Origin: Neoarius graeffei
Taxonomy: Eukaryota; Chordata; Actinopteri; Siluriformes; Ariidae
NCBI RefSeq assembly: GCF_027579695.1
Contig: NC_083587.1
Location: 2,312,501-2,376,500, forward strand
Length of the DNA: 64,000 nucleotides
Direction of reading: 5' to 3'
Shown here in pieces: positions 1-64,000 of this stretch. Numbering within the stretch: the first letter of the stretch is position 1; each line of letters starts with the position of its first letter. A program made the position numbers and the translations under genes. A model generated the notes under the pieces. It worked only from the letters and a program-made list of their open reading frames with translations, ran no database searches and had not been told where the DNA came from.

Positions 1-739
1 CTCCATACAGAACAGCTTCAACTCTGGGATGTTGGTGGGTTTCCTCACATGAACTGCATGCATGCATGTTTTAATTATTGTATAATTTGTGATTTTAATA
101 AATATGATTGTGAACATATCTCTGGCCTAGGAGTGTCTCCCGAACCTGTGTCCTGTTTTTGTAATATATTGGTGTGATATTGAGGTTCCTAGGGGCTTTC
201 TCCCACCCTAGGTGTCGTAGTTGGTGAATACCAAATTTCTAAATTTACGTGCCACTGTTACATCTGGCGTAGTCAGCAGGACAGACACTCTTTAAGGCAG
301 AGATATAAGTTCTATTTTTTTGATAGAGGTACAAGTGTTATTCTTGGTGTTGCTGTAATTTTTTTTTCTTTTATAGATGGAGATTGTGGATCGGCACAGT
401 TGGACTTTTTGAGTGACAATGGAACAGCAGCTTCCCATTAGATTGGGGTAACTACTTTGAAGTAGGGTGTCTGAATTGTTTTTGTGTTAGCCGCATTGCT
501 AGGATGGAAGATGAATTACAACAGCTGCAAGATTAGGTTGCCCAATTGCACGCGGAAAATGAGTGCCTTCGTCAACAGCCTACCGCTGGTTCTGTACAGG
601 TGCAGGGTCCCCCGTCGGGGTTTGTCCCAGCGCCTCAGGGTGCAGAACATGTAATAGTTATACCCAGAGACCGGAAGTGTGTGATGTTTAATGGTAGAAC
701 GGGAATTAAGATCGCTGAGTGGATTGAGGAGGTGCAGGC
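1..739 (+). repeat. Duplicate of 15597-16335 (Tc1 tail + Gypsy LTR end + gag start)
   Basis: Read by eye, these bases match 15597-16335 at a constant offset of 15596 with no difference found, including the nine-T run near 360. The block contains the end of a Tc1 fragment (1-57), a GCATGCATG junction, the last part of a Gypsy LTR (68-262), the primer-binding region and the first gag codons. The match stops at 739, where a Gmr1-like LTR begins. Keeping the same Tc1/LTR junction means this is a copy of an already rearranged segment, not a second independent insertion. It may be a recent duplication or an assembly artefact. Confidence 0.9.
504..739 (+). pseudogene. Gag start fragment of the Gypsy element C family
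   Basis: An ATG at 504 opens a frame that hits TAG at 534-536 after ten codons. The same frame then continues through 546-739 as the N-terminal part of a retrotransposon Gag. The same stop is present in the 16.1-kb copy. The frame is cut at 739 by the junction with the Gmr1-like LTR. It is non-functional. Confidence 0.8.
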
Positions 740-906
740 CCTATTTAAGGAGGGAGAGTGAGAGCAGACGCCAGTTGTGTGTGTGTCTGTCTGTCTGTGT
801 GCAATTTGCTGAGTGTCCACTGAAAAGTGAAAAATAAACACGGTTTACCAACCTGAGCTCTGTCCTGCCGTCTTCTGTGCTCCGCCCCTATGTACGAACT
901 GCTACA
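740..906 (+). repeat. 5' LTR of element A, truncated
   Basis: Matches the 3' LTR (3993-4307) from the CCCTATTTAAGG promoter-like stretch to the terminal CTGCTACA, but lacks the first part beginning TGTGGCAG. It also lacks a 22-bp piece after GAGAGCAGA that is present in the 3' LTR; short CAGA repeats flank the missing piece, which suggests slippage. An AATAAA lies near 833. The primer-binding region starts directly downstream with TGGCGCTGAAACC. Confidence 0.85.
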
Positions 907-953
907 GTGGCGCTGAAACCTGGGACTTTGGAGCGCAGAAACAGAACAGCCCC

Positions 954-1790
954 ATGGAGTCCTCCCCGTTCGTCGACCTGGTCCACGCCCTCACCACGGC
1001 CCAGCAAAGCCAGCACCAGGCACTAGTCACCCTCCGAAAGGAGCAGGAACAGCGGTTCGAGGCCCTGGTGTTGGCCCAGCAAGAAGATCATCAGGCATTC
1101 CGGCACCTCCTCGCGTTGGCGAGGTCTACCAACTCTCCCACTGCGGGCCTGTTCCCCCTCACCCTAACAAAGATGGGCCTGCAGGACGACCCCGAGGCAT
1201 TCCTCACGCTCTTTGAGCAAGTCGCAGAGACCTCGGGGTGGCTGATGGAACAGCGCACGGTGCGCCTCCTCCCCCTGCAAACGGGAGAGGTGCAGCTGGC
1301 CGCGCTACAGCTCCCTGCCGACCGCCGGCTGGCCTACGCGGACCTTCGCCGGGCCGTCCTCCAGCGTGTGGGGCGCACCCCCAAACAGCTTTTGATTCCG
1401 AAGAGCCGCCGGGAATTGGTATTCCAGGCGGCTCACTTTAATCCCATGGCTGGACACTTAGGGCAGGATAAAACACTAGCCCGAATAATGGCCCGGTTCT
1501 ATTGGCCAGGGATTCGCAGCGATGTCCGTAGGTGGTGTACGGCGTGCCGCGAATGCCAGTTAGTAAATCCAGCGGCCATCCCAAAAGCGCCTTTGCGCCC
1601 TCTGCTGTTAATCGAGACCCCATTCGAAAGAATTGGGATGGATCTCCTCGGGCCATTAGATCGGTCAACACGAGGGTACCGCTTTATATTAGTTCTGGTG
1701 GACTATGCAACGCGATACCCGGAAGCAGTGCCTCTTCACAATATCTCAGCACGCAGTATTGCAGAGGCACTCTTCTGCGTCATCTCCTGA
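954..1790 (+). pseudogene. Gag N-terminus fused to integrase by internal deletion
   Basis: The first 144 or so codons match the Gag N-terminus of the copy at 28098. At about 1387 the frame passes, without interruption, into the integrase HHCC zinc-binding region (HFNPMAGHLGQ, later CTACRECQ) and the start of the catalytic core (GMDLLGPLD, VDYATRYPEAV). Against the other copy about 1.2 kb is missing. The breakpoint carries a CAGC shared by both sides, so microhomology-mediated deletion is likely. The frame ends at TGA 1788-1790, where the other copy has CGA (Arg). The fusion ORF is probably an accident. Confidence 0.85.
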
Positions 1791-2445
1791 GTTGGAGTCC
1801 CGAAAGAGATTCTGACTGACCAAGGCACCTCGTTTATGTCACATACACTGAGCAAACTGTATGGGTTGTTGGGGATCCGCACCAGCATTTATCACCCACA
1901 AACAGACGGTTTAGTTGAACGGTTCAATCGCACCCTCAAGAATATAATTAAAAAATTCGTAAGTGAGGACGCATGTAATTGGGATAAATGGCTCGAACCC
2001 TTGTTGTTTGCAGTGCGAGAGCTCCCCCAAGCCTCCACGGGGTTCTCCCCATTCGAGTTATTATATGGGCGTAAGCCACATGGCATTCTAGATGTGCTGC
2101 GGGAAAATTGGGAGGAGGGACCTTCACCAAGTAAAAATGAAATCCAATACGTTATTGACCTGCGCCAAAACTCCACACACTCACCCACCTAACCCAGGAG
2201 AATTTGCAGCAGGCCCAAGAATGACAAACCCACCTGTACGACAAGGCTACGCGCCTTAGAGAGTTCGCACTGGGAGATAAAGTACTCATACTGTTGCCCA
2301 CATTGAGCTCCAAATTAGTCGCTAAGTGGCAAGGACCCTTTGAGGTCACACGGCGAGTCGGGGACGTTGACTATGAGGTGAGGCGAACGGACAGGGGTGG
2401 GGCACTATAGGTTTATCACCTCAATCTGCTCAAACTCTGGAATGA
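1791..2445 (+). pseudogene. Integrase core and C-terminus, element A
   Basis: Continues the integrase after the TGA at 1788. It shows the conserved YHPQTDGLVERFNRT block with the third catalytic acidic residue and the following FELLYGRKP region. Relative to the 30.1-kb copy it has a 9-bp deletion before the YHPQTDG block and a frameshift near 2165. It has stops near 2222 (TGG to TGA) and 2407 (CAG to TAG). The C-terminal region ends in YHLNLLKLWN. No chromodomain is seen. Confidence 0.8.
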
Positions 2446-3960
2446 GGAGGTCCCTGTGGCGTTGGTGTCGGTGGTTCCGGAGAAGGCGGAGCTGGGGCCG
2501 GAGGTTCGAAAAGGAACATTGACATCACATACCTCTCCGGTCCCCTGTGGAGACCACCTCTCCCCGACCCAACTTGCGGAGGTTGCCCAGTTGCAGACCG
2601 AGTTTTTGGACGTGTTCTCGCCCCTGCCCGGCCGCACCAACCTCATTGAGCACCACATTGAGACGCCCCCGGGGGTGGTAGTGCATAGCCGCCCTTACAG
2701 GCTACTCAAACACAAAAAAAAGTGGTTCAGGAAGCACTTGAGACCATGCTCGAAATGGGCATCGTCGAGGAGTCCCACAGTGACTGGAGCAGCCCGGTGG
2801 TCTTGGTACCCAAGGCCGACGGGTCGGTCCGGTTCTGTGTAGACTATAGAAAAGTCAATGCAGTGTCTAAATTCGACGCGTACCCAATGCCTTGTATTGA
2901 TGAGTTGCTCGATCAACTAGGCACGGCTCACTTTTATTCGACACTGGATTTAACAAAGGGTTATTGGCAGATCCCCTTGACTCCATTATCCCAAGAAAAA
3001 ACGGCCTTTTCCACACCATTCGGCTTACACCAATTTGTCACACTTCCTTTTGGGCTGTTTGGGGCGCCCGCTATGTTTCAGCGGCTAATGGACAGGGTCC
3101 TCTGCCCCCACGCCACCTATGCAGCCGCCTACCTCGATGATATCATTATCTCTAGTAATGACTGGCCGAGGTACCTCCAACATCTGAGGGCCGTCCTTAG
3201 GTCACTGAGGTGAGCGGGTCTCACAGCCAACCCGAAGAAGTGTGCGATTGGGTGGGTGGAAGTACGGTATCTGGGCTTCCACTTGGGCAACAGGCAGGTG
3301 CGTCCCCAAATTAACAAGACAGCAGCAATTGCAGCCTGCCCGAGGCCCAAGACCAAAAAGGGGGTGAGACAGTTCCTGGGGCTGGCTGGCTATTATCGTA
3401 GGTTTATACCTAATTATTCGGACATCACCAGCCCGCTGACTGATCTGACTAAAAAGGGGGCATCAGATCCGGTCCAGTGGATGAAGCAATGCCAGCGGTC
3501 TTTTTCTGAGGTAAAGGCTGCACTGTGTGGGGGGGGGGGCACTTTTACACTCCCCTGACTTTTCTCTCCCCTTTATGTTACATACGGATGCGTTGGACAG
3601 AGGGCTGGGGGCTGTTTTGTCCCAGGAGGTGGAGGGGGAGGATCGCCCAGTCTTATACATCAGTAGGAAGCTGTCGGTGCGTGAGGGGCGCTACAGCACC
3701 ATTGAAAAAGTGTGCTTGGCAATCAAGTGGGCGGTCCTTGCCCTCCGTTACTACCTGCTGGGACGCCCTTTCACCCTCTGTTTGGACCACGCGCCCCTCC
3801 AGTGGCTCCACCGCATGAAGGATGCCAACGCGCAGATCACCCATTGGTATCTGGCACTCCAACCCTTTAACTTCAAGGTGATCCACAGGCCGGGGGCACA
3901 GATGGTCGTGGCGGACTTCCTCTCCTGTCAAGGGGGGGGGGAGTCGGCTGCAGGCCGGAC
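2446..3960 (+). pseudogene. Reverse transcriptase / RNase H, element A
   Basis: A linker is followed by RT beginning near 2722 (MVQEALETMLEMG). It shows the palm motif YLDDIIIS near 3130 and the thumb GLAGYYRRFIPNY, then RNase H (near 3590-3950) with TIEKVCLAIKWAV and the HRPGAQMVVADFLS end. Breaks are a frame change at the A-run near 2712, TGA at 3211-3213, and an expanded G-run at 3530-3539. The product is inactive. RT lies downstream of integrase, the reverse of most Ty3/Gypsy elements. Confidence 0.85.
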
Positions 3961-3992
3961 GGCCGCCCGGCCTGATTTGGGCGGTGGGGGTA

Positions 3993-4307
3993 TGTGGCAG
4001 CGGGGGTGTGGTCAAGCATCGGTCTGTGACCGGAGGGCGGATTCAGGGAAGGTAAGTGGCAGAATCACTGCACCTGATGTGAATTAATGTGTTTGTGTGT
4101 CTTCCCCAGTGACCACGCCCTATTTAAGGAGGGAGAGTGAGAGCAGAGGGAGCTCTTCCCCGCACCAGACGCCAGTTGTGTGTGTGTCTGTCTGTCTGTG
4201 TGCAATTTGCTGAGTGTCCACTGAAAAGTGAAAAATAAACACGGTTTACCAACCTGAGCTCTGTCCTGCCGTCTTCTGTGCTCCGCCCCTACATACAAAC
4301 TGCTACA
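3993..4307 (+). repeat. 3' LTR of element A
   Basis: 315 bp, beginning TGTGGCAGCGGGG and ending CTGCTACA. It is preceded by a purine-rich tract (GGGCGGTGGGGGTA) fitting a polypurine tract. It has a CTATTTAAGG promoter-like stretch and an AATAAA. LTRs of the same family lie at 27742-28051 and 32365-32668. Confidence 0.88.
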
Positions 4308-4631
4308 AAGCGCTAAACAAATAAACTTGATTTGACTTGACCTGAAAGTCCCTGTATTTGACTGTGCAAAAATCCCAACACCATTCTGTTAATATATATA
4401 GATGTAAATATCAAGAAATAAAAGCTGAAATTCTGACCTATCACATAGAGAAGGCAAGCCAAAAAGCCTTTAATTGTCATATGTAATTCTTAAGCACACA
4501 GTGGAATTTAAACTCTGCATTTAACGCATCTGGAGCAGTGAACACAGACCCGCACACACAAGTGAGCAATGAGCACACCCACATAACCAGAGCAGTGGGC
4601 AGATATGCTACAGCACCCCAGGGAGCAGTTG
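4308..4631 (+). repeat. LINE 3' tail and decayed fish repeat
   Basis: 4308-4345 reads like the 3' end of a CR1/L2-type LINE (AAATAAACTTGATTTGACTTGACC). 4449-4630 resembles a common teleost dispersed repeat with phrases such as GAGCAATGAGCACA and CAGAGCAGTGGGCAG. No coding content. The family of the second part is not resolved. Confidence 0.5.
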
Positions 4632-5125
4632 TGCCATTATCATTTCTTTCTTTTGTGGGCACCCACATGTCGGCCAAGGCTGGTTCGGGTCCATTACTGC
4701 AGAATGCAAACACCATTTATTTACAATCCTTTTAAATTAAGCAATATTTAGTGACTTTTAAAAAAATATATAAAAATAAAGCTTAGATTTGTAAGGGAAA
4801 AAGGAGAATTATGGATTTGAAAGACCGACAGTAAAACACATGATAGTCTAACCTGTCATGATATCCAGCTTCATTTAGTTGGACAAACATGAATTTCTTT
4901 CATGTCGGCTCTAAAAAATTGAAAAACATGCTCGCCAACAATCCTGTTTGATATGTTTAGAGTGACCACAAACCCTCTTTTTCATGTAGTTTCATTATTG
5001 CTAAGCATTATTGCAGTGTTAAAACACCTACTTTCATTTCATTCCTATTTTCATTGATGTAGTCGAGAACACAACGTAAGTAGCAGCTAAACAGTAAACA
5101 GCTTGTGTCCTATCTAGTTATTATG
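4632..5125 (+). repeat. Left arm of long inverted repeat
   Basis: The reverse complement of this segment matches 14727-15215 along its whole length with scattered substitutions and small indels. Examples are TATCCAGCTTCATTTAG here against CTAAATGAAGCTGGATA there. The arms lie about 9.6 kb apart. No coding frame or transposon family is recognised, so it is either an unclassified repeat or one host segment duplicated in inverse orientation. Confidence 0.85.
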
Positions 5126-5329
5126 GGATATCTGTGACTGGACCTGAAAAACTAAACCAAATTAAAAACTCAACTAAAATTAGTCAATTCCTCAAAATAA
5201 AGCTAAACCTACCTATGCACTTGTAAAATGAATGAAGAACTAAACTGAAAAAAAAAAAACTGGACAACTAAAAAAAACTGATGAAAATTTCAAAACTATA
5301 AAAATTCTGGTGAGGACGCTGTGTAAAAT
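5126..5329. other. A/T-rich stretch, nothing recognised
   Basis: A-rich sequence with many AACTAAA-like runs. No ORF, RNA gene or known repeat was recognised. Confidence 0.5.
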
Positions 5330-5720
5330 ATAAATAAAAATAGAATGTGTTGGTTTCTAAATCATGGAAACCCTCTCTTTCATTGAAAACAGTACAAAGA
5401 AAACATATCAAATGTTGAAACTGAGAAATGTTATTGTTGTTTGAAAAAGATATGCTAATTTTGAATTTGATGCCAGGAACACATTTCAAAAAGTTGGGAC
5501 AGGGGCATTTTACCACTGAGCTGCATCACCTCTTGTTTTAACAAAACTCTGTAAATGTTTGGGAACTGAGGAGACCAAGTGCTGTAGTTTTGAAAGAGAA
5601 ATGTTGTCCCATTCATGCCTGATTATAGGATTTCAGTTGCTCAAGCGTTTGGAGTCTCCTTTATTGTATTTTGCATTTCATAATGCACCAACTGTTTCCA
5701 ATGGTAACATTTTCCAAGTG
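5330..5720 (-). mobile_element. Decayed Tc1/mariner relative
   Basis: Phrases such as CATATCAAATGTTGAAACTGAG, AAAAGTTGGGAC and GGGAACTGAGGAG correspond in order to the left end and transposase 3' end of the 1.6-kb Tc1-like element at 34286-35890, with heavy divergence. The match fades near 5720. No intact transposase frame remains. Confidence 0.65.
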
Positions 5721-5777
5721 ACCTGATGGACAAAATTCTGGTAACATTTTCAAAGTGAGCTGATGGACAAAATTCTT
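5704..5777 (+). repeat. Two-copy tandem repeat (about 37 bp)
   Basis: Two units starting GTAACATTTTC and ending GATGGACAAAATTCT lie head to tail with three differences (CCAAGTGACC against AAAGTGAGC). No function is apparent. Confidence 0.75.
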
Positions 5778-6124
5778 CACGTTCTAAAAGAAAATACATA
5801 TCCTATGGTTCAATATAGCTCATCTTAGAGCCTGCACAGCTCAGTAGATAGGACCAAGGTTCAACATTCTTTGAGTTACATTTAGCATTTTCTGAAGCTA
5901 AAGCATCCTTCAAAAAGGCCACCAAAACCTGTTTTCTGAAAGCTATCTCTGATAAAGCTCAGCTCACAGTCTGACTATGGGCTGTGACCAGCAACCAAAA
6001 TCAAATCAGGTTGCAATATCTTGAAAGCATTTAGCTGCAAATTTGCACTTAATAAGTAAAACTGCCTTGGGATGAGCAGAGAAAATGCAATCATGATGAA
6101 ATACTTAACGATTTCATGAGCAGA
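5778..6124. other. No gene; short shared repeat phrase
   Basis: No ORF or RNA gene was recognised. GTCTGACTATGGGCTGTGACCAG near 5970 recurs with changes near 11207, so part of this is a dispersed repeat of unknown type. Confidence 0.4.
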
Positions 6125-6368
6125 TGACCATTTGCAGATGGATCTTTGACTTTCTGACAGGCAGACCCCAGGTGGTGATAATCAGTAGCCACACTTACTC
6201 CTCGCTTACTGTATCCTGAACACAGGTGTGCCACTGGGCTGTGTGATTAGTCCCCTCGTTCACTGATTGTTCGCCCACGACTGCACTGCTAAATACAGTG
6301 CCAACATCATCATCAAAATTGCTGACGACACAACCATCTCGGGCCTCCTTACGGACAACGATAAGAGT

Positions 6369-6427
<59 letters not shown>

Positions 6428-7095
6428 CTCTCAACGTTCATTAACACACTGAACTCAGGGACTGCACATTTCACTTTACCTTGCTCATTTGCACTATTCC
6501 GCACTACCTCACCTTAACAGCTATTAGTTTGTTTATTCTGCTTATCTCATGTTTACCTGATATACCTCAAGTGCCCTTGAATGTTTATTTGCTTCAATAT
6601 GTATGTGTGTGTGTGTGTATATATGAGTGTTTTGTCTATGTCTAGTTCTTACCTAGAGTGTTTATACTGTTTGTGTTGTTTATTTCAATTATTCTATTTT
6701 ATATTTATTGTATTGCCTGTTTGCACCATGGGTCAGAGAGGACTGTAATTTCATCTGTGCTGTATGTCAAGCATTTATAGCATATTTGACAATAAAGTTG
6801 ACTTGACTTGACTTGAGACGGCATGCAGAGAGGAAGTGAAGGCGTTAGCCAGCTCGTGCCAGAACAACAACCTCTCTCTCAATGTCAGGAAAACTAAGGA
6901 GATGATAGTGGACTACAGGAGACAGCAAGAGAGGACACACTAGGCCATCTACATCAACGAAGATGAGGTCGAAAGGGTCAGCAACTTTAAGTTCCACACT
7001 GTGGTCAGGAAAGCTCGCCAGCGGCTGTGCTTCCTGAGGAGGCTGAAGAAGTTTGGCATGAAGCCAAACATCATTTCAAACTAATACAGGTCCAC
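6125..7095 (+). pseudogene. LINE reverse transcriptase fragment, interrupted
   Basis: Two blocks of a CR1/Rex-like RT are visible. 6130-6366 encodes a block ending with the palm motif KIADDTTISGLLTDND. 6816-7095 resumes with NNNLSLNVRKTKEMIVDYRR and RLCFLRRLKKFGMK. A LINE 3' end with a GATA microsatellite (6367-6815) splits the frame just after the ADD motif. Stops and frame changes are present. It is related to the LINE at 8411-11083. Confidence 0.75.
6367..6815 (+). mobile_element. LINE 3'-end insertion with GATA microsatellite
   Basis: The insertion begins with about 15 GATA units (6367-6426). It continues as LINE 3' UTR-like sequence and ends GACAATAAAGTTGACTTGACTTGA, a tail typical of fish CR1/L2-type LINEs. 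The flanking RT frame rejoins when it is removed. No clear target duplication was seen. Confidence 0.65.
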
Positions 7096-7461
7096 AATCG
7101 ACATATCACAAGACTCTGTTTATATCAGAACATATCAAAAGACTCTGTTTATATCACAAGACTCCATTTACATATCACCAACATATCTCAAGACTCTGTT
7201 TACATATCACCAAAACATTTACATATTTACTGTTTCCACATTTACCAACACATATCAAAACTTTGTTTACATGGTCAGTACTTAATTTGTCTTCAACAAA
7301 GTGCAATTACTGGTAGCCGCACATGTCAAAATTTCCCAATGTGCAATACAGGTGCTTGTGCTACACCCCCTCCCCACACTACCCCCTGAGACAATGCATG
7401 CGTACATCTCAGTTATTTCTATTTTCACTTGAATTTAACTTCTGTTTTTTTTCATCTTTAT
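7096..7461. repeat. Degenerate internal repeats (CATATCAC...GACTCTGTTTA)
   Basis: 7100-7260 has several degenerate units of the type CATATCA-AAGACTCTGTTTA. No coding or RNA gene was recognised. The C-rich stretch near 7365-7385 has no evident role. Confidence 0.55.
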
Positions 7462-7469
7462 GACTTTGA

Positions 7470-7795
7470 CGCTATGGTGGTGTAGTGGTTAGTGCTGCTG
7501 TCTCACAGTAAGAAGGTCTGGGTTCGAGCCCTGTGGCCGGCGAGTGCCTTTCTGTGTGGAGTTTGCATGTTGTCCGTGTGGGTTTTCTCTGGGTGCTCTG
7601 ATTTCCCCCACAGTCCAAAGACATGCAGGTTAGGTTAACTGGTGACTCTAAATTGACTGTAGGTGTGAATGGGTGTCATGACCTGACGACTTGTCCAGGA
7701 TGTACCCTGCCTTTTGCCTGTAGTCAGCTGGGATAGGCTCCAGCTTGCCTGTGACTCTGTAGAACAGGATAAAGCAGCTAGAGATAATGAGATGA
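7470..7795 (+). mobile_element. tRNA-derived SINE, copy 1
   Basis: The head has pol III boxes (A box TGGTGTAGTGG, B box GGTTCGAGCCC) and the tail ends GATAATGAGAT. It is flanked by the direct repeat GACTTTGA at 7462-7469 and 7796-7803, fitting LINE-mediated insertion. Other copies lie at 24699-25078 (minus) and 52219-52588. This copy has diverged from the others. Confidence 0.85.
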
Positions 7796-8070
7796 GACTT
7801 TGAAACTTTTTTTTTAACTGATATTCTGTTAAACTCCTGTCAGGCTCCAATGCTGAGAGACTTGTTTCTGGTTCTTATCTCGGTCACTGCATTTCATTGC
7901 AAGTTGGCCATGTGTTAACAGAAAATGAGTAATGAAATTGAACTGAACTGAACTAAAAAGCTGACTGTTCTCACAACACCAGGCCAAAAGTGGGCCTGGA
8001 TGGCCCAATCCATGTCCAGCCACTGAGTTTGTGGCAACCTGATCACACACTCTGCCTTGGGCAGGGGAGT

Positions 8071-8142
8071 GCTGTGATAGTATAGTGGTTAATATTCTGT
8101 ATTGTGACTATAGTAACCCTTGTTTGAATCTGGGTTATGGTG
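8071..8142 (+). pseudogene. tRNA-His-like relic (GTG anticodon)
   Basis: Starts GCTGTGATAGTATAGTGGTTA, close to a vertebrate tRNA-His start. GTG stands at the anticodon position and the B-box region reads TTTGAATC. Acceptor and T-stem pairing are degraded by substitutions mainly toward A/T. It lies 80 bp from an Arg-like relic, so both probably come from an old tRNA cluster. Confidence 0.7.
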
Positions 8143-8224
8143 TTGCATTTTCCATCTTACTATTGAACATTGACTAAATGGAAAATCATACGTAGTTTGG
8201 ATCTCACTTACCATTACTCCGCTT

Positions 8225-8296
8225 GGGCCAGTGGCGCAATGGATAATCAGTTTGATAACAAATTAGAAGATTTTCTGTTAGATGCTTGGCTGACCA
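8225..8296 (+). pseudogene. tRNA-Arg-like relic
   Basis: Begins GGGCCAGTGGCGCAATGGAT, matching the first 20 bases of a vertebrate tRNA-Arg; the remainder is decayed. The T-loop region is TTCTGTTAGATGC rather than GGTTCGA. The acceptor end GGCTGACC is partly pairable. Not expected to be functional. Confidence 0.7.
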
Positions 8297-8410
8297 CAAA
8301 ATGCTTCAACCAGCAGTTGATTTTCTGGTAGGGGAACACAGATAACTCCGATTTAGGAGAACTGTAATCAGGGAAGTGACTGAATTCCTGTCCCAACAGA
8401 ATGGTGTTTT

Positions 8411-9118
8411 TTGTGTTTTAAAACAGTGTGTATCTGTTCATCTTTGTCATGTCCATCAGTCTCAAGGCGCACATACTCCCGTGAGTTTCTGCTCGACATC
8501 CGCAGAACTATATTCACGGATATAAATCCAGCGGGCGTGGAAGTGTTATGCGACTACAGTTTGCTCCAGAGGCCTGCTCAATCACCGACCCCCACTCCTG
8601 CATCCAGCCCACAGTGGAAGCGCCACAGGCGGAACATGCGGAAGCAGAAAAGGGGCAAGCGAGGTGGTATCCGGGCTAGGCTAGCGGCTAGCCCTCACTG
8701 GCCAGCTATCCCTACCATCATTCTGGCCAACGTACACTCGCTGGACAACAAGTTGGATTATGTCCACCTACTCCGCTCATCTTTTAAGTCTGTGAGTGAA
8801 TGTTGTTTCCTCGTGTTTGTGGAAACATGGCTTAACAACAGCGTCCTGGACTGTGCAATTCAGCTAGCCCGGCTAACATGCTACTGGTCAGACAGAGCAC
8901 TAGTCAAGGGGGGGAAGACTCGCAGCAGAGGACTCTGTGTTTACATCAGTGATGCCTGGTGCCGCGATGCTGTTGTGGTCTGCAAACACTGCTCACCACT
9001 GGTGGAGTTTATAATTATTAAGTGCCGGCCATTCTACCTGCCGAGGGAATTTACAGCCATATTGCTGGTAGCATTATACATCCTTACTGGCTCCAATAAC
9101 AACAGGAGTGAAGCACTG
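8411..9118 (+). pseudogene. LINE endonuclease region
   Basis: After a basic stretch (KRHRRNMRKQKRGKRGG) it shows LANVHSLDNKLD, FVETWLNNSV and GGLCVYI-like (here RGLCVYISD) blocks of an apurinic-type endonuclease. These contain the conserved Asn and Glu regions. Near 9115 a frameshift moves the rest of the domain (LILTGDFNHAN, GASDHSTV) into the next ORF. The protein would nick target DNA to prime reverse transcription; this copy is broken. Confidence 0.8.
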
Positions 9119-9119
9119 A

Positions 9120-11081
9120 ATGAACTATCAGCACATCAGTGAGCAGCAGACAGCCCACCCAGATGCTTTCCTCATCCTGACTGGGGATTTCAATCATGCA
9201 AACCCCAAGAGTGTGTTTCCAAAACTCTATGGACATATCAACTTTCCCACATGTGGAAACAATACTCTGGACAATGTTTACACCATGCATAAAGATGCAT
9301 ACAAAGCCCTACTCCTCCCCCATGTTGGGGCCTCAGATCACTCCACTGTTATGCTAATGCCAGCATGTATGCCGCAGGTTAAAGTCACCAAACCAGCTAC
9401 AAAGCAGATACGTGTGTGGCCAGAGGGGTCCTCAGAGGCAGTCCAGGACTGTTTTTCCACCACTGACTGGAGCATGTTCAGACAGGCGGCCACCTACAAC
9501 AACATCACAGATCTCCAGGAGTACATGGAGACCGTCACTGCCTACATGAGGAAGTGCATGGACAACGTTACGGTCACCAGAACCATCTCCATTCAGGCCA
9601 ATCAGAAGCCATGGCTGACAGGGGAAGTCCACAGGCTCCTGTGGGCTCGGAACGGTGCCTTCAGAGCTGGGCACAAGGTGGGCCTAAGGACAGCTAGGGC
9701 CAACTTGTCACAAGGCATCAGGGTGGCCAAGAGACAGTGTTCCAGGTACATTGTTGACTATTTCAACAACAGCAGAGACACCAGGAACCTGTGGTGGGGG
9801 ATTCAGACCATCACAGACTACAAGCCCTCACCGCAGACCTGTGACAACTCCATGTCTCTGCTGAATCAGTTGAATGACTTCTTCACTTGCTTTGAGGCAG
9901 ACAACAGCACCATGGCACAGAAGACCCCACCACCTCCCAGCAACCAGGTGTTGATGCTGTCCCCAGACAGCGTGAGGAGAGCTCTCAGGATGACAAATGC
10001 ACTAAAAGCCCCGGGTCCTGATAACATTCCTGGTCGTGTCCTGAGAGACTGTGCTGAGGAGCTCACAGATGTCTTTACAGACATCTTCAACATCTCGTTG
10101 AGCCAGGCTGTTGTCCCCACGTGCCTCAAAGCCACCACCATCATCCTGGTCCCGAAGAAGCCATCTCCCTCCTGCTTCAATGATTACCACCCTGTCGCAC
10201 TCACTTCCATCCTCATGAAGTGCTTTGAGCAGCTAGTCATGTGGCATATCAAGTCTGCCATCCCCCCCGCCCTGGACCCTTTCCAGTTTGCATATCAGTC
10301 CAACCGTTTGACTGATGACACCATCTCCACTGCCCTCCACTCAGCCCTCACCCACCTGGAGACAAAAGACTCGTATGTCAGAATGCTGTTCATAGACTTT
10401 AGCTCAGCATTCAACACAATCATTCCTCAGCGGCTCATTCATAAACTGGACCAGCTGGGACTCAACACCTCCCTGTGCAACTGGCTGCTGGACTTCCTGA
10501 CAAGGAGACCACAGGCTGTATGGGTTGGCAGCAACTCCTCCAGCACCATCACATTGAACACGGGGGCCCCCCAAGGATGTGTGCTAAGCCCCCTCCTCTT
10601 CACTCTGCTGACCCACAATTGCACACCAACATCCAACTCTAATCTCTTCATTAAGTTTGCGGATGACATGACTGTGGTGGGTCTCATCAACAATGGTGAT
10701 GAGACAATCTACAGGAGTGAGGTGAGCCACTTGGCCATGTGGTGCAAGGACAACAATCTCTGCCTGAACATGGCGAAGATGAAGGAGATTGTTGTGTACT
10801 TCAGGAGAGCGCACACCCAGCATGCTCCACTATCTATCGATGGTGCTGCAGTGGAGAGGGTGAGCAGCACCAAGTTTCTGGGTGTGCACATCTCTGAAGA
10901 CCTGTCCTGGAGCAACAACTCCGCATCACTGGCCAAAAAAGCCCAACAGCATCTATACTTCCTCCGCAAACTGAGGAGAGCAAGAGCCCTGGCCCCCATC
11001 ATGCACACATTCTACAGAGGCACCATCGAGAACATACTGACCAGCTGCATCACCGTGTGGTACTGCACCGTGTGGGGCACG
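9120..11081 (+). pseudogene. LINE endonuclease C-terminus + reverse transcriptase
   Basis: The frame contains the last endonuclease motifs (GDFNHAN near residue 23, SDHS near 72). RT follows: KAPGPDNIPG, FNDYHPVALTSILMK, LFIDFSSAFNTI, TGAPQGCVLSPLLF and the catalytic FADDMTVVG near 10660-10690. It ends in SSTKFLGVHIS and LRKLRRARAL. The open frame runs about 650 codons before the 3' truncation, so it decayed relatively recently. It is separated from the first part by one frameshift. Confidence 0.85.
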
Positions 11082-11083
11082 AT

Positions 11084-11294
11084 GGTTGGTGCATGTGACC
11101 TCAGATCAGACGCTTCTCGCGTTGCTGCTTGGTTCTCTCTTACCCCATACAGCACTTTGTACAAGACTCGTTGTTCACACTGACAAAGCTCGAAGCTTCT
11201 GCTCAGAGTCTGACCATGGGCTGTGACCAGGAACCCTTTGAGAGAGGGAAAATTTTCTTACAGATAACATCTCCACTCAGTTCTGTATCACTCT
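11084..11294. other. Unclassified sequence between LINE and Tc1
   Basis: No gene. It shares GTCTGACCATGGGCTGTGACCAG-like phrases with 5960-5990. No family was recognised. Confidence 0.35.
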
Positions 11295-11452
11295 TACAGT
11301 GGTGCTTGGAACTTTGTGAACCCTTTAGAAATTTCTATATTTCTGCATAAATATGACCTAAAACATCATCAGATATTCACACAAGTCCTAAAAGTAGATA
11401 AAGAGAACCCAGTTAAACAAATGAGACAAAAATATTATACTTGGTCATTTAT

Positions 11453-11788
11453 TTATTGAGGAAAATGATCCAATATTACATATCTGTCAGTGGCAAAAGT
11501 ATGCCAACCTTTGCTTTCAGTATCTGGTGTGACCCCTTGTGCAGCAATAACTGCAACTAAATGTTTCTGGTAACTGTTGATCAGTCCTGCACAATGGCTT
11601 GGAGGAATTTTAGCCCATTCCTCCATACAGAACAGCTTCAACTCTGGGAAGTTGGTGGGTTTCCTCACATGAACTGCTCGCTTCAGGTCCTTCCACAACA
11701 TTTCTATTGGATTAAGGTCAGGACTTTGACTTGGCCATTCCAAAACATTAACTTTATTCATTAACCATTCTTTGGTAGAATTACTTGT
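11453..11788 (-). pseudogene. Tc1 transposase, C-terminal part
   Basis: Resumes the frame after the hAT with NSTKEWLMNKVNVLEWPSQS and then SPDLNPIEMLWKDLKR, which holds the catalytic Glu of a D,D(34)E transposase. It runs to the normal C-terminus. Removing the hAT and one copy of its 8-bp duplication restores continuity with the QDNDPKH part. Confidence 0.85.
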
Positions 11789-11796
11789 GTGCTTAG

Positions 11797-13157
11797 CAGG
11801 GTCGGACTGGGAACAAATTTCAGCCCTGGCATTTTTCCTCTGGACCAGCCCACTATTGGCCCGACAAAACCACCCCCAAACACGCACTCACACATCCACC
11901 CACCCGTCCACACCGAACCCCCAATGAACAAATACCAGACACCTAAACACCATGAAAACACACTTTCACTGTCATTTCAATTTCACCTTGAACATATTAC
12001 AAAACAGAAGCACAAGCACACAAGCTTTTGTGTCTCCAAAATGTGTGTGTGTGGGATTAAAATTAACGTCGTCCCGTCGACGTGATAAATTCTCATCGGG
12101 AGAATTTATGTGTGTGTGTGTGTTTACCTTACCTTACAGGAGACAGTCTCGGGGATGGCCATGCACATGTTAGGTGATGAGAAGGCGTCTCATTAGGCTA
12201 CTCTTTTCTGCCACCATGTCAACAATTGTGTCTGTGTCCAAGGACATCAAAATGTCTTTTTCACTTGACATGAGCATGAATGCCTCCAGGTGCTCCTGGG
12301 CTGTAGTGCTCCGTAACCGGTTTTTAATGAATTTCAGTGTGGAGAAGCTGCGTTCACATGCCACAAATAAAGACAGTTCATTTTGGTTAGGGCGGCTCAC
12401 TGGCCACGGAATCCTCCGAGTCCGAGTCTGACCCAACATACACATCACTTGGCTTTGAGCCTGTACTGACCTTTCCAGTAACGTTGTCCTCATTTTCGCC
12501 CGTTGAACTTGTAGTAGGGACGTCGGGAACACTAGCAGCAATGCTAGTAGTAGCACTACTGGCCACAGCAAACAAATTATCTATTTTAAAACACTTGGAA
12601 GCGTCAGCTTGAAGAGCTTTCTGCTTTTTGTCGCGAATCTTCTCCGCTCCCCCTTTTCTCTTTTTGCCACCTCTTTCCATTATTTATTCAGTGAATATAT
12701 GCACAACACACATCCGTGTTCCCATGAACCTGTGCAACTCATAACATCAAACGGTAGACGACAGCCGTTAGATTCCTACCCCATCATGCACCGCTACACA
12801 TTTTTGCAAAATCTCTGAACAGAAATCCACCAAATACAAAAAGAACAAAGTTTTTAGTTTAGTTTGTTGTAAGGATTTTACAGTTAAATGAAGAAAAATA
12901 AAATTACGCCACATGCCCACCATGACAAAGATGTGTATCAAAAGTAAGGGGTATATAAACTGCACGCTCCCCCCATAGATCATGATGTGCTTAGTCGAAA
13001 ACATAATAGCAGATTTTCTATTGCTTAGTAGTCACTTGTAATTGCTATGTAGAGAACAGGGCTGGTGTTAACTTGTGAGGGCCGGCCCAAAGCACGTCTG
13101 AGGTACAGCGGCCCACCGGGATAATGCCCAAAATCACAGATTACCAGTCCGAGCCTG
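11797..13157 (-). mobile_element. hAT element, internally deleted, 8-bp TSD
   Basis: Ends are CAGGGTCGGACTGG on the left and, inverted, CAGGCTCGGACTGG on the right. The direct repeat GTGCTTAG lies at 11789-11796 and 13158-13165, an 8-bp duplication characteristic of hAT. Inside, the N-terminal and C-terminal parts of the transposase are joined with the middle missing. It is therefore a non-autonomous derivative, inserted between two catalytic residues of a Tc1 transposase. Confidence 0.93.
12170..12680 (-). pseudogene. hAT transposase remnant, N-terminus joined to dimerisation domain
   Basis: 12387-12680 starts MERGGKKRKGGAEKIRDKKQ, the N-terminus of a TTF-finger (ZMYM1-like) hAT transposase, followed by an acidic Ser-rich stretch. 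At about 12400, in another frame, it passes into NELSLFVACERSFSTLKFIK, the C-terminal dimerisation domain, then DMVAEKSSLMRRLL. The zinc finger and the RNase H-fold core are deleted. Confidence 0.82.
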
Positions 13158-13165
13158 GTGCTTAG

Positions 13166-13710
13166 GGTCGTTGTCTTGCTGCATGACCCACCTTCTCTTG
13201 AGATTTAGTTCATGGACAGATGTCCTGACATTTTCCTTTAGAAATTGCAGGCATAATTCAGAATTCATTGTTCCATCAATGATGGCAAGCCGTGCTGGCC
13301 CAGATGCAGCAAAACAGGCCCAAACCATGATACTACCACCACCATGTTTCACAGATGCAATAAGGTTATTAGGCTGGAATGCAGTTTTCCTTTCTCCAAA
13401 CATAACATTTCTCATTTAAACCAAAAAGTTCTATTTTGGTCTCATCCGTCCACACAACATTTTTCCAATAGCCTTCTGGCTTGTCCATGTGATCTTTAGC
13501 AAATTGCAGATGAGCAGCAATGTTCTTTTTGGAGATCAGTGGCTTTCTCCTTGCAACCCTGCCATGCACACCATTGTTGTTCAGTGGTCCCCTGATGGTG
13601 GACTCATGAACATTAGCCAATGTGAGAGAGGCCTTCAGTTGCTTAGAAGTTACCCTGGGGTCCTTTGTGACCTCACCGACTATTACACACCTTGCTCTTG
13701 GAATGATCAT
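13166..13710 (-). pseudogene. Tc1 transposase, N-terminal and central part
   Basis: Covers the end of the DNA-binding region and the first catalytic motifs. WTDETKIELFG holds the first Asp and QQDNDPKH the second, interrupted right after by the hAT. Two overlapping frames (13369-13710 and 13134-13415) show a frameshift near 13400, where MFGERKTAFQP follows. SIMVWACFAASGP is typical of Tc1. The N-terminus is missing. Confidence 0.82.
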
Positions 13711-13938
13711 TGTTGGTCGACCACTCCTGGGGAGAGTAACAATGGTCTTGAATTTCCTCTATTTGTACACAGTCTGTCTGACTGTTGATTGATGGAGTCC
13801 AAACTATTTATAGATGGTTTTGTAATCTTTTCCAGCCTGACTAAATAAAAAAAAAATTACAGCTACTTTTCTGGAAAATGCCTGAGTTCTCACCAATGGC
13901 CTAAGCACTTCAAAGGTGGCCTTTACACGTCAAGGCTG

Positions 13939-14010
13939 TCCCATATGGTCTAGTGGTCAGGATTCCTGGTTTTCACCCAGGTGACCTGGGTTTGACTCCT
14001 GGTATGGGAA
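13939..14010 (+). tRNA. tRNA-Glu (TTC), near-intact, probably a pseudogene
   Basis: 72 nt with a 7-bp acceptor stem (TCCCATA/TATGGGA), D-arm TGGTCTAGTGGTCAGGA, anticodon stem CCTGG/CCAGG with loop TTTTCAC (anticodon TTC) and T-stem CTGGG/TCCTGG-like pairing. The T-loop reads TTTGACT where TTCGACT is expected, so the near-invariant C56 and the B box are altered by a CpG-type C to T change. That change makes function doubtful. Confidence 0.8.
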
Positions 14011-14726
14011 TGTGTCTTTGTTGTGCCACTGTAGTTGCAAGTCACATGACCTTGAGTGAAATCTTCATTCTATAAGCTCTTGCTTTCATGAGTCCATTTG
14101 GTGTCATGATGGGACAAGAAGTCTGAAAACAGTGTAGAAGATTCCAGGATTCACTCCTGGCTTACTCAGCTTAGCTCTCTTACTCCATGTAAGGTCCTGG
14201 GCCCGGCTGATTGTTAACTCCAACAAAGCACAAAGGCTGTACTCTGAATCTGACCACAGAAGCCAGTGTTCAGCGTGACAGCTATTTTTTAACACCGTGA
14301 GCTCAAACCTGTACAGAGGGAAAGGGTAAGCATCCGGGTTTTCACTACACCAGGCCAAATGGGTACCAGTGCATCCAGCTGTTCTTCCAACATCTGATGT
14401 AGGGGCGGCTGCCATGCCCGTAACCCTAGTAACCCTTTCACAGTACAGTTTGAACACATCAATCTCTGTACTCGACGCCATGTTTTATCTCCGCCCATTC
14501 TTCTGACTCCCTGTAACGGTATTGGACAGAGACGAGACCAGATACCAAATACAGTGATGTCACGACTGCTTTAAACCAGTGGCAGCACTGAAATTCTGTC
14601 TCTCTGGTGGTGGATTCCCTCTCTGGTGGTGGATTCCACATGTGAAAGAGAGAAGCCGTGCATTGGTGCTACAGAAGGACAGAGAACGAAGAACCAGCTA
14701 TTGTTACCAGACTTTAGCCAAAGTTA
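14011..14726. other. No gene recognised; tRNA-cluster-like flank
   Basis: ORFs here resemble nothing known. CACCAGGCCAAATGGG near 14350 resembles CACCAGGCCAAAAGTGGG near 7978, beside the tRNA-His relic. The two segments may be parts of one tRNA-cluster repeat split by the LINE and Tc1. GGTGGTGGATTCC occurs twice near 14606-14640. Confidence 0.4.
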
Positions 14727-15215
14727 ACCATAACTAGATAGGACACAAGCTGTTTACTGTTTAGCTGCTACTTACATTGTGTTCTTGACTACATCAATGA
14801 AAATAGGAATGAAATGAAAGTAGGTGTTTTAACACTGCAATAATGCTTCACAAAAATGAAACTCCATGAAAAAGAGGGTTTGTGATCACTCTAAACGTAT
14901 CAAACAGGATTGTTGGCGAGCATGTTTTTCAATTTTTTAGAGCCGACATGAAAGAAATCCATGTTTGTCCAACTAAATGAAGCTGGATATCATCACAGGA
15001 CAGACTCTCATGTGTTTTACTGTTGGTCTTTCAAATCCATAATTCTCCTTTTTCCTTACAAATCTAAGCTTTATTTAAATATTTTTTTAAATGTCACTAA
15101 ATGTTGCTTAATTTAAAAGGATTGTAAATAAATGGTGTTTGCATTCCGCAGTAATGGGCCCGAACCAGCTTTGGCCAACATGTGGTTGCCCTCGAAAGAA
15201 AGAAATGATAACGGC
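14727..15215 (-). repeat. Right arm of long inverted repeat
   Basis: Inverted partner of 4632-5125, aligning end to end with modest divergence. The outer boundary (near ATAACGGCAT) and the inner one (near ATAACTAGATAGG) are both sharp. The 9.6 kb between the arms is unrelated mobile DNA. Confidence 0.85.
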
Positions 15216-15271
15216 ATAATTTATTCAAAGATTCCACATATGACACTTAGATGTAGAAAAAGTTTGAGATA

Positions 15272-15653
15272 CAGTGGTGCTTGAAAGTTTGTGAACCCTT
15301 TAGAATTTTCTATATTTCTGCATAAATATGGCCTAAAACATCATCAGATTTTCACGCAAGTCCTAAAAGTAGATAAAGGGAACCCAGTTAAACCAATGAG
15401 ACAAAAATATTATACTTGGTCATTTATTTATTGAGGAAAATGATCCAATATTACATATCTGTGAGTGGCAAAAGTATGTGAACCTTTGCTTTCAGTATCT
15501 GGTGTGATCCCCTTGTGCAGCAATAACTGCAACTAAATGTTTGCGGTAACTGTTGATCAGTCCTGCACATCGGCTTGGAGGAATTTTAGCCCGTTCCTCC
15601 ATACAGAACAGCTTCAACTCTGGGATGTTGGTGGGTTTCCTCACATGAACTGC
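15272..15653 (-). mobile_element. Tc1-like end fragment
   Basis: Starts CAGTGGTGCTTGAAAG after TA and matches 11297-11675 closely, including the transposase C-terminus (LINSYRKHLVAVIAAQG in reverse). It stops at GAACTGC, where a GCATGCATG junction leads into a truncated Gypsy LTR. The same junction occurs at about 50-67. Confidence 0.88.
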
Positions 15654-15663
15654 ATGCATGCAT

Positions 15664-15858
15664 GTTTTAATTATTGTATAATTTGTGATTTTAATAAATA
15701 TGATTGTGAACATATCTCTGGCCTAGGAGTGTCTCCCGAACCTGTGTCCTGTTTTTGTAATATATTGGTGTGATATTGAGGTTCCTAGGGGCTTTCTCCC
15801 ACCCTAGGTGTCGTAGTTGGTGAATACCAAATTTCTAAATTTACGTGCCACTGTTACA
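15664..15858 (+). repeat. 5' LTR of element C, last 195 bp only
   Basis: Matches 22826-23021 nearly perfectly, ending CACTGTTACA. Downstream, TCTGGCGTAGTCAGCAGG gives a primer-binding region starting TGGCGTAGTC two bases after the LTR. Part of the promoter-containing LTR is missing, so this copy probably cannot be transcribed normally. Confidence 0.88.
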
Positions 15859-16099
15859 TCTGGCGTAGTCAGCAGGACAGACACTCTTTAAGGCAGAGAT
15901 ATAAGTTCTATTTTTTTGATAGAGGTACAAGTGTTATTCTTGGTGTTGCTGTAATTTTTTTTTCTTTTATAGATGGAGATTGTGGATCGGCACAGTTGGA
16001 CTTTTTGAGTGACAATGGAACAGCAGCTTCCCATTAGATTGGGGTAACTACTTTGAAGTAGGGTGTCTGAATTGTTTTTGTGTTAGCCGCATTGCTAGG

Positions 16100-17151
16100 A
16101 TGGAAGATGAATTACAACAGCTGCAAGATTAGGTTGCCCAATTGCACGCGGAAAATGAGTGCCTTCGTCAACAGCCTACCGCTGGTTCTGTACAGGTGCA
16201 GGGTCCCCCGTCGGGGTTTGTCCCAGCGCCTCAGGGTGCAGAACATGTAATAGTTATACCCAGAGACCGGAAGTGTGTGATGTTTAATGGTAGAACGGGA
16301 ATTAAGATCGCTGAGTGGATTGAGGAGGTGCAGGCGTGTATGCGGGCTTGGCACCTGTCTTTAGTGGATCAGGCCTACTTCATCTTTGACCATCTAGAAG
16401 GTGAGGCAAAGGACGAGATTAAGTATCATCCAGCGGTTGAATACAGAGACCCCAAAAAGATTTTGGATATCTTGAGGGAGCTTTATGGCTGTAGTCAGTC
16501 TTATGTGACTTTACAGCAGGCCTTTTTCTCCCGGCAACAGCAGGAAGGGGAGACCCTGCAGGAATTTTCTTTAGCCCTTCTGGCATTAATGGACCAGGTA
16601 AAGAGACGGGCCCCTGATGGTGTGCCCAACTCTGAGGCCCTTCTCCATGACCAGTTTATCGCACACGTCTTAGACAGCAGTCTTTGTCGGGAACTGAAGC
16701 AGTTTGCCCGGCGGGAGCCTCAAGCTACACTGCTGGATATGCGTAGGGAGGCTATGAGGTGGGAACAGGAAGGATTTCCTGGGGGGCTAGGGCACGAAGC
16801 TTCTCTTTGCCAGCTGCATATGGTGTACAATATGGTATACAGAGTTGCCCCCCTTTGGCCTCTCCTACGGCTTTTCAGGGTAATGAGTTGGGGGAATTGA
16901 AAGAACTTTTGAAGCGGCAGCAGGAACAGCTGAACCAGCTTACTCAAACTGTGGCCTCTCTACAGCAGGCACCAGTTTACCCTCATCCGCCACGTTATGG
17001 GTCTGTAATATGTAGACGGTGTCAGCAGCCGGGTCACTTTGCACGAGACTGTGATGGGCAACGAGTTCCTTTTCGACCGCGAGCCAGCTCGAGTTCTGGG
17101 CAACCCTCCAATATGGGAGGGGCCTCCTCTTCTCAGCAGTCGGGAAACTGA
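16100..17151 (+). pseudogene. Gag of element C
   Basis: ATG 16100 is followed by in-frame TAG at 16130-16132, then an open frame to about 16900. It encodes a capsid-like domain (IKIAEWIEEVQACMRAWHL, LREFYG-like LRELYGCSQSY, LQEFSLALLALMDQVKR). A frameshift near 16790 shifts the rest to another frame. That frame has a coiled-coil-prone ELKELLKRQQEQLNQL and the zinc knuckle CRRCQQPGHFARDC (C-X2-C-X4-H-X4-C), ending at 17151. The same early TAG occurs in the copy at 504, so it predates the duplication. Confidence 0.85.
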
Positions 17152-17219
17152 AACCCACTGAGCTGCTGGGCCACAGCTCAGTTGGGGGACTTGCTGGCTC
17201 TTCACATAGGGCCCCTTCT

Positions 17220-18191
17220 ATGCTCATGTCATCATGTCCAACTCTTGATGTCATTATAGGGGGCGTGATTGTCCTGTGCTTGGTGGACACGGGATCGATG
17301 GTGTCCACCATAACAGAAAGCTTCTTCTTAACCCAGTTTGAGCCATGGGGCCAGGAGCGGCTTCAGTCTTGCCATTGGATGCAGTTGAAGGCAGCCAATG
17401 GGCTGTTTATTCCGTATATAGGCTACTTGGAATTGGATTTTGTTCTGTGCAGCAAGGTTATACCCCGGTGCAGTGTCCTGATTGTGAAAGACCCCCAGGG
17501 AGGCCCTCCCAGCGTCCCGGGGGTCCTTGGTATGCATGTGATAAGCCGGTGTTATCAGGAACTGTTTGGGGCACATGGCCCTGCATTGTTTCTTTCTCCT
17601 TCTGTTTTTCAGGCCCCAGGTCCAGTCATTGAGGCTCTACAGCATTGTCATCTGGCTGCAGCTCAAGTTCCACACCCGCATTATGGAGCCACCCGTGTTA
17701 GGGGTCCACGGGTGGTGAGAATTGGCGGTGGCACTATGTGGTTTGTGGCGAGTACTTGCTCGGAGCAACTTTTAGGCCAGACCATACTGTTTGAGCCATC
17801 TGAGTCTGGGTTACCAGCTGGTTTGCTGGTCTCACCCTGTTTGGTCCAGGTAGATCAGGGCACTGCTTTTGTGCCTGTGGTGAATGTGGGAGTGACTGAT
17901 GTGTTGCTTTATCCACGGGTCAGTTTGGGGTCCCTGACTAGTGTGGAGATAGTTAGTTTGCCAGCTGGGGTTTCAGAAGTCTACCCCATTTCAGCATCCA
18001 TCTCTTCCCACGTAGCCACAGAGGAAGGTGAAGACAGAGTGGCCAGTGTGGATCTATCTGCCTTGTCAGAATCAGAGCAGGCCAAAGCAAGAAGCTTGTT
18101 GAGGTGTTACCATATGGTTTTCTCCAATCATGAGAGTGATTTGGGGTGCACCAATTTGATATCGCATGACATCCTGGATGAGGCTGGATGA
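17220..18191 (+). pseudogene. Protease region of element C pol
   Basis: Contains the aspartic protease motif LVDTGSMVS near residue 22 and a later VLGMHVISRC block corresponding to the flap and second half. It continues as a poorly conserved linker toward RT. It goes out of frame with RT at 18170-18190, where CTGGATGAGG is duplicated in tandem. That 10-bp gain explains the frame break. Confidence 0.8.
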
Positions 18192-19677
18192 GGCACCTGT
18201 TCGGCAACGACATCGCCGTATTCCACCTTCTGATTATGAAGCTGTGAAAGTTCATATAAACCAGCTCTTGGAATCACAGGTAATAAGGGAAAGTAGTAGT
18301 CCTTACACATCTCCCATCGTCTTGGCTAAAAAGAAAGATGGTAGTCTGCGTATGTGCGTAGATTACCGCTTGTTGAATAGCAAGACGCGGAAGGACTCGT
18401 TTCCCTTGCCGCAAATTGAAGAAAGCTTGGATGCCCTAGCTGGGGCTCAGTGGTTTTCTACACTTGACCTCACTAGTGGCTATAACCAGGTGCCGGTCTT
18501 GGAGCAGGATAAGCCCAAAACGGCCTTCTGTACTCCATTTGGTTTGTTTGAATGGAACAGGATGCCTTTTGGGCTTTGTAATGCTCCAAGTACCTTTCAA
18601 TGTCTGATGCAACGGATGTTTGGAGACCAGCAGTGTCAGTCGCTTTTGTTGTATTTGGACGATATTGTCATCTTTTCCTCTTCCGCCCATCAGCACTTGC
18701 AGCGCCTGGAAACCGTCCTTAGCCGTCTCCATACCGAAGGCTTAAAGGCCAGGTTGGAGAAGTGTGCTTTCTTTCACCAACAGGTTAAGTACCTGGGGCA
18801 CGTCATTTCTCGTGAAGGGGTTGCCACAGATCCATCTAAAATTGAAGCAGTCTCGACTTGGAAAAGACCTCGTTATGTTTCTGAGCTGCATTCTTTTTTG
18901 GGCTACGCAGGTTATTACCGCCGCTTTGTGGAGGGTTTTGCGAAGCTGGCGGGCCCGCTGCACAAGTTGGTGGCCGACCTAACCAATAGGAAGGTCAAAC
19001 GGGGAACTGGGCAGGATTTGGGAACCGCATGGACAGGGCAGTGTGAGGAGAGCTTTGAAGCCCTGAAGGCCAAGCTGGTGTCAGCACCTGTCTTGGCCTA
19101 TGCTGATTTTTCCCGTCCTTTCATTCTGGAGGTCGACGCCAGCCATAGTGGCCTTGGCGCTGTACTTTCCCAGGAATGGGAGGGGGTGGTCCGGCCGGTG
19201 GCTTATGCCAGCCGAGGTCTTAGGCCCACTGAGCGCAACTTGAGTAATTATAGCTCTATGAAATTGGAGTTTCTTGCGCTCAAGTGGACCATGACCGAAA
19301 AGTTTAGAGAATATCTTTTGGGCCAGCGATGCGTTGTATATATGGATAATAACCCCTTGAGCTATTTACATTCTGCTAAATTGGGGGCCACAGAGCACCG
19401 GTGGGCTGCACAGCTGGCAGCCTTTGACTTTGAAATCAAGTACCGGTCGGGCCGCAGCAATAAAAATGCAGATGCCCTGTCTAGGCAGTACATGTCTGGA
19501 GCCAGTTTGGGGGAGTATGTGCTTCCTGGGACGGTAGTCCCAGTAGATTTACAACAAGCCCCTGCAGTATCCCAAGCTGGCCCAGCCGTAAAGGTTCCAT
19601 TTCTGTGTTTCCTCAACGGTTGGCTTTGGAGGTTCGGGCCCTTCAAGAAGCCGACCCAACATTGGGGACTGTGTTAA
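18166..19677 (+). CDS. Reverse transcriptase-RNase H of element C
   Basis: A 503-codon open frame. RT motifs are LAKKKDGSLRMCVDYRLLN, FSTLDLTSGYNQVP, TPFGLFEWNRMPFGL and catalytic LLYLDDIVIFSS (near 18650). RNase H follows with PFILEVDASHSGLGAVLSQ and SSMKLEFLALKWT, then DNNPLSYL and the end NADALSRQ. The active-site YLDD and the RNase H D-E-D residues are visible. The frame shifts near 19610, so integrase is not in frame. The domain itself looks intact. Confidence 0.88.
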   Translation: MTSWMRLDEAPVRQRHRRIPPSDYEAVKVHINQLLESQVIRESSSPYTSPIVLAKKKDGSLRMCVDYRLLNSKTRKDSFPLPQIEESLDALAGAQWFSTLDLTSGYNQVPVLEQDKPKTAFCTPFGLFEWNRMPFGLCNAPSTFQCLMQRMFGDQQCQSLLLYLDDIVIFSSSAHQHLQRLETVLSRLHTEGLKARLEKCAFFHQQVKYLGHVISREGVATDPSKIEAVSTWKRPRYVSELHSFLGYAGYYRRFVEGFAKLAGPLHKLVADLTNRKVKRGTGQDLGTAWTGQCEESFEALKAKLVSAPVLAYADFSRPFILEVDASHSGLGAVLSQEWEGVVRPVAYASRGLRPTERNLSNYSSMKLEFLALKWTMTEKFREYLLGQRCVVYMDNNPLSYLHSAKLGATEHRWAAQLAAFDFEIKYRSGRSNKNADALSRQYMSGASLGEYVLPGTVVPVDLQQAPAVSQAGPAVKVPFLCFLNGWLWRFGPFKKPTQHWGLC

Positions 19678-21020
19678 CCTTTTGGCGGAGGGGATCTCCA
19701 CCCACTGCAGCGGAGAGATTGGTAGCTTCCAAGCCAGTGTTGGGCTTTTTGCGTCAGTGGTCTCGCTTGGTTGAGAGGGAGGGAGTGTTATATCGTCTTG
19801 TCTTTAGATCAGATGGGAAGGAAGAATTGTTTCAGCTCCTTTTACCCTCTTCCCTTCAATCTGAAGTTTTACAGCAGCTTCACCAAGACCACGGCCACCA
19901 GGGAGTGGAGCGCACAGTTGAACTTGTGCGCCGCCGCTGTTTTTGGCCAGGGTTGCGCTCTGATGTCCAGCGGTGGTGTAGGGAATGTGGCTGGTGCCAG
20001 CTGGCAAGAGATTCGGGCCCTTCCTCGCATAGTTTTATGGTCCACCTCCTGGCATCTCGGCCCAATGAAATTGTGGCGATTGACTTCACCCAGTTGGAAG
20101 CGTCTAGAAATGGAGTCGAAAATGTGTTGGTCATGACGGACGTATTTAGCAAGTATACTCAAGCTGTGCCTACCCGTGACCAACGAGCCCAAACTGTCGC
20201 TCAGGTACTACTGCATTAGTGGTTTTATAGGTTTGGGGTGCCTAGCCATATCCACTCTGATCAGGGGAGGTCATTTGAAAGTGGTCTTATACAGCAGCTT
20301 TGTTCCCTGTATGGTGTAACAAAATCTCGCACCACTCCCTACCATCCGGCAGGGAATGGGCAATGCGAACGGTTTAACAGGACCCTCCATAATTTGCTTC
20401 ACCCTATACCAACTACCCAGAAGCATGACTGGATGTCTTGTCTCCCACAGGTAGTATACTGTTATAACACCACCCCACATCACACCACTGGAGAGTCTCC
20501 CTATTTTCTTATGTTTGGGCGGGAACCCATGCTTCCCATTGATTTTCTTCTGGGACGCGTTCAAGAACCATTGCCAGGGACAGTTCAACAGTAGATCATT
20601 GAACATCAGGAAAGGTTGAGGTTGGGCTTCCAAGGTGCACGGGACTGGCTGGTGGCCGCTGCAGAATGTAGAAAAGAGCATCACGATTTACAGGTGCATG
20701 AAGCCCCATTAGTAGAAGGCCAGTTGGTCTATCTAAGGGACCACAGTGCTAGAGGTCGGCATAAGATTCAAGACCTCTGGAGTCCGGTCTCGTACCAGGT
20801 ACTCCGAGCACCTGTTGGACACGGGGCAGTTTACACTATCGCTCCGGTGAGCAACCTGTAAAAAGCCCGAATGGTCCATCGTGACCAGTTAAAGCCGCAG
20901 TTTCCTCTGGCCTATGTCATGCAGCAGCCTTCAGCTCTAGCCGCTGCTCACCCCGTTCCCTCTGACCAGCCACCACCTGAGGAGGAGCAAGTTTTGCTCA
21001 TAGTTCGTGATTCTCTATAA
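19605..21020 (+). pseudogene. Integrase of element C
   Basis: The HHCC zinc domain is seen as LHQDHGHQGVERT and CRECGWCQ. The catalytic core holds IAIDFTQLE-like (VAIDFTQLE), HSDQGRSFES and NGQCERFNRT, giving the D,D,E residues. Stops interrupt at 20217 (after QVLLH), 20592 (after GTVQQ, a Trp position) and 20859. The C-terminal region (EGQLVYLRDHS, RMVHRDQLKP) lacks a clear chromodomain. A Ser/Thr-rich ORF at 21021-21395 has no recognisable envelope features. Confidence 0.82.
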
Positions 21021-21390
21021 GTGAAGCGTCCTCTCCCTGTTCTTGGATCACTGTCTGGGGCCTTAGGTTCCACTTGTGAGTCCGTTGACATGGGTTCATC
21101 TGAGGGTGTTACTTCATCTCTTGGGGTTGCTGGTTCAGAAAGTACCCCTTTGACATCTGGGGCAGGGTCTGTAGAGAAGGCCTCTGGCTCCACTACAGCT
21201 AGTTGTCGCCGTACATTACGCTCAACAGCCGGACGGCACTCTAATCTGCACCACCTTCCAAGGTCGGTGGGTCGATTAACCGGGCTACCCCCTTCGCCTC
21301 TGGTTGTGGGATTGGGCCAGAATACCTCTTGCCACTCTAATCCTTCATGGGTAGTCAACGGGGCGCCGACTCAAGAAGAGGGGGGTAGAA

Positions 21391-23021
21391 TGTGACAGAT
21401 TGGGCTACACCCCTCAATCTGAGTCATGATTATTCTAGGTTTGTGGTTGGCGGAGTCACAAGCAAGGGGAGTATTGGCACAACTTTTATTCTGATAAAAA
21501 GTCAGTATTGAGTGCCATAGGATCCTTTCATTTCGCTGTGGCATTGTAGCCAGTGCACCTGTGTGGTGGCTGGTGTGAAGTCTTTCATTTCAGCTGGGAG
21601 TAGTGTTACCAGGGGTTCTTTGTCTTCAGTGTTTTTTTTGGTCCAGTTGAGGTTTATGATCAAGGTCTGGGCAAGCCTTAGCGGTGGCTTGAATGACACC
21701 GGAACCAGCTGAAGCGAGCGGTCTAATTGTGTCGGTCTCGTCAATCAGTGGAATCGTACACTCGCTGCGGCTTCTCACACTGACGGCAAGCTGCTGTTCC
21801 GTTGCCATTTGTGTTGTCCGTTTGGGGCAGCCACTCCATTTTTGCGTTGGTTATTTTGTTTAGTTCCCTGTTTGAGTTGATGTTTATTGTTTTATAATTA
21901 ACGCGGGCTATGTTCGCAATTATGTATTTGTGTTTTTGTGTGATTTAAGTTATTTACGTTTTGTCTGTGTTTTGATTTATTTTCTGTGGCTGGGGTTGTG
22001 TGGTGCCTTTGGTGTTGCATGCACCAGCTAATTGCTTTTGAGTGTGTGTGTGTGGGTTAGTATATTAGTAGTGAGTGGTTATATGCAGGTGTGGCAACCA
22101 GGGCGGCTGCACTTCCTCTTCTGCTGGTCCTGTATGTCCTTGTCAACTCTTCTGCTAGCTCTCTGCTGTCTAGGATAAGTATTTTGTTTTTTTTCCTTGG
22201 TTTGGAGATTTGGTAGCCAACATTGTTGACTATTACCCTGTGTTTAATCTTTTTTTTTTTTTTCCTTTGGGCAGGTATTGGGAGCTCTGCCCAGAGCAGC
22301 CGGTCTCTAGGTGGTGGAAGTCCCTCACATTTCTTTTGCTGTGTGCACAGTTGATTTTTATATCTTCTTGCAGTCCTTATTTGTTTAATTTGTGTTTATT
22401 CTTTCACGTGTGGTGTTTTCAGAGTCTCTGCTGCCCTTTTCTTCCGTGCTGCCTGTGGTAAGCCCCAACTTTGACCCTAGTTATTTTTTTTATTTCTTTT
22501 TAATAGTAACATAACAGCAGAGAGCAGCTTTGTCTTCAGTGTGCCATGTGCGTATGTCACCTGGCCATCTTTGTTCCCTTCTCCCCTTGTTGAATGGGCT
22601 ATATGTGCCCTGGAGTGTTATGGTGATGCCTTTGTATGGCACAGCTTTATAACTGTTTGTTTGATGTCCTTGTGATGTATTTATTGTATTGTATTGGTTG
22701 TTAATTTGGATTTCCATGGTGGCTCATGGTTTGTTCAAGCTGACTTGATAGCCTGGTTCTTCGTTCCAGCCCATCTGCATATTTTGCACATTGTGCCTGT
22801 TATCAATTTCGTGAATTGTGAATAGTGTTTTAATTATTGTATAATTTGTGATTTTAATAAATATGATTGTGAATATATCTCTGGCCTAGGAGTGTCTCCC
22901 GAACCTGTGTCCTGTTTTTGTAATATATTGGTGTGATATTGAGGTTCCTAAGGGCTTTCTCCCACCCTAGGTGTCATAGTTGGTGAATACCAAATTTCTA
23001 AATTTACGTGCCACTGTTACA
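21391..23021 (+). repeat. 3' LTR of element C (1631 bp)
   Basis: Begins TGTGACAG directly after the purine tract AAGAAGAGGGGGGTAGAA (21373-21390) and ends CACTGTTACA. It is long for a Ty3/Gypsy LTR. Near its end is AATAAATATGATTG, a likely polyadenylation region. Similarity to the LTR-like block at 53208-56275 is seen around the CAGGTAYTG and TAGGTGGTGG phrases. Confidence 0.88.
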
Positions 23022-23973
23022 CCATGAACATTGTGAAAGATACAACACATTCATCCCATGCACTCTTCTCCCTACTGCCATCAGGCAGAAGGTACTGCAC
23101 CATAACTGCCCGCACCTCCAGAATGGTGAAGAGCTTTTCCCCCAAGCAATAAGACTGCTGAACAATGAAACATGATACAAAACAGGGGCGATTTCTCAGA
23201 GACAACAAGGGAAGCCGAACTTCCCCTAAAATTCTCTCCTCAAACTGCGGCATCTACGATGTTGAATTCTCATTAAAACAATAACTTGCATAACATAATA
23301 TATGCCCAAGATTGTATTTACATTCATAACTATCCCTATGTCATCCTGTAACTTATTTGAGTGATGTCTGATGAACTTGCAGTTTGCTACGAGAATCACC
23401 TTTGCTGCCAGGCTGTAACCTTTCTTATTTCAATGGGCTCTATGGACTGGCAGCTGGGTATCCATTACAGTCTACGAGACGGCTCTGAACAGCCAATTTC
23501 GGCTAGTTGTTATTGGTTAAAATCGACAAAATCATCACTTCCAGGGAAGCCGGGTATCTCTGGGGGTAAACGGGACATTGGGAGGGCCAAGAAGCCGGCT
23601 GATAAAGGATTATTGGAGGTGGTGTTTGAAAGACATGAGGAGGGTGGTCCCTGTACTTCGGCGAGGAACACGGTAAGCATGATCAGTCAGTCCCTAGCGG
23701 ATGTCGAGAAAGTCTAGTCGTGTGCCAAAGTGCTGTCCGAATTTCTTTTCATATAAACGTTTCTTCTCATTGATGTCTTTGTACATTACTCTGTAAATAA
23801 ATGTAAATATTACTCGTTGTGCTCCGTTAACTTTCATCCATTCTATCAGTTTGATCATTCGTGAATTCACTCGTTTATTTCATTTGTAGTTCAATCAACG
23901 TGGTTGTAGGCTAGCTTGAGCCTTATTGGGATCTGCAGTGCTAGCTGCTAACAGCTGGTATCTATCTGCTATA

Positions 23974-24370
23974 ATGGCAAACGTCGTGGACATGCTTTTG
24001 TCAAAACGTTTTGACACTCTGCCATATGAGGAGAAAGTGAGAATTAAAGAGCAAGGCAAGACCAAAGCCCAAGCTTAATCTCATTCAAAAATCAGCAGGT
24101 CATAACAGGTCTTTTCAGGTGTCTTGGTATGAAAATGTGAACTGGTTGACTGGGTCTCCTGTGACTAATAAAATGTACTGTTGGCCATGTCTTTTGATGA
24201 AGCCCTCTCATGGAAATTTAGTTTGGTCAAAAGATGGGTTTGGGGACCTGGTGAATTTCAAAAGGGCTTGCAAAAGGCATGAAATGAGCAATGAGCATGT
24301 CACTTCATGTGCAAGACTTAGCTGTCTGGGGAGGGTCAGGGTGGAACATGCCATCGATGAAGGTGCTCGT
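23974..24370 (+). pseudogene. hAT transposase N-terminal fragment (TTF finger)
   Basis: Reads MANVVDMLLSKRFDTLPYEE, with a stop and frame changes near 24075. It continues FQVSWYENVNWLTGSPVTNK, the finger motif CWPCLLM and GDLVNFKRACKRHEMSNEH, ending LGRVRVEHAIDEGARI. This order matches the N-terminal domain of ZMYM1-like hAT transposases. Everything downstream is deleted. Confidence 0.75.
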
Positions 24371-24698
24371 ATAAATAGTGTGCATCATATAATGTTCATG
24401 AATCTGAAGTGTGTATATTGTTCAGTAATGTTAAGAGAATGGTGGGCTCTGTGTTATAGGTTATACCTGGGTATAATATTCAAGGTTCTGTGTGTTGCAT
24501 AGCCTACCTGGTTATGAATTTCCAGACTGTGTTGCAGAAGATGTTCAAGGATGTGCTGCACAGCTGGGTGTTGTGTTAAAGACTCTGTGTTGCATATCAG
24601 GGTATGATGTTCAAGGCTCTTCGTTGAATAGCCAGTGATTTTTGGATGTTTGATATGTTTGATTAAGGATATGAGGCATTAGCCTGGCAAGCCAGACT

Positions 24699-25078
24699 CA
24701 TTCTCATCTCATCTCTATCTCTAGCCGCTTTATCCTTCTACAGGGTCGCAGGCAAGCTGGAGCCTATCCCAGCTGACTACGGGCGAAAGGCGGGGTACAC
24801 CCTGGACAAGTCGCCAGGTCATCACAGGGCTGACACACAGACACAGACAACCATTCACACTCACATTCACACCTACAGTCAATTTAGAGTCACCAGTTAA
24901 CCTAACCTGCATGTCTTTGGACTGTGGGGGAAACCGGAGCACCCGGAGGAAACCCACGCGGACACGGGGAGAACATGCAAACTCCACACAACAAGGCCCT
25001 CGCCGGCCCCAGGGCTCGAACCCAGGACCTTCTTGCTGTGAGGCGACAGCGCTAACCACTACACCACCGTGCCGCCCC
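24699..25078 (-). mobile_element. tRNA-derived SINE, copy 2 (minus)
   Basis: Reverse orientation: the tRNA-like head lies at the right (GGCGGCACGGTGGTGTAGTGG in reverse) and the tail at the left. The 13-bp target duplication GGCAAGCCAGACT is exact at 24686-24698 and 25079-25091. It sits inside the hAT at 23183-25258. Confidence 0.92.
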
Positions 25079-25490
25079 GGCAAGCCAGACTATAACATGA
25101 AATGTACAAGCAAAAATACTTTCTGCCACTAGGTGGGGTTGTCTAGTTCACTATGCTAATGGGGCACACCTTTCTATGCTTTGATATCCGGCCTACAGGT
25201 TTTACGATGAATGCGTAAAATGGGCTTCCCCTGTTCTAAAAACCAGCAGCCGCCAATGATAAAGAACCCTCTCTCACTGAACTGGAATGCACTCCTGCAC
25301 TTTCTCATCTCTGCTGCTAATTTTTAATTTATACATTCTACCTCCACCTCACTGTTATTATAGCCACTGCTGTATTACAAGTCTACTTATGCCCTTGCAC
25401 CACTTGATCCATAGTGAAATGGTATTTCATCTCACTGTATACAGTGGTTGAAATGACAATAAAAAACACTTGATTTGATTTTCATTTTAA

Positions 25491-25779
25491 TAATATTAAC
25501 ATCTTAGATCATTCAGAAATGTCTTTTTTAGCATTATTTGAGTAATTTTAGATGATAAATTCATATGTATTGCATATATTGGCCAAAGACAATGTTTTTG
25601 ATAATTATGAAGCCATCTTGAGGCCTTGGCTTAGCAATATGAGAGGTGAAATGACAATATCTTGAAAGCCCCGGGAGGAGTAAAGGGCCACAAAAATGGG
25701 TGAACAAGAACAATAAGAAGAATAAACCCCACTTAAGAGGAACAATTAAGAAGAAAAGAGCAAGCACACTTAATAATAA
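25491..25779. other. No gene recognised
   Basis: Sequence beyond the 3' end of the hAT transposase gene (minus strand). It probably belongs to that element's 3' untranslated region. No terminal inverted repeat was found. Confidence 0.4.
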
Positions 25780-27736
25780 TCAGGAGAGCATTATTCTTCT
25801 GTTGTGGTGAGACGTGGCAAAATGTCTCACGTACTCATCAATGTTGAGGGCATGTGCCCTCCTTGTCTCAACACTAAGCGTTCCGAGATGACTTAATCTG
25901 TCATCAACCATTGTGGTCCTCAGGTGAGTCTTTATAAGTTTTAAAGCTGAGAAGCTTCACTCACAGGACGCAGTGCTTACTGGTGTTATAACAGCGATCT
26001 TGCAAAGCCTGAAGAGCTCATGGAAGACCTCTTTGTAAGGCTCGAGAAAAACAAGAAAATAGAGCAACGTACTGTAGATGATCTGTCTAATCCACTCTTC
26101 CCTCTCCTATCCAATAGTCGCTTTGTTTGGTGAACCTCATGCTTGAGGTCCCCTAAATCTGACTCATACATCTGTGCAAAGGCAAACAGAAGCTCTTTGC
26201 TCAGGAAAGTTGCACTCGTTGGGTTCAGAGACTGCACCCCTTGCATAATCTCACAACTTTTCTTTGAAAACCGTCTCTTCATTTCAGCTATGAGACAGTC
26301 AATCACCTGATAGAAAAGTGCTCTAGAGAAGCCCTCATCATCACAATTCCTCTGGCCTACAGTGCTCATCTTGAGTCAAGAAATCTTGAGCTGATTCTGG
26401 GATGTCTTTTATATTGTGTTTATACACCAATTTTGCATTGGTCAGCCAGTTCCTGAATCTCTTTCCATAGTTCATCAAAGTAATTTTCATCTCTGTGTCC
26501 TGGAGACTGTCTGTACTGGTAAGTGCACCTACTAGATCCACAGCCCTAGCTAGATCAAGTGTGCTGGACTGTAGCATGTCAGAGAGACATTTAGCATCAC
26601 CAAACACTTTGCAAAATGTCACTAAAAGCCCTAAGAACTGTAGGTCTATCTGGGAAAGAAGACCCCTTGCCTCAACTGATCTGTCACCACTTATTTCCAG
26701 TCCAAGATCCTGCAACAGTCTAAGAACTGCTGGAAGCCTGTCCTTCAGATTACGGCATGCCGTGTATCTGCATGCCCATCTTGTGTCTGAAAGTGCCTGT
26801 AGCTCCCTAGGCTGCTGCAGTGGGTAAAGCTCTTTCTGAACAGCAAGCCACTTCATGTGCACATAAGAGCCAGATACAAAGTTATACAGCTGCTGCAAAA
26901 GTGCAAAAAGGTCAACCACCTCAGGCACTGCTTTTGTAGCATCAGCAAGAACCAACTTCAAGCAATGTGAATTACAGTGAACATAAAATGCAAATCTGGC
27001 ATTATTTTGAATCCTTGCAGACACACCTGAATGCTTGCCGCTCATGACGGATGCACCATCATACCCCTGCCCCACAAGGTTATTTCTGTAGTCCAGTCCA
27101 TGTCCCTCTAAACAACTGATAATCATTTGGCTAAGACCAGCTGCATTGAGGCTGTCAGCTGCTTGAAAGCACAAAAAACTTTAATGAATGGCACCATTGT
27201 AATAATACCATAAAACTATAGACATTTGTTCCTTTTTTTTTGCAAGTCTTTTGTTTCATCAGTGAGCACACTAAACACCTCATGTTCTTTCACTTCTTTT
27301 TATGATTTCACTCTGTACCATCTCAGCTAAGCCCTGAAGAATTTTGTTCTGGATTTGGTGACACTGGTGTACTTAGCATTTCCAGATGCTTCCAACCTTT
27401 TCTCAATAAATTGGTCATGTTTTGTGATTTTGTGCAATATGGCCAAAAAATTTCCCTTATTCACAGAGTCTTCAGACTCTCGATGCCCCCTCTGAGCGAT
27501 ATTCTGTGTTGCTGTCAAAAGCAGTACACTAGCTATCGTTTTTATGTAATTTCTGTTTTCTTCCACTTTCTTTTGATGGTTCTCATTCATTGAATTTAAC
27601 ATTGACATGTTTGTCTCTGTATCCATTCTAAACCTGTTCCAAGCATACATAGCATTTATATGAAATTCAGATTTTGAATGGCTCTTAAAACCAGAGTCTT
27701 TAAACAATGCTTTCTTACAATTAGAGAAGCCTGAAG
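25780..27736 (-). pseudogene. hAT transposase core and dimerisation domain
   Basis: 27327-27736 continues the TTF region (SGFKSHSKSEFHINAMYAW) into the linker. Frameshifts near 27344 and 27308 precede VFSVLTDETKD, the first catalytic Asp region. 26341-27174 is a long open part with GYDGASVMSGKHSGVSARIQ, CNSHCLKLVLADAT and SDTRWACRY. Frameshifts at about 26365 and 26090 lead to the C-terminal dimerisation domain (FSALKLIKTHLRTTMVDDRL), which carries a TGA where Arg is expected. The frame ends at 25780. It is an inactive hAT transposase. Confidence 0.85.
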
Positions 27737-27741
27737 GTGAT

Positions 27742-28051
27742 TGTGGCAGCGGGGGCATGGTCAAGCGCCGGTCTGTGACAGGAGGGCAGAGTCAGGGAAG
27801 GTGAGTGGCAGAATCACTACACCTGAGAGCAATTAACCTGTGTTTGTGCGTCTTCCCAGTGACCGCACCCTATATAAGGAGGGAGAGCAGAGAGCAGAGG
27901 AGCTCTTCCCTGAACAGACACCCGTCGTGTGTGTGTGTGTGTGTGTCTGAGTGACTGTTATACTGAAAAGTGTGACAATAACTGCTAAATTTGAACCTGA
28001 TCTCTGTCCTGCTGTCCTCTGTGCTCCACCCACCTGCTCCGAACTGCCACA
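27742..28051 (+). repeat. 5' LTR of element B
   Basis: 310 bp, TGTGGCAG...CTGCCACA, with CCTATATAAGG as a TATA-like element near 27869 and a TG dinucleotide run near 27926-27945. The primer-binding region directly follows (TGGTGCTGAAACCCGGGA at 28053-28070). It differs from the 3' LTR at several bases and in GT-run length, so it is not a brand-new insertion. Confidence 0.93.
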
Positions 28052-28097
28052 GTGGTGCTGAAACCCGGGAACTGGAGCACAGCAGCCTCACAGCCCC

Positions 28098-28988
28098 ATG
28101 GAGTCCTCCCTGTTCACTGAACTGGTCCACGCCCTCACCACGGCCCAGCAAAGCCAGCACCAGGCACTACTCACCCTCCGAAAGGAGCAAGAAGAGCGGT
28201 TCGAGGCCCTGGTGTTGGCTCAACAAGAAGACCGACAGGTGTTCCGGCACCTCCTCGCGTCGGCGGGGCCCACCAGCGCTCCTACCGCAGGCCCATCTCC
28301 CCTCACCGTCACCAAGATGGGCCCGCAGGACGACCCCGAGGCATTCATCATGCTCTTTGAGCAAGTCGCCGAAGCCTCGGGGTGGCCGATGGAGCAGCGC
28401 TCGGCGCGCCTCCTCCCCCTGCTCACAGGAGAAGCACAGCTGGCCGCGCTACAGCTCCCCGCTGACCGCCGGCTGGCCTATGCGGACCTCCGCTGGGCCA
28501 TCCTCCAGCGCGTGGGGCACACTCCAGAACAGCAGCGCCAGCGCTTCCGCGCGCTGCGCTTGGAGGAAGTCGGCCGGCTGTTCGCGTTTGGCCAGCAGCT
28601 CTGGGACACCTGCTGGCGGTGGCTGAGGGCCAACAACCGCGACGCCGAAGGAATCCTCGACCAGGTGGTGCTGGAACAGTTCGTCGCTCGCTTGCCAGCA
28701 GGAACTGCGGAGTGGGTCCGGTGCCACCACCCAGCGTCGCTGGATCAGGCAGTCGAGCTGGCGGAGGACCATTTGGCGGCTGTCCCGGCGGCAGGACAGC
28801 AGATGGCATCTTCTCTTCTCTCCTCTTCTCTCTCTCTCTCTCTCTCCCCCTCCTCCTGTGTCCCGTCCTCGCCCCATTCCCCCACCGCGGAGGTGGGGGC
28901 CGGCGCCACCCCAGCCAGCCCACCGCACCCACGGTGCCCTCCCATTTCTCCCTTCTGTGTCTGTCTCTCCCCCACCTCAGGTGAGTGA
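28098..28988 (+). CDS. Gag of element B, with SCAN-like capsid region
   Basis: A 296-codon frame. An N-terminal coiled-coil-prone part (RKEQEERFEALVLAQQEDRQ) is followed by DDPEAFIMLFEQVAEASGWP. Then comes a helical region (QRQRFRALRLEEVGRLFAFG, QVVLEQFVARLPAGTAEWVR) that resembles the SCAN domain of vertebrate zinc-finger proteins. SCAN is known to derive from Gmr1-like Gag. A CT microsatellite near 28826-28850 and a frame change separate Gag from the CCHC knuckle. Confidence 0.82.
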   Translation: MESSLFTELVHALTTAQQSQHQALLTLRKEQEERFEALVLAQQEDRQVFRHLLASAGPTSAPTAGPSPLTVTKMGPQDDPEAFIMLFEQVAEASGWPMEQRSARLLPLLTGEAQLAALQLPADRRLAYADLRWAILQRVGHTPEQQRQRFRALRLEEVGRLFAFGQQLWDTCWRWLRANNRDAEGILDQVVLEQFVARLPAGTAEWVRCHHPASLDQAVELAEDHLAAVPAAGQQMASSLLSSSLSLSLSPSSCVPSSPHSPTAEVGAGATPASPPHPRCPPISPFCVCLSPTSGE

Positions 28989-29535
28989 GCCCCAGATCAC
29001 TGGTGCAGAGGGAAAGCCCAGGCCGGTTTGCTGGCGCTGCGGGGAGCCGGGCCACCTTCAACAGCAGTGCACAGCAATGAAAGTGGGCACGGTGGTTTGG
29101 ATACCCGACGCGCCAGAGGCCACCCTCGATCGGGCTGGAGTGTATCGCATACCGGTGAGTATCCAAGGGGATACATATCAGGCATTGGTGGATTCTGGTT
29201 GTAACCAGACCTCAATTCACCAAAGCCTGGTGCAAAACAAAGCATTGGGAGGAGCACAGGGGGTGAAGGTGTTGTGTGTGCACGGGGATGTTCATTGCTA
29301 CCCTTTGGTGTCGGTCCACATTATTTTCAGAGGGGAAAAATTTATAGTGAAGGTGGCGGTTAATCCCCGCCTTACCCACTCTTTAATTTTGGGGACTGAT
29401 TGGCCGGGATTTTCGGGGTTTAATGACATGCCTAATAAAGAGTGGGTCCTGCCATTTAACAGGGGGAGGTCCCGGTGTTGCTTTGGCGGGAGCAGCTGTC
29501 ACAGAGCTGTCTACGTCATCTCCGCGTCAGAGTGA
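28987..29535 (+). pseudogene. CCHC knuckle and protease of element B
   Basis: In the +1 frame relative to Gag. The knuckle CWRCGEPGHLQQQC (C-X2-C-X4-H-X4-C) near 29030 is followed by protease with YQALVDSGCNQTSI (active-site D-S-G) and LILGTDWPGF. The frame ends at 29535 after a shift, and integrase continues in another frame. The shift relative to Gag may be natural or caused by the CT repeat. Confidence 0.82.
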
Positions 29536-29631
29536 GGAGCCGCCGGCTCCTCCTCTCTCTATTGGGGAACCCTCGCGGATTTCCCATTAGAACAATCGCG
29601 AGACGAGACTCTGCGACATGCGTTTGACCAA

Positions 29632-31090
29632 GTGAGAGTAATCGATGGTCAAACGCTCCAGCCGAACGCCACCCCGTCCTTCCCCTACTTCGCAATTATG
29701 AAGGATAGGTTATACCGAGTGACGCAGGACATTCAAACTAAAGAGCGAGTCACGCAGCTTTTAATTCCGAAGAGCCGCTGGGAATTGGTATTCCAGGCGG
29801 CTTACTTTAATCCCATGGCTGGACACTTAGGGCAGGAGAAAACACTAGCCCGAATAATGGCCCGATTCTATTGGCCGGGGATTCGCTGCGATGTTTGTAG
29901 GTGGTGTACGGCATGCCGCGAATGCCAGTTAGGAAATCCAGCGGCCATTCCAAAAGCGCCTTTGCGCCCTCTTCCATTAATCAAGACCCCGTTTAAGAGA
30001 ATTGGGATGGATCTCGTCGGGCCATTAGATCGGTCAGCATGAGGGTACCACTTTATATTAGTTCTGGTGGACTATGCAACGCGATACCCGGAAGCAGTGC
30101 CTCTGCACAATATCTCAGCACGCAGTATTGCAGAGGCGCTCTTCCACGTCATCTCCCGAGTTGGAATCCTGAAAGAGATTCTGACTGATCAAGGCACTAC
30201 ATTTATGTCACGGACACTGCGCAAACTGTATGGGTTATTGGGGATTAAGCCGATCCGCACCAGCGTGTATCACCCACAAACGGACGGTTTAGTAGAACGG
30301 TTCAACCGCACCCTCAAAAATATTATTAAAAAATTTGTAAGTGAGGACGCACGTAATTGGGATAAGTGGCTCGAGCCCTTGCTGTTCTCAGTGCGAGAAG
30401 TCCCCCAAGCCTCCACGGGGTTCTCCCCGTTCGAATTATTATATGGGCGTAAGCCGCGCGGCATCCTAGATGTGCTGCGGGAAAATTGGAAGGAGGGACC
30501 TTCACAAAGCAAAAACGAAATTCAGTACGTTATGGACCTGCGCGCAAAACTCCACACGCTCACCCACCTAACTCAGGAGAATTTGCGGCAGGCCCAGGAA
30601 TGGCAAGCCCGCCTGTACAACAAGGGTACGCGCCTTAGAGAGTTCACTCCAGGAGATAAGGTACTCATACTGTTGACCACGTCGAGCTCCAAATTGATCG
30701 CCAAGTGGCAAGGACCCTTTGAGGTCAAACAGCGTGTCGGGGATGTCGACTATGAGGTGAGGCGAACGGACAGGGGTGGGGTGCTACAGATTTACCACCT
30801 CAATCTGCTTAAACTCTGGAACGAGGAGGTCCCTGTGGCATTGGTGTCGGTGGTTCCAGAGAAGGCAGAGCAGGGGCCGGAGGTTCAAAAAGGGACATTG
30901 GCATCACGTACCTCTCTGGTCCCCTGTGGAGACCACCTCTCCCCGACCCAACTCACGGTCACCCAGTTGCAGACCGAGTTTTCGGATGTGTTCTCGCCCC
31001 TGCCCGGTCGCACTAACCTCATAGAGCACCACATAGAGATGCCCCCGGGGGTGGTAGTGTGTAGCCGCCCTTACAGGCTACCCGAACACA
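29632..31090 (+). pseudogene. Integrase of element B
   Basis: HHCC domain (HLGQEKTLARIMARFYWPGI, CTACRECQ), core start GMDLVGPLD, then TGA at 30040-30042 where the other copy has CGA. The same frame resumes: VDYATRYPEAVPLH, LTDQGTTFMSR, YHPQTDGLVERFNRT, FELLYGRKP and GDKVLILL, ending YHLNLLKLWN. The D,D,E residues are all visible. A linker runs to the A-run near 31090, where RT goes into another frame. Only one nonsense change breaks the domain. Confidence 0.88.
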
Positions 31091-31097
31091 AAAAAAG

Positions 31098-32459
31098 GTG
31101 GTTTGGGAAGAACTTCAGACCATGCTCGAAATGGGCATCGTCGAGGAGTCCCACAGTGACTGGAGCAGCCCGGTGGTCTTGGTACCCAAGGCTGACGGGT
31201 CGGTCCGGTTCTGTGTGGACTGTAGAAAAGTCAACGCGGTGTCTAAATTCGACGCATACCCAATGCCTCGTATTGACGAGCTGCTCGATCGACTAGGCAC
31301 GGCTCGCTTTTATTCGACACTGGATTTGACGAAGGGATATTGGCAGATCCCCTTGACTCCACTATCCCAAGAAAAAACGGCCTTTTCCACACCATTTGGG
31401 TTACACCAATTCGTCACACTTCCGTTTGGGCTGTTTGGGGTGCCCGCTACGTTTCAGCGGCTGATGGACCAGGTCCTCCGCCCCCACGCCACCTATGCGG
31501 CTGCCTATCTTGATGACATCATCATATATAGTAATGACTGGCCGAGGCACTTGGAACACCTAAGGGCCGTCCTTAGGTCGCTGAGGCGAGCGGGTCTCAC
31601 AGCCAACCCAAAGAAGTGTGTGATTGGGCGGGTGGAAGTACGGTATCTGGGCTTCCACTTGGGCAACAGGCAGGTGCGTCCCCAAATTAACAAGACCGCA
31701 GCAATTGCAGCCTGCCCGAGGCCCAAGACCAAAAAGGGGGTGAGACAGTTCCTGGGGCTAGCTGGCTATTATCGTAGGTTTATACCTAATTATTCGGACG
31801 TCACCAGCCCGCTGACTGATCTCACTAAAAAGGGGGCACCAGATCCGGTCCAATGGACGGAGCAATGCCAGCGGGTTTTTTCGGAGGTAAAGGCTGCACT
31901 GTGTGGGGGGCCACTTCTACACTCCCCTGACTTTTCTCTCCCCTTTATGTTGCAGACCAACTTTTTGGACAGAGGGCTGGGGGCGGTTTTGTCCCAGGAG
32001 GTGGAGGGGGAGGACCGCCCCGTCCTGTATATCAGCAGGAAGCTGTCGGTGCATGAGGGGCGCTACAGCACCATAGAGAAAGAGTGTCTGGCCATCAAGT
32101 GGGCGGTCCTCGCCCTCCGGTACTACCTGCTGGGGCACCCTTTCATCCTCTGTTCGGACCACGCGCCCCTACAGTGGCTCCACCGCATGAAGGATGCCAA
32201 CGCGCGGATAACCCATTGGTATCTGGCACTCCAACCCTTTAATTTCAAGGTGGTCCACAGGCCGGGGGCGCAGATGGTCGTGGCGGACTTCCTCTCCCGT
32301 CGGGGGGGGGGGGAGTCGGCTGCAGGCCGGACGGCCGCCCGGCCTGAGTCGGGCGGTGGGGGTATGTGGCAGCAGGGGCATGGTCAAGCGCCGGTCTGTG
32401 ACAGGAGGGCGGAGTCAGGGAAGGTGAGTGGCAGAATCACTACACCTGAGAGCAATTAA
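31098..32459 (+). CDS. Reverse transcriptase-RNase H of element B
   Basis: An open frame of 453 codons. RT: VLVPKADGSVRFCVDCRKVN, FYSTLDLTKGYWQIPL, TPFGLHQFVTLPFGLFG and catalytic AAYLDDIIIYSND near 31505. Thumb FLGLAGYYRRFIPNYSD. RNase H: RGLGAVLSQEVEG, STIEKECLAIKWAV, SDHAPLQWL and HRPGAQMVVADFLSR. The first RNase H Asp position reads LQTNFLDRG, where Asp is usual (the other copy has HTDALDRG), so RNase H may be impaired. The frame ends in the 3' LTR. Confidence 0.88.
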   Translation: MVWEELQTMLEMGIVEESHSDWSSPVVLVPKADGSVRFCVDCRKVNAVSKFDAYPMPRIDELLDRLGTARFYSTLDLTKGYWQIPLTPLSQEKTAFSTPFGLHQFVTLPFGLFGVPATFQRLMDQVLRPHATYAAAYLDDIIIYSNDWPRHLEHLRAVLRSLRRAGLTANPKKCVIGRVEVRYLGFHLGNRQVRPQINKTAAIAACPRPKTKKGVRQFLGLAGYYRRFIPNYSDVTSPLTDLTKKGAPDPVQWTEQCQRVFSEVKAALCGGPLLHSPDFSLPFMLQTNFLDRGLGAVLSQEVEGEDRPVLYISRKLSVHEGRYSTIEKECLAIKWAVLALRYYLLGHPFILCSDHAPLQWLHRMKDANARITHWYLALQPFNFKVVHRPGAQMVVADFLSRRGGGESAAGRTAARPESGGGGMWQQGHGQAPVCDRRAESGKVSGRITTPESN

Positions 32460-32668
32460 CCTGTGTTTGTGTGTCTTCCCAGTGACTGCGCCCTATATAA
32501 GGAGGGAGAGCAGAGAGCAGAGGAGCTCTTCCCTGAACAGACACCCGTCGTGTGTGTGTGTGTCTGAGTGACTGTTATACTGAAAAGTGTGACAATAAAT
32601 GCTAAATTTGAACCTGATCTCTGTCCTGCCGTCCTCTGTGCTCCACCCACCTGCTCCGAACTGCCACA
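32365..32668 (+). repeat. 3' LTR of element B
   Basis: 304 bp, preceded by the purine-rich GGGCGGTGGGGGTA. It begins TGTGGCAGCAGGGG and ends CTGCCACA. The GTGAT duplication follows immediately. Confidence 0.93.
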
Positions 32669-32780
32669 GTGATGTAAAGGCAGAATCTGGTACATTTGGC
32701 AGAGAGAAATGCCGACAGGCAAAGCAGTAGGAAGAGTCTTGCAGTACTGAATACTCAAGCCAAGAATTGTCTTTTGAGTG
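32669..32780 (-). pseudogene. hAT TTF zinc-finger piece between LINE and Gypsy element
   Basis: Reads HSKDNSWLEYSVLQDSSYCF followed by ACRHFSLPNVPDSAFTS. This supplies the first cysteines (CFACRHF) of the finger. It is bounded on one side by the LINE 5' end and on the other by the Gypsy 5-bp target duplication. The reading frame passes into PSGFSNCKKALF at 27736 when the Gypsy element is removed. Confidence 0.82.
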
Positions 32781-33196
32781 TCGTCACACGTACGTCATCG
32801 GGGGCGCGGATTTGCTGCTGACCCCGAGTTTCACCTGTTGTGTTTGAGTTCGTGTTTTTGTGGATTTTACATGAGTGAATGGGTACTGCATTTTGCACAA
32901 AATGAAGATGAGTTCTGGAATATTTCTGTGGCTGGCCCTGGCCTTGTGCCTCCTCAATGCCTGGGCGTTTGAAGACTCACGATAGGAATCTCGGCGTCCT
33001 GACCTACACTTGTGAGTTCTTACTTTCTCTGAAATCTTCAGCAACGCAATAGGATCTGTATGGGGATATTTTTAATATATACCCTGAACTTAAACAAACT
33101 AAAACAAGGCCCAAGGCCAAATTTAAAAAGAGGGGTTCTAGAGGAGGTGTACGGGAGAGAGTAAGGAGACGCGGTTGCAAACACCCTCTGCCCACA

Positions 33197-33745
33197 ATGA
33201 CTCTTTCTAATGTCCAATCAATCAGTAACAAAATTAACGAACTGATGGCGAAACTTCAGCACGACAGAGACTACAGACAAAGTAACCTAATCTGTTTTAC
33301 AGAGACCTGGCTTAAAAAGGACATACCAGACCCAAACTTGCCTGGTTACACTCTGATAAGGGCAGATAGAGATGCGCACAAATCAAAGAAATCAATAGGA
33401 GGTGGCCTGTGCATGTACTTTGATAAAAGATGGGCTACGCAGTATACTGTATGGGAGACAGTTTGCACATGTGAGTATGAAATCCTGGTGGTTTCATTTC
33501 GTCCTTTTTATTTACCCAGATAGTTTGGTCAGATTACCATTATTTTAACTTATGTGCCCGGACCGGACTTCGAAGGGGTGGTGTCCAAAATTGCGGACAG
33601 CTATGACAATGCAAAGGCCCGGTCAACGGAACAGCCAGGGTTTATCCTAGGGGACTTAAACTTGTGTGATTTGTCAAGTCATTTGCCCACGCTCCATCAA
33701 TATGTGGACTGCCCTACACGCGCAACGCGCATCCTGGATAAATAG
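33197..33745 (+). pseudogene. LINE endonuclease N-terminal part
   Basis: Reads NVQSISNKINELM, FTETWLKKDIPDPNLPGYTL, GGGLCMYFDKRW and, after a stop at 33523, ILGDLNLCDLSSHLP and DCPTRATRILDK. These are the Asn, Glu and Asp motifs of an APE-type endonuclease. It is interrupted after ILDK by the reversed LINE. Confidence 0.8.
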
Positions 33746-33895
33746 AATAGAATAGAATAGAATAGAATGCCTTTTATTGTCACTATACACATGTACAATG
33801 AGATTAAAGCATCTCCAATAACAGTGCAAACAGCGTGTAGAGAGGGAGAGAGAGAGGAAAGGGGGGAAGGGGAAGGGAAAAAAGGGAGGGAGGTG

Positions 33896-34195
33896 TAAGG
33901 TGCACAGTCTGAGGTGTATGTGTTGTGTTACACATTATGGAGTGAGGTATTGCACATATAAAGTATTGCACAGAGACAGTCACATTGTAAATTATTGCAC
34001 GAGAGAGTCACATAAGATAAAATATTACACATTTGAATTATTGCAAGGTAAGGTATGGTGCACAGACTTGAGGTATATGTGCTGTGTGTAAGATGCACAG
34101 TCCTGAGGTGTATGTGCTGTGTGTAAGGTGCACAGTCCTGAGGTGCATGTGTTGTGTGTAAGGTGCATTGTCCTGAGGTGCATGTGTTGCATTTC
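33896..34195. repeat. Degenerate tandem repeat in LINE 3' UTR
   Basis: Units of the form AAGGTGCACAGTCCTGAGGTGTATGTG recur at about 33-bp spacing around 34075-34190, with weaker copies near 33896 and 34047. It is non-coding and probably expanded after insertion. Confidence 0.65.
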
Positions 34196-34285
34196 ACATT
34201 TTGGACTGTGGTATTGCACATTATAAAAAGTATTGTAAAGATAGTCACCTTATAAAGTACTGCACATTTATAAATTAGTAAAATA

Positions 34286-35890
34286 CAACCCCAATTCCAA
34301 AAAAGTTGGGACAAAGTACAAATTATTAATAAAAATGGAATGCAATGATGTGGAAGTTTCAAAATTCCATACTTTATTCAGAATAGAACATAAATGACAT
34401 ATCAAATGTTTAAACTGAGAAAATGTATCATTTAAAGAGAAAAATTAGGTGATTTTAAATTTCATGACAACAACACATCTCAAAAAAGTTGGGACGAGGC
34501 CATGTTTACCACTGTGAGACATCCGCTTTTCTCTTTACAACAGTCTGTAAACATCTGGGGACTGAGGAGACAAGTTGCTCAAGTTTAGGGATAGGAATGT
34601 TAACCCATTCTTGTCTAATGTAGGATTCTAATTGCTCAACTGTCTTAGGTCTTTTTTGTCGTATCTTCTGTTTTATGATGCGCCAAATGTTTTCTATGGG
34701 TGAAAGATCTGGATTGCAGGCTGGCCAGTTCAGTACCCGGACCCTTCTTCTACGCAGCCATGATGCTGTAATTGATGCAGCATGTGGTTTGGCATTGTCA
34801 TGTTGGAAAATGCAAGGTCTTCCCTGAAAGAGACGTCGTCTGGATGGGAGCATATGTTGCTCTAGAACCTGGATATACCTTTCAGCATTGATGGTGTCTT
34901 TCCAGATGTGTAAGCTGCCCATGCCACACGCACTAATGCAACCCCATACCATCAGAGATGCAGGCTTCTGAACTGAGCGCTGATAACAACTTGGGTCGTC
35001 CTTCTCCTCTTTAGTCCGAATGACATGGCGTCCCTGATTTCCATAAAGAACTTCAAATTTTGATTAATCTGACCACAGAACAGTTTTCCACTTTGCCACA
35101 GTCCATTTTAAATGAGCCTTGGCCCAGAGAAGATGTCTGCGCCTCTGGATCGTGTTTAGATACGGCTTCTTCTTTGAACTATAGAATTTTAGCTGGCAAC
35201 GGCGGATGGCACGGTGAATTGTGTTCACAGATAATGTTCTCTGGAAATATTCCTGAGCCCATTTTGTGATTTCCAATACAGAAGCATGCCTGTATGTGAT
35301 GCAGTGCCGTCTAAGGGCCTGAAGATCACGGGCACCCAGTATGGTTTTCCAGCCTTGACCCTTACACACAGAGATTCTTCCAGATTCTCTGAATCTTTTG
35401 ATGATATTATGCACTGTAGATGATGATATGTTCAAACTCTTTGCAATTTTACACTGTCGAACTCCTTTCTGATATTGCTCCACTATTTGTCAGCGCAGAA
35501 TTAGGGGGATTGGTGATCCTCTTCCCATCTTTACTTCTGAGAGCCGCTGCCACTCCAAGATGCTCTTTTTATACCCAGCCATGTTAATGACCTATTGCCA
35601 ATTGACCTAATGAGTTGCAATTTGGTCCTCCAGCTGTTCCTTTTTTGTACCTTTAACTTTTCCAGCCTCTTATTGCCCCTGTCCCAACTTTTTTGAGATG
35701 TGCTGCTGTCATGAAATTTCAAATGAGCCAATATTTGGCATGAAATTTCAAAATGTCTCACTTTCAACATTTGATATGTTGTCTATGTTATATTGTGAAT
35801 ACAATATCAGTTTTTGAGATTTGTAAATTACTGCATTCCGTTTTTCTTTACAATTTGTACTTTGTCTCAACTTTTTTGGAATCGGGGTTG
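34286..35890 (-). mobile_element. Tc1-like transposon, copy 1 (1605 bp)
   Basis: TIRs start CAACCCCAATTCCAAAAAAG and, on the other end inverted, CAACCCCGATTCCAAAAAAG. TA duplications lie at 34284-34285 and 35891-35892. Transposase is on the minus strand. The copy at 38164-39769 is in the opposite orientation. Confidence 0.95.
34506..35530 (-). pseudogene. Tc1-like transposase, copy 1
   Basis: Starts MGRGSPIPL; the frame meets TGA at 35490-35492 after about 12 codons. It then runs [20 protein letters not shown] with a paired helix-turn-helix. Around 35061 the catalytic motif WSDES has TAA in place of the Glu codon. 34506-34952 holds [23 protein letters not shown] and [12 protein letters not shown] with the second Asp and the Glu. 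Two stops make it inactive. Confidence 0.87.
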
Positions 35891-36245
35891 TAGTAAATAG
35901 TAAAATAAAATAGACTATAAAGTCAGAGCATATCTGAGTTTAGGGCGGTTATGGCTTTTGGAAAGAAGCTGTTTTTTAATCTATTTGTCTTTGCCCTGAT
36001 GCACCTGTAGCACCTCCCTGAGGGCAACAGGTCAAACAGATCAAAGCCAGGGTGGGAGCTGTCCTTGATAATATTCTTAGCTCTGTTAAGGCAGCGGGAG
36101 GTGTAAATGTCCATCAGGGAGGGGAGAGGGCAGCCAATGATCCTCTGTGCTGCCTTTACTACCCTCTGGAGCCTCTCTCTGTCTACAGCAGTGCAGCTGC
36201 CATACCATACTGTAATACAGTACGTCAGTATGCTCTCGATGGATG

Positions 36246-38128
36246 AGCGGTTTTGGTAACATACAGGACGTGTATAAATCCATCGGTAGACCTGGACTAG
36301 GAAAATCCGACCACAACGTTGTGCATCTACTGCCACGGTACAGAGTGAAACTGAAGCATGACAAGCCAGTAACGAGAGATATTCAAGTATGGACTGATGA
36401 CAGTAAGGAGGAGCTGAGAGACTGTCTGGATGAAACGGACTGGCAGATCTTTTTTAATTACTGCGATGACCCACATGAACTGACTGAAACTATCACATCA
36501 TATTTAACTTTCTGTGAGAGTACCGTCATTCAGACAAAGACTGTACGAATTTACCCCAATAATAAAACATGGATAACGAGAGACTTAAAAGAATGCATAA
36601 TAGAGAAAAAGCAAGCTTTTGCCAAGGGTAATGCAGAACTTGTGAGAGAAAAAAGATGTGAATTGAGAAGCAAATTGCAGAAGGCTAGGTTGGAATACAA
36701 AAATAAAGTGGAGAAGCAATTCTGTTCTGGCAATGCCAAAACTGCATAGGCAGGTTTAAATCAAATGATGGGGAGGGAAACAAAACAAGGAGGTACCCCT
36801 ATTGGCCCGCCCCCCACCCTATCTTTTGCAAATGACTTGAATGTTTTCTACAGTAGATTTGATAAGACAGACTTCAGCACTGAACGGGAGGAGGTGTGTA
36901 AAACTGTCCCGGAATACAGCTCAATCAATCTGACTGAACATGAAATCCTTTAAAGCCTGACCCGTATTAAGCCTAATAAAGCCCCCGGTCCTGATGGTTT
37001 GAGTGGTAAAGTCCTCAAGTTCTGCTCTCACCAGTTAAAGGGTGTGCTGACAAACTTATTTCAAATATTGCTACAGACATCCACAGTTCCCAACACATGG
37101 AAGCGGTCAAATATTGTGCCAGTTCCTAAAAAACCTGGTGCAACTGAACTGAATGACTTTAGACCCATTGCACTCACTTCCATTCTATGCAAATGTATGG
37201 AGAGAGTGGTGAGCAAGCATATAACTGCCAGTGTATCCAACACTTTAGACCAACTCCAGTTTGCATATAAATGTCAAAGGGGCACAGACGATGCAACTAT
37301 AACACTGTTTAATATCTTAGCCAAACACTTACAAGTTCCCTCTCATTACGCTAGAATCTTGTTCATAGATTTTACATCTGCTTTTAATTCTATGCAAATT
37401 CAGGTACTGTTGCAAAGACTTGTTGATTTAGGGGTTAATGGTGGAATAATTCATTGGGTTAGGGATTTTCTCTCTGACCGCCCTCAACGGGTTATCTTGG
37501 GGAATATTGAGTCAGCTCTCACTGTTTTGAATACTGGGGCACTGCAGGGCACCATTTTATCTCCCTTACTGTTCTCTATATATACGAACGAATTCAAAAT
37601 CCAAGAAGAACATTTTAGGTTATTTAAATATGCTGATGACATGGCTCTGGTTGGTCTACTGCAGCAGGGTGATATGGAAAGAGAATATGCCTACGCCCGC
37701 CATACATCTCTTCAAGAATGGTGCCAAAATAGCTTTTTAGAAATGAATGTAAGTAAGACTAAAGAACTTGTCATTCAAAATGATAAGGACCTGTTATCTC
37801 CAATAATCATCAAGGGACAGACAGTGGAAGTTGTGAATTATTTTAAATATCTTGGCACTTTTATAGGCAGTAAACTCATTTTTAAAGAAAACACAGATTT
37901 TATTTTTAAAAAGTGCTCACAATGTTTTTACCTACTCCGTAGACTCAAAAACTTTGGTGTGAACAAGGACATCCTACAAACAGTGTATAAAAACCTTGTT
38001 GAAAGCATTCTATCATTTAATATGATCATGTGGTATGGTAACTTGAACATGCAGAGAAAAAATAAGCTACAGAGAATAGTGAATATGGCCACAAACATAA
38101 TAGGAAAGCCACAAAAGCACAATGTATG
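36246..38128 (+). pseudogene. LINE endonuclease end and reverse transcriptase
   Basis: 36243-36749 resumes with GNIQDVYKSI and GKSDHNVVHLLP (endonuclease SDH). RT follows with IKPNKAPGPDGLSGKVLK, LNDFRPIALTSILCK, ILFIDFTSAFNSM, LQGTILSPLLFSIY and catalytic FKYADDMALVGLL near 37625. Stops at about 36747 and 36951 and a frame change near 38110 break it. The protein end is found beyond the Tc1-like insertion (SHPLHCEFELLPSGRCFRVP, 39772-39905). Confidence 0.85.
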
Positions 38129-38163
38129 ATGAACAGATTTTAAACAAAACCAGGAAAATCATA

Positions 38164-39769
38164 CAACCCCGATTCCAAAAAATTTGGGACAAAGTACAAA
38201 TTGTAAATAAAAATGGAATGCAATAATTTACAAATCTCAAAAACTGATATTGCATTCACAATAGAACATAGACAACATATCAAATGTCGAAAATGAGACA
38301 TTTTGAAATTTCATGCCAAATATTGGCTCATTTGAAATTTCATGACAGCAACACATCTCAAAAAAGTTGGGACAGGGGCAATAAGAGGCTGGAAAAGTTA
38401 AAGGTACAAAAAAGGAACAGCTGGAGGACCAAATTGCAACTCATTAGGTCAATTGGCAATAGGTCATTAACATGACTGGGTATAAAAAGAGCATCTTGGA
38501 GTGGCAGCGGCTCTCAGAAGTAAAGATGGGAAGAGGATCACCAATCCCCCTAATTCTGCACTGACAAATAGTGGAGCAATATCAGAAAGGAGTTCGACAG
38601 TGTAAAATTGCAAAGAGTTTGAATGTATCATCATCTACAGTGCATAATATCATCAAAAGATTCAGAGAATCTGGAAGAATCTCTGTGCATAAGGGTCAAG
38701 GCCGGAAAACCATACTGGGTGCCTGTGATCTTCGGGCCCTTAGACGGCACTGCATCACATACAGGCACGCTTCTGTATTGGAAATCACAAAATGGGCTCA
38801 GGAATATTTCCAGAGAACATTATCTGTGAACGCAATTCACAGTGCCATCCGCCGTTGCCAGCTAAAACTCTATAGTTCAAAGAAGAAGTCATATCTAAAC
38901 ATGATCCAGAAGCGCAGACGTCTTCTCTGGGCCAAGGCTCATTTAAAATGGACTGTGGCAAAGTGGAAAACTGTTCTGTGGTCAGACGAATCAAAATTTG
39001 AAGTTCTTTATGGAAATCAGGGATGCCGTGTCATTCGGACTAAAGAGGAGAAGGACGACCCAAGTTGTTATCAGCGCTCAGTTCAGAAGCCTGCATCTCT
39101 GATGGTATGGGGTTGCATTAGCGCGTGTGGCATGGGCAGCTTACACATCTGGAAAGACACCATCAATGCTGAAAGGTATATCCAGGTTCTAGAGCAACAT
39201 ATTGCTCCCATCCAGATGACGTCTCTTTCAGGGAAGACCTTGCATTTTCCAACATGATAAGGCCAAACCACATACTGCATTAATTACAGCATCATGGCTG
39301 CGTAGAAGAAGGGTCCGGGTACTGAACTGGCCAGCCTACAGTCCAGATCTTTCACCCATAGAAAACATTTGGCGCATCATAAAACGGAAGATATGACAAA
39401 AAAGACCTAAGACAGTTGAGCAACTAGAATCCTACATTAGACAAGAATGGGTTAACATTCCTATCCCTAAACTTGAGCAACTTGTCTCCTCAGTCCCCAG
39501 ACTTTTACAGACTGTTGTAAAGAGAAAAGGGGATGTCTCACAGTGGTAAACATGGTCTCGTCCCAACTTTTTTGAGATGTGTTGTTGTCATGAAATTTAA
39601 AATCACCTAATTTTTCTCTTTAAATGATACATTTTCTCAGCTTAAACATTTGATATGTCATTTATGTTCTATTCTGAATAAAGTATGGAATTTTGAAACT
39701 TCCACATCATTGCATTCCATTTTTATTTACAATTTGTACTTTGTCCCAACTTTTTTGGAATCGGGGTTG
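38164..39769 (+). mobile_element. Tc1-like transposon, copy 2 (1606 bp)
   Basis: Ends CAACCCCGATTCCAAAAAA and its inverse. TA duplications lie at 38162-38163 and 39770-39771. It is inserted in the RT C-terminus of the LINE. It is nearly the same length as copy 1 and lies in opposite orientation 2.3 kb away. Confidence 0.95.
38526..39549 (+). pseudogene. Tc1-like transposase, copy 2
   Basis: ATG 38526 is followed by in-frame TGA at 38562-38564, as in copy 1. The frame from 38571 to 39257 then has the DNA-binding half and [15 protein letters not shown] with intact Asp-Glu. An extra T near 39200 shifts the frame; the rest reads FQHDKAKPH and [12 protein letters not shown], with TGA near 39396. 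It ends DVSQW at 39549. The shared early TGA means both copies probably came from an already defective source or use a later start. Confidence 0.87.
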
Positions 39770-40190
39770 TAAATGACCCTTCCCACCCACTTCACTGTGA
39801 ATTCGAGCTTCTACCCTCTGGGAGGTGTTTTAGAGTTCCCAACGCTAATAAGAACATCTTTAAAAACTCCTTCGTCCCAAAAGGAATAAGGGCGATAAAT
39901 AATACAGGGATTTTTATTTAATTCACTCCAGTCCTTTTTATTGGTCTGATTACTTATTTATTATTATATTTATGATATTTATTACTTTTCAGCTATTTTA
40001 TTCTTTTAAACACTCTTTTGAGTGCTAATGTATTTTATAATAACTTAGTTTTCTCTTCTTCTGTTTTTACAAAATGCAGTGCTTGAATGCTTGATTTATG
40101 TATTGTGATTTTAATGTTTAATTGTTTAAATGTCTGGTGAAACTGAAGACAAATTTCCACATTGTGGACAATAAAGTATTCGTATTCGTA

Positions 40191-40291
40191 CCAGTTTGAG
40201 TTGAATGCCCTCTTGCGCGTTCCATGCTGTGTCCTGGGGAACTTAGAGAGACAAGGCTGAACAGGACTTACGTCTTTGGATCTTGAAATGT
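40191..40291 (-). pseudogene. Exon 3 start of the split hAT gene, before the LINE
   Basis: After the acceptor ACATTCCAG it reads DISRSKDVSPVQPCLSKFPR and then TQHGTRKRAFNSNW, the conserved lead-in to the TTF zinc finger. The LINE 3' tail (GTATTCGTATTCGTA) begins exactly here. The next expected residues are found at 32780. Confidence 0.78.
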
Positions 40292-40407
40292 CTGGAATGT
40301 AAATAAAATGGTAAAAGAAACAGTTAGCCTAAGGGGTCCAGAAGATTATTAAAAACTAACTGGAGCTATGAGGCAGATTTTGCTGTACGGTAGGTAAGTA
40401 AGCCTAC

Positions 40408-40545
40408 CACTAGGTCCTTTTGGAGGTGCAAACGTGGTGCTGGACAGAGCTCGGAAGTGGTGAATTGCATCTCCTGGCTCTGGATCATCATCATCATCAT
40501 CATCCTGGTCAGAAGCAGAGGTCTCTGTGTCCTCCCTCAGTGAAG
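40408..40545 (-). pseudogene. Exon 2 of the split hAT transposase gene
   Basis: An acceptor (ACATGTAG) precedes SLREDTETSASDQDDDDDDD, encoded partly by a GAT repeat, then PEPGDAIHHFRAL. A GT (GTAGGC) follows in phase 1. The exon is acidic and of no known fold. Both splice phases agree with the neighbouring exons. Confidence 0.62.
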
Positions 40546-40705
40546 CTACATGTATAAGAATATTTTAAAACTATTTTAACTCATTTTAAAACCACACATT
40601 AGTAACAAAACATTGTGAAATAAAAGTTGTAAAGCTTCTTTAAAATCTAAATTCTAAAATGTATTACTGTACTAGAGATGTGACTACCCCTGTGATTACT
40701 CTGAC

Positions 40706-40862
40706 CTGGTGATGGCGGGCTGGGCTGTATGAGACATTGACTCTCCTGACTAGTTCCAGGATGGTCAGGACTGCAGCTGAGCTCTGTGTTAGCCTGATCT
40801 GTGCCTGACTTGCTTCTTTTTACAAAGAATTGAGATATCCCCCCCTGTCTTTTCATTCTCAA
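40706..40862 (-). pseudogene. Exon 1 of the split hAT transposase gene
   Basis: Encodes MRMKRQGGISQFFVKRSKSG and a Ser/Pro-rich tail, the usual start of this hAT transposase type. It ends before a GT (GTCAGA) in phase 1, and the next exon fits that phase. A second Met at the third codon is an alternative start. Confidence 0.7.
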
Positions 40863-41159
40863 CTCACCCTATGCAAAAAAAGCCAGTCTTGTTACTTCTG
40901 GTATCATTCACAATTGCATTATGTTATTAGATAGCCACTTCCAACTTTAAATTCAATTCAATTACTAGCCTAGTCCTCTGTAGGAATACCTAGCCTATAT
41001 AATACTGTACAGTGATGGGTAGTAACACATTTAATTTGTGTAACTCTCTTTATTCATTTTTTTGTTGCCCATAATTTTACTCTTCAGAAAGTAATCTACT
41101 TTTTTCTCAAACACATGTTTGACAACACTTTAATTATGACGAGTATTTCCATTAATAGA
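40863..41159. other. No gene recognised
   Basis: A/T-rich sequence upstream of the hAT gene's first visible exon. Nothing further is supported. Confidence 0.4.
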
Positions 41160-41165
41160 GTCTTC

Positions 41166-43354
41166 CATACATGTCAACCCCTTTGGGCGTCCACCTGTAG
41201 TATCAGAGGAAGAAATCCATAAAATCAACATAAAATCCTTATAGCCTTCCAATCGCACCAATCTTAATAAATAAATAACAGGGGCAAAGACAGGTTTTTA
41301 ATTTGGGCACCATGGCAAGCATAAATTTTTTTTTTTTTTACTATTTTCGCGGGTAGCGTGCCGAAAATTTTTGACGCATCATTTTTAGTAATTTTTTTTA
41401 ACCAATTATAAATATATCGAGCAATAAAAATAATAGGAATGACATAATCATGTGCAAGTATAAAATAGTGCTGTATCTAAAAAGTCAAAAGTTTTCTCAA
41501 ACATTCTGAATAAATAAAAAAAGATAAAAATAGTTCATGAATTTTTTATATGCATGAAAAATGGGAAACAATATGTAATATCAGTCTATTTGCACAAGAA
41601 TATGGGCAGCAGAGAACTTTAAAATCTCAGACAGTGAAACAATAATGATCTAGAACAATCAAAATATCAAAAATATGACATATGTATCTGTCTAAATTAA
41701 GCTATTAATACATATCGAAAAAGCTAGAATATGTCAATTCAACAATATCTAGCTAGAATGTCAATTCAACAATTAAAATAAAACAAGATATCAATATATA
41801 ATATAACCACATAAAATAGTTTGTAGTATGTCTTTACATATATTAATAATAGGTCCAGTAGTATAATTAGTATAACAGTCATTCAACAACACAATTAAAG
41901 TTATTACTCTTAGAATTATCACAAACCGACAGCCACGTGTTATCATGAATCATTGAGAATTTCACAACAAACAAAGGAAGTATATTTTACGACATTCAGA
42001 TGTCAGAGACTCAGACACGGTTTATGGTAATCGCTAGACGCATTTCATGTTCACTTCATGTTATGAAGCGACTGAACAACAAATTGAAATATATATATGC
42101 CAAAAAATGACATTTAACAATTTTAAAATATTTTGGGTTCTCCACCCTTATGAAACAGGATTTTTTCTTCTAATTTGGGCGATTTTCGTATGTTCTATTT
42201 TGGGCCTTTTGACAAGCCCATAAGTTGGGCGCCGTTATACGGTACGTAATTGGGGCTGTATTTGCCCTTGAATAAGTAAATATAACTTGCCTGAGAACTT
42301 CGTCCAGCATGTCGAAAATCGCCTCACCCGTGCCGATATTGCACACAGGCATGTCTATGATTCTTGACTTCGCCCCTCTGTTTATATCGAAGATCCACAC
42401 CAAAACGGCCAGTCGCTTTTTGTCATTGGATTAGTCGATCATCAAGGAAAATGGCAATGTCCGGCAGTGCTGGATGATCGGTAGTGTAGCTTCGGGGGCC
42501 AAGCTCTTTTTGATTATTTGCGTTGTTTTTTTGCGCCTACAGCTGATAGATTTCGCAATCGTACTGTCCGTGCAAATTCGCGGCAACAGTTCTGTCTGGT
42601 GGTCCGCAACGGCTAGCGGCAAATTGTGCTGAGCAATAAAATTACAGATCGTAACTTCTGCTCTTATTACACTTGTTGGTTGATCATCGGTCTTAGGCTT
42701 TGCAAACATCGTCATTTGCGGCTGATTCTGTTTCTGGTGCAAATTTCGCTGATGTAGTTTGGACCTCATGTGTTCCCTCACGTCGTAAACTCCAGATGCC
42801 ACAACTTTTGTATCTCGCACACAAACTGTGCAGTGCGCATACTCCTCATTTTTCGCCTGAACAATGACACCATTAAATGTCTCCTTCCGTTCAGGAAGAT
42901 ACTGCCCGCCGTATCTCATTTTCTTTCTCAGTGTTCCCATTCTTTCACTCAGCAGACGCTATTCATAATCTCTCAGGTGTAAACAATGTCGCTCTGCACA
43001 ATGAGAAAATCGTTCGAACAATGACTGTTTGACGCGTTTAAATGCAGATCGTGCGCATGACTGGAACGAGCGAAGTCTCGCAGTTGTGATACTGCACGAG
43101 GCTTGAGGAATAAACATCCGGTTTCACATAGTCTGGGTTATCTGCCCCTGCATACATGCTGTTCTTTGTCTATAAATCGAGCTTTTGTATGTTTTTGCGA
43201 CGATCAGCTGACGATGTTCAAGTAAGATACACAAAATAAATTTAGGTCAGAAAATACTGAAAATCCATAAGACTTTGTTTATACGCCCATACGCCCTTGA
43301 AATGAGCTAAAATTTGTATAATTTCCGGACAATCCGTATAGGTTGACATGGATG
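41166..43354 (-). mobile_element. TIR element with BED-type finger protein remnant, 6-bp TSD
   Basis: Ends CATACATGTCAACC and, inverted, CATCCATGTCAACC. The 6-bp direct repeat GTCTTC lies at 41160-41165 and 43355-43360. Inside, on the minus strand, are the N-terminus and first core block of a hAT-like transposase. The left half (41300-42150) is A/T-rich non-coding sequence. A 6-bp duplication is not typical for hAT (8 bp), so the superfamily is uncertain. Confidence 0.75.
42170..42940 (-). pseudogene. hAT-like transposase fragment with BED finger
   Basis: Begins MGTLRKKMRYGGQYLPERKE. The finger is CTVCVRDTKVV...H-X4-H (HMRSKLHQRNLH). Then come FIAQHNLPLAVADHQTELLP and STIAKSISCRRKKTTQIIKK. 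At 42431 a TAA replaces an acidic codon in the MIDxSND motif, and the frame continues KRLAVLVWIFDINRG. The C-terminal half and dimerisation domain are missing. No intact product is expected. Confidence 0.72.
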
Positions 43355-43360
43355 GTCTTC

Positions 43361-45526
43361 GGTGGGTGCCATGAAATGTTATCCTAACCATAGCCTAATG
43401 TAGGCTAATGTTAACGTTATCTTGTATGCGTGGGTGAACTGCCATTTTCACATTGTAACATTAGCTAAGTTAAAACTCTGGTTAAAATACAAAAAACGAT
43501 CTCATATCTGAACATAAAAGTGACTTTAAATTAAATGACTGACTCATACCGAAACAACCATAAAACTTACCTCAGAATGACTTCACCATTCACCAACAAG
43601 CAGGCAGCTGCTCTTCTTGGTTCTTCTCTTCTCCCCACCACGAAATAAAGTTTCTCTCCCGAAAATATGACTCTATTCTCCTCCTCCTCCTTATAATGGT
43701 GGATTTACATTGACAGTAGGGTGGATTACAATGCTTTGTGATACATAGTGCCAACTATTGCACAGTAGGAACTTAGCACTCAACAGCAATACCGATTACA
43801 AAATGCAACAGGATCTTCTCAAAAGACGTGTGGTGCCGTGACATGTCAGTCATCTGGGGTGGCACCTGGGGGGTTCAATCAGATTTCGGGGGTGTCCAGT
43901 GCCCCCCTGGCCACCCCTCTGGCTCCACCTATGCTCACATGTTGTCTTTGGCATGCTTCTCCCACTTTTGGGGCATGTCTCAGGAAGCATTTGTTGCTTC
44001 ATTGTTTGGTGAGAGCAGCTAGGCTAAAGGTGGTGAAAAGTGCATTTTTAGGACAGGCGCTCGCTTTTTACAAGCAGGTTTAAGAATACAAGCAGGTAAG
44101 CATCATATTTTCAGTTTGTAAAAGCTGTCTAAGTTGACTTTGCACACGAGCAAGAGTTAGAAGTTTACAATGGATGGTGGGAATATGACAACAATTTGAT
44201 CTTGACTTGGCTGAAAGTGCAGATGATTCAGATGGTTTGCAAGATGACAAGAAAATTTTTCTCCCTAAAATGCAAGCAAGGTGGCAGCTGCTGTTTTGGA
44301 GAAAGTGGGCATCAATCCCACTACCTCTTACATGCAAACCAAGTGCTCCACCACTTGAGTTAATTCCCATGCAGCATGCTAGGGTTTGTCCAAGTAAAAC
44401 ATAATATCATGACCATTTATCATTAATAAACTGTGATTATTTTTTTTCTTTTTGTTTGTTAAATCATCAAACATTTCTTGTATAATGTATCCAACTTACC
44501 AATGTCAGCATGAGTGAGGAAAAGCAAGAAGAAGAGGAACATTGTTGTTATGAGTGTTTAGTTCAGACCACTAATTTTAGAAATAAACACCAGTGTTGCG
44601 TATTTGAGATTGTCTCTGATGTCTCCATGTAGCTCCACCCACTCATATTGATTCATATTCACCACGACTCTGCTTCAGCTTATAATACACAAGCCTTTAT
44701 TTGTATTTCTGTGACTTTAATAAATTGCAACAACTTTGCATTTTATACAAACCCACTTGATCTTATAAGCAAAATAATATGTTCAATTACTGCTTTATTC
44801 TGGTCTTGGTCATGGTGGATCTGGCATTACTCTGCATGGAGCAAGAACACATTCTGGATGGGACACCAGTCCAACGCAGGATACTGTACACACACAAATT
44901 CACACTTCCAGGCAATTTAGTGTAGCCAAGCCACCTAAATACATGTTTGAATGATACAGTAAGAAAAAGTGTCATCACTAAATTATATTTTAGCATATAT
45001 ACATGACCCCATACATCAACATTGTGTCTGATCAAATATTGTCATAAAACAAGGAAAAGTGAATTCGACTAACAGTTTCCTTATTCATCCATTTCATCTT
45101 TACTGTATCTGTACAACCAAACTCACATCTCTTCAGAGTTCATCCAAGCCCTTTGCCGTAGCTCACATCAACTAAAGTGACATGCATTTGTACATACATG
45201 CATAATAAAAACATGAATGAAAATTGATTACAGCAAATCATTGGGAAAAACTGAACAGAAATGAATTAATTCCACAAGGTGTACACCAGTAACACCTGAC
45301 ATAATGAATGTGATATTTTCCTTTAAATATATTTTGGAGCATCAAAAAATGTAGATTTGTGAATTTACTGTGATTGATATGTCGTTGTTGTGTTAATCTT
45401 TATTCTTCTTTTCTGTTTCTTTCAGCTGCAGGTGCTGCCATAATTGTTGTTTGTGTCTGTAGTTAACTGATAAGTTGGAATCTTTAATCTTCAGTAGTTT
45501 TAGAAACTTCATATCCACCATTTGTA
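43361..45526. other. No gene recognised
   Basis: 43848-43921 is G/C-rich; its inverse begins CAGAGGGGTGGCCAGGGGGG, resembling a hAT end, but no partner was found. 44780-44940 resembles a dispersed fish repeat (GGGACACCAGTCCAACGC). The remainder is unique-looking A/T-rich sequence downstream of the TRAV segment. No further V segment, J segment or constant exon was seen. Confidence 0.4.
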
Positions 45527-45565
45527 TGTTTTTGTACAGCCTTTCATTGACTCTGTATTACTGTG
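45527..45565 (-). promoter_or_regulatory. V(D)J recombination signal, 23-bp spacer
   Basis: Minus strand: heptamer CACAGTA (45559-45565), spacer of exactly 23 bp (45536-45558), nonamer ACAAAAACA (45527-45535). The consensus is CACAGTG and ACAAAAACC. It directly abuts the 3' end of the V exon, as required for a TCR alpha V segment. It would pair with a 12-spacer J signal. Confidence 0.93.
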
Positions 45566-45874
45566 CTGCTACTCCGAGAGCACAGTGATAGAGCGCAGAA
45601 TCTGAGAGCTTTAGACCTCTGATAGTAAGTTCAGTAGAGTCTGAGGTTGTTGCTGTCTCTAATCGAGTGTCAGTTGGAGTGCTCCCAGAACGATATGACC
45701 TTGCACCTTTATACAGTAAAAACTATGGTGCGCTGTTAGGATATTGTTTGTACAAGTAAAGATAAATGTCATTGCCGCTTGACTCATATGAACATTTCAG
45801 AGTAACGGTGTCTGTTTCTTTCCCCATAATGTTGGCATCTTCATTCGTTGGGACAATTTTATCTGCAAAACTGC
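45566..45874 (-). pseudogene. TRAV: T-cell receptor alpha V segment (V exon), stop in FR2
   Basis: An acceptor after a pyrimidine tract (TTTTTTACAACAG) opens the exon: SFADKIVPTNEDANIMGKET, then TVTLKCSY (first Cys), LYLYKQYPNSAP, TAG at 45723-45725, FLLYKGARSYRSG, STELTIRGLKLSDSAL and YHCALG (second Cys). The framework order and DSALYHCAL end are those of fish TRAV. The TAG stands at a position usually Gln. No intact leader was found: upstream sequence is split by a TIR element at 46037 and has stops in the splice-compatible frame. It is therefore called a pseudogene. Confidence 0.9.
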
Positions 45875-46682
45875 CTGTTGTAAAAAAGAAAATAAAGAAA
45901 GAATTCTGGGAAATATGTTTTGTCAACAATATTGACTTCAGAAATGATGAAATTACTCGATTAATGCAAAGTTGGGTGTTCATTAATACAATTAATTAAT
46001 TTATTTATGAAAGTGAATTACCTGTTGTGACAGTGACTACGTTTACATGCACGTCCAAATCGAGCTGCTGTCGGTAATCGAGCAAAGGGTCCCAGCAGGG
46101 GTGCCAGAGAAATCCAATCCTACATGCACAAGTGAAATCGGGCTATTGTGCAAGGTGCATTGTGCACCCGAGCCACACGTGGCGCTACACGCCCCATCGT
46201 GTTGGTACACTTCCGGTTGTCGTCATGAAGAAGAGCTATAGTGTTGCCAGATACTGCTGACGTTTTCCAGCCCAAAACATGTTCAAATCGGCTAAAATGC
46301 ACTTAAAACCCCCAATCTGGCAACACTAGTCCGTGTTCAAGCTGTTAGGCTTGCTCTAACAGACTATGGCTACAAACTGTCCGGCGCAGACCACTGTTTT
46401 GTAAGACAACTTATTTTGCACAATAATATTTTTCTAAAGTCCATTTTTTGCTTACAAAAAATTATTATTTTTTGCTTACAAAAAATTATTTTTTGCTTAC
46501 AATTTAACTTATGTCTTAATAAACACACAAAAAGTTCAATTGTTTTGTTTTTATTGACATTCTTCAGATGTTGGACATTTTATATATATATATATACATA
46601 CACACATACATACACACACACAATGACTTGTTTATGTACACAATTCACAGCTATGCAACAGATGTATTTGGTGATACAGTAA

Positions 46683-47949
46683 TGGCCCTTTTCCACTACC
46701 CTTTTTCAGCTCACTTCAGCTCGCTTCAGCTCACTTCAGCCCGACACGGCTCGCGTTTCGACTACCAAAAACCAGCACGACTCAGCTCGTTTCAGCCCTG
46801 CTTAGCCCCTAAAACTCGCACCGTTTTGGAGTGGGGCTGAAGCGAGCCAAGCCGTGCCGAGTGAGGTTGGGGGCGTGAGCAGACACTCCCCTGTGCACTG
46901 ATTGGTGAGGAGGAGTGTCCTCACATGCCCACACACGCCTCGCGAGCGCGCTGGGATCTGTAAACACCGCAAACCCGGAAGAAGAAGAATTACGAATTAC
47001 GAGAATTTCTGGAGCCTTATGCGCCTTGCCTCATCTATACGCTCTTGCCAGTATCTGTTGGCGTTGTCGGTGACAACAAGCCACAGCACCAAGACCAGCA
47101 ACACTAACGACTCCATGTCCTCCATGTTTATTGTTTACTATTCGGGTCGTGAGACTACCGCTTAAAAGATCACTGAATCAGTGACATACAGAGCATCGTG
47201 GACGAGTTCGCGGAGCGCAAGGCTCGTCGTATGCCCTTCAAATAATGCGCGCAGTAGGCTATTGATGTTTTATTATGAGCCATGTACAGTATGTCGCCTA
47301 ATGTTTTTTTGTTTCTGAGTTACATGTTCGTTTGAAGGACTTAATGTACAAAATAACATAGTTGCACCCCGTAGTGTTGAAATTGGTAAACACAGTGCAT
47401 TCAGTGAGGTTTGCACCGCCCTCCTTTTATTTCTGACTCTTCCTGTCACCGTTGCAACCTCTGAGCGCTCATTCGTATGCCCTTCAAATAATGTGCGCAG
47501 TATAGGCTATTGATGTTTTATTATGAGCCATGTACAGTATCCTAATGTTTTTTGTTTCTGAGTTACATGTTCGTTTGAAGGACTTGATGTACTAAATAAC
47601 ATAGTTGCACCCGGTAGTGTTGAAATTGGTAAACACCGCAGTTGCGGACATTTTGTAGCCTAAAATGATGTTATGATAAGCTTTAATAAAGGGCCCGGTC
47701 ATTTGCCCCGCCCCCGGCCCGGCTCTGACTTGTTCCTCCACTGTCACTGATGTCACTGTTTGCGCTGCTTAACGACATCACATGACGTCCACCCACTTTC
47801 GCTAACTCCACCCAATGTGTCCACCCACTTCCAGCCAGCACGGTTCAGCGCGGTTGTAGTCGAAATGCAACTCCAACAGCCCCGCTCAGCCCAACTCAGC
47901 TCGACTCGGCACGGCACGGCTCAGCCGCGTTTGTAGTGGAAAAGCGGCA
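46683..47949. mobile_element. Harbinger-like MITE, TAA TSD, subterminal repeats
   Basis: Ends TGGCCCTTTTCCACTAC and, inverted, TGCCGCTTTTCCACTAC. TAA lies at 46680-46682 and 47950-47952, fitting the TWA preference of PIF/Harbinger. Both subterminal regions are packed with short AGCTCAGCTCG/GGCACGGCTC repeats in inverted arrangement. Inside are a 166-bp direct duplication and pieces resembling a hAT transposase end. Confidence 0.85.
47228..47636. repeat. Direct duplication, 47228-47393 and 47474-47636
   Basis: Two copies start CGTATGCCCTTCAAATAATG and end GAAATTGGTAAACAC with few differences. The 80 bp between them encode, on the plus strand, LTLPVTVATSERSF, the hAT dimerisation motif. Just before the first copy, VDEFAERKARRMPFK and a stop resemble a hAT C-terminus. 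This looks like a partial tandem duplication of a hAT 3' end. Confidence 0.75.
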
Positions 47950-48291
47950 TAAGTGAGCTAAATTTTAACAGTGCAAACAATGCCACAAAAAGAAAAGATT
48001 CATGCCGTTGTCATGATTCGTTGTCATGCCGACCGAGGTTGTTGTGTTTCCCGCTTGTGGTCTCGTCACTCGTCACTTCCGGAAGTAGCTCGACAACTAG
48101 CTCGATAGAGTATACATGCACAAAGTAGCTCGGCAGAAATCGCATAAACTAGGTGGTGTAGCTCGATTCCGAGAAATCAAGTTCGGTTCAATTTCAGCCG
48201 AATTAAGGTGTATACATGGCATTTTGAACTTCGATTTCAGTCGAGCAACGGCAGAAATTCGATTCTCTCTATGTGCATGTAAACGTAGTGA

Positions 48292-52008
<3,717 letters not shown>

Positions 52009-52140
52009 CTACTGAAGACTTAAGAAATAAACATCACACATATTGTAATCATTCTTATAATTTTTACTTAATAAATGAACTCTGTACATTATTATAAATA
52101 ATTATCAAACCCAATTAAACACAAGAAAGAATAGACAAAA

Positions 52141-52173
52141 TATACACACACACACACATACATACATATACAT

Positions 52174-52218
<45 letters not shown>
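52141..52218. repeat. CA/TA microsatellite
   Basis: Runs of CA, then CATA, then TA repeats directly precede the SINE. A second TA run (52588-52621) follows it, so the SINE inserted in or generated TA-rich sequence. Confidence 0.9.
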
Positions 52219-52221
<3 letters not shown>

Positions 52222-52586
52222 CGGCACGGTGGTGTAGTGGTTAGCGCTGTCGCCTCACAGCAAGAAGGTCCGGGTTCGAGCCCCGTGGCCGGCGAGGTCC
52301 TTTCTGTGTGGAGTTTGGATGTTCTCCCCTTGTCCGCGTGGGTTTCCTCCGGGTGCTCCGGTTTCCCCCACAGTCCAAAGACATGCAGTTAGGTTAACTG
52401 GTGACTCTAAATTGACCGTAGGTGTGAATGTGAGTGTGAATGGTTGTCTGTGTCTATGTGTCAGCCCTGTGATGACCTGGCGACTTGTCCAGGGTGTACC
52501 CCGCCTTTCGCCCGTAGTCAGCTGGGATAGGCTCCAGCTTGCCTGTGACCCTGTAGAACAGGATAAAGCGGCTACAGATAATGAGA

Positions 52587-52588
<2 letters not shown>
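52219..52588 (+). mobile_element. tRNA-derived SINE, copy 3
   Basis: The best-preserved copy: it starts GGGCGGCACGG, with A box TGGTGTAGTGG, B box GGTTCGAGCCC, and ends GATAATGAGATGAT. It is flanked by TA repeats, so a target duplication cannot be told from the microsatellite. Confidence 0.88.
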
Positions 52589-52624
<36 letters not shown>

Positions 52625-52856
52625 CAAATATGAAAATAAGACAAAGTAATATAAAATGTGCAAATAACACAACACTAAATATTTACAGTATATACACAAG
52701 TAGAAATAACTTCAAATGGTGATTAAATGATTACAAACATGAATAAGAATCTTAATAAGAACCATCACACACAGAAAAGTGCAAAAGGTATAGAAAAACA
52801 CATAAAAATTTAAGAATACACAACTAGAATCATGGGCAAAATGTCTAAAACTGCTG

Positions 52857-52948
52857 CTTGCGGGCTTTGGCTTCAGCAAAGGCAGCCACAATACCCTCCA
52901 TGTCCAAAGACCTGCGAACATCACATTCAATTGACATCAGTGCCACTT
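52857..52948 (-). pseudogene. hAT transposase C-terminal end
   Basis: Reads ALMSIECDVRRSLDMEGIVA and then AFAEAKARKQQF with a stop, typical of a hAT dimerisation-domain end. Nothing upstream of it in the same gene survives before the LTR-like block. Confidence 0.7.
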
Positions 52949-53207
52949 TTTTTAAATAAATAGGCTATTTATGTAAAAAAGAGCTTTCTTGTGAGCCATC
53001 CCCTGTTCTACTCCATTCTTGCTCACAACACACTAGCTACTTCTGATGAAAGCCATGCAGCTCGCAGAAACTAACTGTAGCAGGTGGAATTACCTCTTAC
53101 TCCGCAGTTTCCTTGAGATCTGGCTGCATTGGGAGGGGCCAGTCCAATTAATCAATGGCGTGCGTCACGAGCCTATTTATGGTAGAGTGATTTTGAACTC
53201 TGGAGGC

Positions 53208-56200
53208 GTGACAACCCCCCCCCCCCCCCTGCTGTTTCCTGTCACACCCCTTCCCGTTTACCTGTGGCCGGTAAGCACGTTTGTTTGGAACTCTGTTACT
53301 CTGGCTAACTTTCGTTTGGTTTATTTGTGACCGGCTCTGGTTGCTTTTCAGTGTATCCACTGTTTGGCTTTCCCCCGGTCTTGTCCAGCTGTGCATTTTG
53401 TGTGCAGCGACTTCCGAATGTTCTCTTGGCATCTGTATTAAGTGCAGATGACCCATGGAATTCTGTGAGCCTCGCTGGGATTAGGCGAGAAGTTTTGGAT
53501 CGTGTGGTATGTGCCCCTTCCCCCTTGAATTCCTACTACTCTGAGTGTATTAAGCGTGGCGTTAATTGAGTATTTTGCGTGTTTTTTTAGGTGTTGCCGG
53601 TTTTGGTCCGGGTTTGCTGCTGTTCTTGCCAGCGCGTTTCTACTAAGTGCTGTTTTCTCTGATTGGTGCAGCTGCCTGCATGAGGAGGGTTGCGAAACCA
53701 CCACAGCCCTTTAACACTAGTTTTAACTTTTGTAGGGTGTGTGTGTGTATGTGTGTGAGACTGTTTGTGTGCCTGATCATCATTCATTTATAATCAATGT
53801 GTGTGTTTGGAGTGTGGTATGAGGGATATTTTCTTTTGTTAAATTGGGTATTTTTGTTTATTTGTTTTAGTCCTGCTCAGGCTTCACCTGTTGGCAGGAG
53901 GCTCTTTTTCTATAGACCCTTTTCAGTCACGTGACCTTCGTAAACGCGACCACCATTTTGGACATGTAGCGGACTTCGGCTCGAATTGGTTTGAATGTGA
54001 GGAAGGCGACAAACGGAGAACATACAAGAAAAAGGAGCGAGATGCAGAAAACACCTTCGCTATCCACCGACGTAGGGCATTTACAGGGCGAGCAGAGGGA
54101 GAAATAACAACAGTAACGACACATTAGCAACGCCGTACAGAAATAACGGTTTATGGCACAGACCCTTTCGGTTCTCGCTCATCTAGCTGCTACAATGACT
54201 GCTTAGACTGCAACAATAATACCTAACACACATTTAAGTATCCGTCGTAAAGACGTGAAACTCGTCGAGTGACGAGTGTGTTCATTGATAAGCTAACACA
54301 ATCTAAAAGTAGACATACCATCACACTGCCCTGGCGCTGTGTACAGTTTACCTTCTATGGTTTGTGCACTCACTATTTGCCATTACTTTCTCCAACCCAG
54401 TGTTACAGATTACAGGGAACGGCCTGGATTTAAGAGATAAATACATGTTCCTCTTGTTTTGAACACTTAGCCCATGTTTACATTAGACCGTATCAGCGGA
54501 TCATCAGATTAACGTTTTTAAAAGCGATTAGTGTGCACACAGCAACACCAATACACGATTCGTCTGCACACAGCAACACCAATACACGGATACGCTCGGC
54601 TCCGCAGGCATCCTGCGCTCCAAATCACTCCGCCCTGAACAGCGAGTGCCCTCTGGAGGGTGCGCACTCCGGCCCTGCACAGCTCACACAGCGCGCGAGT
54701 GAAGTGCACGAGCCACGATTCGGGACTGAGCCGCTGTGTGTGTGATCCCAGCGCAGATCACTTACCACTCGCAAGGGGAAGGATGGCAAGCCTAAAGACA
54801 ATCTTTTTTTTTTTTTGTTACATAGTCAAGAGAGGTGTCGGATCACTGGATCCAGTATAAATAGCTGCCGGAGCCAATGCCCAAGGTTCCGGAGCGCGCT
54901 CCGGCTTGCTCCTCCTCAAATTAAGCGCTGTTTGTAGAACACTGCCTCTGATCTGTCCTACAGTCTACCAACAGCAAAGGAACACAACGCTAGCTAATGT
55001 CGTTAGCTAATAGCTACTACAGAAGAACAAAGAGGTTACAATGGGTTATTTTAGCCTATTTGGTTACACACTCGCCGCCACAGAATGTTAACAGCAATGT
55101 AATGCCTTTTCTGGCTAATTTTATTCGTCTTACCTCCAACAAAGTGGTCACTGCACAAGCGTTGGTATGCCAAGGGCTGCCAATCTGTTAATGACCGCTA
55201 TCCATCCTCTCCGTCGGGATCCGATAAAATGATAACCCTTGCCTTGTTTGTTGATGGTTACTACATCCAGATGCACAACAATATAGTGGCATGATGGAAG
55301 TCTTGCTGAAAATAAACACTTTCTTTGCTGCTGTTCCTCAATGCTGGCTGTGGTAAACTACTGGTAGTACATGTCCAAAATGGCGGCCGTGTTTGTCGTG
55401 ACGTCACGTGAAAAGGGTCCTATGCTGTGGATAGCCAGTGAGCTATCTTATTGGGCCTGATTTATGTTAATGCCTTTTTTATTTTTTTTTTATTTTGTTT
55501 ATTTGGTTTAATGCTCATGAGAGCTTATTTTATGTGAATTTGTGTGTGGCTAGTAACCACGTCTGCCAACCTTTTTTGCCGTGGCAAGCAGCCTTTGGTT
55601 GCCAATTGTATGCCAGTACTGGTGGGAGGTTATTGCAAGCTGTGGATCATCAGTGGTCCACGTAGTTCCCCTCCCTTAGTTTACATCGTGTGTGGTTGTG
55701 CATTTTAATTGGTTAGTTTGTGATCTAGCTGTGTTATTTCTTTGTTTGATTTTTTTTTCTTTATACCTTTTTTCTGTTTATTTACTTTTCAGGTACTGTG
55801 TGCCCAAGGCGGGGTGGCAGCTGATTCCTTAGGTGGTGGTGTTTTCCTATTGTCCGTGTGTGTGTTCACGTGTGCCTGTGTGGAATTCTCCTTTTATGTT
55901 TTTGATTTTATTTGATTTATTTTGATTTGGTTTGTAGTGAGTGCGACACATGGGCTTGCATGGTGTGCCTCTTTGGATCTCTTCTCCGTCTCTTGGTATC
56001 TTGCCCCCTGCTGGTAAGCCTTCGGCCCTGTTAATATTGATTTTTCCCTTACCCTTGCCCCACATGCATGTTAGTTAGTCCTTTGGAGTGTGAATGAAAG
56101 TGATTGTGAAGTAAAGGAAAGAATTATTTTGTAAACATTGTAACAAAATAAAATAGCCTTTTTGTATTTTCATAACTTTGGTCTCTGGTGTCTTTAGTCA

Positions 56201-56275
56201 AACGAACCTTGCGTGTCAACATAGTGAAGTGTTTTCTGGTTAATATTCCTGGGGTGAAAGTCCCCTGGTGGCGTA
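53208..56275 (+). mobile_element. Gypsy LTR-like block, interrupted
   Basis: Resembles the long LTR of element C in layout: a CAGGTACTG...TAGGTGGTGG block near 55791-55838, an AATAAA near 56148 and, just past the end, TGGTGGCGTAGTCAG, like the TGGCGTAGTCAG primer-binding site of element C. A poly-C run at 53213-53229 marks the left side. Exact ends are unclear and no coding region follows. It is probably a solo or truncated LTR. A TIR element at 53915-55419 splits it. Confidence 0.6.
53915..55419. mobile_element. TIR element (GACCCTTTTCA ends), unclassified
   Basis: The left end GACCCTTTTCAGTCACGTGAC pairs with the inverted right end GACCCTTTTCACGTGACGTC. CCATTTTGGACATG follows at similar distance on both sides, giving about 50 bp of imperfect TIR. 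Flanks are CTATA and CTATG. It has no recognisable transposase. The superfamily is unknown. Confidence 0.75.
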
Positions 56276-56589
56276 GTCAGTAATTGCTCTTCTGTTTAAG
56301 GTCAAATTTAGTCAACGCGTCGCTTTTCTGCCCAAGGCCACATAACTCTGACTATGACATTTTGATAAACACAATAAGTTAATCTGGAAGAAGTTGACAG
56401 TCTTTCTCCTATTTGTGTGGCACATATTAGAATTTTTAGCCAGTCCTTGCAAGTTTGTAAGCCTGTTGTGCATGACAATGTTTACATCACTGTAATAAAC
56501 ACTGTCTACAAGATAACTACCATTAACGTAAGCTAGCTACCAAATTTGCTTGTCGACCTGCTTGGTATTATTGTGTAAATTCTCACTTA

Positions 56590-56672
56590 CCAGTGTCTTG
56601 TTTTTTTCTGTCTTCCTCTTCCCTTTTCTTCTTTCTCTTCTGGCTCCCTGAGGGGTAATTTCACTTCATATA
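56590..56672 (-). pseudogene. hAT transposase N-terminal exon
   Basis: An ATG-AAG start is followed by TGA where Arg is expected, then NYPSGSQKRKKKREEEDRKK and QDT before a GTAAGT donor. Basic-acidic starts like this are usual for this hAT type. It confirms the minus orientation of the 5.07-kb element. Confidence 0.65.
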
Positions 56673-56828
56673 TGATTTTGTGGGGGGGTTTTTTGCCGCA
56701 GAGCTCTGCAACCACTTGACTGGACGGAGATGGGCATTGAGGGGTTGACAACAGACTGTCATTCCACTTTTCGGCCAAAGCATGTAGGGAGGCGTTGTTG
56801 TGCATTAGGGGGCCCCCCCTTGGAACTA

Positions 56829-57740
<912 letters not shown>

Positions 57741-57877
57741 CTATTTTTTCTTATTTGCTTTCTTTTTACTTACATTCAACAAGTTTAGCAAGGAAGGATA
57801 GATGTTTTCTCCCATTTGTACAAGATAACCTAGAAGTTAGACAAAGCAACTGACACAGAAGACTGGATTATAGCAAA

Positions 57878-59709
57878 ATGGGGAAACCAAGGAACTCTAG
57901 TAACAAATGGACTGAGCTTGAAAAAAGAATTTCTAGCCTGGAATCTGATTAATGCCCGTCTATTAAGGATTGAAGGGAGTCCAGCAGCCGATACCGCTAA
58001 GGGGAATGCGGGAAATGTTCAGCATCTGAATGATGGGAACTTGGATGAATCGGTTGACTTCACAAAGCAAAATGTGAGTACTGATTGCTGGAAAAGACAA
58101 GGTGCTAGACCCAAAAACAAAAGGGCATTAACTTCAACTCCATTGCGGTCTGATGCCGTCAGACCTACAGTCCATGAATCCCACCGGGCTGAAAACTACA
58201 GATATACACAGCCCATTACACTCCAGAACAGATTTCAGTGCCTTACAGACATGGAACCAGTAGTTCCTAGAAAGTGGCAGAATTTGAATAACAAAAATTA
58301 AGCTCGCAGTAGAGGTAGAAAGCAGCTGCCAACACCTGTTAATCCTACAACCCTTGTTGTGGGTGATTTCACTGTGAAAAATATTGGAGGAGAGTCCATG
58401 GTTGTATGCTGTTTTCCTCACGCTTCCATCTCAGAGACTACAGACAACATTTCAAAAATGCTGTCAAACTACAAATCAATTAAACGCATTATTGTGCATG
58501 TTGGAGCAAATGATGTTTTCAGGGAACAGCTCACTGTGAGGAAATCTTTCAAAGACCTTTTTTCTGCCCTAAACAGACTTGGAATGCCTTTTTTTAATCA
58601 GTGGTCATTACCAGGATCTGTGATCGGCAATTACGGGTTTTCCCGACTGCTCAGTCTCAACACCTGGCTTGCAAAGACATGTTTTTCCTCTGCCATTAAT
58701 TTTATTGACAACTTTAACCTTTTCTGGAAACACAAAACCTTTCAGCCCAAAGAGCACAGAACTCAGCTGGACTGGTGCCAAAGTCTTGGCAGACCATTAT
58801 CAACACTCTGTCCACCATTCCATGCCGACCTTGGGTACACTCTCTGATCAGCGCTCTGTAGCTGCACTGAAAGGAGTTAACAACACTGATACAAACTCTG
58901 TTTGGGTACAAACTGAACCTCCCAGGGACATCAACAAAAACTCAAAAACAGTACGGAAACACACTGCTGAGGTTCAAACTCAAGCAGTGAATCTGCAGGC
59001 AGAAAGAAGCGGGACTAACGCTCACTCTGATGGATTACAAACTGAAAAAATGAGAAACAATCTCAAACATACAGATGATTCACAACATTCCGGGAAATGT
59101 CCAATCTCAGTTCCCATTCTCAGTGGAGTCAAGCAAAACTCCTTGTCACCAATGAAGGCAACTAAGCCCCCAGCAACTACAGAGGATCATGCTGACTCAT
59201 CTGCCCCCAATACAGTTCAGGAAAATGATCAGAGGGTGGATCTATCACCACACACATCCCCGTCACTTTCCAAGGCTAGCAACATGATATCTGAGCTAAC
59301 GGGTAAGCTGGCAGAACTATCAGAAAGACAATCAGATAAACAAGCATCACCACAACCTCCTGAGACTGGCAATAGGCAATCACCAACAACAGTGGATGTA
59401 ACCCCAAGCCCCTCTGTATCTCCTTCACCCCCCAGACTGCGTTTTCCTGAGAAAATGGAGAGACTATTGTCTTTAAGCCGAGTGTCTTTGGCAAGCCCAA
59501 GAGGACACTCAAATCAAGTACCGTACACAGAGCTGTCTCATGGTCAGGCCTTGTGTACCCCAATATCTGTAATGATATATCCTACTGCTACAGCACCCAA
59601 GAAATGGAGGGCACCACCTCCCCCTGTGATTACAGATAAGACTCAAGGACCATGTGCACAGCTACAGTTCACCGGCAGTAGTGAAGACCTTCATGTTGGA
59701 ACGAACTGA
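57878..59709 (+). pseudogene. LINE ORF1 with SGNH/GDSL esterase-like domain
   Basis: ATG 57878 starts MGKPRNSSNKWTELEKRISS, a short coiled-coil-prone region, then a frameshift near 57945. 58359-58847 has an esterase-like domain with RIIVHVGANDVF and FIDNFNLFWKH. The block I region reads VVGDFTVKN where VVGDS is typical, so the catalytic Ser is Phe. A frameshift near 58780 precedes a Ser/Pro/Thr-rich tail to 59709. Esterase domains in ORF1 are known from CR1-like LINEs. This copy's domain is presumed inactive. Confidence 0.78.
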
Positions 59710-59775
59710 TATAATCTGGGTCCAGATGGTAGTTTTGAAAATAAGCTGGGACCCACGACGTACTTTTCTATTCTT

Positions 59776-60516
59776 GTGCTAACAAGGAGAGGTGTTCTTA
59801 TTCATCCTATCAATGGGGTAAACTTGTCAAATCTCCTTCCAGTTCCAAAACAACCACAGAACGCTTCTGTGGAAATTATCCCCACATTCACTGTAAAACT
59901 AGCTCTTCAGAATGTAAGATCACTTAATAAGCCTTTTTTAATTAATGACTTCATCGGTACACACAAACTGGATTTTATGCTTCTTACTGAAACTTGGCTT
60001 GAACAATCAAGTAGCTCTATTACTCTTATTGAAGCAACTCCCCCACTCTTTGATTTCATGAGTGTTGGAAAAGCCAATAAACGGGGAGGAGGAATAGCAA
60101 ATATATACAAGGCATGTTTTCAGTACAAACAGACAACTCTTGGTGATTTTACATCTTTTGAATACCTAAGTGCAATCCTAAAATGTTCTTCTAACATATT
60201 AGTATTGACTATTTACAGACCACCAAGACTTTCTGCACCACTGTTCCTAGAGGAGTTTGGGGAACTGTTGTCAAATATTTGTTTAGAGTTTGACAATCTT
60301 ATTATTTCTGGGGATTTTAACTTCCATGTTGATAATCCAGATAACACGTATGCAAATGAATTTCTTACACTGATTGATGCCTTCAACCTAACACAACATG
60401 TACAAGGGTCAACACACTCCCATGGCCACACCCTCGACCTTGTCATCACTAAGGGTCTTAATGTATCTACTAGTGTCATGGACCTGGGTATATCTGATCA
60501 TTTGTGTTTTCTTTGA
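59776..60516 (+). pseudogene. LINE ORF2 endonuclease domain
   Basis: APE-type endonuclease with LALQNVRSLNKPFLI (Asn), FMLLTETWLEQSS (Glu), LTIYRPPRL, LIISGDFNFHVDNP (Asp, Asn) and LGISDHLCFL (Asp-His). All catalytic motifs are visible. The frame ends at 60516, and the linker to RT is broken by shifts between 60520 and 60688. ORF2 nicks target DNA and primes cDNA synthesis. Confidence 0.85.
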
Positions 60517-60687
60517 TGTTTCCATTTCCCCTCACTTTCAAAACAAGTCTGTGACTGTAAAAAAAGAGGGTAATTACCAATGGCACAGCAGCTCTTTTTG
60601 AGCAGGCACTCTCAGAACTCCCATGTCAATCTTCAGATTGTGCAGATGATCTAATGGAAATTTTTAATTCAAGAATAAATCATTATT

Positions 60688-62699
60688 ATGGATGCTATTG
60701 CTCCTTTAAAAACCAAAAGAGTCATAGACAAAGGAAAAGCACCCTGGAAACTAAATCCAGCAGTTAAAATGTTAAAGAGGGAATGTAGAAAGTCTGAAAG
60801 AAAATGGCGTAAATCTAAACTCCAGATTCATTATCAAATCTACAAAGGGATGTTATGTAAATTCAACTTAGAAATTTCTAAAGCAAGACAGTCTTTTTTT
60901 GCTGACATTATTAATAGGAATATCAACAATACCCGTGTGCTATTTTCTACAGTTGAAAAGCTAACAAACCCATCAAAACAAATGCCTTCTGAATTTCTCT
61001 CAGTTAATACATGCAACGACTTTGCATCTTTTTTCAAAGGAAAGATTGATAAAATACGTATGAATATAGCCACACAGGTGCAAACACTTCAAAATCTGGA
61101 ACCACTGGATAAAGAGAGAGGGGGTCGTAATACAATGTCAACATTTAGTTTAATTGATGTTGAGACTCTGAGAAAAACAGTACAAAGTCTCCGCTCCTCC
61201 ACATCTGAACTGGACATTTTACCTACAGTCTTTTTCAAATCTGTTCTTCACCTAATATCAGATGAGGTACTTCAGATTATCAACACCTCCTTACGAACTG
61301 GCATGTTTCCCTCATCTCTGAAAAAAGCGGTTGTAAAACCCCTACTGAAAAAGAATAACCTAGATGTCTCAGTACTCAACAACTACAGGCCCATATCCAA
61401 TTTGCCATTTGTTAGTAAAATAATTGAAAAAAATGTTTTTAATCAATTAACTGCCTTCCTGACATCAAACGGATGTTTTGATAAGTTTCAGTCAGGTTTT
61501 CGTGCCAATCATAGCACTGAAACAGCTCTTACTAAAGTCATGAATGACCTATGTCTTAATTCTGATGCTGGTAAAACATCAGTCTTGGTGCTTTTAGACT
61601 TGAGTGCTGCATTTGACACGGTAGATCATTCCATACTGTTACATCGACTGGAGCACTGGGTTGGATTTACTGGTATAGTAATCAACTGGTTAAAATCTTA
61701 CCTACAACAAAGATTTTTTTTTATGTGGCCATTGGAGGCCACAGTTCATCACCCGTGTCCTTGAACTGTGGGGTTCCCCAGGGCTCAATCCTGGGACCAT
61801 TACTATTCAACCTTTATATGCTCCCACTTGGACAAATTATTAAGAATAACTCAATAAACTTCCATAGCTATGCAGATGACACTCAGCTTTACTTAGCTAT
61901 GTCACCTAATGACTATGCCCCTCTTGAGTCTCTTCATAGATGCATTGACCAAATTAACAAATGGATGTCTCACAGTGTTCTTCAGCTGAACACAGATAAA
62001 ACTGAAGCAATTATATTTGGCAAAAAGGAGGAAAGGCTTAGGATTGCCACTGTTCTTGAAACTAAGGGGCTTAAAGCAAAGGATACTGTCAAAAACTTTG
62101 GTGTCCTTATTGACAGCGAACTTAACTTCAACAGTCATATGAAAGTGGTAAAAAAGTCTGCATTCTATCACCTAAAAAACATTTCTAAACTCAGGGGTCT
62201 CATGTCAAAACATGATCTAGAAAAACTTATTCATGCTTTCATCTCCAGTAGGGTTGATTACTGCAATAGCCTTTTCACAGGTCTTCCAACAAAGACCATC
62301 AAAGAGCTTCAACTAATCCAAAATGCAGCAGCAAGGGTTCTTACAAGAACAAAAAGGGTAGTCCATATCACTCCAATCCTAAGGTCTCTGCACTGGCTCC
62401 CAGTGAGCTATAGAATTGACTTTAAAGCATTACTTCTTCTATTTAAAACATTAAATGGGATGGGACCCAGCTACCTACTGGATATGTTTCAATTATATGC
62501 ACCAACTAGGTCTCTAAGATCACAAGAGAAAAACTTGCTAGTAATACCAGCTGTCAAAACAAAGTGTGGTGAAGCAGCCTTTAGTTGCTATGCTGCTAAG
62601 CTTTGGAACCAACTTCCAGATGATATTAAAAATGCTCCTACTGTTGTTAGTTTTAAATCCAGGCTCAAGACAAAGCTGTTTTCAGATGCTTTCACTTGA
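60688..62699 (+). pseudogene. LINE ORF2 reverse transcriptase
   Basis: RT in two frames joined near 61715 at a run of nine T. First part: LKKAVVKPLLKKNNLD, NYRPISNLPFVSKIIEK, FQSGFRANHSTETAL, VLLDLSAAFDTVDHSIL. Second part: GVPQGSILGPLLFNLYM, catalytic FHSYADDTQLYLAM near 61865, then NTDKTEAIIFG. The C-terminal part (SSRVDYCNSLFTGLP, AARVLTRTKR, LHWLPVSYRIDFK) is typical of L2. Apart from the T-run shift it is open. Confidence 0.88.
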
Positions 62700-62852
62700 T
62701 TAATTTTTACCTAAAGTGTAATTAATTTCCTTTAATATAATTTCTTTTAATTATGATTTTAATGATTTTACTTTATTTTAATTTCTTTTTAACCTTGGAT
62801 TTTAATGATTTTACTTTTACTTTAATTCTTTGTTACTGTTCTTATGCTTTTA

Positions 62853-64000
<1,148 letters not shown>

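Follow-up and report, generated by a model that had tools for sequence, protein, structure and literature searches.

V segment and recombination signal in the window

The window, a 64,000-nucleotide stretch of contig C20 of Neoarius graeffei, carries on its minus strand the remains of a V gene of the TRA/TRD (T-cell receptor alpha/delta) type, which is related to intact genes on contig C1 (L010 and L019, described below). The following features make up this gene and its insertions:

45396..45526, minus: 3' flank common to the window copy and its intact C1 kin; homology stops at 45396
45527..45565, minus: recombination signal (23-RSS) with heptamer CACAGTA, a 23-bp spacer and nonamer ACAAAAACA; 3 of 39 bases differ from the intact kin
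45566..45874, minus: V exon, TRA/TRD-type V segment, 309 bp; stop codon TAG in FR2, Leu in place of the core Trp
45875..46021, minus: leader-V intron, 147 bp (145 bp in the intact kin L010)
46022..46036, minus: 3' end of the leader exon, then the GT donor, placed by alignment to L010 and L019
46037..48289, no strand assigned: DNA transposon inside the leader exon, with 17-bp terminal inverted repeats ACTACGTTTACATGCAC (22 bp at 95%)
46676..47951, no strand assigned: second repeat of ~1.27 kb, nested in the leader transposon, with copies in L020 and L018
48293..48342, minus: 5' part of the leader exon, 94% identical over 50 bp with L019

The V exon encodes an immunoglobulin V domain with the translation SFADKIVPTNEDANIMGKETDTVTLKCSYESSGNDIYLYLYKQYPNSAP*FLLYKG...DSALYHCAL. 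Both core cysteines are present, the first in TLKCSY and the second in DSALYHCAL, and the exon starts at a CAG acceptor behind a pyrimidine-rich stretch. The initial annotation had described an Ig V exon with both cysteines, a DSALYHCAL end, a 3' splice acceptor and a TAG in FR2, and all of these were found at 45566-45874 on the minus strand. The TAG is in frame (SAP*FLLY) and corresponds to CAG in L010; the core Trp of FR2 is likewise not kept, with TTG (Leu) in the window vs. TGG in L010. Because the stop splits the domain, the two halves of the exon matched Pfam V-set separately (E 1.8e-4 and 0.05), both below the gathering score; the intact kin reached 53.1 bits against a cut-off of 26. 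Matches in the PDB to the read-through translation (X at the stop) included human Vdelta1 and TCR alpha chains, and the best was an antibody light chain. PDB matches were dropped as a guide to chain type, as alpha, delta and light chains were not separated by them.

The 23-RSS lies directly 3' of the V exon. A 23-RSS pattern, relaxed so that CACAGTA-N23-ACAAAAACA would fit, matched the window nowhere else, and none of 100 shuffles contained any match. The heptamer still has CAC, the spacer is still 23 bp and the nonamer still has its A-run. Of the three changes relative to the C1 kin, two affect consensus positions, with A for G at heptamer base 7 and A for C at the end of the nonamer. At both places L010 agrees with the 23-RSS consensus used. 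The signal had been called textbook; its layout of heptamer, 23-bp spacer and nonamer abutting a V exon stands, and the word is slightly too strong for a signal that has lost two consensus places. The signal had also been said to look usable; it departs from consensus at those two places, and no partner segment was found for it in cis.

Leader, intron and inserted elements

Because the leader-V intron is retained, as is the 3' flank, the window copy is not a processed one. The leader was said to be disrupted, which is right, as its exon pieces at 46022-46036 and 48293-48342 are separated by a transposon. The inverted ends of this element (ACTACGTTTACATGCAC) are at 46036 and 48289, with a possible 3-bp target duplication, TGA, judged by eye. 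Two copies of the nested repeat in L020 were 97.2 and 97.6% identical to it, and one copy in the C20 flank (L018) was 97-99% identical by 200-bp pieces. Homology to the kin ends at 48342, before the start codon is reached. The copy has no intact V gene structure: the leader is split, the part with the start codon was not found and the V exon is not open. Its designation as a pseudogene is sound on the evidence of the TAG, the change of Trp to Leu and the split leader.

Surroundings of the V segment on C20

The window V segment lies by itself in the part of C20 that was covered. A signal scan of 144 kb of C20 (the window with 40 kb added at either end) detected no further V signal, and tblastn of four V proteins against the same 144 kb gave just the window V and a 12-residue match (E 0.86) at 26815-26850, which was taken for chance. 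Pattern scans and tblastn found no J segments, other V relics or receptor locus in C20:2272501-2416500. Downstream of the window signal, at a distance of 0.9 kb, 44402-44648 is a 247-bp stretch ~75% like L009 3140-3395 and L020 8332-8587, which lie among the C1 V genes; either a shared flank or an old repeat may account for it. Apart from this stretch, the 200-bp pieces of 43001-45400 and 48401-48800 had no match in the 33 loci compared.

The window has several other features. Frames at 831-4084, 16133-20591 and 28062-32456 are presumably pieces of Ty3/gypsy-type retroelements, and the parts of the first of these stretches (831-4084) are unusually ordered. Arrays of 84-bp units, seemingly frame-broken, occupy 48928-51923, 56829-57740 and 62853-64000, where the DNA is dense in transposons and lies 2.3 Mb into the contig; we take these units to be C2H2 zinc-finger units. 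Two tRNA-family matches were detected on the plus strand, at 8071-8142 (35.6 bits) and 13939-14010 (56.8 bits). Several matches between ~4.0-15.7 kb of the window and the part of C20 that runs from ~11.6 kb ahead of the window into its first bases recur at an offset of ~15,596-15,616 bp, which suggests a direct duplication at the left edge of the window.

Closest relatives and chain assignment

A search of the genome with the consensus 23-RSS pattern gave 312 places vs. 83 for the reversed pattern; the matches listed, about the first hundred of the 312, cover C1 and part of C2. Among the V genes read, the closest kin of the window V are two intact genes on C1 that are ~78% identical to it, each with a 67-nt leader exon and an open frame:

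C1:24447834, plus: L005/L010 (one place), 77.8% identical to the window copy over 653 aligned columns
C1:29671342, plus: L019, 77.7% identical over 660 aligned columns

The alignment with L010 runs from the end of the leader through the intron, exon and signal to 131 bp past the signal. Differences to L010 by part were 40/158 in the leader end and intron, 54/306 in the exon, 3/39 in the signal and 27/116 in the 3' flank. Fisher tests gave p 0.017 for signal vs. intron, the signal being the less diverged of the two, 0.067 for exon vs. intron and 0.17 for signal vs. exon. Over 102 codons, dN was 0.19 and dS 0.23 between the window V and L010. The low divergence of the signal fits past constraint, as would be expected of a life as a working V segment before decay, and leaves the move itself undated. 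A closer source gene than L010 or L019 may exist unseen, because the nearest kin read is 22% diverged.

Amino acid identity of the window V was 65.7% to the V of L010 and 23% to a gamma V; two genes of the other C1 V type gave 43% and 41%. In a tree of 16 V regions, all of this genome and with no named teleost TRAV set, the window V fell in the C1 alpha/delta group (96/93), apart from gamma and light-chain V regions. It was placed there as the sister of L010 and L019 (82/79), a fork that is not strong. According to the excerpted account of the channel catfish genes, leader exons are 40-43 nt in TRAV and 64 or 67 nt in TRDV (PMC8656973). The initial annotation had named the segment a TCR alpha V. 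It is an alpha/delta V segment, and the term alpha is doubtful in view of intact kin whose 67-nt leader exon has a length given for catfish TRDV. Delta-like would be the better label: the kin have leader exons of 67 nt, and L009, which belongs to the other C1 V type, has one of 40 nt as counted from the sequence. The window V, whose own leader is broken, is judged from its kin and by the catfish rule to be probably delta-like rather than alpha.

Origin of the window copy

We consider it very probable that the window V is an unprocessed orphon pseudogene, that is, a copy of a TRA/TRD V gene of the subgroup of the two intact C1 genes, probably delta-like, that lies outside its locus on another chromosome. 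The window is on C20, and the alpha/delta V and D genes are on C1. The initial proposal of a place in or near the TRA/TRD locus or of an orphan copy is accordingly narrowed to the orphan copy, given the separate contigs and the absence of another V in 144 kb; membership of the locus is not upheld. A DNA piece with one V gene of the L010/L019 subgroup would have been moved to C20 by duplication, or would have been left there. The copy would then have decayed without selection, through the stop, the loss of Trp, the transposon in the leader and the drift of the signal. Lacking a start and an open frame, and with no J or C found in cis, such a decayed copy would no longer be able to encode a receptor chain. 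No source breakpoint for the window copy was found, and we infer the direction and the manner of the move.

The flanks and the divergence of the copy bear on whether it might instead be the remnant of a second, older cluster of alpha/delta V genes on C20, left by the duplication of a chromosome or of the locus and accompanied by further V relics at a distance. The divergence of 22% from the closest C1 genes read fits an old split, the ~75% likeness of 44402-44648 to C1 inter-V sequence suggests that the sharing may exceed the V unit, and the C20 scan covered just 40 kb on either side of the window. This origin is nevertheless unlikely: no other V was detected in 144 kb, whereas two pairs of C1 V genes are 10.8 and 11.7 kb apart, and the flanking 200-bp pieces other than 44402-44648 were unmatched in the 33 loci. 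The transposons around the copy raise the further possibility that an element picked up the V block and spread it, so that the V-like sequence would be part of a dispersed repeat. The copy is hemmed by transposon-like frames and has one element within its leader. That element, however, sits inside the leader and therefore arrived after the V was in place, and the opossum, as far as the excerpted report describes it, already provides a lone TCR V orphon next to LINE-like sequence (PMC2275272). Dispersal, which the initial annotation had raised, can be judged in part: among the 33 loci compared, mostly chosen by their signals and no random sample, the V block matched solely the two C1 kin. Carriage by a transposon is very unlikely in the light of these findings.

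It is more improbable still that the signal was kept by use, in V(D)J joining in trans or as a site of RAG cutting. The intact heptamer CAC, 23-bp spacer and nonamer A-run and the smaller change of the signal than of the intron would agree with use. Constraint before the move, however, predicts an equally low divergence, the signal does not differ from the exon at p 0.17 and two of its three changes are at consensus places, as decay would give. Human IGH orphons are moreover said, in the portion of the source consulted, not to contribute to chains (PMC7555362). The orphon pseudogene thus remains the preferred reading of the window V. It is a small relic, one more case of receptor V segments leaving their locus as pieces of DNA and decaying among transposons, and it cautions that a good signal beside a V does not by itself place that V in a receptor locus.

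Comparison with known orphons and remnants

Orphon V segments are already known in other vertebrates, and the window copy is one more. The nearest precedent seen, as excerpted, is opossum TRMV-OR2 (PMC2275272), likewise a single TCR V orphon with an RSS on another chromosome, with LINE-like surroundings and no leader peptide. It differs in being a TCR-mu V that is 96% like a functional gene, whereas the window V is alpha/delta and 78% identical to its nearest read kin. The window V, unlike TRMV-OR2 as excerpted, retains leader pieces, which are split by a DNA transposon. The human IG orphons are also V copies off the main locus that, by the excerpted account, make no contribution to chains (PMC7555362); they derive from antibody loci and are often in sets, whereas the window V is a lone TCR V within 144 kb. 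In the excerpted description of the channel catfish TRAD locus, V genes are opposite in orientation to the C genes and broken remnants exist (PMC8656973). The leader lengths given there for catfish TRAV and TRDV match the two C1 V types read here. The catfish remnants are placed within the locus in that description, whereas the window relic is on another contig.

Apparent alpha/delta locus on C1

All 13 exact 23-RSS places at C1 18.51-29.92 Mb, among the matches listed, are on the plus strand. V exons were read at 10 of these 13 places and all 10 were open. L009 is an additional open V on C1, whose nonamer departs from the pattern. Farther along the contig, three D-like genes were detected, each with a 12-RSS 5' and a 23-type signal 3':

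C1 31.754 and 31.761 Mb, minus: two D-like genes, AGTTTTTGT-N12-TACTGTG, then GGACTGGCGTAC or GGGCTGGAGCTAC, then CACAGTG-N23-ACAAAAACC
C1 ~31.739 Mb, minus: third D-like gene, GTACAGTAC, with nonamer ACAAAAATC

V genes on one strand with inverted D genes beyond them are the layout given for teleost TRA/TRD loci in the excerpted descriptions (PMC8559430; PMC8656973; PMC13149839). The stretches just below the first two D genes yielded the one further D besides transposon-like frames. TRDC, TRAC and J segments were not found in the stretches just below the C1 D genes, of which L033 contains transposon-like frames and L035, below the third D, has N at 7,851 of its 10,000 positions. The constant genes and the J cluster would be expected below 31.73 Mb in inverted orientation; in catfish and zebrafish the D side of the locus is bordered by lamc2, nmnat2 and smg7 (PMC8656973).

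Together the C1 V and D genes span 18.51-31.76 Mb, an apparent extent of over 13 Mb if C1 is correctly assembled (L001-L010, L019, L020, L024, L031, L032, and L034). The spans reported for TRA/TRD, each from an excerpted source, are ~0.3 Mb in cod (PMC13149839), 1.14 Mb in salmon (PMC8559430) and 1.285 Mb in channel catfish (PMC8656973); that of the axolotl is given as 20.7 Mb in a 32-Gb genome. We lean towards the view that the stray V comes from a giant TRA/TRD locus stretched by transposons, in which the plus-strand V genes occupy a stretch of at least 11.4 Mb on C1 and the inverted D genes follow 1.8 Mb farther on, for a total of more than 13 Mb, ~10 times the salmon and catfish loci, in a fish genome of 2.34 Gb. 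A literature search, with subscription papers outside it, returned no multi-Mb teleost alpha/delta locus and no fish alpha/delta orphons among the matches listed.

Several V-bearing units on C1 are near copies of each other. L003 and L008 share 3,038 bp at 99.93% identity across a distance of 7.26 Mb, and ~14 kb of L009/L010 (C1:24436334-24456333) recurs piecewise at 96.5-99.1% in L020/L019 (C1:29655000-29673999), 5.2 Mb off. Identities of 96.5-99.9% over Mb distances would reflect either recent segmental duplication or an effect of the assembly.

The apparent 13-Mb spread on C1 is more striking than the stray V itself. The stray V is useful in that it draws attention to this very long alpha/delta locus, and such a locus would bear on how distant V segments are brought to J. 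If V genes have to be joined across distances of this size, the fish would be a natural test of the reach of locus contraction and RAG scanning.

Other receptor loci in the genome

Arrays on C2 were considered as V clusters and rejected; they are light-chain loci, in which the 23-RSS have nearby V exons that end in a 12-RSS. Among the matches listed, long arrays of these light-chain units occupy C2 102.68-103.91 and 116.40-120.89 Mb (L025-L030). Each unit consists of a V exon with a 12-RSS and of a 23-RSS 0.7-1.4 kb before it, and the signals are near-identical within each array. V segments of the gamma type, with CASW ends, are found on the minus strand at C1 44258235-44413899 (L021-L023), ~12.5 Mb past the delta D genes, which share this contig.
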